Origin: Candidatus Methylacidiphilales bacterium | GTDB lineage: Bacteria > Pseudomonadota > Gammaproteobacteria > JASGCS01 | Reading direction: 5' to 3' | DNA: 35,702 nucleotides | NCBI GenBank assembly: GCA_030054035.1 | Contig: JASGCS010000015.1 | Span: forward strand, 1-35,702 | Part shown: positions 1-35,702 of the stretch, piece after piece | How the letters are laid out: the number at the start of each line of letters is the position of its first letter | Position numbering within the stretch: position 1 is the stretch's first letter | Translations under genes and position numbers: made by a program | The notes under the pieces: model-generated | What the model was told of the DNA's origin: nothing | The model's database searches: none | The model's input: only the letters and a program-made list of their open reading frames with translations

Positions 1-118
1 CGGTGGCTTGGCCATCTTGGATAGACGATAGCTGGGGTGAGGCTATTGTATTGCTCAATTGAGCAACAGCTACAATAATGGCATAAATGCCATGCTTCTT
101 ATAAAGAATATTCTGCAT
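1..118 (-). CDS. N-terminus of a secreted protein, probably TPS/filamentous-haemagglutinin-like (partial)
   Basis: This partial gene starts at an ATG at 118-116 and runs off the left edge with no stop, so only about 39 residues are visible. They begin with a signal peptide: basic MQNILYKKHG, a hydrophobic stretch, then a probable cleavage near TIAS. The mature part begins SPQLSSIQDGQAT. This closely resembles the start of the mature TPS protein at 28036-30246 (LPTYTSITEGQAT), with 8 of 14 positions identical. That suggests another two-partner-secretion exoprotein, but this is inference from a short segment. It is divergent from the gene at 191. An extended -10 lies at 138-146. I see no clear Shine-Dalgarno sequence. 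Confidence 0.6.
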   Translation of the reverse strand, partial: MQNILYKKHGIYAIIVAVAQLSNTIASPQLSSIQDGQAT

Positions 119-137
119 TGCTAGACAATTTCGCTAT

Positions 138-166
138 ATTATAACATGAGGTTAACAATATATAAT
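138..166. promoter_or_regulatory. Divergent -10 elements between the left-edge gene and the gene at 191
   Basis: On the minus strand, TGTTATAAT (146-138) is an extended -10 and would start the left-edge gene's transcript about 10-15 bases upstream of its ATG. On the plus strand, TATAAT at 161-166 lies just before the ribosome binding site AAAAGGAG (175-182) of the gene at 191. No good -35 box is seen for either. The two elements lie within 30 bases, so the two genes may be co-regulated. Confidence 0.45.
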
Positions 167-190
167 AGCTAAAACAAAAGGAGACTTAAA

Positions 191-943
191 ATGTTCATAG
201 ATTATCCAGGGATTATGCAAGATATAGTATTAGAGTTAAACATATTTAGATGGTTACATGTTTTAGCGATGGCTTGGTGGTTAGGTGGAGAATGGGGAGT
301 GTTTCATGCTTCTACCAATGTTGCAAATAGCAATCTAAATATTGATGAACGCAAAAGAGCGTTAGCGGTTGGTTTTCAAATTGACATTCTGCCTCGCAGT
401 ATGATTCTAGTGTTACCACTGCTTGGTATTCACATGGCAGCACTGCATGGAATCTCACCGATTACTGGTTATGGATTAATGATTTCATGGATATTTTTTC
501 TCAGTTGGATTGGATTGGTGCTATCAGCTTTTTATTTTAAAGGCACAGCAATGGGATGGAAGTTAACCATGATAGATGAGCGAATTAGATATGTGGTGAT
601 CCCTCTGTTTATAATTATCGGTATCATTGGAGTTACAACAAGATCTTTTCCTAGTCTGACAATTTTTGGAGAAGGAGCTATACTCTTTGAAATGAAAGAG
701 ACAAGTATGTGGTTTGCATTAAAAGTATTATTATTTGGATTATTACTTTGCATTGGACTGGCATTGCGAATTATAATGAGACGGTGGGTAATAGGCTTTC
801 AGCGATTAGCAAAAGAAGGCTCTACCCCAGAGGTTGAATCGTATTTTGCTGGCCCACTTGCGATAGGTAGAAAGTTAGCATATATTTATTGGATGGGTAT
901 TGCAACGGTAGCATTTTTTGGTGTAACAAAAATTATAGTATAA
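191..943 (+). CDS. CopD/DUF2269-like multi-pass inner-membrane protein
   Basis: This 250-residue protein is almost entirely hydrophobic, with about six to seven likely membrane helices. Its first helix carries FRWLHVLAMAWWLGGEWG, a His followed by a W-W-x-G-G signature like that at the start of CopD/HemJ/DUF2269-type membrane proteins, where the His (H23 here) can bind haem or metal. The start is supported by AAAAGGAG eight bases upstream. It lies 17 bases before hyuA and seems to be the first gene of the four-gene operon ending at 5485. Its role is unknown. It could be a permease-like or redox partner for the ring-opening enzymes. The family placement rests on motif resemblance only. Confidence 0.6.
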   Translation: MFIDYPGIMQDIVLELNIFRWLHVLAMAWWLGGEWGVFHASTNVANSNLNIDERKRALAVGFQIDILPRSMILVLPLLGIHMAALHGISPITGYGLMISWIFFLSWIGLVLSAFYFKGTAMGWKLTMIDERIRYVVIPLFIIIGIIGVTTRSFPSLTIFGEGAILFEMKETSMWFALKVLLFGLLLCIGLALRIIMRRWVIGFQRLAKEGSTPEVESYFAGPLAIGRKLAYIYWMGIATVAFFGVTKIIV

Positions 944-960
944 CAAAAGGAGAAATAGAT

Positions 961-3021
961 ATGGCGTATAGATTAGGCGTAGATGTTGGTGGAACTTTCA
1001 CCGATCTTTTATTAATTAATGATGATACTGGGCAGACTTGGACAGCAAAACTTCCATCTACTCCTAGCGATTCATCACTTGGGGTTTTACAAGGCATAGC
1101 TCAAATTTGCGAAACTTCGGGAGTTTCACCTAAAGAAATTACCCGAGTGATGCATGGCACCACGGTCGCCACCAATGCAGTGCTAACTGGGAAAGGTTCA
1201 GTAGTAGGATTAATCACTACTTCTGGTTACCGTCACACGCTTCAGGTTGCAAGATCATTTTGTCCAGGAGGGCTTGGTGGGTGGGCTAGTTATATTAGAA
1301 AACCTCTTTTAGCTCCATTGGAACATACGTTTGAAGTTTCTGAAAGAATAGATGCTTCAGGAAAAATTCTAATTAAGTTAAATACCAAAGAGCTTACTTC
1401 AATACTGAACACCATGAAAAAGCAAGGCGGGATTCAAGCACTGACGATTTGCTTTATCAATTCTTACATTAATCCCAGCCATGAAAAAGAAGCAAAAAAA
1501 ATCGCTGAGAAAATTTTAAAAAACATACCGGTCTCAATCTCTTCTGAGGTGGTGCCTGAAATGCAAGAATATGAAAGAACAGAAACAACGGTGATCAATT
1601 CCTATGTGCGGCCAGAAGTGGAAAAATATGTGCATAACTTACAAACCAATATTTCTAAATCACTCGGTGAGTCTTCACAACTTGCCATTCTTCGTTCAGA
1701 CGGAGGTTTGGCCACTGCTCGTGCCGCTCAAGTGTCTCCAGTAAATTTATTAATGTCTGGACCTGCAGGAGGTGTGGCTGGAGCATTGTATTTTTGTAAT
1801 GCGGCTGGATTTAAAAATGTACTTACCTTTGATATGGGTGGAACTTCTACTGATGTGGCGTTAATTCAAAATGGAGAAGCCAAACAAAGAAGAGAGACTA
1901 GAGTTGGTGATGTCGTGGTTAGAGCCCCATCTGTCGATGTGCGTTCAGTTGGTGCAGGTGGTGGTTCGGTTGCCTATGTGGCAAATATTACCAATGCGCT
2001 TAGAGTTGGCCCTGAATCAGCAGGAGCGTCGCCTGGTCCAGCCGCATACAACAAAGGAGGTATCAAAGCCACAGTAACTGACGCGAATGTAGTGCTAGGA
2101 TACTTACCTGCAAATGTACTCCTAGGCGGAAAAATGAAAATTGACAAAGAGCTGGCAAAAAAAGCTGTCCAGGAAATAGCTACCCCATTAGGGATATCTC
2201 TCATGGACGCTGCAGATGGCATAATTAGAATTGTTAATGAATCAATGTTTGGAGCATTACGATTAGTCTCGATTGAACAGGGTTATGACCCTCGTGATTT
2301 TGCCTTAGTGGGATTTGGTGGTGCAGGTCCACTCCATTCCAACGCACTTAGTATCTTGTTAAACAGCTGGCCATCCATCGTGCCACCAGGACCAGGGGTG
2401 CTATGCGCCTATGGAGACGCTACCACAGCAGTACAAGATGAAGCGAGTAAAAGTGTGGTTTCCAGTATGGATGCCATGGAGCTTTCATTCTTATTAAAAG
2501 AATTAGATATTTTAGAGAAAAAAGTATCGCATTCGCTTGAACAAGATGGAATACCCGCTAATAATCAAATTTTAGAATATCATGCAGATATCAGATATGC
2601 TGGACAAGCGTTTGAAATCACCCTGCCCTTTAATCGTAAAGCGCTTGAGCAGGAAGGGATCAAACACTTAACTGGTAGATTTAATCTAGAGCATGAACAA
2701 TTGTTTACCTTTTCACTTCCCCATGGTCATGAACTGGTAATGATCAGAGTAAAAGCCATGGCAAAAAGAACAAAAACTCCAATCTATCAAATCGGAAAAC
2801 GAGGAAATAAATTATCTGACGCACTGATGAGCGAGTCACCTGCATGGTTTGCTGGCAAAGAAGTGGCCACGAAACTTTACAATCGTAACCTATTAGATGT
2901 TGGGCATAGAATTGAAGGTCCAGCAATTATAATTGAAATGGATTCCACTACAGTAATTCATCCTGGTTTTAATGCCCAGGTTGATAGCGTTGGGAATTTA
3001 CTAATTAACCCAAACAAGTAA
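961..3021 (+). CDS. hyuA: Hydantoinase/oxoprolinase family protein, subunit A (HyuA-like)
   Basis: This is the ATP-binding subunit of the hydantoinase/oxoprolinase/acetone carboxylase superfamily. From the ATG at 961 it is 686 residues, the usual size. The start is supported by AAAAGGAG at 945-952; an in-frame ATG at 889 lies inside the previous gene and is rejected. Both ASKHA-type phosphate-binding loops are visible: GVDVGGTFTD at residues 6-15 and DMGGTSTD near 291-298, preceded by MSGPAGGVAG. The family opens cyclic amides (hydantoins, 5-oxoproline) using ATP, or carboxylates ketones, together with subunit B. The isochorismatase-fold enzyme downstream favours N-methylhydantoinase-like ring opening, which is inference. 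Confidence 0.92.
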   Translation: MAYRLGVDVGGTFTDLLLINDDTGQTWTAKLPSTPSDSSLGVLQGIAQICETSGVSPKEITRVMHGTTVATNAVLTGKGSVVGLITTSGYRHTLQVARSFCPGGLGGWASYIRKPLLAPLEHTFEVSERIDASGKILIKLNTKELTSILNTMKKQGGIQALTICFINSYINPSHEKEAKKIAEKILKNIPVSISSEVVPEMQEYERTETTVINSYVRPEVEKYVHNLQTNISKSLGESSQLAILRSDGGLATARAAQVSPVNLLMSGPAGGVAGALYFCNAAGFKNVLTFDMGGTSTDVALIQNGEAKQRRETRVGDVVVRAPSVDVRSVGAGGGSVAYVANITNALRVGPESAGASPGPAAYNKGGIKATVTDANVVLGYLPANVLLGGKMKIDKELAKKAVQEIATPLGISLMDAADGIIRIVNESMFGALRLVSIEQGYDPRDFALVGFGGAGPLHSNALSILLNSWPSIVPPGPGVLCAYGDATTAVQDEASKSVVSSMDAMELSFLLKELDILEKKVSHSLEQDGIPANNQILEYHADIRYAGQAFEITLPFNRKALEQEGIKHLTGRFNLEHEQLFTFSLPHGHELVMIRVKAMAKRTKTPIYQIGKRGNKLSDALMSESPAWFAGKEVATKLYNRNLLDVGHRIEGPAIIIEMDSTTVIHPGFNAQVDSVGNLLINPNK

Positions 3022-3040
3022 TTATAGGAGGACACAACAC

Positions 3041-4897
3041 ATGACAAATAAAAATAAAGTAATCTCTACAAACAATCTTCCATTTCAAAAAGTTACTGTT
3101 GATTCAGTCACAGTTGATATTATTGAAAACGCCTTACGAAATGTTCGTGAAGAAATGGACACGGTTTTATTCAGAACCGCGATGAGTCCAGGTATTCGTG
3201 AACAGGGTGACTGTTTTCCCATGGTAGCAAACTCCGAGGGAAAAATGGTGGTTGGACAATTTGGTTCTTTTATTCATGGATTTTTGAATAACTATAAAGG
3301 CACTATTGAGGAAGGCGATATTATTCTCACCAATGACCCCTACGCGGTTGAAGCTGCGGTAAGTCATTTACCTGATTGGACGATCCTAATGCCAATCTAC
3401 CGAGAAGGACGACATGTAGCATGGTCAGCCATGTTTGGTCATATGTCAGATAACGGAGGAATGGTACCAGGCAGTATCCCAATCAAAGCAGAAACCATCT
3501 ATCAAGAAGGCATTAGAATCCCTCCAAGTAAACTCTATAAAAAAGGTGTCTTTCAAGAAGAACTCTTTGAATTAATTCTAAACAATGTTAGAACACCACA
3601 ATGGAATCGCTTTGATCTAAACGCACTGGTGGCCGCTTGTCGAACCGCAGGAAAACGATGTAATGAAATCATTGATAGGTTTGGCGTTGATGTATTTGTA
3701 ACTACCATGAATCTTATGCTCGAAAGAAATCTTAAAGCAATGGCTCCAATTATTCAGATGGCAATTCCAGAAAAACCTTTTGTCTTTGAAGACTATCTCT
3801 GCGATGATGGCATGGGTAAAGGTCCTTATAAGGTTGCGTGTAAAGTATGGAGAGAGAAAGATAAATGTATTTTTGATTTTGAAGGTACTGATCCACAAGC
3901 CAACAGCTCAGTAAATTTTTATCTGAGTGAAGCAATGTTTAAGATGTTTTTTGGCTCTATCTTTATCAACCAAATCGACCCACAAATTCCGTTTAACGAT
4001 GGATTTTACGATCTCGTTGAAGTGCGCATACCAGAAGGTAGCTTGCTTAAACCAAAATTTCCAGCTGCCCTTTCAGGTCGCACCCACCTGATTGGAAGAA
4101 TCTTTGATGTCATGGGCGGTATGTTAGGTCAAGGCCTTCCAGAGAAATTCCTAAACGCTGCTGGATTTTCAGATAGCCCGCATCTCTTTTTCTCAGGGTA
4201 TGACAAAAAAGGTAAATGGTTTCAGCTTTTCCAAATTGGATTTGGAGGTATTCCCGGCCGTCCAATTGGAGATGGTCCTGATGGTCATTCGCTTTGGCCA
4301 AACTTTACCAATGTCCCAAATGAATTTATTGAGGCGTTTTTTCCACTGCGCATTGAAAAATATCAACTTATCCCAGACTCTGGTGGGGCTGGTCTACATC
4401 GCGGAGGTAACGGATTAAATGTTGTTTATCGTTTCCTTGTCGATGGAAAAATTGGTGTTCATGATGACCGGTGGCTTACCTACCCATGGGGAGTGCTTGG
4501 TGGAGAACCAGGCATGAGATCTGCCAAAATCCTCGTACGCAAAAACGGTAAAAAAGAATACCTGCCCGCTAAATGTGACGAAGTGGTGGTTAAAGAAGGA
4601 GATTGTCTCCACTTTAATACTTGGGGTGGTGGAGGTTGGGGCGATCCATACCAAAGAGACGCATCACTCGTACTCAGCGATGTTATGAAAGGTTTGGTAA
4701 CTATCAAGGGTGCTCTTCGCTATGGTGTGGTTATTAAGGGTAAAGCTCTAGATCTAAAAGCCACGGCAGCCTTAAGGACAAAACTTAAAAAGAAACGCGG
4801 CAAACCATCTCTATTCAATCGAGGCTTTAAAAATCTCCAGGAACTGCGCGCAAGGGCTAAAAAAGAAACAATGTTAGATGCCCCAATCGCACCGTAA
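3041..4897 (+). CDS. hyuB: Hydantoinase/oxoprolinase family protein, subunit B (HyuB-like)
   Basis: This 618-residue partner of HyuA has the hydantoinase B hallmarks. The N-terminus binds at ALRNVREEMDTVLFRTAMSP, followed by GDIILTNDPY, HLPDWTILMP and FGHMSDNGG, and the C-terminal glycine-rich WGGGGWGDPYQRD. It is slightly longer than many HyuB proteins because of a basic tail after the GDP motif. AGGAGG lies about nine bases before the ATG and 19 bases separate it from hyuA, so the two are co-translated. With subunit A it should form the cytoplasmic ATP-dependent amidohydrolase, or a carboxylase. Substrate cannot be read from the sequence. Confidence 0.92.
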   Translation: MTNKNKVISTNNLPFQKVTVDSVTVDIIENALRNVREEMDTVLFRTAMSPGIREQGDCFPMVANSEGKMVVGQFGSFIHGFLNNYKGTIEEGDIILTNDPYAVEAAVSHLPDWTILMPIYREGRHVAWSAMFGHMSDNGGMVPGSIPIKAETIYQEGIRIPPSKLYKKGVFQEELFELILNNVRTPQWNRFDLNALVAACRTAGKRCNEIIDRFGVDVFVTTMNLMLERNLKAMAPIIQMAIPEKPFVFEDYLCDDGMGKGPYKVACKVWREKDKCIFDFEGTDPQANSSVNFYLSEAMFKMFFGSIFINQIDPQIPFNDGFYDLVEVRIPEGSLLKPKFPAALSGRTHLIGRIFDVMGGMLGQGLPEKFLNAAGFSDSPHLFFSGYDKKGKWFQLFQIGFGGIPGRPIGDGPDGHSLWPNFTNVPNEFIEAFFPLRIEKYQLIPDSGGAGLHRGGNGLNVVYRFLVDGKIGVHDDRWLTYPWGVLGGEPGMRSAKILVRKNGKKEYLPAKCDEVVVKEGDCLHFNTWGGGGWGDPYQRDASLVLSDVMKGLVTIKGALRYGVVIKGKALDLKATAALRTKLKKKRGKPSLFNRGFKNLQELRARAKKETMLDAPIAP

Positions 4898-5485
4898 GTG
4901 GATTTAGAAAAAAAGTCTCTGCCGTTTGGTAATCATCCAGCATTACTCGTTATAGATGTAATGAAAGGATTCACTGACACAAATTGCTCGCTAGGATCTC
5001 CAGCAGATCAAGTCGTGGCTAACTGTCAAGAATTGCTTTCACTGTTTAGAGTAAAACAATTACCCATTTGTTTTACTAGAGTAATCTACACCAACGATCA
5101 CGAGGCTTCAGTATTTCGTTCCAAGGTACCTGCCTTGGCTGAACTTAAACAAGGCTCTCCTTGGAATGAGATAGATCATAGACTGGTCGTAGAGAAAGAA
5201 GATTTTATCTTAATCAAAAAATGGGCGAGTGCTTTTTTTGCCACTCACCTTCCCCAATGGTTAATCGCTAATCAGGTTGACTGCATTATCCTAACTGGGT
5301 TATCTACCAGTGGCTGCGTCAGAGCAACTGCTGTTGATGGTCTGCAACATAACTATCCAGTTTTTGTTGTCTCAGACGCCTGCGGAGATAGAAACACTGA
5401 AGCGCATCTCGCTAACCTTCATGACATGCAAGCAAAATATGGCGAGGTTGTTACCGTAGCAAAAATTAAACAGTTATTACAATAG
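4898..5485 (+). CDS. Isochorismatase-fold cysteine amidohydrolase, N-carbamoylsarcosine amidase-like
   Basis: This 195-residue protein starts at a GTG directly abutting the hyuB stop codon. The cysteine-hydrolase triad of the family is visible: D20 in LLVIDVMKGF, K107 in IKKWASAFFATHL, and C140 in TGLSTSGCVRATA. The family includes N-carbamoylsarcosine amidase, nicotinamidase, ureidoacrylate hydrolase and isochorismatase. Coupling to hyuA and hyuB points to N-carbamoylsarcosine amidase, which in creatinine/N-methylhydantoin degradation acts just after N-methylhydantoinase to release sarcosine, CO2 and ammonia. Assignment to this fold is firm; the exact substrate is inferred from context. Confidence 0.85.
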   Translation: MDLEKKSLPFGNHPALLVIDVMKGFTDTNCSLGSPADQVVANCQELLSLFRVKQLPICFTRVIYTNDHEASVFRSKVPALAELKQGSPWNEIDHRLVVEKEDFILIKKWASAFFATHLPQWLIANQVDCIILTGLSTSGCVRATAVDGLQHNYPVFVVSDACGDRNTEAHLANLHDMQAKYGEVVTVAKIKQLLQ

Positions 5486-5511
5486 AAGTTAATTTTCAAT
5501 AGAAGTTAATT
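5480..5511. repeat. Two 15-bp direct repeats across convergent stop codons
   Basis: CAATAGAAGTTAATT occurs at 5480-5494 and 5497-5511, a period of 17. The first copy contains the TAG stop of the amidohydrolase gene. The second contains the stop of msrA on the other strand (5506-5508). It looks like a local tandem duplication that kept both reading frames closed. Confidence 0.8.
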
Positions 5512-6000
5512 ACGGTTGCAGAAGAACTTCTCTCTTCCAGAACCTGAGTAATATTGCTGGTAATGGGATGGATTTTTATCCGCGTAACACTGATGGTATT
5601 CCTCTGCTAGATAAAATGGCAATTCCGCTTCAACTTGCACTGAAGTCGTAACACAAAGTTCGGTTAGACTATTTTGCTCATCGGCATTCTGATAATACAG
5701 CACTGCTTGATATTGATAGCCTCGGTCGGCAAACTGACCTCCCCTATCATTAGGATCAATATGATTTAAAAAATAGTTCCATAGCTCGCGTTTAGACACT
5801 ACAGTCTCATCAAAAATAACTTTTACCGCTTCACGGTGTTTTGTCGTACCTGAACAAACCTCGCGATAAGACGCCACCAATTCACTATCTCCAGTGTATC
5901 CGCTTACCACTTGTAACACACCTTGACAAGTGCTCATCGCATGTTCGGTGCACCAAAAACAACCCCCAGCCATAATACAATACATTTGATTACTTTCCAT
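5506..6000 (-). CDS. msrA: Peptide-methionine (S)-S-oxide reductase MsrA
   Basis: This 164-residue protein reduces methionine-S-sulfoxide in oxidised proteins. The signature GGCFWCTEH gives catalytic C14, followed by the family motifs VVSGYTGD and NHIDPNDRGGQFADRGYQYQ. A C-terminal cysteine near residue 161 (KFFCNRN) is a candidate resolving cysteine. There is no signal peptide, so it is cytoplasmic. Its first codons overlap the pseudopilin gene by 11 bases; an alternative ATG lies at codon 6. It ends 20 bases from the convergent amidohydrolase gene. The family assignment is secure. Confidence 0.95.
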   Translation of the reverse strand: MESNQMYCIMAGGCFWCTEHAMSTCQGVLQVVSGYTGDSELVASYREVCSGTTKHREAVKVIFDETVVSKRELWNYFLNHIDPNDRGGQFADRGYQYQAVLYYQNADEQNSLTELCVTTSVQVEAELPFYLAEEYHQCYADKNPSHYQQYYSGSGREKFFCNRN

Positions 6001-6331
6001 TCACTAATGGCGTCTTAATATCTCTGATATTTTTTTCATTATCATATTCATAACTCCAACCTTTATCAGAATTGTTATATGGGTTAATGGGTAATTTATT
6101 TAAATAGCCCTTCTCTACCAAAGTCTCCAGCGAAACAGGGAAAGAACTTGTATCTCGGTAATAGCTATTTATTGCTTCACGAGTTTGATTCAGCGTTTCA
6201 TGCAAGACCTGCTTTTTAGCGGTTTCCAGCGATTTCAGATATCTTGGCAGCGCTATAGATACCAATAAAGCTAGCATAACCAGCACAAACAGCACTTCAA
6301 TAATTGTAAATCCTCTTTGATTAAGTTTCAT
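5990..6331 (-). CDS. Single type IV/type II secretion pseudopilin (GspG-like)
   Basis: This 113-residue protein starts with a class III prepilin leader, MKLNQRG followed by FTIIEVLFVLVMLALLVS. Prepilin peptidase should cut after G7, leaving a methylated Phe and the conserved Glu at +5 (E12). The hydrophobic helix, an alpha-helical spine (LETAKKQVLHETLNQTREAINSYY) and a short C-terminal domain with INPYNN resemble GspG-type major pseudopilins, which average slightly longer. No other pilus or secretion gene is nearby, so it must work with machinery encoded elsewhere. It lies 36 bases after the VOC gene and overlaps msrA. Confidence 0.85.
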   Translation of the reverse strand: MKLNQRGFTIIEVLFVLVMLALLVSIALPRYLKSLETAKKQVLHETLNQTREAINSYYRDTSSFPVSLETLVEKGYLNKLPINPYNNSDKGWSYEYDNEKNIRDIKTPLVNGK

Positions 6332-6367
6332 ATCACTACAATAGTAAATCAGAACTGAATGGTGGAG

Positions 6368-7387
6368 TTACTCTATGACTTGATAAAATTCAGTGATAGC
6401 TCCATCAGGATCTCGCACTGCAAGTATATCAACCTTTCCTATTCCAACAATCTCTAAAGCTTTAGCTTCATAGGCAATGGCAACTCCTTGCTCTATCAAT
6501 CTTGAACGATAGGATGATACATTATCCACAGGAAAACGCACCGAAATAATACCCCGATTAGGTGGCCTTGCAAAATCCGCAACTGAAACTCCATTAAAAC
6601 CCTCTAATTGCATTAATTCTACCCTACCCGTCTCACCCTCTATGGGATACAAAGCTGCAGCACTGCGCTTAATCACAGGAGTATAATTAAATGGAATACC
6701 AAAATTTGAAGGGAAAGGTTCTGCAGGCTCAAAAGCAGAATCAAAAACTAGCTTAAATCCAAGTTTCTGTTCATAAAAATCGCGAGATATTTTTTTATCT
6801 TTAACCATTCTCATTGAGTTGAACGATTGGCTAATTGCACCAACGGGAAAACCACTAAATGGCGGACTAATTCTCTCATACACTGCAAGCTGTATTCCAT
6901 CAGGTCCAGTCAGCACAACATTGCGAAGTTTGCTGCCCTTAAAAGTAAACTCCACTGGCTCACTTTCAGCCCACCAACCAAGTGCGAGGGCTTGATTAAA
7001 CAACCAATGTACATCATTGCTACGAACCATAATAGAATAAATCCCACCACTATCCCAAGCTCGCTTAGCTAATCTAATAGGGCGAGTTTCAACCCCAGTG
7101 TATTGGATAAAGCGAATACAACCAATCTTTGCTTGAGGCGCACAGAATCTCTCATACTTTGCCGAAACTAAATCCGACAATTTCCAATAGTCTAACTCAG
7201 CTCTTGAAACAGTACCCTTTTCTGATAATCTCCAGCCTCCTAACTCACGAAATAATCTAGCGCTATTACTAATATTAGAAACGCTAACCACTGTCTCAGT
7301 CCAGGGCTTAATATCCACTGCAAGGCAATTGTTTATAACAATAAGCATTGTAACTACCCACAGTAAGGGTTTTTTGGTAATAATCAT
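6368..7387 (-). CDS. Exported VOC (glyoxalase/dioxygenase-fold) protein with two modules
   Basis: This 339-residue protein has a signal peptide (basic start, hydrophobic core, probable cut after CLA near residue 23) and two vicinal-oxygen-chelate-like halves. The first (about residues 35-175) contains RELGGWRLSE and ends LTGPDGIQLAVYE. The second (about 185-339) contains DFYEQKLGFKLVFD and ends VRDPDGAITEFYQV, a typical VOC terminus with the metal-ligand-type Glu. The start is backed by AGGAGAGGAG just before the ATG. Periplasmic VOC proteins are uncommon and the substrate is unknown. It leads a three-gene operon with the pseudopilin and msrA. Confidence 0.8.
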   Translation of the reverse strand: MIITKKPLLWVVTMLIVINNCLAVDIKPWTETVVSVSNISNSARLFRELGGWRLSEKGTVSRAELDYWKLSDLVSAKYERFCAPQAKIGCIRFIQYTGVETRPIRLAKRAWDSGGIYSIMVRSNDVHWLFNQALALGWWAESEPVEFTFKGSKLRNVVLTGPDGIQLAVYERISPPFSGFPVGAISQSFNSMRMVKDKKISRDFYEQKLGFKLVFDSAFEPAEPFPSNFGIPFNYTPVIKRSAAALYPIEGETGRVELMQLEGFNGVSVADFARPPNRGIISVRFPVDNVSSYRSRLIEQGVAIAYEAKALEIVGIGKVDILAVRDPDGAITEFYQVIE

Positions 7388-7481
7388 ACTCCTCTCCTAT
7401 ATCAATAACCACATATTTACATATCATACAGCAGTTTTTTAGGGGATTTTTACCTAAGATAAAAAAATAAGTACTTTACTA

Positions 7482-7510
7482 TTGAAATTTTCACAAAATT
7501 GTGGTATTTT
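7482..7510 (+). promoter_or_regulatory. Sigma70-type promoter placing the start site at the ATG of the gene at 7517
   Basis: TTGAAA (7482-7487), a 17-base spacer and TATTTT (7505-7510) form a fair sigma70 promoter. The expected transcription start is about 7517, exactly where an in-frame ATG lies, and no Shine-Dalgarno is seen. This suggests a leaderless mRNA. Confidence 0.5.
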
Positions 7511-7516
7511 ATATTC

Positions 7517-7906
7517 ATGAAATCCAATAACTACCAACCAAAAACAATAAACCGTACCATAGCAATTGTTCAAAGAAAGGAAGCATTCATTTCATGGATA
7601 ACAGAGAAATTAAAAGCTATTGATACTAATCCAACACTTCCACAAGTTAGTGGGTATGATTCAAAATATACTTTTCTATTACCCACACTTGAAACCTCAA
7701 CTGAAACTGACAGCTACTTGCAACAGCATTGTGCAAAAATAATAGAGTTTCATGTCCTGCAGATACTAGGAGACGAACATAAGGATTTGCTGCCAAATAA
7801 CATGGATTGGCAACTATTCACAAGCTGGTTCTCCTATGAGGCTCATTCTGTCATTATAGATTTAGACGAACAGACAGACCTCAGTCAAGATAGCTGGACC
7901 TATTAA
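7517..7906 (+). CDS. Hypothetical 129-residue protein
   Basis: I do not recognise this protein. It is soluble, with no signal peptide or membrane segment: an N-terminal helix (KEAFISWITEKLKAID), a middle segment ending in HVLQILGDEH, and an acidic C-terminus (DLDEQTDLSQDSW). An in-frame upstream codon at 7499 would add six residues. I prefer the ATG at 7517 because the -10 element at 7505-7510 would lie inside the longer version. It converges on the coiled-coil gene; the stop codons overlap in a shared TTAA (7903-7906). A coding role is likely, since the frame is long and lies on the strand opposite its neighbours with its own promoter. Confidence 0.65.
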   Translation: MKSNNYQPKTINRTIAIVQRKEAFISWITEKLKAIDTNPTLPQVSGYDSKYTFLLPTLETSTETDSYLQQHCAKIIEFHVLQILGDEHKDLLPNNMDWQLFTSWFSYEAHSVIIDLDEQTDLSQDSWTY

Positions 7907-8403
7907 CTGCGCGCTCCTTCGAGCAACAGCACTCTCGCATGCATGGAATCTTGTCTTTCTGATATTCGAGTAATATCTACTCTAACCGCATGAATATCAT
8001 TAGCAACTAAATCAAACCCCTTGGTCATTTCAGCTCTTAATTCTGAAATATCATTTTTTAATTCTTTTCGCAATTCTGAAATATCATTTTTTAATTCTTT
8101 TCGCAACTCTGTATTTTCGTTTTTTAATCCTTTAATCTCCATGATCATATCAACTCTTAATTCTTTAATTTCTTGAAATATTTCTTTAATTTGAATACTT
8201 AATTCAGTAAACTTATCATCCACATTTTTAAAACTATCATCCACATTTTTGAACTTATCATCCATCTTTTGATCAAGTGATGCCTGGCGGAATTCCATTA
8301 ATTTAAATTTATAAATACAATAAGCAACCAGCAGCACTACTGCAATATTTGCTGCAATATTTGCCTGTGTTAATTCGGTAATTAAAGAAGGTATATTTTC
8401 CAT
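7903..8403 (-). CDS. Membrane-anchored coiled-coil protein built from short repeats
   Basis: This 166-residue protein has one N-terminal membrane helix (about residues 15-33, IAANIAVVLLVAYCIYKF). A continuous coiled coil follows to about residue 155. The coil contains heptad repeats (FKNVDDS, FKNVDDK) and an 11-residue repeat (DISELRKELKN) present twice with a partial third copy. There is no enzymatic motif. It probably sits in the inner membrane with a rod-shaped soluble domain, like many small phage- or toxin-associated and DUF1640-like coiled-coil proteins, but I do not place it in a family. No Shine-Dalgarno precedes the ATG, and the start overlaps the small ORF upstream, which suggests translational coupling. 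Confidence 0.7.
   Translation of the reverse strand: MENIPSLITELTQANIAANIAVVLLVAYCIYKFKLMEFRQASLDQKMDDKFKNVDDSFKNVDDKFTELSIQIKEIFQEIKELRVDMIMEIKGLKNENTELRKELKNDISELRKELKNDISELRAEMTKGFDLVANDIHAVRVDITRISERQDSMHARVLLLEGARS
8039..8104 (-). repeat. Two perfect 33-bp tandem repeats inside the coiled-coil gene
   Basis: The 33 bases at 8039-8071 are repeated exactly at 8072-8104 and a degenerate third copy follows. Each encodes DISELRKELKN, so gain or loss of a unit keeps the frame and lengthens or shortens the coiled coil by eleven residues. Confidence 0.9.
8211..8268 (-). repeat. Imperfect 21-bp repeats encoding coiled-coil heptads
   Basis: Three near copies of a unit containing ATCATCCACATTTTT (plus strand) encode DDKFKNVDDSFKNVDDKF. 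The period of 21 bases equals one coiled-coil heptad. Confidence 0.75.
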
Positions 8404-8543
8404 GTTAACTGAATTTTATTATATTCAAGTGCTAATTTCTCAAAATTAGTTCCTAACTCTTTTTGATTCTGTGTGGTTTCTTTAATTCTGTCTAGTACAT
8501 GGTAAATGCCCGTACTTACTTCAAGCGTTTTATCTTCAATCAT
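8382..8543 (-). CDS. Small ORF, 53 residues, upstream of and overlapping the coiled-coil gene
   Basis: This frame was found by reading the region by hand. It runs from ATG at 8543-8541 to a stop at 8384-8382. It would encode a charged, helical peptide (MIEDKTLEVSTGIYHVLDRI at the start, then KETTQNQKEL) ending WKIYLL. It overlaps the first 22 bases of the next gene in another frame, as coupled genes often do. A weak purine stretch (GAGAGCGAGAG) lies about 13 bases before the ATG. Coiled-coil-like character matches the downstream product. The family is unknown and it could be non-coding. Confidence 0.4.
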   Translation of the reverse strand: MIEDKTLEVSTGIYHVLDRIKETTQNQKELGTNFEKLALEYNKIQLTWKIYLL

Positions 8544-8617
8544 TTGTGTGTATAAACTCTCGCTCTCCGTTAAAGAAATTTTATAATTTGATTACATTAC
8601 TTTATCATAACACCTAT

Positions 8618-8650
8618 AAAAAAGCCCTATATTTTTGATAGGGCTTTTTT
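8618..8650 (-). terminator. Rho-independent terminator of the TonB-dependent receptor gene
   Basis: On the minus strand, GCCCTAT and ATAGGGC form a seven-pair stem around a seven-base loop, followed by six T. It begins 26 bases past the receptor stop codon. A run of A on the other side means it could also act on the plus strand. Confidence 0.9.
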
Positions 8651-8675
8651 ATACAACAGTACTTAGTGATTAAAA

Positions 8676-11300
8676 TTAAAACTTTACCGTAAAGTCAACT
8701 CCATAGTATCTTTGTGATTCACGGGATAGCTGATAGCGATATGCCCAATTGCCAGTCGCAGTACCAGTGTAACCGGTATAGAAGCGATTATCAAGTAGGT
8801 TTTTGATAATGAAGGCAACTTTATAGGCATCATCATCCATGCTATAACCAAAACTTACATTGACAATGTCATATGCAGGTATGTAAAATCCTTTAGGGAT
8901 ACCGATTAAATCTCCCGCATCTCCTACCGAAATTAAATTTTGTGCAGCAGCTGTTCCCGAAGCTGTTGAGTATTTAATGGTTGGGTGTTTAACGTAAGTT
9001 AAACAGGTTGCGGTATTATCTGCACAGAACTTGCCATCTGCTCTTTCTGATTTCCTAGAGGAATTTACATTTAATGCTGGCATATCTCCTAACTGTTCTG
9101 ATACAAACGAATAGGTGGCATTAAATGTAAAGACATCCTTACCATCTACAGGAACACTAACATCAAATCCAATATTTGCTTTTAAGTCAGCTGCATAAGG
9201 GATAGGTAACCCTTTGTGATCAGTGCATCTAGCTATATCTCTTTGACCACTACAATTAAACTTCACAAACTCGGCTTTCCCTGAGTTGAAGCCACCGGTT
9301 AAGGTAAATTCACTTGTGGGTTTATAAATAAAGTCTAGTTCTACTCCCTCTGACCTTATTTTGCCTGCATTTGTTAATGTGGTGACCAATGAATTATTGA
9401 TGCTTATAAATGAGTTAGCATGATAGTTTCTTACGGTAGTCTCATAGAGGGCAAATGTTATTAAAGCATCATCAGTAGCCACCTTTACACCAAACTCAAG
9501 TGCGTCACTTAATTCTGCTGCTATTGGTCTGACATCATTTACCGAGTTGAAGTTATAGTAGAGATTCCAACCTGGACCTTTATAACCTGAACTATAAGAA
9601 GCGTAGATGGTGGTATTATCTATTTTTCCTTGTAAGCCAAATTTTCCAGAGAGATTTTCTTCCGTGGTGCGATCGCTAATAGTAGCTTCGTTAGCATCAG
9701 TAGTTCCTGCAACCCCAGGCGCACCTGCAAAACCGAGTTCATTGTTTCTTCTATGTTTATAACTGACATAGTCATTGGTATATCTTGCCCCAACGATCAA
9801 TCTAAAGTCCTCATAAACTTCAGCATCAATGTTAAAGAATAATGCTTTGTTTTCAAATAAGGCCTTGATATAACCAGTAGCTGATGCAACTTGCAATAAC
9901 TGCGCATAAGAAGTTCCTGAGCCTGGATTAAAAGCGTAGGGCGGTTGGTTTTGGGCTTGCGCATTACTTAAGACATCAGCAGGATTTACAAGTAAGCAAG
10001 CTACTGCGGTTACTGGAGGTGTTCCTGAAGTTGCAGTAAGTGGTGATGGACATGCTGCAGCCCATCTGGTGAAGTTATAACCGACATTTTGATGCCAGAT
10101 ATATAGCCCAACATTATAGTTGAGTTTATCATCTTTGCCATCAAATCTGATTTCTTGAGAGTACTGACTCCATTTCTCTGGACCCTTGGACTGCTGGAAT
10201 GCTGTTCCTGGGAGAAGGAGTTTATCTTGTGCGGTGAGATCTTCATCTCTGAATTCTTCATGATCCCATTTTCTTCCTGAAGTTATAGAGATAAGGTTAC
10301 CATCTTTATAACTTTTGTTTAATTGAACTGAGAAAGCGGTGGTGTTGGTTTTATCTGTGGTTACACCTTGAAGAATTGATTCGGTGTCAGCGCCTTTTAG
10401 TTTATATTTACCATTTAATCCATCAATGGTAGCTGTGGTTCCTACCGCAGCATTAACACCTGGTGTTGGAATTGAATAGAATAATCGTAAGTACGCTTGG
10501 GTAGCGGCTAAATTGGCATTTTCTTTAACTAATGCGCCTGGAACATCTACACAACAATTATCATTAGAGTTATAAGTTTCAAATATGGTTAGGACATTGA
10601 GGTCTTGTTGTAGTTTGAAATCAACCATAACTCTTGCCCCACTTCTATCGTATCCATTGGTTTTAGAGTTTGTGGCATTGTTAAAGAGAAAGCCATCAAA
10701 TTTGCCTTTGAAGAGGGTTGCGCTTGCATTGACTTTGTCGGTGATCTTACCATTGATTTTGAATGTGCCACGATATTCATCATCTGAAAAATATTGGGTT
10801 TTGACATATCCAGAGAAATCTTCTGTTGGTCTTACGGTGGTAATGTTAACGACACCTGCAGAAGAGTTTTTACCAAAGAGTGTTCCCTGTGGTCCTTTAA
10901 GCACTTCTATCCTTGCGGTATCGTAGAGATCAGCGTAAGCTTGTCCTACTCTTCCCATCACGATATTATCAACCACGACGGCAACTGAAGGTTCTGTGCC
11001 AAAGCTAAATGAGACAGTTCCGATGCCTCTAACTATGAGGACATTGTTGTGTGCTGAATTTGTTTTCTTAAAAGTAAGTGAGGGGGCGAGAAACTGAAGT
11101 CCTTCCACATTAGCGCTAAAAGAATTATTGATTTGATCTTCGGTGATAACCGTAATCGCTATAGGAACATCAGCAACGCTCTGCTCTCTTTTCTGAGCAG
11201 TGACGACTAACTCTTCAGTCAATGTTTTTTCTGCAGCAAATGTATGCAATGTCATCGTTGACAGTACGGTTAATAAGCTAATTTTAATAAATGTTTTCAT
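8676..11300 (-). CDS. TonB-dependent outer-membrane receptor
   Basis: This 874-residue protein has a signal peptide ending in TFA-A (about residue 22) and a TonB-box-like stretch EELVVTAQKRE. The plug domain follows (DVPIAITVITEDQI, then VLKGPQGTLFGKNSSAGVVNI), and then a 22-strand-type barrel ending in VDFTVKF with the terminal Phe required for outer-membrane insertion. It imports a ligand using TonB-ExbBD energy. The subfamily resembles the large group of carbohydrate, natural-product and siderophore receptors of marine proteobacteria, so the ligand is open. AAAGGAG precedes the ATG. It is divergent from the GH31-TRAP operon, which suggests that it imports a glycosylated compound. Tetranucleotide repeats lie in its leader. 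Confidence 0.95.
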   Translation of the reverse strand: MKTFIKISLLTVLSTMTLHTFAAEKTLTEELVVTAQKREQSVADVPIAITVITEDQINNSFSANVEGLQFLAPSLTFKKTNSAHNNVLIVRGIGTVSFSFGTEPSVAVVVDNIVMGRVGQAYADLYDTARIEVLKGPQGTLFGKNSSAGVVNITTVRPTEDFSGYVKTQYFSDDEYRGTFKINGKITDKVNASATLFKGKFDGFLFNNATNSKTNGYDRSGARVMVDFKLQQDLNVLTIFETYNSNDNCCVDVPGALVKENANLAATQAYLRLFYSIPTPGVNAAVGTTATIDGLNGKYKLKGADTESILQGVTTDKTNTTAFSVQLNKSYKDGNLISITSGRKWDHEEFRDEDLTAQDKLLLPGTAFQQSKGPEKWSQYSQEIRFDGKDDKLNYNVGLYIWHQNVGYNFTRWAAACPSPLTATSGTPPVTAVACLLVNPADVLSNAQAQNQPPYAFNPGSGTSYAQLLQVASATGYIKALFENKALFFNIDAEVYEDFRLIVGARYTNDYVSYKHRRNNELGFAGAPGVAGTTDANEATISDRTTEENLSGKFGLQGKIDNTTIYASYSSGYKGPGWNLYYNFNSVNDVRPIAAELSDALEFGVKVATDDALITFALYETTVRNYHANSFISINNSLVTTLTNAGKIRSEGVELDFIYKPTSEFTLTGGFNSGKAEFVKFNCSGQRDIARCTDHKGLPIPYAADLKANIGFDVSVPVDGKDVFTFNATYSFVSEQLGDMPALNVNSSRKSERADGKFCADNTATCLTYVKHPTIKYSTASGTAAAQNLISVGDAGDLIGIPKGFYIPAYDIVNVSFGYSMDDDAYKVAFIIKNLLDNRFYTGYTGTATGNWAYRYQLSRESQRYYGVDFTVKF

Positions 11301-11322
11301 AAGTTCTCCTTTAAATGTTTTT

Positions 11323-11338
11323 TTACTTACTTACTTAC
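11323..11338. repeat. Four TTAC tetranucleotide repeats in the receptor leader
   Basis: TTAC occurs four times in a row at 11323-11338, followed by a run of T and another ACTTACC. It lies 23-38 bases upstream of the receptor start codon. Slippage here would change promoter or leader spacing rather than the frame. Confidence 0.8.
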
Positions 11339-11363
11339 TTTTTTTACTTACCTATCTACTCCT

Positions 11364-11380
11364 CTTGTATCTTATACAAG
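11364..11380. promoter_or_regulatory. Candidate operator: perfect 7-3-7 inverted repeat between receptor and GH31 operon
   Basis: CTTGTAT-CTT-ATACAAG is a perfect dyad in the 150-base divergent spacer between the TonB receptor (-) and GH31 (+). A second short palindrome, AGTATATACT, lies at 11391-11400. Its position suits a repressor or activator controlling both directions, but no regulator gene is in the window. Confidence 0.5.
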
Positions 11381-11450
11381 ATTGATAATAAGTATATACT
11401 ATTAATAAAACTTTTTGGTGATAATAATAAAAAAATAGATACAGGAATTT

Positions 11451-13511
11451 ATGGAAAAAAATGGACTTTGTAATATCAGCGAAGCTATGGCTTGGGATGA
11501 AATAGGCGCAATTTCTATCAAAGGAGTTAAGGTGGTAGGGACATGCCTTGAGCTAACTATGGTAGATGGGGGGGTGTTATCTGTTGCATTCTCGGGTGGC
11601 GGTCTTCGTTTAAAAATTGGTACGGGTATTAATTGGGGAATAATCTCTGGTGAATTGCAAGTAGTTAGTGGTACTCTTCGTTTAGTTGAGGGTGGTTGTA
11701 TTTATGAAAGCAGTTCAGGGGTAGTTGAGATAGGTTTTTCTCCATTTAACTTTAAATATATTGTAGATGGAAAAATAGTACAACAAAGTGGGGTGGATGG
11801 TCATTTTTCTAGAACATTTAGAGTGCCTCCGCTTAGTCGGGTAGATGGGGCGTGGATTTTAAGTTTGAATTTAGTTGAAGGTGAGGGGGTGTATGGTTTA
11901 GGGGAGAAATGGGGCGCTCTGAATCATAGAGGCAGTCTAGTACGAAGTTGGAATGAAGATGCACTTGGGGTTAACGCTGAGATAAGTTATAAAAATATTC
12001 CATTTTGTTTTGGCACTGCAGGTTGGGGGTATTTTGTTCATGGGGGAAGCCCTGTAACCCATGCAGTTGGTTATGGCATGTGGAGCCATAGATGCATTGT
12101 GGCAGCGGTAGAGAGTGATGTACTAGATATATTTTTGTTTGCTGGAAGTGGTGCAGAAATAATTAATAAATATTGTAGGTTAACAGGATTTGCTCAGAAG
12201 CCACCACTATATAGTTTAGGGGTGATTATGTCAAGAGCATATTATCGCACCCATGAAGAAATTGTAAAAGTAGCAAAAGAAATTAGAGAAAAGAAGTTCC
12301 CTTGTGATGTAATCACCTTTGATGGAAGGGCATGGCAAGATACTCGGACGAGATTTTTGTTTGAATGGGATCCGGCTAGGTACCCAAGCCCGAGTACCGT
12401 AGTAGATGAACTGCGTGCCTTAGATTTTGAGGTTTGTAATTGGGAGTATCCATTAGTTTCAATTCACAATCCTCGCTTTGCAGAACTAGAAAGCAAAGGA
12501 TATTTTCTTAAGGATGGTAGAACAGGAAAGACCTATATTCATCAATGGGGTGATGCGCCTTGGGGTTCGGTACTGACTCCTCTAGAACCTTCTGCTTTAA
12601 TTGATTTTACCCATCCTCTTGCTTATGAGTTTTGGAAAATGGAACATAAGCATATTTTTAACGCAGGAGTCGTGATGCTAAAGCCTGATTTTGGAGAACA
12701 AGTCCATGAGGATGTTATCGCAAGCAATGGAATGAGTGGAAAAGAATTACACAATGTCTATGCCTTTTTATACAATCGCTGTTGTTGGGAAGCCAGTAAA
12801 ATGTTTGCTGGTGAAAAAGCCTTTATGTTTAGCCGATCTGGTTGGAGTGGCTCCCAACGATTCCCCTCACTGTGGGGAGGTGATCCGCAAGCAGACTTTG
12901 GGGGATTAGCTGGAAGTATCCGCGGTTCATTGTCTTGGGGATTGAGTGGTGGTCCATTTTTCGCAACTGATATAGGTGGTTTTTATGGAGACACTCGCGA
13001 TAGCGAACTATATATACGGTGGTGTCAAATGGCAGTTTTTAGCGCACATATGAGATTCCATGGCATAGGTGAACGAGAGCCATGGAGTTATGGCGACGAG
13101 GTGTTTAGGGAAATAATGTCCTTAGTGCAATTGCGTTATCGGTTAATTCCATATTTACAACAATGTATTGAGTTATCTTGCGATACTGGATTGCCCGTGC
13201 AAAGAGCTATGGTTCTAGCCTTTCCTGAAGATCCACTAGCTTGGCAATTTGATACTCAGTTTTTATTTGGCCCTTCGCTTTTAGTTGTTCCATGTATTCA
13301 CAAAGGTGGAAATGTTACTTTCTACCTACCAAAAGGAAATTGGTCACGATTTCCTACGCACGAACAATTTGAAGGTGCTAAATTATATAGTATGAATTTA
13401 AGCGTACATGAATATCTAGTCTTTGTCAAGGCTACAGCTACCATTCCACTTGGAAAAGACATTGAGCATGTTGGGGAAGGAATAACCATAGTAGAGCACT
13501 GGCAAGGGTGA
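11451..13511 (+). CDS. Glycoside hydrolase family 31, YicI-like alpha-glycosidase
   Basis: This 686-residue enzyme lacks a signal peptide and should be cytoplasmic. The retaining GH31 active site is clear: nucleophile D413 in MLKPDFGE and acid/base D478 in LWGGDPQADFGG. Flanking motifs include FEWDP, SRSGWSGSQRFP, LSGGPFFATDIGGF, HMRFHG and PYLQQ. Spacing and motifs fit YicI, an alpha-xylosidase (D416 and D482), better than eukaryotic-type alpha-glucosidases, but specificity is not settled. An N-terminal beta-sandwich precedes the barrel. CAGGA lies just upstream of the ATG. It leads a six-gene operon with the TRAP transporter, so it probably hydrolyses the imported glycoside. A run of seven G at 11568-11574 lies near the start of the coding region. 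Confidence 0.93.
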   Translation: MEKNGLCNISEAMAWDEIGAISIKGVKVVGTCLELTMVDGGVLSVAFSGGGLRLKIGTGINWGIISGELQVVSGTLRLVEGGCIYESSSGVVEIGFSPFNFKYIVDGKIVQQSGVDGHFSRTFRVPPLSRVDGAWILSLNLVEGEGVYGLGEKWGALNHRGSLVRSWNEDALGVNAEISYKNIPFCFGTAGWGYFVHGGSPVTHAVGYGMWSHRCIVAAVESDVLDIFLFAGSGAEIINKYCRLTGFAQKPPLYSLGVIMSRAYYRTHEEIVKVAKEIREKKFPCDVITFDGRAWQDTRTRFLFEWDPARYPSPSTVVDELRALDFEVCNWEYPLVSIHNPRFAELESKGYFLKDGRTGKTYIHQWGDAPWGSVLTPLEPSALIDFTHPLAYEFWKMEHKHIFNAGVVMLKPDFGEQVHEDVIASNGMSGKELHNVYAFLYNRCCWEASKMFAGEKAFMFSRSGWSGSQRFPSLWGGDPQADFGGLAGSIRGSLSWGLSGGPFFATDIGGFYGDTRDSELYIRWCQMAVFSAHMRFHGIGEREPWSYGDEVFREIMSLVQLRYRLIPYLQQCIELSCDTGLPVQRAMVLAFPEDPLAWQFDTQFLFGPSLLVVPCIHKGGNVTFYLPKGNWSRFPTHEQFEGAKLYSMNLSVHEYLVFVKATATIPLGKDIEHVGEGITIVEHWQG

Positions 13512-13999
13512 TGTTGTACTACTTAAAATTATTCAACCATCGCATGTCCGTACTTTGTTTATGGACCGGAGTGGTTGCCTTAGTAATTATGGTCCTTTCT
13601 ATCACGGTATTGGTTTTACTTCGCTACACCATTCAGTATTCACCTCGGATCAGTGAAGACTTAAGCAAATTTATGATGGTACTGTTTACTTATTTATTTT
13701 CTCCCTATGTTTACCGAGAACATCTCCATAGTGGCATGGAAATGCTTATAGAGTCTTGGTGGCCTTGGTTTCAACATTTCGTCAAATTACTATTACATTG
13801 TTTAGTAGTTGTTTTAGCTTTATTTTTACTTAACACTGGAATTGAATTTTATAATAATGGAGCAACGTTAATTAATCCAACTTTTAATATCACCAATAAT
13901 TATTTTTATTGGGTCGTGCCAGCATCATTTCTCTTATTAATTCCAGTCGCAATTGAATTAGCTATTGACGAATATACATTATTGCGGAGTTCATTATGA
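13508..13999 (+). CDS. dctQ: TRAP transporter small membrane subunit DctQ
   Basis: This 163-residue protein has four predicted membrane helices and the typical DctQ region RISEDLSKFMMVLFTYLFSPYVYREHLHSGMEM, here shortened, in which the family has (R/E)-x-x-x-(R/E)-H. DctQ pairs with DctM to carry substrates by a sodium gradient. The GTG at 13508 overlaps the GH31 stop by four bases and an ATG follows immediately at 13511; either may be used. Its order Q-M-P after GH31 is compact and clearly one operon. Confidence 0.88.
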   Translation: MMLYYLKLFNHRMSVLCLWTGVVALVIMVLSITVLVLLRYTIQYSPRISEDLSKFMMVLFTYLFSPYVYREHLHSGMEMLIESWWPWFQHFVKLLLHCLVVVLALFLLNTGIEFYNNGATLINPTFNITNNYFYWVVPASFLLLIPVAIELAIDEYTLLRSSL

Positions 14000-15279
14000 G
14001 TTTTGTGTTTATTTGGATTTTTATACTTTTGATGGCATTCGGAATGCCGATCGCGATAGTATTATTATGCGCACCATTACTTAGTTTAATTTGGGATGGG
14101 CAAAGTGATTTTTTTGTCGCGCTGGTCTCTAGAATGTACCATGGAATAAATTCTTTTCCGCTTATGGCTGTGCCTTTTTTTGTCTTAGCTGGTGAGCTCA
14201 TGAACCTCGGCGGGGTGAGCAATTCCATTATTGCGTTATCAAGAGCCTTACTTGGTCACTTACGCGGCGGAATTCTCCATATCAGCGTTATGTCATCAGT
14301 ACTTTTTGCAGGCTTAACTGGATCTGCGGTTGCTGAAGCGAGTGCCTTAGGCAAAGTTATGATACCAATTATGGAAAAAGAAGGGATTGGAAAACGATTT
14401 GGCGCTGCCTTAGTTATAGCTGGAGCAATCATAGGTCCAATCATCCCTCCTTCTGGACTGATGATTCTTTATAGCTATGTTATGAATTTAAATGTGGCGG
14501 CCTTGTTTGCCGGTGGGATTATCCCTGGTTTATTAATGGGTATTGCGCTCACCATTTACAATGTGATTATTGCACGGGTAAGAAACTATCCAGCCAACGC
14601 CACTCGCGCGAGCATTCGTGAAATCTGGGCGGCTTTTAAGGAATGTATCCTACCACTCATGATGCCAATCATAATTATTGTTGGGGTACTCTCAGGAGTG
14701 TTTACGATTACCGAATCTTCAGTGATTGCAGTGATCTATGTGCTACTCATTACGCTTTTTAGAAATCCGACTTCGCTACGCGAACTGCCTCAAGCACTAG
14801 CAAGCACGGTTAGGCAATCTAGCGTAATTTTATTTTTAGTTGGAGCTGCAGTAAGTTTTGGTTGGTTGGTAACCGTCTCTGGAATGGCTGAATTTCTCTC
14901 TAAATTTGTTACCGAGTCTTCTACAAATATTTATATGTTACTATTTATATTTAATATACTTTTATTGGGTATTGGTATGTTTTTAGATGCAGGACCAGCA
15001 ATTCTCATCCTAGGTCCAGCATTAGGGCCTACTTTTGTGGAGCATGGTGTTCACCCGGTTCAGTTTGCAATTATTATGTGTGTAAATCTATCTATTGGAC
15101 TAGCAACACCTCCAGTTGGATTAGTTTTTAATTCGGTATGTTCATTAACAAAAATCAAGTTAGAAGAAATGGTTCGGGAATTACTCCCCCTCTTAGGAAT
15201 TGAAATCCTAGTGGTGTTTTTAATAACGTACATACCCGAACTTACCTTATGGATACCAAGAACTTTTAATTTACTCTAA
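13996..15279 (+). CDS. dctM: TRAP transporter large permease subunit DctM
   Basis: This 427-residue protein has about 12 membrane helices and the characteristic DctM motifs: FVLAGELMNLGGVSN, LFAGLTGSAVAEASALGKVM, GPIIPPSGLMILYS and ATPPVGLVFN. It is the substrate-translocating channel in the inner membrane. Its ATG overlaps the dctQ stop codon in ATGA. The length is normal for the family. DctM subunits are usually paired with substrate-binding proteins that bind carboxylates, including uronates and sugar acids. Confidence 0.95.
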   Translation: MSFVFIWIFILLMAFGMPIAIVLLCAPLLSLIWDGQSDFFVALVSRMYHGINSFPLMAVPFFVLAGELMNLGGVSNSIIALSRALLGHLRGGILHISVMSSVLFAGLTGSAVAEASALGKVMIPIMEKEGIGKRFGAALVIAGAIIGPIIPPSGLMILYSYVMNLNVAALFAGGIIPGLLMGIALTIYNVIIARVRNYPANATRASIREIWAAFKECILPLMMPIIIIVGVLSGVFTITESSVIAVIYVLLITLFRNPTSLRELPQALASTVRQSSVILFLVGAAVSFGWLVTVSGMAEFLSKFVTESSTNIYMLLFIFNILLLGIGMFLDAGPAILILGPALGPTFVEHGVHPVQFAIIMCVNLSIGLATPPVGLVFNSVCSLTKIKLEEMVRELLPLLGIEILVVFLITYIPELTLWIPRTFNLL

Positions 15280-15281
15280 CA

Positions 15282-16328
15282 ATGACGCCCCGCCTTACTA
15301 TCATTTTAAGATTACTGAGTGTGGTGATCGTTACTGTATGTATATATTTTATTTCTCAATCACTATTTACGGAAAGTAAAAAAATAATCAAGATCGCTTT
15401 TCTTGGTTCTAAAAATGATGAAGATTATTTTGGTTCGTTGGCCTTTAAAGAAACCGTAGAACGAATAAGTGGTGGAAAAATCTCCGTACTGATATATCCT
15501 TCTGGACAATTTTGTGGGAACGAACAAGAATGTGTAGAAGGGCTCAGGGCTGGGACATTAGAAATACACATGACGACTTTTGGATTTCTCAGTGCGTTTT
15601 ATCCACCGGCAATTGCCATTGACTTTCCGTACATATTAAACGATGATACACAAGCTGAATGTGTGTTTCAAGGTGAGCTCGTTGATAGCTTGCGCGACAA
15701 AGTGTTAGCCAATAAATCTAACATACGGCTAATGACGATTGGAAATACCGGAGGTTGGAGGGCGTTTGCAAATAACAAACGGCCGATTACTAACTACGAT
15801 GATTTTTCTGGACTTAAGTTTCGTGTCATTTCATCTGATTTACATTTTCAATTTATTCGCGCGCTCTCCGCCAGTCCAACTCCAGTCCCATGGTCCGAGC
15901 TCTATACCGCAGTTTCAGAAGGTGTGGTAGATGGGACAAACAACAGTCTTCCGGATCTCGTCAGTGTTAATCTACATAAATCACTCAAATATTATTCAGT
16001 TGATAATAATCAATATATGGGTGCGCTGTGGTGGTATTCAGAGAAAAAATGGAATGGGCTTAGCGCCACAGAGCAAGAATGGGTTGAGCAAGGTTTCACC
16101 GCTTTGAGACTTGCCACGATTAACCTGCCGAAAAAAAATCTTAGCGATAGTATCACTACCATTGAGCGTGTGGGCGGGACAATCAATTTTATTACTCAAA
16201 TTGAACGAGAGAAAATCAAGTCAAAGATACTTCCGGTGCTCTACCAATGGTATCGCTCGCAATTTTCATCAGAATGGCTAGATCGATTTGAAAAAATAGT
16301 CGCATCTTGCCCATCAGAAGTGCGATAA
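15282..16328 (+). CDS. dctP: TRAP transporter substrate-binding protein DctP, membrane-anchored
   Basis: This 348-residue protein starts with a hydrophobic helix (about residues 5-27) and no obvious cleavage site, so it may stay anchored. The DctP fold follows: FKETVERISGGKISVLIYPSGQ, then DFSGLKFRVISS, with the Arg that usually binds the ligand carboxylate, and ELYTAVSEGVVDGTNNS. The retained Arg favours an acidic ligand such as a uronate or sugar acid, which fits poorly with a plain neutral glycoside and is worth noting. It starts three bases after dctM. The product name is firm; the ligand is unknown. Confidence 0.93.
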   Translation: MTPRLTIILRLLSVVIVTVCIYFISQSLFTESKKIIKIAFLGSKNDEDYFGSLAFKETVERISGGKISVLIYPSGQFCGNEQECVEGLRAGTLEIHMTTFGFLSAFYPPAIAIDFPYILNDDTQAECVFQGELVDSLRDKVLANKSNIRLMTIGNTGGWRAFANNKRPITNYDDFSGLKFRVISSDLHFQFIRALSASPTPVPWSELYTAVSEGVVDGTNNSLPDLVSVNLHKSLKYYSVDNNQYMGALWWYSEKKWNGLSATEQEWVEQGFTALRLATINLPKKNLSDSITTIERVGGTINFITQIEREKIKSKILPVLYQWYRSQFSSEWLDRFEKIVASCPSEVR

Positions 16329-16337
16329 TATTACCTT

Positions 16338-17999
16338 GTGATTTTTTCGCGTGTAACCTCTCTACTAAAAGGCAGGCAGATGCCTTTTTGGGCTATCTTT
16401 CTGATTTTTGTATGCTATTGCTCAATTACATTGAGCATTCCTTCGTTAGTTCTTTACGATCATTTTGCCACTAGGTTTCCAGACCAAGATAATGTATTCT
16501 CACGCATTCTGTATTATCTAGTAATTTTTCTCTACCAGGTTTTTTTCCTTTGGGTGTTATTATTACATAGGTGGTGGTTCAGAATTATGGCAATAATTCT
16601 GGTAGTACTGGGTGCGATACATTACACTTTTACTAATTACTACGGGGTTTGCGTCGACCAGGATATGATCCACAATATCCTTAATACCAATGTCCATGAA
16701 GTAACAGAACTATTTACACCTGGACTGATCTGGAATATTATAATTTTTGCATTACCGGCTGTGGTACTGTTATTACTAGTTCGTATAACTCCTGTATCAG
16801 GATGGCGATGGTGGGTCGGAGTACTCATGACGCCTGTGCTATCATTTTTGCTCCTGATTGTAATACTCTATGGACTACCAAGTAATATTAAAGATGTGAT
16901 CTTTTCGGTAAAGGGTCAGATTAACTGCACTCTGTTTCCAGCAAATAGTATCGTAGGAAGTATAAGAAATATCAGAGACTGGCAAGAACGAAGGGCAATA
17001 GAACGCACCCCTCGCGCACCTATTGATGCGGCAGCAACTATACGCAGTGAGGATTCACAATTACCCCTTTTAGTAGTATTGGTAATTGGTGAGACCGCAC
17101 GAGCAAAAAATTACTCGCTCAATGGCTACGAGAGAGAAACCAATCCTCTCTTGCGCAGTGAAGATATTATTAACTATCCACATGCATCATCATGTGGTAC
17201 CTACACACTATTATCTGTGCCATGTATATTTTCGCCAAAAGCAAACCCTGAGTCATACAAGCGCAATAACTTATTTTCTCAAGAAAACGCACTTCAATTT
17301 TGGCAACGGCTTGGAATTTCAGTACAATGGGTGGCAAATAACTCAATAATCCCTGCATTGATGAAAGATATTCCAAACCAGAAGGTTTCGTCTAAACTCT
17401 ACCAAACTTCAGCCTGTATAAGAAACGCATGTTACGATGAAGTTTTTGTGGAAGATCTTACCAAAAGATTATCTCAATCCCTACCCAAACGACATTCATT
17501 GTTGGTGTATCATTTGCTTGGTAATCATTTTGCTTATGAATCAAGAGTTCCTAAAAACTTTAAATATTTCACCCCAATATGCAAACCAGATAAATTTTCA
17601 TCTTGCTCGCCACAAGAAATACTTAATAGCTATGATAACGCCATACGATACAATGACTATGTGCTAGCTCAATTAATTGCTACACTTCGTTCTCACGATA
17701 ATAAAACTCAATCTATACTACTGTACACTTCAGATCATGGTGAGTCGCTTGGAGAACGAGGTATCTGGTTTCATGGTCTTCCCTATAGCATCGCCCCAAA
17801 AGAACAAACCCATGTTCCATTGATGTTCTGGATGAGCAAATCTTTCCGAAGTAAAAAACCTCAGCGCTATCAGTGCCTTAAAGAAAAATCTTCTACGCTG
17901 CAGGTAAGCCATGAATTCATTTTCCATACCTTAGTAACTATTTTTTCAATTGCTACGAAGCGTTACTCAAAACCACATGATTTATTGGCCTCATGTTAA
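16338..17999 (+). CDS. Phosphoethanolamine transferase, EptA family (first copy)
   Basis: This 553-residue inner-membrane enzyme has five N-terminal helices (up to about residue 190) and a periplasmic sulfatase-fold domain. Visible metal and nucleophile motifs are VIGETARAKNYSLNGY, CGTYTLLSVPC with catalytic Thr near 290, and YTSDHGESLGE followed by HGLPY and THVPLMFW. Such enzymes transfer phosphoethanolamine from phosphatidylethanolamine to lipid A, which reduces binding of cationic peptides. The start is a GTG at 16338 without a good Shine-Dalgarno; an ATG at 16380 (preceded by AAGGCAGG) is an alternative. It lies nine bases after dctP, apparently in the same operon. Confidence 0.93.
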   Translation: MIFSRVTSLLKGRQMPFWAIFLIFVCYCSITLSIPSLVLYDHFATRFPDQDNVFSRILYYLVIFLYQVFFLWVLLLHRWWFRIMAIILVVLGAIHYTFTNYYGVCVDQDMIHNILNTNVHEVTELFTPGLIWNIIIFALPAVVLLLLVRITPVSGWRWWVGVLMTPVLSFLLLIVILYGLPSNIKDVIFSVKGQINCTLFPANSIVGSIRNIRDWQERRAIERTPRAPIDAAATIRSEDSQLPLLVVLVIGETARAKNYSLNGYERETNPLLRSEDIINYPHASSCGTYTLLSVPCIFSPKANPESYKRNNLFSQENALQFWQRLGISVQWVANNSIIPALMKDIPNQKVSSKLYQTSACIRNACYDEVFVEDLTKRLSQSLPKRHSLLVYHLLGNHFAYESRVPKNFKYFTPICKPDKFSSCSPQEILNSYDNAIRYNDYVLAQLIATLRSHDNKTQSILLYTSDHGESLGERGIWFHGLPYSIAPKEQTHVPLMFWMSKSFRSKKPQRYQCLKEKSSTLQVSHEFIFHTLVTIFSIATKRYSKPHDLLASC

Positions 18000-19648
18000 G
18001 ACCATTTTTTAAACCACTTTCTCCACTGGTACTTGTACTAGGGGTAAATTTATACTTTGTACTTGTACTAAGCGCTCCAATTTTTTCACAATTCACCAGG
18101 CTATTTCCTGTGGCTGGAAATGGGATTGAGGGATATGCTCGGTTGGGGTTGTTTGGCATTTCTGCATTTTTTTATAATGTAATATTTATCTGGTTCTGCT
18201 ATTGGCCAATGCTTTGGTTGAGAATAACGCTAGCTGGTTTATTTGTCTTGGGTGGATTTATTGATTATTACACATCGGTCTTTGGAATCTGCATAGATAA
18301 AACTATGATTGCCAATGCGTTTAATACCGATGTAAATGAAACCTTGGAACTTCTCCATGCTGGGGCGTTAATTAATACATTTCTATTTGGCATATTGCCA
18401 GCTATTTTTATATTGCTAGTGCCAATTCAACAGGTTACCAATAAAAATAAATTACTAACCATGGCTCTCCTTCCCATACTTTCATTGGTGCTGGTTATTG
18501 GTGTATTGCTAATTCCAGTCGGCGCCCATCGTATGTTTCATGTTATTCTCTCAGCCACAGGTACATTGAGTTGCGCACTCTACCCTTCTAATGTAATTAA
18601 TAGCAGTATCCGTCATGGAATTTCAGGCATTGAAGAGTTTTGGTTGTCATTCACTACTAAAGAAGTTACCGCACCTGATGCACAGGTAAAAAATCTTCAC
18701 AGCAACACCCTGCCAACAGTAATGATACTGGTAATTGGGGAAACTGCACGAGCAAAAAGTTACTCGCTTAATGGCTATCCTCGAGCAACTAACCCCTATC
18801 TGAGCAAACAATCTGTAATTAGCTTTACCAATGCAAGTTCATGTGGTACCCAGACTATTATCTCGGTACCCTGTATTTTTTCAGAATTTGGAAACCATAG
18901 ACAGTATCGCTCAACCTATCTATACACCAATGAAAATCTTCTCCATGTGCTCATGCGAGTGGGGGTTTCAGTATTTTGGCTTAGTAATAATTCCATATTT
19001 AAACGATTACTCTATGACATTCCTCATGCTAAATTTGGTAATCATCCCTCTTACCCATGTATAGCTATTGGATGTTACGACCAGCAATTTATTAGTGATC
19101 TTAAGGTAAGAATGCAGTCAATTAAACAGCAATCCTCCTCTGCTTTGCTGGTGTACCATCTCTACGGAAGTCATTTTGATTATGATTCTAGAACTCCACA
19201 AGAGTTTAAGCAGTTCAATCCGATTTGCCCTAAAGGAAGTTTTTCCACTTGTAGCGTAGAACAAATTACCAATAGTTACGATAGTACTATTCTCTATAAC
19301 GATTATGTGCTTGCTCACTTAATTGAAGAACTTAAACCATACACTAACAGCGTCGCATCGGTGTTACTGTACACTTCAGATCACGGAGAGTCGCTCGGCG
19401 AACAAGGTAACTTTGCCCATGGACTTCCCTATAGCTATGCACCAGTTGAACAGACTAATGTTCCTTTTATACTGTGGTATTCAAAATCATTTGAGCAGTC
19501 AAGAAAAATTGACCTGGGATGTCTAAACAAAAAAATCGCAAGTCCAATATCTCACCAAAATATCTTCCACACTACTTTTTGGATATTTGGTATTGAATCA
19601 AAGTCTTGGCAACCTGACTTAAATATTTTTAACTGCGCTGTGCAATAG
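17993..19648 (+). CDS. Phosphoethanolamine transferase, EptA family (second copy)
   Basis: This 551-residue protein is a paralogue of the previous gene and overlaps it by seven bases. Motifs are VIGETARAKSYSLNGYPRA, CGTQTIISVPC with catalytic Thr at about 288, and YTSDHGESLGEQGNFAHGLPY. The N-terminal five-helix part is diverged from the first copy, while the catalytic motifs are almost the same, which fits an old tandem duplication. The two may differ in target site (for example 1- versus 4'-phosphate) or in conditions of use, which cannot be read here. Its 3' end overlaps the convergent citrate synthase gene by 20 bases. Confidence 0.93.
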   Translation: MLRPFFKPLSPLVLVLGVNLYFVLVLSAPIFSQFTRLFPVAGNGIEGYARLGLFGISAFFYNVIFIWFCYWPMLWLRITLAGLFVLGGFIDYYTSVFGICIDKTMIANAFNTDVNETLELLHAGALINTFLFGILPAIFILLVPIQQVTNKNKLLTMALLPILSLVLVIGVLLIPVGAHRMFHVILSATGTLSCALYPSNVINSSIRHGISGIEEFWLSFTTKEVTAPDAQVKNLHSNTLPTVMILVIGETARAKSYSLNGYPRATNPYLSKQSVISFTNASSCGTQTIISVPCIFSEFGNHRQYRSTYLYTNENLLHVLMRVGVSVFWLSNNSIFKRLLYDIPHAKFGNHPSYPCIAIGCYDQQFISDLKVRMQSIKQQSSSALLVYHLYGSHFDYDSRTPQEFKQFNPICPKGSFSTCSVEQITNSYDSTILYNDYVLAHLIEELKPYTNSVASVLLYTSDHGESLGEQGNFAHGLPYSYAPVEQTNVPFILWYSKSFEQSRKIDLGCLNKKIASPISHQNIFHTTFWIFGIESKSWQPDLNIFNCAVQ

Positions 19649-20789
19649 ATGAGTAATTTCTGATTGACGAACCTTGATACAGTTGGGTGGGTCTAAATAT
19701 TCTATTATCCACAATCTGCTCTCTCCAGTGAGCTAGCCAACCGGCAATACGCGATACCGCAAAAATCGGAGTGTATTGATCAATCGGAATACCTAGTTCG
19801 CGATACAAAATGCCAGAATAGAAATCAACATTAGGAAACACACCCTTATGGCCAAGCAACTCTTCACAAACCTTTTCTACTTCAAGAGCAATAAGAAAAT
19901 CTTTTGGGGGTTTTCTACCTTTGCTTTCTTCAAACTCAACTAATAATTTTTGTAAAACCTTAGCGCGCGGATCTTTGACTTTATACTCTCTATGTCCCAT
20001 ACCCCAAATCACTTCTTTTTTTTCTAGTTTGTTTTTAATATAATCTCTAACTAAAGCAACTCCTTTAATGGAATGTAACATATGTATCACTCGTTCATTT
20101 GCTCCACCATGCAGAGGACCTGCCAAGGTGCCTACCCCTGTGGCGACGACAAAAGGTAATTCTGCAAGAGTAGACCCACAAACCATTGTGGCAAATGTTG
20201 AAGCATTCATGGTATGTTCAGCATGCAGAACTAAACAAGAATCAACCATACGCGTTTCCGCTTCAGTTGAAGCACGACCAAACATTTGGTAATAGAAATT
20301 TTGGGCAAAACTCCAGTTGCTCTTTGGGGGTAGCACAGCCTTTCCCTGTCTGACTCTTTGCCATCCCGCTACGATTGCACCAACAATACCGAGGTAGGCG
20401 ATACATTGTTGCTCAATTATTTTTGTGGTAGCTGGGTCTTTTTGATATTTTGCCACTGAAACCGGTTTTAAAGCTGCACTTGCTACTGCAACTTGAAGCA
20501 CTTTCATTGGATGAGTATTTTTGGGGAGTGATTTTAATACTTTTACCAAGTCTGCACTTAGCTTCATTGAAGTCCTGATCGCTTGCTTAAAGTTTTTTAA
20601 CTGAACTTTAGTTGGCAGTTCGCCGTACAGTAATAACCATGCGGTTTCTTCAAAATTACTTTGACTGGCAAGTTCTTCTATTCGGTAACCACGGTAGGCT
20701 AAAATACCCTGTTCACCATCAAGCGAAGATACACTTGATTTTTTTGCTGGAACATCATCTAATCCTGGTATATATGGTATAGAATTCAT
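19629..20789 (-). CDS. Citrate synthase, short (type I-like) form
   Basis: This 386-residue enzyme condenses oxaloacetate and acetyl-CoA, or propionyl-CoA if it is a methylcitrate synthase. The active-site residues are present: H192 in HAEHTMNAST, H227 in GPLHGGANE, H266 in WGMGHREYKVKDPR, and D322 in FPNVDFYSG. It starts PYIPGLDDVPAKKSSVSSLD and is shorter than the NADH-sensitive hexameric GltA (about 430 residues) typical of gammaproteobacteria. It resembles the short cyanobacterial and Gram-positive type. It starts two bases after the erpA stop, so the two are co-transcribed. Citrate versus 2-methylcitrate specificity is open; no prp genes are seen. Confidence 0.93.
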   Translation of the reverse strand: MNSIPYIPGLDDVPAKKSSVSSLDGEQGILAYRGYRIEELASQSNFEETAWLLLYGELPTKVQLKNFKQAIRTSMKLSADLVKVLKSLPKNTHPMKVLQVAVASAALKPVSVAKYQKDPATTKIIEQQCIAYLGIVGAIVAGWQRVRQGKAVLPPKSNWSFAQNFYYQMFGRASTEAETRMVDSCLVLHAEHTMNASTFATMVCGSTLAELPFVVATGVGTLAGPLHGGANERVIHMLHSIKGVALVRDYIKNKLEKKEVIWGMGHREYKVKDPRAKVLQKLLVEFEESKGRKPPKDFLIALEVEKVCEELLGHKGVFPNVDFYSGILYRELGIPIDQYTPIFAVSRIAGWLAHWREQIVDNRIFRPTQLYQGSSIRNYSSIAQRS

Positions 20790-20791
20790 AC

Positions 20792-21190
20792 TTATTCAGT
20801 TTTAAAAGATGAACCACAACCGCAAGTCGTCGTTGCATTTGGATTATTGATTACAAATTGGGCGCCTTGCAAATCATCGCGATAGTCAATAGATGCGCCA
20901 ATTAAATATTGGTAACTCATCGGATCTATCAAAAGACTCACTTTAGCAACGCTTTTATCTCCCTCTACTGCCGGAGGGTCTAATTGATTTTCCACAATCA
21001 AATCTCCATCTTCTATAGTAGGCGTGAAAGTAAATCCATATTGAAATCCGGAACAACCTCCACCAGTAATAAATATTCTAAGTTTTAAGTTTGGGTCATC
21101 TTCATGTAAGAGTAACTCACCAACTCGTCGAGCAGCGACATCACTGAAATCTATTTCAGCTTTGTCTAAATTATAGGATTCTGTTTGCAT
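20792..21190 (-). CDS. erpA: Iron-sulfur cluster insertion protein ErpA
   Basis: This A-type carrier transfers Fe-S clusters to apoproteins. From the ATG at 21190 it is 132 residues, with three conserved cysteines: C46 in [10 protein letters not shown], and C123 and C125 in [10 protein letters not shown] longer start at 21208 adds six residues. I prefer 21190 because a perfect TATAAT sits at 21202-21197, inside the longer version. Adjacent bactofilin, DUF6776 and argC match the known gammaproteobacterial order, supporting ErpA rather than IscA. Confidence 0.92.
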
Positions 21191-21196
21191 GGGATA

Positions 21197-21205
21197 ATTA
21201 TAACA
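21197..21205 (-). promoter_or_regulatory. Extended -10 (TGTTATAAT) directly before the erpA start
   Basis: TGTTATAAT is a perfect extended -10 element seven bases from the ATG at 21190. Transcription should begin at about the start codon, so an erpA-citrate synthase transcript would be leaderless, or use the longer start from an upstream transcript. Confidence 0.55.
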
Positions 21206-21229
21206 CAAGCTAAGGGATTACTTTTTAAT

Positions 21230-21676
21230 CTACTTTTTTTCTTTTATTTTTTCGCTTTTTTGAGACACTTCATTATTCAACTCTGGTAAATGCTCAAGCA
21301 ACAAAGTACCATCTTCCCAATAGGTTAATTTTCCATTAACTCTAGAGCCTGCACTCATTGAAACAACATGGTAATGTAAATCACCATGGATTTTACAGTT
21401 TTGATTTAACTCGGCAAAATGCCGACAATACACACTCCCCTCCACAACGCCATCGAGAATAACATTATATGAATGGATGTCACCATGGATAACTGCAGAA
21501 TTATGGATAATCACTAATGAATTAGGATCTAAATCTTCTGCACGAATTGTTCCTCGTACCACTCCTTCAATCAAGATACCTGAGACAAAACTGATATTGC
21601 CATTAAAGACAACACCTTTACCAATCACGGAGGTGATAAGCGCAGGTTTAAAGGTTGGTTTCTTTTTTCCGAACAT
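21230..21676 (-). CDS. Bactofilin (polymer-forming cytoskeletal protein)
   Basis: This 148-residue protein has the bactofilin core: a short disordered basic start (MFGKKKPTF), then a beta-helix with repeated turns. Examples are VIGKGVVFNGNISFVSGILIEG, VVRGTIRAEDLD, VIHGDIHSYNVILDGVVEG, and KIHGDLHYHV, each cited in part. A charged tail ends EKIKEKK. Bactofilins self-assemble into nucleotide-free filaments that localise cell-wall and division enzymes. It lies 26 bases downstream of the DUF6776 gene and just upstream of erpA, a conserved order, so a role in cell shape is inferred. Confidence 0.92.
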   Translation of the reverse strand: MFGKKKPTFKPALITSVIGKGVVFNGNISFVSGILIEGVVRGTIRAEDLDPNSLVIIHNSAVIHGDIHSYNVILDGVVEGSVYCRHFAELNQNCKIHGDLHYHVVSMSAGSRVNGKLTYWEDGTLLLEHLPELNNEVSQKSEKIKEKK

Positions 21677-21702
21677 AATTTTTATATTTTACTTCCTTTT
21701 GA

Positions 21703-22467
21703 TCATTTATTAATAGAAGGAACGAGGGTGTTCCACTGGTACTCTCTATACACTGGAGCAAGCTGCTTCTTATTAGTTGTAATTTCAATTATTACTTTTT
21801 CCACATTAAAACCAGGGGGTAACATAAATAGCCCATCAAACTTTTGAAAGTAGCGTATTTTTAAACTAGTATTTGCATTTACATCAAGTTGTTTAATTGT
21901 GTAAACCAGGTTTTTGTCCTGTGACTTGCCGACAAATGTAACTTGCAGCGATCCGGTTGCGATCTCCTGTCCAGACCAAATCAATCGCACGACTAATTGA
22001 TAACGATACGCCATTTCTTTATCAGCAGTAAGCGCTGGATCAATCATAAAATCTTGGATACTTAAGCCACTGGTTTGGTCAGTATTGGTGATAAGACCTC
22101 GCAAGTAGTTCAATTCGGGAGTAATGGTAGTAAGTTGGTTTTGTAAGTCGTTGGTTAGGTTAAGTAGCTGCTTGTTGGATTCTTTGAGTACGGTATTTTG
22201 TTGTATTTCATTGAGGAATTTTTTATCAAGAGTTAATTTTGCTTCAATTTGTTGTTGTAATTTTCTTTCAGTATTAGCTAACTGATCTCTGGTTGCCTTT
22301 AATTGAGGTTCTCCTCTCACTAGTCCAATTTGATAGACTACCCAGTATGAAACCACTAAGACCAGCACAAAGAAAAATAACCCTAGGGTACTGTGCCATG
22401 GCAAAAGAGTGGTAATCCGGTAACCAGCAAATCCTCTGGTTAAAAGAGTTCTTTTATTTAAGGCCAT
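21703..22467 (-). CDS. DUF6776 membrane protein
   Basis: This 254-residue protein has one N-terminal membrane helix (about residues 25-48, LGLFFFVLVLVVSYWVVY). A periplasmic coiled coil follows (about 55-115, with QLANTERKLQQQIEAKL), and then a beta-rich C-terminal domain including YQLVVRLIWSGQEIATGS and LPPGFNVEKVIIEI. This matches the DUF6776 type, regularly encoded between argC and bactofilin in gammaproteobacteria. It probably works with the bactofilin at the envelope. It overlaps argC by ten bases, so it is translationally coupled. Confidence 0.82.
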   Translation of the reverse strand: MALNKRTLLTRGFAGYRITTLLPWHSTLGLFFFVLVLVVSYWVVYQIGLVRGEPQLKATRDQLANTERKLQQQIEAKLTLDKKFLNEIQQNTVLKESNKQLLNLTNDLQNQLTTITPELNYLRGLITNTDQTSGLSIQDFMIDPALTADKEMAYRYQLVVRLIWSGQEIATGSLQVTFVGKSQDKNLVYTIKQLDVNANTSLKIRYFQKFDGLFMLPPGFNVEKVIIEITTNKKQLAPVYREYQWNTLVPSINK

Positions 22468-23516
22468 AGAGGAATTGCACTAAGCCCTAAGGTTTCTTCA
22501 AACCCAAACATACGATTCATATTTTGCAAGGCTTGCCCGGCAGCGCCCTTAATCATATTGTCTATTGCAGAAACAATCACTAAAGTTCCTTGGGGTGTCT
22601 GAGATAACCCAATCGCACAAAGATTAGTACCCACCACTTGAACTAGTTGAGGTAACTCCCCTAGGGGTAAAACTTTGACAAAGGGTTCATGGTGATACGA
22701 TGCTTGTAACACTTGATAGACCTGCTGGAGTGGGAGTTTTGATTGACAATAGAGTGTAGCAAGAATGCCGCGTGGTACGGGAAGTAAGTGAGGTACAAAA
22801 GTAATCCCAAGCGCGCCTTCTTCAAGACATCCATATTGCGTTAACCCCTGTTCAATTTCAGGGAGATGACGATGCGCTGGTAGTCCGTAGGCAAAAAAAT
22901 TGCTTCGTAATTCTGACAAGAGGTACCCCTCTTCAACTTTTCTTCCCGCGCCACTCACCCCAGATTTGCAATCTGCAATTATTCCTTGTGCAGATATACA
23001 TTGTTCTCTTAGCAAAGGGATTAGCGCTAAAGATACCGCAGTTGGATAACAGCCAGGATTGGCCACCAACTGCGCAGAAGTAATTTTTTCTCTTTCATAT
23101 TCAGTTAAGCCATAACAAGCCTGTTTGACTAAAGCAAAATTAGGATGCTCGCTATGATAGTACTGTTGCCAAACTGAAGGATCGCGTAGGCGAAAATCTG
23201 CACTTAAATCAACTACTCTGATTCCTAATTCTAACAATGCCGGAACGAGGCTAGCTGCTACCCCATGTGGGGTGGTAAAAATAACCACTTGACACTGCTT
23301 GAGGGCCTCAGGCGAATAGCTAGAAAAATTCAATTGTGCGAGACTGGTGTCTGCCAGTGATAATGACGGAAATACCGAGGCGATAGTTTTACCCGCAATG
23401 GTAGTTGAACAAACCACGCTCACAGTAAATTCTGGGTGGCCAGTCAAGAGTCGTAAACATTCGGCACCGGTATATCCTCGTGCTCCGACAATTCCTACTT
23501 GTATTGATTTTCCCAT
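22458..23516 (-). CDS. argC: N-acetyl-gamma-glutamyl-phosphate reductase ArgC
   Basis: This 352-residue enzyme catalyses the NADPH-dependent third step of arginine synthesis. The nucleotide-binding start VGIVGARGYTGAE, catalytic C156 in ANPGCYPTA, and GLPAHRHLPEIEQ (His near 215-217) are present, and the length is normal. It heads the argC-DUF6776-bactofilin unit and has its own promoter-like -10 upstream, so it is probably not simply read from the oxidase genes. No ArgR box is obvious. Confidence 0.96.
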   Translation of the reverse strand: MGKSIQVGIVGARGYTGAECLRLLTGHPEFTVSVVCSTTIAGKTIASVFPSLSLADTSLAQLNFSSYSPEALKQCQVVIFTTPHGVAASLVPALLELGIRVVDLSADFRLRDPSVWQQYYHSEHPNFALVKQACYGLTEYEREKITSAQLVANPGCYPTAVSLALIPLLREQCISAQGIIADCKSGVSGAGRKVEEGYLLSELRSNFFAYGLPAHRHLPEIEQGLTQYGCLEEGALGITFVPHLLPVPRGILATLYCQSKLPLQQVYQVLQASYHHEPFVKVLPLGELPQLVQVVGTNLCAIGLSQTPQGTLVIVSAIDNMIKGAAGQALQNMNRMFGFEETLGLSAIPLWP

Positions 23517-23527
23517 ATTTCTAAATA

Positions 23528-23550
23528 ACCATTAATAAAATGGTATTATA
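23528..23550 (-). promoter_or_regulatory. argC promoter -10 and adjoining inverted repeat
   Basis: On the minus strand TATAAT (23550-23545) is followed at once by ACCATT-TTATT-AATGGT (23544-23528), a perfect 6-5-6 dyad lying over the expected transcription start. It may be an operator or a leader hairpin. The -35 match (TTAGTA, 17 bases upstream) is poor. Confidence 0.45.
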
Positions 23551-23591
23551 CCGCTCAAATAATACAATACTAAAAACTATTCTAAATAAAA

Positions 23592-24098
23592 TTACTTCGC
23601 GTCAAAAAATGAATAGGCAAGAGTTACTTCCTGGACTTCTGGGGAGAGGTCCTTGTCTAAATAAAAAGTAACATAGACTTCTTTAGTCTCTTTTGCTTTA
23701 AAATCTAAAATGTCCATACAAAAACATTCAATCTTTTTAAGATGACCGGCTGCGGCAATAGGGTTAACTGAAGGGACTGCCCTACCTTTCCTAGCGACAT
23801 TGAGTTGATTGGTGATTAAGTAAACTTCTGTGTATTTGGTTTGGGTCATGATAGTTTTTTTAGGAGTTTTTGCTACAATTGTCCAACCCTGATCTACCGC
23901 CTGGGCAAGTTGCTGAAGGGTTACCTCAAAGGGTTTGATTTCAGTTGGGAGTGCTACAGATTTTTCCAATTTAACTCTACCATTTATACCCAATGATTCA
24001 CAGACTAAATCATATAACGGTACGAGTGCATAACCAAATGCAAACATCCCAACCACCGTTAAGGTTAAATATAAGGCAGTTTTTTTATTCTTATTAAT
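23592..24098 (-). CDS. ctaG: Cytochrome c oxidase assembly protein CtaG (Cox11)
   Basis: This copper chaperone inserts CuB into oxidase subunit I. It retains FAFGYALVPLYDLVC at the membrane anchor and the copper motif KIECFCMD, with the usual CFCF altered to CFCM. The first ordinary start codon is a GTG at 24056, which cuts into the membrane helix. Reading upstream in the same frame gives INKNKKTALYLTLTVVGMF, the expected basic tail and complete helix, with no stop until past the ctaD gene. The natural start is therefore probably ATT at 24098-24096, replacing ATG, giving 168 residues. It follows ctaD by eight bases. A sequencing error at this codon is the alternative. Confidence 0.9.
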   Translation of the reverse strand: MNKNKKTALYLTLTVVGMFAFGYALVPLYDLVCESLGINGRVKLEKSVALPTEIKPFEVTLQQLAQAVDQGWTIVAKTPKKTIMTQTKYTEVYLITNQLNVARKGRAVPSVNPIAAAGHLKKIECFCMDILDFKAKETKEVYVTFYLDKDLSPEVQEVTLAYSFFDAK

Positions 24099-24106
24099 AA
24101 AAAAGT

Positions 24107-25693
24107 CTAGTTAACTTTAGGTGGCACATCAAAGGTGTGATACGGAGCAGGTGAAGGTACCGTCCATTCTAAACCCTCAGCACCATCCCAAGGTTTTGCA
24201 GGGGCTGCTTTACCATATTTAATTGCATGAAATACAATAAAAACAAATAATAACTGGCTCAAACCAAATCCAAATGCACCGATCGTTGCAACTTCATTAA
24301 AATTAGCAAACTGAATAGCATAGTCTGGTATTCTTCTTGGCATTCCAGCAAGACCAAGAAAATGCATTGGGAAAAATGTTATATTTAAGAAAATCACGGA
24401 AAGCCAAAAATGAACCTTACCTAAAGTTTCATGATACATTTTTCCACACCACTTTGGTAGCCAGTAATAAGTTCCAGCAATGATTGCAAATATTGCTCCA
24501 GGAACTAAGACATAATGAAAATGTGCCACGACAAAATATGTGTCTTGATACTGAAAATCTGCAGGGGTAAGTGCTAACATTACACCAGAAAATCCGCCAA
24601 TGCTAAATAAAATTACAAAAGACAGGGCAAATAACATAGGAGTTTCATAGGTGATTGAGCCTTTCCAAATAGTAGCAACCCAATTAAAAACTTTAATGCC
24701 AGTCGGGACAGCAATGGTCATAGTTGAAAGCATAAAAAAGAGTTCGCCAGCGAGCGGCATACCAACAGTAAACATATGGTGAGCCCAAACAATGAATGAA
24801 AGAAATGCAATGCCTGCAGTTGCATAGACCATTGAGACATAACCAAACAGTGGTTTGCGTGCAAAAGTAGGAATTATCTGTGACATAACGCCAAAGGCAG
24901 GGAGAATTAAAATATAAACTTCAGGGTGTCCAAAAAACCAGAAGACATGCTGAAATAAAACTGGATCTCCACCACCTTGAGCGCTGAAAAATGAAGTGGC
25001 GAAATATTTATCAGTTATTAACATAGTTACGCAGGCAGCCAATACCGGCATAACTGCGATAAGTAAAAAGGAAGTTATCAACCAAGTCCAAACAAACAGA
25101 GGCATCTTTAATAAAGTCATACCTGGCGCACGCATATTAAGTATTGTTGCGATAATATTAATCGCACCCATAATAGATGATATACCTAAAAAATGAATTG
25201 AGAACATGACAAAAGGAAACGCCGCTCCAGTTTGTAATACCAAAGGAGGGTAAATAGTCCACCCACCAGCAGGACCGCCTCCATCTACAAACAATGTAGA
25301 GAGCAACATGGTAAAAGCAAAAGGCATAATCCAAAACGACCAATTATTCATCCTCGGCAATGCCATATCTTTAGCGCCAATCATCAATGGAATCATCCAA
25401 TTTGCCAAACCAACAAACGCTGGCATTACAACACCAAATATCATTACTAAGGCATGAAGCGTGGTCATGGAATTAAAAAACTGAGGATCTACAAATTGTA
25501 ATCCCGGTTGAAAAAGTTCTGTTCTAATCACCAAGGCCATTGCCCCACCAATAAAAAACATTACTAAGGAAAATAATAAATACAATGTACCGATATCTTT
25601 ATGATTAGTGGTAAATAACCAGCGAAGTATTCCAGATTCTGGCCCATGATGTTCTTGTGTATCTTTAACTGCTATAGTTTGTGATGCGTTCAT
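24107..25693 (-). CDS. ctaD: Cytochrome c oxidase subunit I (aa3-type, A family)
   Basis: This 528-residue haem-copper oxidase catalytic subunit has twelve helices. Ligands are visible: the haem His in MTTLHALVMIFG, CuB His and cross-linked Tyr in FGHPEVYILILPAFG, the pair HH in WAHHMFTVGM, and HFHYVLVPG near the C-terminal third. The Glu in GHPEVY marks the A1 type. AGGAAA lies before the ATG. It follows ctaC by ten bases. It reduces oxygen with electrons from cytochrome c and pumps protons across the inner membrane. Confidence 0.97.
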   Translation of the reverse strand: MNASQTIAVKDTQEHHGPESGILRWLFTTNHKDIGTLYLLFSLVMFFIGGAMALVIRTELFQPGLQFVDPQFFNSMTTLHALVMIFGVVMPAFVGLANWMIPLMIGAKDMALPRMNNWSFWIMPFAFTMLLSTLFVDGGGPAGGWTIYPPLVLQTGAAFPFVMFSIHFLGISSIMGAINIIATILNMRAPGMTLLKMPLFVWTWLITSFLLIAVMPVLAACVTMLITDKYFATSFFSAQGGGDPVLFQHVFWFFGHPEVYILILPAFGVMSQIIPTFARKPLFGYVSMVYATAGIAFLSFIVWAHHMFTVGMPLAGELFFMLSTMTIAVPTGIKVFNWVATIWKGSITYETPMLFALSFVILFSIGGFSGVMLALTPADFQYQDTYFVVAHFHYVLVPGAIFAIIAGTYYWLPKWCGKMYHETLGKVHFWLSVIFLNITFFPMHFLGLAGMPRRIPDYAIQFANFNEVATIGAFGFGLSQLLFVFIVFHAIKYGKAAPAKPWDGAEGLEWTVPSPAPYHTFDVPPKVN

Positions 25694-25703
25694 TTTCCTA
25701 ACC

Positions 25704-26537
25704 TCATTTATTAATCATTGCAACGGCTTGCTCATTTGAGACTTGAGGATTTTTCTTGCCCTCTAGCCACTTAACAAAATCTTCTTTTGACACAACTTCA
25801 ACTACGATGGGCATAAAACCATGGTCTCTACCGCAAAGCTCAGCACATTGCCCCCGATAAACACCAGTTTTGGTAATCTTTGTCCATGCTTGGTTTATAA
25901 ATCCAGGAATGGCGTCTTTTTTAATACCAAAATCAATCACCCACCATGCATGGATAACATCAACCGAAGTGATTAAAAACTGTATTTTTGTATCAACTGG
26001 TAGCACTAAACGATTATCAACATTGAGCAAATAATCACTAACCGTATTTGGACTAATTCCTGATTTTAATTGCCGAGCTTGGTTACTTTGCTGATCAAGT
26101 GAACTATAAAACTGCACCCCACTATCTATATATTCATACTTCCATTTCCATTGCGCAGCAGTGACCTTAACTGTTAATTCTGATTTTGAGGTGTCTTCCA
26201 TTAACAATAAAGCTTTCGTTGCAGGAAATGCCAATACCACCAATATCAATATTGGTATTACTGTCCAAACGATCTCTAACTTCGTGCTATGACTAAATGT
26301 GGCTGGAACAGGATGTGCTGAGCGACGAAACGCGACCATTGCATAAAACATAGCGCCAAAAACCACCACCGCAATCACACAGCAAACATAAAACGCTATC
26401 ATATGAATATCGTATTGCACTGCACTTACGGGAGTAACGCCCCTGGGTAAATTTAAACCCCAGTTATCAACAGCATAACCATTGACCGTACATACGCTCA
26501 CAAAAAAACCAAACAATATTGACGCAATCTTTCTCAT
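25704..26537 (-). CDS. ctaC: Cytochrome c oxidase subunit II
   Basis: This 277-residue subunit accepts electrons from cytochrome c at the CuA centre. It has a signal peptide (to about residue 21), two membrane helices (about 45-68 and 87-108), and a periplasmic cupredoxin domain. CuA ligands are visible in SVDVIHAWWVIDFG and CAELCGRDHGFM. There is no fused cytochrome c domain. The expected ctaC-ctaD-ctaG order follows, but ctaE (subunit III) is missing. A -10 element sits nine bases before its ATG, so it may be leaderless. Confidence 0.96.
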   Translation of the reverse strand: MRKIASILFGFFVSVCTVNGYAVDNWGLNLPRGVTPVSAVQYDIHMIAFYVCCVIAVVVFGAMFYAMVAFRRSAHPVPATFSHSTKLEIVWTVIPILILVVLAFPATKALLLMEDTSKSELTVKVTAAQWKWKYEYIDSGVQFYSSLDQQSNQARQLKSGISPNTVSDYLLNVDNRLVLPVDTKIQFLITSVDVIHAWWVIDFGIKKDAIPGFINQAWTKITKTGVYRGQCAELCGRDHGFMPIVVEVVSKEDFVKWLEGKKNPQVSNEQAVAMINK

Positions 26538-26546
26538 AATCTCAAT

Positions 26547-26552
26547 ATTATA
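26547..26552 (-). promoter_or_regulatory. TATAAT -10 close to the ctaC start
   Basis: TATAAT on the minus strand lies nine bases upstream of the ctaC ATG (26537). Transcription starting about seven bases on would leave almost no leader. No good -35 is seen. Confidence 0.45.
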
Positions 26553-26556
26553 CTAT

Positions 26557-26586
26557 GAGCTAACTTTAATCGAGCTAACTTTAATC
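26557..26586. repeat. Perfect 15-bp tandem duplication at the stop of the 88-residue protein gene
   Basis: GAGCTAACTTTAATC occurs twice in direct tandem (26557-26571 and 26572-26586). The second copy contains the stop codon of the upstream small gene (26581-26583), and the first lies in the ctaC promoter region. Confidence 0.85.
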
Positions 26587-26847
26587 ACCCTTGGTTTTTA
26601 GGCTATTTCTATTTTCATTTATAAATCGCTTAATTTCTTCAGTATGTCCTAATAACTTTTCCCATTGCTCTAAATAAAGCGTAACTGGAAATCTACCTAA
26701 CCCATACAATGACACCCCGCCTTTTTCGCTAACCTTCAAAGAGATAGCCTTAGCCCCACTAGAAACCTTTTGCTTGAGTTGCGAATTTTCTCTTCGTAAT
26801 CGTTCTAACTCATCCTGTATATTTTCATTCTGTGCATTTTCATTCAT
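26581..26847 (-). CDS. Small conserved hypothetical protein with N-terminal coiled coil
   Basis: This 88-residue protein has a short heptad coiled coil (about residues 10-30, DELERLRRENSQLKQKV) followed by a compact domain, ISLKVSEKGGVSLYGLGRFP then VTLYLEQWEKLLG. The GVS-YGLGRFPVTLY segment recurs in small uncharacterised proteins of diverse bacteria, but I know no function. AAAGGAG lies five bases before the ATG, the best ribosome binding site in this stretch. It is 43 bases before ctaC and could be co-transcribed with it; a -10 between them suggests it may also be separate. Confidence 0.8.
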   Translation of the reverse strand: MNENAQNENIQDELERLRRENSQLKQKVSSGAKAISLKVSEKGGVSLYGLGRFPVTLYLEQWEKLLGHTEEIKRFINENRNSLKTKGD

Positions 26848-26991
26848 AGTAGCTCCTTTTTTTAATCATTATACCAATCCATTGATTAAATATTATCCTA
26901 AATTGCAATGTATTAATAATTCAGAAAATCCTCAAATAATAAAAAATTCTAGATGAGTGTGGTAAGATTATTTTAATTTACAATTACCTGC

Positions 26992-27798
26992 ATGTTGCAA
27001 AAGATTACTTACACGATACCCATTCATGCCCGATGGCGATTAGCTCTAAAAACTATCACTTTTGTGCTGGTGATTATTTGTTTAAAATTTATCGTCCATT
27101 ATTTCAACTATGAATTTTTAACGCTAAGCTCACTGTTCACTGCGATTATTTCCGCTAATATTTTTTTAATCGGGTTTTTAATATCTGGCACTTTAGTAGA
27201 TTACAAAGAAAGTGAAAAGCTACCTGGTGATTTAGCTACAAGTATAGAATCCATGGCCGATGAAGGAGTGATTATCTATAAGAATAAGAAAAGTCCTGAA
27301 GCAGCAGCCTACCTAGCAAAGATCGCTCTTTTTAATCAGTCCTTGATAGATTGGTTCTATAAAAAAGAACGCACGCATGCACTCATGTCAAAATTACAAT
27401 CATTTAATGATGATTTTCTTGCTTTTGAAAATCTTACCCAAGCAAACTTTATCGTCAGACTAAAACAGGAACAGAATGCAATTAGACGAATGATAAACCG
27501 CATTCACACCATCCGAGAAACTTCATTTCTTGGAACTGGTTACGCCATCGTTGAGCTGATTACTTCTATTCTAATCATTGGATTACTGTTCGTTAACATA
27601 TCACCATTTTTTGAAAGTGTATTTTTTACCGCCTTTGTCAGTTTCATTTTGATCTATATGATTTATTTTATTAAAGACTTAGACAATCCCTTTAGTTATA
27701 GCGAAGCGGATAGTTTAGTAGAAGAAGTCTCTCTGAAGCCAGTGCTTGACTGCCAAAAGCGCATTGATCAGCTTTGTCAAACATTGATTGAAGATTAA
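26992..27798 (+). CDS. Inner-membrane protein of unknown function, bestrophin-like character
   Basis: This 268-residue protein has two N-terminal membrane helices (about 17-35 and 43-65), a cytoplasmic helical domain and two more helices (about 183-225). The passage NIFLIGFLISGTLVDYKESEKLPG after the second helix (cited in part) resembles the loop in bestrophin-like and DUF4239-type membrane proteins, but the match is my impression only. There is no clear Shine-Dalgarno. An extended -10 (TGGTAAGAT, 26960-26968) lies about 23 bases upstream. It is divergent from the 88-residue gene and followed by a possible hairpin terminator. Confidence 0.65.
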   Translation: MLQKITYTIPIHARWRLALKTITFVLVIICLKFIVHYFNYEFLTLSSLFTAIISANIFLIGFLISGTLVDYKESEKLPGDLATSIESMADEGVIIYKNKKSPEAAAYLAKIALFNQSLIDWFYKKERTHALMSKLQSFNDDFLAFENLTQANFIVRLKQEQNAIRRMINRIHTIRETSFLGTGYAIVELITSILIIGLLFVNISPFFESVFFTAFVSFILIYMIYFIKDLDNPFSYSEADSLVEEVSLKPVLDCQKRIDQLCQTLIED

Positions 27799-27842
27799 AA
27801 AACTATAACCAATGGATTCATTTTTATTAGCAACCATACTCT

Positions 27843-27881
27843 CTACAGAATACTTCGGTCGATACTCTCTGTGGTTTTTTT
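27843..27881 (+). terminator. Possible terminator after the membrane-protein gene
   Basis: CTACAGA and TCTGTGG can pair (with one wobble) around an 18-base loop that includes TCG/CGA, and are followed by a run of T. The stem is weak. Confidence 0.35.
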
Positions 27882-27959
27882 CAAGACAGTAAAAATATGA
27901 TCAAAGATAAATCTAATTCTTATTAAATTTCTACTTTAAGAGAGGTGCTACTAGGTTAA

Positions 27960-27998
27960 CAAAAAACCCCATCGAAGAATCTGTAATATTTTAGGGGG
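27960..27998 (-). terminator. Possible terminator after the TPS exoprotein gene
   Basis: On the minus strand CCCC and GGGG can pair over a long AT-rich loop and are followed by six T. It lies 38 bases past the stop of the exoprotein gene. The loop is longer than usual. Confidence 0.4.
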
Positions 27999-28035
27999 AA
28001 GGTCAATTGGACAACTTATAAATTTCACAAAACTA

Positions 28036-30246
28036 TTACAAGCCTATTGAACAGATGACCTTAATACTAAGCGTAGCAACAATATCATCTTCAACACAAT
28101 CAAAACTTATTAAACCATCAATCTTAATAGAGCCAACTAAATCATATAAAAGCTGACTAATAAATCCTTCGTAATGTTTTGCTTTATTATTTTTGATAGT
28201 GTAAGTAATGTATTTATTTCCTGGAGTAGTGACTGTAGTATTTTTTTGAGCATACACAAGGAGTGGTCTATTTGCAGTTCCAATATCACCTTGAGCCTGA
28301 AGAATCAATTTACCAACTCTAATAACAGCAGTAGATGGTAAAACATTACCAATCGTTCCACCTGATATAAGGGTGAAACTATTTGTACTCGTTGAAGTAA
28401 TTGAACTAAGAATACTAATATCTCTATCAGCATGAAGCTCTACATTATTTGAAGCAAGTTCTCCAACCAGATCATAAGTGGATCTGAATGTAACATTCGG
28501 TAAGACATACAGATATGTAGAACCTCTGTTTAATGAAACACCATAGGCACCGATGAGGGCGTAGGTGGAGTTTAGTGCGACTGAATCGCCAAAGTATGAA
28601 TTAGATGCTAGGGAGGTGATGGGTTGGTCTGCGGTAATAGATAGGTCTGTCCATGTACCTGATGAGAGATTGTAGAGATAGGTATTGCCTCTGTTTGTTG
28701 AAACACCATAGGCGCCGATGAGGGCGTAGGTGGAGTTTAGTGCGACTGAATCGCCAAAGTATGAATTAGATGCTAGGGAGGTGATGGGTTGGTCTGCGGT
28801 AATAGATAGGTCTGTCCATGTACCTGATGAGAGATTGTAGAGATAGGTATTGCCTCTGTTTGTTGAAACACCATAGGCGCCGATGAGGGCGTAGGTGGAG
28901 TTTAGTGCGACTGAATCGCCAAAGTATGAATTAGATGCTAGGGAGGTGATGGGTTGGTCTGCGGTAATAGATAGGTCTGTCCATGTACCTGATGAGAGAT
29001 TGTAGAGATAGGTATTGCCTCTGTTTGTTGAAACACCATAGGCGCCGATGAGGGCGTAGGTGGAGTTTAGTGCGACTGAATCGCCAAAGTATGAAGTAGA
29101 TGCTAGGGAGGTGATGGGATTAGAGATTACTGCACCATCACTAAATCCAATGACGAGTTGTTTAAAGTAGTCATAGGATTCTGGAATGGAGTCTGTGATG
29201 ATGAGATAGTCTGGATCAATGAGGAGGGTGCCTGTTCTACCATTAACTGCAGTGGTGGAGATGGTGGTGTTATGTTGTTTGAGGGTGCCTTTGGTGGAGA
29301 TTTCAATAAATCCACCATTGCCTTGCTGGGTGCTTTGTGCGGTGAAAGTAGCTGAGAGGAGGGTGAGGTTGTTTGTGGCGTTGATGATGATGGTACCTGC
29401 GTTGGAGGGACTGTTGGCATTGATGGTAGCTGAGATAATAGCGGTGTTGTTTGCTTGGATGGTGGTTGAAGGTGCAGTAAGGTTAACGAGATTGGAGAGG
29501 AGGATATTGGTGGCGGTGAGGGAGATGGTGTTAGTGGCAGTGAGGTCTCCTGCATAGGAGAGGTAGTCGGTGGTGGCGGTAATTGATGATGCGGTTATGG
29601 TAGCTGCTCCTACAATGGCGCTGGTAGCGAATAAATCTACTGCGTTGGTTGCGGTGAAGGTGCCATGCAGTGAGATATCATTGGTGGCTTTGATGGAGAT
29701 AGTAGATGAGGTAATGGTGCTGGTATCGGTAGTGGCTATAGTTTTTGCGGTGAGTTGCGTTTTGGTAGTGGTGATGGTGCCGTTAGTGGTAATGGTAGCA
29801 GTAATAAGGGAGGGGTCAATAGTGGTGAGGGTGTTAGTGGTAGAGTTGTAGGTGGTGTTGTTGAGTGAGGTAGCTGCTGCGATAAAGGTATTGGCTGAAA
29901 TAGATGATGATGCGCCGAAGTAGAATCCATTGGCGTTAAGTAATACAATTCTTCCATTCGCAGTAATTGATCCTAGTATCTGTGATGGGTTTTGGTCAAG
30001 AATGTTGTTAATGGTGATGGAGGAGGAGGAAGGTTGGTTAAATACTACTGATTCATTAGTATTGATATTGAAGCTATTCCACTGTAGTATGGCGCTAGTT
30101 GATTGTTGATTGATAGTGGTAGTTTGTGATGCTTGAGATACGGTAGCTTGACCTTCAGTAATGCTAGTATAGGTAGGAAGAGCAAAGGAGATAAAGGGGG
30201 TGAGCGTTGCTAGGAGCACTAAAAAGATATTGACAGATTTTCTCAT
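28036..30246 (-). CDS. TPS-domain (filamentous haemagglutinin-like) exoprotein with FG-GAP-like repeats
   Basis: From the ATG at 30246 this is a 736-residue secreted protein. GGAG lies nine bases upstream; an in-frame ATG at 30342 is rejected since it would bury the signal peptide. Order: a signal peptide ending FALP, a TPS secretion domain (GQATVSQAS, VLLNANGFYFG), then a beta-helix rich in Thr, Ser, Ala and Ile up to GTLLIDPDYLIITD. Four FG-GAP-like units follow (YFGDSVALNSTYALIGAYG), and a 190-residue tail has two Cys in its last 21 residues. TPS proteins are exported by a TpsB partner; none with POTRA domains is in the window. It probably acts as a surface adhesin. Confidence 0.85.
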   Translation of the reverse strand: MRKSVNIFLVLLATLTPFISFALPTYTSITEGQATVSQASQTTTINQQSTSAILQWNSFNINTNESVVFNQPSSSSITINNILDQNPSQILGSITANGRIVLLNANGFYFGASSSISANTFIAAATSLNNTTYNSTTNTLTTIDPSLITATITTNGTITTTKTQLTAKTIATTDTSTITSSTISIKATNDISLHGTFTATNAVDLFATSAIVGAATITASSITATTDYLSYAGDLTATNTISLTATNILLSNLVNLTAPSTTIQANNTAIISATINANSPSNAGTIIINATNNLTLLSATFTAQSTQQGNGGFIEISTKGTLKQHNTTISTTAVNGRTGTLLIDPDYLIITDSIPESYDYFKQLVIGFSDGAVISNPITSLASTSYFGDSVALNSTYALIGAYGVSTNRGNTYLYNLSSGTWTDLSITADQPITSLASNSYFGDSVALNSTYALIGAYGVSTNRGNTYLYNLSSGTWTDLSITADQPITSLASNSYFGDSVALNSTYALIGAYGVSTNRGNTYLYNLSSGTWTDLSITADQPITSLASNSYFGDSVALNSTYALIGAYGVSLNRGSTYLYVLPNVTFRSTYDLVGELASNNVELHADRDISILSSITSTSTNSFTLISGGTIGNVLPSTAVIRVGKLILQAQGDIGTANRPLLVYAQKNTTVTTPGNKYITYTIKNNKAKHYEGFISQLLYDLVGSIKIDGLISFDCVEDDIVATLSIKVICSIGL
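28534..29118 (-). repeat. Near-identical 165-bp tandem repeats (about 3.5 copies)
   Basis: A 165-base unit (55 codons) recurs with a constant period; for example GATGAGGGC occurs at 28552, 28717, 28882 and 29047. The inner copies look identical in DNA and the outer ones differ at single bases (GGCACC for GGCGCC in the first, GAAGTAG for GAATTAG in the last). Each encodes one FG-GAP-like blade and a TYLYNLSSGTWTDL strand. Identity in silent positions shows recent expansion or gene conversion. Confidence 0.95.
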
Positions 30247-30483
30247 AAAAATTCTCCGTGTATAAGTGTATGTGGCGATATATTTACAATGCTTGGCGTA
30301 CCCGATCGGCTGCACCATTAAACATATGAGATTCTTGGTCATCCTAACTTACCGCACTCAAGAATCACACAGGTGATTGATACTTGAATGAGCTGTGTGG
30401 TCGTGCCTCATCGAATATTTGGCACAGTTTTAGGTGTAAGGTCATTTTATTTGCAATAGGTTGTATTTACATTTGTAAGGTGA

Positions 30484-32379
30484 TTAAAAATAATAGGTGA
30501 TGCTAAAACCTGATCTTAATAAAGAAAATTTAGATGGGTGTTTATCATGTGTTCTTTCCTCATAGAAATCAGTAGTGTTTAATTCACTGGGATAATCACT
30601 TAGATGCCCTCCTGATAAAGAAGCATTTAAAATATCTTTATATATTGGGTGATAGATCTCATTAAATGCGATAGAAGTACAATTAATAGGTAGGGCAAGA
30701 AAGAAATTGATTCCAATATTTTCATATTCTGTATTATCGTACAAATAACCCAATCCAAAACAACCTGATTTTAGATAGCCAAAAAATCCAGTACTTAATT
30801 CTTTATCATCTCTGCCATATTTTTGGCTAATAGAAATTACAGGAAGTGCCCCATATTCTTTACCGCTGCCATAAAAATCCCTTGCACTAGCAGGTAGCTT
30901 TAACCCAGTTATCACTGAACCGTACAATGTAAAACTAACGATAAATCCATTTGTATTTGAATAGGTGAATCCTAAAGAGAATAATTCATAATAATATTCT
31001 GAATATAGCTTACCTTTATTCTGAATAATTGCTTTAAAAGCAGGATAGTCAAGTTCAGGTATTTGCCCATTTCTGAGTCTACCTGATGCAGGTTCATTGT
31101 GTTTATTACAACCAGTAGAATCATTTAGCTCACTAAATGTATAGCCAAGTATATATGCACAAGGAGGAAGATAAATTAAATTATATCTAAAATATCCATC
31201 TGAATTTGAAATAACTGCAGGTTCGATGTATCCAAAGTTACCAGCGTCTATAGGAGCAACAGTTGGTGTAAGTATTCTAAGATAGTCAAAATAGATAGTA
31301 TACTCATCGTTCAATACTGAAGAAATCTCAAAAGCAATTGCCTTTATCTTTGCAAAGCCATTTTTAAAATTAACTTGTATATTATAGAGTGGAGTATTAG
31401 GATTAGGGCTCTCAGATGATGGTAACGCTGGTAGTGCTTCAACTAATCGATACTCAGCGCTATAATCTGTTGGTGATTTACCCAAATAGCCATCAAAATA
31501 AGTAAAGCCAATGGTATTTTTAGCACCATGGTACACCAACCGAAAAGCATGCTGAGACGCTTCATCGGGAGTATAGAGCACCTTACCATACTGTAATGAA
31601 TAGGTACATTGTTTCCGATCAGTTAATGGCGTTGGACAAGTTGGAATTAATTGTTTAAAGTAATGAGATGCTTGCTGAGCCGCTTGTTTTCCGTATAAGG
31701 AAGTAATAGGATCACGATTATGGTTTAAAAAGTAATAGAAACCAAGCTCAAGTGATGGGGTTGGATAAAAAGTAAGTACTGAGGTGAGGTTGGGGTATAA
31801 ATAATCCTTAGCAGATCGTTTTATACCTAACTCTATTTCAGATAATGGTAGTAATGCATTGATAAAAGAAAAAGGTAAACTTTGGCCCCAGACAAATTTT
31901 TGATTACCAAATCTCCACTGCACAATATCATTATCTAATTGGATGTACCACTCATCAAATCTAGTATAGGTGTATGATTTATTGAGTTTTTGAATTATGA
32001 TTGGATCATCAATATAAAAAGAATCATGATCACTAAAAGAACGCCAAACATCATATGGGTTTCTTGCCTCGATTAAATTAATTTCATTTACTAATTTAGT
32101 TCTGATATGAAATCCATAAAACTCAACATGCAGTGTGAGCATATCATAAAATCTATCTTCCCAAACAAAACGAAAACTCAGCGATTGCACATTCTGCTGA
32201 TTTGAATCTAGGCCCTTTCCTATATAGCTATAATTGACAAAACCTGAAATATGCTTTTCAACATAATCATTATCTATACCTTCATCACTATAACTAGAGT
32301 AACTGACGCCAGTAATAAGTAAGATTAATAAATATACTCTAATAGTTTTATTTGCAGTAGGTAGTGACAATATTTGCAA
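30484..32379 (-). CDS. Outer-membrane beta-barrel protein, DUF1302-like
   Basis: This protein of about 631 residues has a signal peptide (RVYLLILLITGVSYSSYS, D), alternating amphipathic strands and a C-terminal SITYYF with terminal Phe, the mark of a barrel inserted by BAM. The segment WRFGNQKFVWGQSLPFSF resembles the R-x-G-x-Q-x-V-W-G motif of DUF1302-type barrels, but this is tentative. No POTRA domain is visible, so it is not a typical TpsB. There is no ATG at the start: the first codon of the open frame is TTG (32379), TTG at 32370 is a second choice and ATT at the signal-peptide start a third. It overlaps the protease gene by 32 bases. Confidence 0.75.
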   Translation of the reverse strand: MQILSLPTANKTIRVYLLILLITGVSYSSYSDEGIDNDYVEKHISGFVNYSYIGKGLDSNQQNVQSLSFRFVWEDRFYDMLTLHVEFYGFHIRTKLVNEINLIEARNPYDVWRSFSDHDSFYIDDPIIIQKLNKSYTYTRFDEWYIQLDNDIVQWRFGNQKFVWGQSLPFSFINALLPLSEIELGIKRSAKDYLYPNLTSVLTFYPTPSLELGFYYFLNHNRDPITSLYGKQAAQQASHYFKQLIPTCPTPLTDRKQCTYSLQYGKVLYTPDEASQHAFRLVYHGAKNTIGFTYFDGYLGKSPTDYSAEYRLVEALPALPSSESPNPNTPLYNIQVNFKNGFAKIKAIAFEISSVLNDEYTIYFDYLRILTPTVAPIDAGNFGYIEPAVISNSDGYFRYNLIYLPPCAYILGYTFSELNDSTGCNKHNEPASGRLRNGQIPELDYPAFKAIIQNKGKLYSEYYYELFSLGFTYSNTNGFIVSFTLYGSVITGLKLPASARDFYGSGKEYGALPVISISQKYGRDDKELSTGFFGYLKSGCFGLGYLYDNTEYENIGINFFLALPINCTSIAFNEIYHPIYKDILNASLSGGHLSDYPSELNTTDFYEERTHDKHPSKFSLLRSGFSITYYF

Positions 32380-35300
32380 GTACTGGACGAGCGTTAGTTA
32401 TTCTAATATTCAAAGTAGGCTCAAAGCCAAGTCTTAAGGGATTAGGATATTGTGATATCCAGTAATCTTTTGAAGTATCATCGCTATCTCTTTCACTACA
32501 ATTGTATCCAATGATTGAATTAATTTGAATGCCTCTATACTTTGGTTGATCTAAAACTCCAGATTTATTACCTCCATTATTTGCATCCCTTAAGCATGTG
32601 GAATCTAAACAAGATGAAGTTACCTTAATTTTATTTCTATCACTGATTATAGGAGTTTTAAGCACCAATTTATCTGTCTGTAACCATATATAGGCTGTTC
32701 CTGGTCTTGATCTCCAGTCAGTTACTCTCCAACCATGATCATTATCACACTGATCTCTTGCTGTATACAACCATCGATTCCAGTTTTTCCAACTTCTCCA
32801 TTTAGAACTTATACCAGTTATTTCTCGGCATTTATATTGAGAATCAGTGGCCACTCCCATCATATTTTCGATATTATCGTAATTTACCACTCCATCACTA
32901 GCAAGTGTTGCGAAACTATTAAGTGAGCTAATTGGGGCATCAGCTAGACTTTTTGGATTTGGAGACATAAAATTATTGTATTGCTCTAGGGAGTATTTTG
33001 TGTATTGAGCTAGCGTCCCAATTGTATGATCGCTATCTCTGCCTGCAATACCACCTGCAAATATTTGCGGAGTGTCGGCACTATTTTTATAATTCGCTGT
33101 TATATTTATTGAAACGAATGAAACTGAAATTTCATCTGAGGTGAAATTTATACAATTACCGTTACTATCTTTATCGCAGAAACTACCACCTTCATTACTA
33201 CCTACTATACCACCAACAAATACTTTTGGAACAGCCGCATTAGATATTGAATTAGTAAAAGTCCAATTAATTGAGCCTGTTGTTCTTACATTCTTGATAG
33301 TGCCTCTATTTCTTGCAACCACAGGACCAGCAAGAACTAACTGATTTCCGTTTTCATAGTTGTTGAAATTAATTGTTGAGTTGTAATCTACTCGGAGGTT
33401 TCTTATTTCCGCAGATTGGCTGGTAGCAAGAAAGAGTCCGTAGTAGGAATCATCATTTGCAAATACAGGATAGCTTTGGTTGTTAATAAGCCTAATTGTG
33501 AAATAGTTTCCCTCAAAAACCGAATTGTAATTTGATAAAATCTGTATATTTGGATTTAATGATTTATCTATGAACAAATTATCGGATAACTCAAAACCAC
33601 TGCAGATACCCGATGGACATCCGTTGGTATTTCTAATAAGTTGATTGGACATTCTACTAACATAATATAAATAATTATCATTAATTGCATCGCTTTTGCC
33701 CAAGTTCAATTTATTTAGAGATTGTATTTCTATTAGACCATCTCCATCATTATCAACTTTATTATTCAAATAAATACTGAATATTTCTGTTGCATAACTT
33801 GGAATGCCATTAATTGTGGTTCTTAAATTTTTAGTTATATCACATTTTAGTTCTTGAGTAAGAGTTCTAAGATTATTTGCAGCAACTATCGCTTCAACTG
33901 CTAGTCTATTAGGTGATACAGTTGTATCTGTGAAAGTTCTGATAGGGCAAAATGTTGCATTTGTCGTTTCAAAACCAATTGTATCGTATCCAACATTGTT
34001 TATATTATGGGGTCTAAGAATAGTATCGCTGTCAAGTAATGTTGTATTAAGTCCAATTGTGTCAAAATCTAATAAAAAATAATTGTTTATTTGCAATAAA
34101 TAATTAATTGGTTCCGTAACTAATGTCTCAAGGTTAATTATTCCATGTCCTAGATAATCATCGCGACGACTAAGAGATGGTGTATTATTTTTTGCATTTA
34201 ATATCAGTGCATTATAGATTTCATCCCAACTTGCTACTCTATTTCTGTATTTTCCCTGTGATTTCAAAATTGCAACCGCACCAGTAACATACGGAGCTGC
34301 AAATGAGGTGCCGTTACCAGAGCAAAAATTATTATAAAATCCATTAACACCACATGCAGTTAATATATTTTCACCTGGTGCTACAACATCAAGGTCTATA
34401 CCGTAGTTGGAAAATGGAGCTCGCGTATCTTGAACATTTATTGCTCCTACAGTAATTACAGAATCTAGTGCCGCAGGATATATCGCCGAAGAGCTTTTGC
34501 GAATATTTGTACCATCATTTCCTGACGCAACTACAAAAACCTGATTGTTAATTTTCATCTGATTAGCTTTTGAAATATAGGTATTGATTATGGATGAATG
34601 TACTATATTGTCTAAATCGGCACCAAAACTTCCATTAATTACATCGGCATTTTTATCAATTACATACTGGAGTGCTTTTGAAATATCTGCATATCCAATT
34701 TTATAACTTGTACAATTGCCATTCCAACAAAATTGAATATTACTTAATGGACAATTTAATATTTTAATTGGCATTATTTTGACTCTTGGCGTCACTCCAG
34801 CTATTCCTAATCCATTATTGACCTTTGCGGCAATAATACTAGCTACTTTCATTCCATGGCCTTGACCATTATCGTTAAAAAAATAGTCACTGATTTCTTT
34901 AGTAGCATACCCACCTAAATCTGTGCCACAAAAATTTGCCCCATGTACATCATCTATAATTGCATTATCATCATCGTCACAAGCATTTTGAGAAGCGTCT
35001 TTTGAGCCACCTGGCAAATATTGAGATTGCGTTTTTTCACTATCGGTAAGTTTAATACAACTATCTATTACTCTAGTACTGGATTCATTATTAATTATTT
35101 TTCTATATTTTGCAGTGCCTGATTCTCCTGGATTAGTCCAGAGCTCGCTTTCGGTAGGTAAATCCTTATGAAAAATATAACCAGTATCAATTACAGCTAC
35201 CACTACTTCGTCATGGCCTAAAGCAGCTGAGCTTCGTGACCATGCTTCTCTTGCTTTGATTTTCTTTATACCCCAATTATAAGGATCATTCCAATTAGTA

Positions 35301-35702
35301 TCATTTGGTTCGTCTTGAGGAAAAGTAACTATTGAATGTAATTTACCATCAATGAATTCTCTATAGTAAATTCCTGGAATTGAACTAATTTTATTGAGAA
35401 TAGTGTCTTTATTTGCAAAAATCTCTGATTTTGTTGAAAAGTGAGATCTTACTCTTACAATTCTGTTTTTACTATTGTAGGAAACTTCGGTTTTAATAGG
35501 TAAGCCAAGCTTATTAAGATTATTTGAAATGTAAGTTGCAACTGTTTCATCTTGCACATAAAAGCTAAATTCTAAAGATATAGGATTTTGAACAGCTGAA
35601 AGTAAAGTTTGATTTGGTAATGAAACTGAAGCAGTAGTTAAAATCTGAGGCCAGCTACTAGGAGTATTAATGAACGCAGTGCCTAGTTGATCTGCTAGGG
35701 TG
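32348..35702 (-). CDS. Subtilisin-like serine protease (S8) with GLUG-type repeats (5' end beyond window)
   Basis: The frame stays open from 35557 to the right edge without a stop or ATG, so the N-terminus lies outside; a GTG at 35557 is not the start. Counted from that GTG, the S8 triad is D124 (VVVAVIDTGYIFH), H234 (GQGHGMKVAS) and S418 (GNGTSFAAPYV), with oxyanion N347 (VASGNDG). The preceding 100 or so residues look like a propeptide. After the catalytic domain, DNDGDGLIEIQSLNKLN and GCPSGICSGFEL match a module common in surface proteins, and GGIVGSNEGG and AGGIAGR are GLUG-type repeats. It is probably secreted and precedes the barrel gene with overlap. Confidence 0.9.
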   Translation of the reverse strand, partial: TLADQLGTAFINTPSSWPQILTTASVSLPNQTLLSAVQNPISLEFSFYVQDETVATYISNNLNKLGLPIKTEVSYNSKNRIVRVRSHFSTKSEIFANKDTILNKISSIPGIYYREFIDGKLHSIVTFPQDEPNDTNWNDPYNWGIKKIKAREAWSRSSAALGHDEVVVAVIDTGYIFHKDLPTESELWTNPGESGTAKYRKIINNESSTRVIDSCIKLTDSEKTQSQYLPGGSKDASQNACDDDDNAIIDDVHGANFCGTDLGGYATKEISDYFFNDNGQGHGMKVASIIAAKVNNGLGIAGVTPRVKIMPIKILNCPLSNIQFCWNGNCTSYKIGYADISKALQYVIDKNADVINGSFGADLDNIVHSSIINTYISKANQMKINNQVFVVASGNDGTNIRKSSSAIYPAALDSVITVGAINVQDTRAPFSNYGIDLDVVAPGENILTACGVNGFYNNFCSGNGTSFAAPYVTGAVAILKSQGKYRNRVASWDEIYNALILNAKNNTPSLSRRDDYLGHGIINLETLVTEPINYLLQINNYFLLDFDTIGLNTTLLDSDTILRPHNINNVGYDTIGFETTNATFCPIRTFTDTTVSPNRLAVEAIVAANNLRTLTQELKCDITKNLRTTINGIPSYATEIFSIYLNNKVDNDGDGLIEIQSLNKLNLGKSDAINDNYLYYVSRMSNQLIRNTNGCPSGICSGFELSDNLFIDKSLNPNIQILSNYNSVFEGNYFTIRLINNQSYPVFANDDSYYGLFLATSQSAEIRNLRVDYNSTINFNNYENGNQLVLAGPVVARNRGTIKNVRTTGSINWTFTNSISNAAVPKVFVGGIVGSNEGGSFCDKDSNGNCINFTSDEISVSFVSINITANYKNSADTPQIFAGGIAGRDSDHTIGTLAQYTKYSLEQYNNFMSPNPKSLADAPISSLNSFATLASDGVVNYDNIENMMGVATDSQYKCREITGISSKWRSWKNWNRWLYTARDQCDNDHGWRVTDWRSRPGTAYIWLQTDKLVLKTPIISDRNKIKVTSSCLDSTCLRDANNGGNKSGVLDQPKYRGIQINSIIGYNCSERDSDDTSKDYWISQYPNPLRLGFEPTLNIRITNARPVLANIVTTYCK

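Follow-up and report, generated by a model that had tools for sequence, protein, structure and literature searches.

Gene content of the locus

Six open reading frames on the forward strand follow one another closely in the window, by which we mean the whole stretch of 35,702 nucleotides analysed here, and a gene for a TonB-dependent outer-membrane receptor lies upstream on the opposite strand (Table 1). A first-pass annotation, made from the sequence alone, had placed the six frames correctly, and their families are confirmed by Pfam and NCBIfam. Its statement that all five junctions are overlaps or gaps of fewer than ten bases also holds: GH31 and dctQ, and likewise dctQ and dctM, overlap by 4 bases, 2 bases separate dctM from dctP and 9 separate dctP from eptA1, and eptA1 and eptA2 overlap by 7. 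The gap of 9 bases assumes the GTG start of eptA1 and becomes 51 bases with the ATG at 16380. At its 3′ end, eptA2 shares 20 bp with the citrate synthase gene that converges on it.

Table 1. Features of the locus, with positions in the window
Feature	Position	Strand	Basis
TonB-dependent outer-membrane receptor, 874 aa	8676..11300	-	Pfam Plug
TCTTATACAAGA, candidate operator	11370..11381	+	pattern TCTTATAyAAGA, TonB/GH31 intergenic region
Promoter-like TATACA-N16-TATACT, overlapping the candidate operator	11373..11400	+	consensus match 9/12, weak on its own
GH31 alpha-glycosidase, 686 aa, without N-terminal signal segment	11451..13511	+	Pfam
dctQ, TRAP small membrane subunit	13508..13999	+	Pfam DctQ
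dctM, TRAP large membrane subunit	13996..15279	+	Pfam/TIGR DctM
dctP, TRAP substrate-binding protein, N-terminal hydrophobic segment	15282..16328	+	Pfam DctP
eptA1, EptA-type phosphoethanolamine transferase	16338..17999	+	Pfam EptA_B_N + Sulfatase
eptA2, tandem paralogue of eptA1	17993..19648	+	Pfam EptA_B_N + Sulfatase

No convincing internal promoter or terminator is evident in the six-gene run, where 33 promoter-like sites compare with 26.7 ± 5.2 in shuffled sequences and 4 terminator-like sites with 6.0. The first-pass annotation had held that a promoter of their own would set the transferases apart from the upstream genes; none is evident, and the eptA pair is probably co-transcribed with them. 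An Rfam search of the whole window gives no match. In the source genome (1.72 Mb, 96% complete), this GH31 gene is the sole one found, and eptA1 and eptA2 are the only two EptA genes found. The genome has a second TRAP system, which is surrounded by unrelated genes and is not tied to the GH31 module.

Both transferases resemble EptA/MCR-type enzymes in domain make-up and catalytic motifs. Each has the membrane N-domain and the sulfatase-like domain with the catalytic Thr and the metal ligands, and keeps the GET, CGT, SDHGESLGE and HGLPY motifs when aligned with E. coli EptA; the difference is that the present pair is tandem and inside a catabolic operon. With 42-43% identity the two are each other's closest relatives, the best other full-length matches in 369 genomes of the same class being 29-37% identical, and the pair appears to have arisen by tandem duplication within this lineage. 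No eptA is matched at E ≤ 1e-3 in 80 named loci carrying relatives of the GH31 gene, and 18 eptA regions taken from other genomes give no match to GH31, TRAP or TonB genes. The order of the six genes is conserved in its GH31-TRAP part, whereas the transferases are syntenic with that part in 0/80 loci, and the link between uptake and lipid A modification drawn in the first-pass annotation is not upheld. A single envelope-linked system, in which uptake of glycan or envelope sugars is coupled to the charge of lipid A, would suit the tight co-linearity and the lack of a visible internal promoter, but the separate distribution of the two gene sets and the within-lineage duplication of the EptA pair make it very improbable. 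Judged by this distribution, eptA1 and eptA2 are a local add-on, co-linear with the conserved module but outside it, and present in none of the relatives examined.

The GH31 family and its genomic neighbours

Searching the genome collection with a GH31 alignment retrieved the relatives; DctP used by itself retrieves none. The comparison comprises 81 sequences, namely the window protein and its relatives from the 80 named loci, to which it is 47-55% identical. The protein belongs to GH31 (Pfam score 257 bits, cut-off 23.5) and has the nucleophile and the acid/base Asp of retaining enzymes in the TIM barrel; these residues, D413 and D478, align with D416/D482 of YicI and D405/D472 of YihQ. K411, D291, G292, R293, R301, D413 and D478 are invariant in 81/81 members, as is the signature GR-x-W...T-R-F with K411, D413 and D478. 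In the tree, the window GH31 occupies a long branch just outside the members linked to sulfoquinovose (SQ).

The nearest solved structure is that of the alpha-xylosidase YicI (29% identity), to which the window GH31 (model pLDDT 89) is nearer than to YihQ in both sequence and fold. YicI K414, D416, D482, D306, W345 and H540 are conserved, R293 and R301 are absent from the aligned YicI positions, and the window protein is shorter (686 vs 772 aa) and has different partner genes. The best PDB and NCBIfam similarities, to YicI and alpha-xylosidase, would point to an ordinary operon for an alpha-xylosidase or alpha-glucosidase of YicI type. However, the score is 390 bits against an NCBIfam equivalog cut-off of 606, G292, A294, R301 and Y264 stand in place of the xylose-pocket residues C307, F308, W315 and F277, and the genes nearby concern sulfonates instead of xylose, so that we give this reading very little credence.

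YihQ of E. coli shares with the window GH31 the fold, both catalytic Asp and the proposed reaction, and, like the window's family, is found with sulfo-EMP and other SQ pathways. Its sulfonate/SQ-binding set, which we take to be Q288, R301, W304 and Y508 (E. coli numbering), aligns with D291, R299, F302 and F511, so that Q288, W304 and Y508 are replaced, and R299 is common to only 2/81 family members; the set was therefore dropped as proof of a sulfoquinovosidase. The window enzyme differs further in its two invariant Arg, R293 and R301, which lie in a loop whose alignment to YihQ is uncertain, two alignments disagreeing there. On these comparisons, the family is distinct from YihQ-type sulfoquinovosidases, and we propose that the window GH31 is a sulfoquinovosidase of a YicI-like, non-YihQ type.

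An SQ catabolic cluster surrounds the family GH31 in 61/80 named loci (47 of dioxygenase type, 14 of sulfo-EMP type, 0 of both), and the two pathways are non-homologous. Dioxygenase-type loci contain a TauD-family dioxygenase, in 46/47 cases with an aldo/keto reductase, and often a sulfite oxidase, TauE or a YeiH-like exporter. In the sulfo-EMP-type loci, the kinase has 40-45% identity to YihV of E. coli, and the isomerase matches one NCBIfam model only, that of sulfoquinovose isomerase SftI, with an E value of 5e-91 but a score below the cut-off. A dioxygenase combined with an oxidoreductase is the make-up described for sulfo-SDO, a pathway typical of Oceanospirillaceae and Alteromonadaceae (PMC13372026, PMC12890257). 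Like sulfo-SDO (SqoD/SquF) of marine Gammaproteobacteria, the relatives' clusters have the TauD dioxygenase, the aldo/keto reductase and sulfite-handling genes, here adjoining GH31; a TRAP importer and a TonB receptor go unmentioned in the accessible descriptions of this pathway. A second GH31, of YihQ type, is absent from these loci except L112, so the family GH31 is likely the sulfoquinovosidase.

The 80 named loci also bear on the acidic glycoside that the first-pass annotation had suggested as substrate: an anionic glycoside is supported, but a sulfonate, SQ, is indicated rather than a carboxylate. A hexuronide (alpha-linked glucuronide or galacturonide) might be considered because one distant GH31 (L033) adjoins TRAP, GH2, UxaC and UxuA genes and sugar acids or sialic acid are the ligands of several of the solved proteins nearest to DctP. 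Identity to L033 is, however, only 24-27% for GH31 and 26-37% for TRAP, for which reason the uronide reading from this locus was dropped, and the window's GH31 family is accompanied by SQ genes, not uronate genes; a hexuronide is most unlikely.

Transporter, receptor and candidate operator

The inner-membrane partner of GH31 is a TRAP transporter in 26 loci and a sodium symporter in 41, with 0 having both (p 1e-11), and the common order in TRAP loci is GH31-Q-M-P-receptor. The window dctQ has 25-31% identity to the dctQ that relatives carry in this position, and dctM has 47-53% identity to dctM of SQ-type loci. DctM groups with SQ-type DctM against YiaN and uronide-type TRAP (98% SH-aLRT), and DctP with the SQ-type TRAP clade against outgroups (100% SH-aLRT), nesting with sulfo-EMP-type DctP; both stand on long branches. 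Membership of this clade, together with a GH31-Q-M-P order like that of Paraglaciecola, bears out the view of GH31-TRAP as a conserved unit.

All three subunits of a DctP-type TRAP are present, and the DctP model (pLDDT 91) has the TRAP binding-protein fold. R181, which aligns with 'GLKIR' of TRAP proteins of known structure, is found with the group-specific cysteines C78 and C84 in 26/26 DctP. The first-pass annotation was right that DctP keeps the carboxylate-binding Arg, but this residue occurs in 96.8% of the family (PMC4646407), is uninformative on the ligand and was dropped as evidence for it; the ligand class is deduced from the 80 named loci instead. Small-sulfonate TRAPs (isethionate IseP and the putative sulfolactate DctPQM2) belong to the DctP family, have the anion-binding Arg and have known sulfonate ligands. 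They carry C2-C3 sulfonates, whereas the window TRAP is proposed for a C6 sulfosugar or its glycoside, and the window DctP belongs to a subfamily of its own with the two cysteines.

The TonB receptor, beyond the gene run considered in the first-pass annotation, starts 150 bp from GH31. At E ≤ 1e-60 it is matched in only 5 other genomes of 369, namely the four genomes with the GH31 orthologue and G166, in which the receptor lies in a cluster of TRAP and sulfoquinovose-isomerase genes; co-occurrence of receptor and GH31 has a p of about 1e-10. The window receptor belongs to the receptor family of the SQ clusters and is assigned to the GH31-TRAP module as its predicted outer-membrane step. Between receptor and GH31, TCTTATACAAGA is the core of an 8-bp inverted repeat, TCTTGTAT-CTT-ATACAAGA, at 11363-11381. 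The window has one occurrence of the palindrome TCTTATAyAAGA, against an expectation of 0.023 per window and 1e-4 per 150 bp. In the relatives' loci, 131/132 copies lie ≤420 bp upstream of TonB receptor, AKR, GH31 or GntR genes, and 652 kb of control DNA contain 0 copies. Through this motif, all parts of the module are connected.

Probable sulfoquinovoside utilisation in a reduced genome

We consider it likely that the TonB receptor, the operator and GH31-dctQMP constitute that half of a sulfoquinovoside-utilisation regulon which serves uptake and hydrolysis, the EptA pair being independent of it. GH31 and its transporter are part of a widespread, apparently undescribed module of bacteria, whose most likely task is to import and cleave the sulfonated sugar found in the membrane lipids of plants and algae. 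Sulfoquinovosyl glycerol is the deacylated head group of the photosynthetic sulfolipid. This compound or another alpha-sulfoquinovoside would cross the outer membrane through the TonB receptor, be bound by DctP via the anion-binding R181 and be imported with sodium by DctQM. The cytoplasmic retaining GH31 would then release SQ and glycerol, with D413 as nucleophile and D478 as acid/base. A GntR/UTRA-type regulator, presumably encoded elsewhere in the genome, may act at the candidate operator between the two divergent units. The EptA enzymes, appended to the transcript in this lineage, most likely transfer phosphoethanolamine to lipid A.

In the source genome, SqoD-, YihT- and SqvD-like proteins have no match at E ≤ 1, the lack of SqoD setting it apart from sulfo-SDO organisms. 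The search covered SqoD-, YihT- and YihV-like proteins and the SqvD-like isomerase used by sulfo-TK/TAL; neither sulfo-SDO (SqoD and reductase) nor sulfo-EMP (SQ isomerase, SF kinase and SFP aldolase) is found. The YihV query retrieves only a 25%-identical PfkB kinase domain, rejected as sulfofructose kinase and taken for a heptose kinase because its 482-aa frame has glycosyltransferase-like genes as neighbours.

The apparent absence of downstream SQ pathways and the divergence of DctP could mean that, in this reduced genome, a module ancestrally for sulfoquinovosides now serves another anionic alpha-glycoside. The long branches of GH31, DctM and DctP agree with such a shift, and 14/65 DctP positions conserved in other members are changed, so that the ligand may differ. 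Yet GH31 retains its active-site positions and the operator is still present, the three parts for transport and hydrolysis evolve together, and fast evolution of a small genome could alone explain the divergence; we think a shift improbable. Within the preferred reading, that of sulfoquinovoside uptake and hydrolysis, a bolder version is possible but doubtful. Here the GH31 would be a sulfoquinovosidase of a second and independent kind, derived from YicI and bearing an Arg pair of its own. Together with a TRAP for C6-sulfosugar glycosides and a dedicated TonB receptor, it would form one operator-defined regulon serving two unrelated SQ pathways. In the reduced genome, the import module would persist without either, so that only the glycerol aglycone would be used or SQ degraded by an unrecognised route.

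Sulfoquinovose production is estimated at 10 billion tons a year (PMC10755693), yet little has been described of how marine Gammaproteobacteria take it up. If the present assignment is right, three missing parts are supplied, namely an outer-membrane receptor, a TRAP importer and a non-YihQ sulfoquinovosidase. Through the 12-bp operator, further members of the regulon, including unknown SQ enzymes, would be findable by a simple pattern search of genomes, and GH31 genes labelled 'alpha-xylosidase' in Alteromonadales and their relatives are probably misnamed.

The operon and its divergent receptor

The genome carrying the window (1.72 Mb, 96% complete) is assigned to the class Gammaproteobacteria, and no same-order genome was found among its relatives. 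An ORF check and domain families confirmed the families and coordinates of the six ORFs in the first-pass annotation, and the operon noticed there is real, its junctions being, in order, overlaps of 4 and 4 bases, gaps of 2 and 9 bases and an overlap of 7 bases. Since no internal promoter or terminator within the run stands out against shuffled sequences, a single transcript across the six genes is plausible. A divergent TonB-dependent receptor gene was missing from that unit (table below). When this receptor was searched in 369 same-class genomes (E ≤ 1e-60), only five others were matched: those of the four genomes with a GH31 orthologue and one in genome G166, where it sits among TRAP, sulfoquinovose (SQ)-isomerase-like and YihV-like genes without a window-type GH31. 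The latter cluster may be a free-SQ version, or one with another glycosidase.

Coordinates of features in the window and in loci of relatives
Feature	Position	Strand	Remarks
TonB-dependent receptor	window 8676-11300	-	start 150 bp upstream of GH31
Candidate operator	window 11370-11381		between divergent receptor and GH31 genes; exactly one copy in window
GH31	window 11451-13511	+	first gene of six-gene run
eptA2/citrate synthase	window 19629-19648		stop ends of convergent genes overlap, 20 bp
Hydantoinase/oxoprolinase A and B, isochorismatase-like	window 889-5485	+	one run in this order
Secreted-protein cluster	window 28036-30342, 30484-35557	-	protein with two-partner-secretion domain and FG-GAP repeats adjoins 1069-aa S8 peptidase; 631-aa protein without Pfam match
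L172 (genome G166)	8543-17128		receptor cluster without window-type GH31; GntR gene and operator also present
L033 (genome G364)	7733-18465		distant GH31 with TRAP, GH2, glucuronate isomerase, mannonate dehydratase
L056	5602-9949		glycerophosphate-oxidase-like flavoprotein immediately ahead of GH31; SulP sulfate permease in same cluster
L112	8223-14553		deepest GH31-family member; adjoins ABC sugar transporter and second GH31
L115	9950-12148		deepest GH31-family member

Sulfoquinovose genes around GH31 in relatives

GH31 proteins 49-52% identical to that of the window occur in 4/369 same-class genomes, every other match being at 25-34%. A family-alignment scan of GTDB r220 (one genome per species) gave 124 relatives; the best 80 named loci of these were kept, with hosts including Paraglaciecola, Glaciecola, Alteromonas, Pseudoalteromonas, Colwellia, Cellvibrionales, Porticoccaceae, Arenicella, Parvularcula, Marinicaulis, Nitrospirillum and one Desulfobacterales. 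A TauD-family dioxygenase is encoded in 47 of the 80, with an aldo/keto reductase alongside in 46 of these and often a sulfite oxidase or a TauE or YeiH-like exporter. This gene make-up is that of the sulfo-SDO pathway, reportedly characteristic of Oceanospirillaceae and Alteromonadaceae (PMC13372026; PMC12890257), and the TauD proteins are, judging from context, probably SqoD. Another 14 loci carry sulfo-EMP genes instead (YihV-like kinase, YihT-like aldolase, aldehyde dehydrogenase and isomerase), and none of the 80 has both types. The kinases are 40-45% identical to YihV, all with K27 and R138 and all but two close sisters with N109; the sole NCBIfam match of the isomerase, below the model cut-off, is the SQ isomerase SftI. 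Because the two non-homologous pathways have only their substrate in common, the most likely substrates of the GH31, transporter and receptor that accompany both are sulfoquinovosides. A glycerophosphate-oxidase-like gene, present in 10 of 84 loci examined, fits a glycerol aglycone, and the flavoprotein and SulP permease of L056 would fit glycerol and sulfate handling. A search of the window genome that covered SqoD-, YihT- and SqvD-like genes found none of these.

The inner-membrane partner is TRAP in 26 of the 80 loci and a sodium symporter in 41, never both (p 1e-11). Many TRAP loci share the window's order GH31-dctQ-dctM-dctP, at 47-53% identity for DctM and 33-43% for DctP. With E. coli YiaN/YiaO and uronide-type TRAP as outgroups, both window proteins fall inside the TRAP-locus clade on long branches, and DctP deviates at 14 of 65 conserved positions. 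Its group-specific cysteines C78 and C84, like its TRAP Arg R181, are found in 26/26. This Arg can bind sulfonate as well as carboxylate (PMC4646407). Our literature search found TRAP uptake described for small sulfonates and none for SQ. The first-pass guess of an acidic glycoside was right in class but weakly reasoned; the neighbouring genes make a sulfoquinovoside the likely substrate.

The candidate operator

The palindrome TCTTATAyAAGA is common to the upstream regions of the loci: 131 of 132 copies (83 loci, many from related species and so not independent, the window being from a distant lineage) lie within 420 bp upstream of a receptor (46), reductase (37), GH31 (34) or GntR gene (14). 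A control of 652 kb of other loci, collected for different purposes, has no copies; L172 and L173, where the receptor is an orphan, have one each, and the window has one against 0.023 expected from base composition. The shuffle control permitted one mismatch and is hence laxer than these exact-pattern counts. A GntR/UTRA regulator, present in most loci, is likely to bind this site.

Probable passenger genes and the GH31 family

The two EptA proteins appear catalytically intact. They probably arose by duplication in the window lineage, because they share 42-43% identity, against 29-37% with their best full-length matches in the 369 genomes. Their proposed coupling to glycoside uptake found no counterpart elsewhere: no eptA matched in the GH31 loci, and GH31, TRAP and the receptor are all absent from the 18 eptA regions compared in other genomes. 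In Paraglaciecola, the TonB receptor occupies the position after dctP that eptA has in the window. Co-transcription with GH31-TRAP is plausible, but nothing here supports a joint function, and the lipid A enzymes would be, as far as comparison shows, passengers. The true module appears to be receptor-operator-GH31-TRAP.

The predicted GH31 structure (pLDDT 89) is closest to YicI. The catalytic D413 and D478, as well as K411, D291, G292, R293, W295, T300, R301 and F302, are invariant in 81/81 sequences. C307, F308, W315 and F277 of YicI are replaced, and Q288, W304 and Y508 from the residue set of YihQ-type sulfoquinovosidases are not matched. By its residues, therefore, the enzyme fits neither the typical alpha-xylosidases nor the canonical sulfoquinovosidases. 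In the tree it sits on a long branch immediately outside the SQ-linked members; the enclosing group has 98% support. L033 appears to be an independent GH31-TRAP pairing, for hexuronides.
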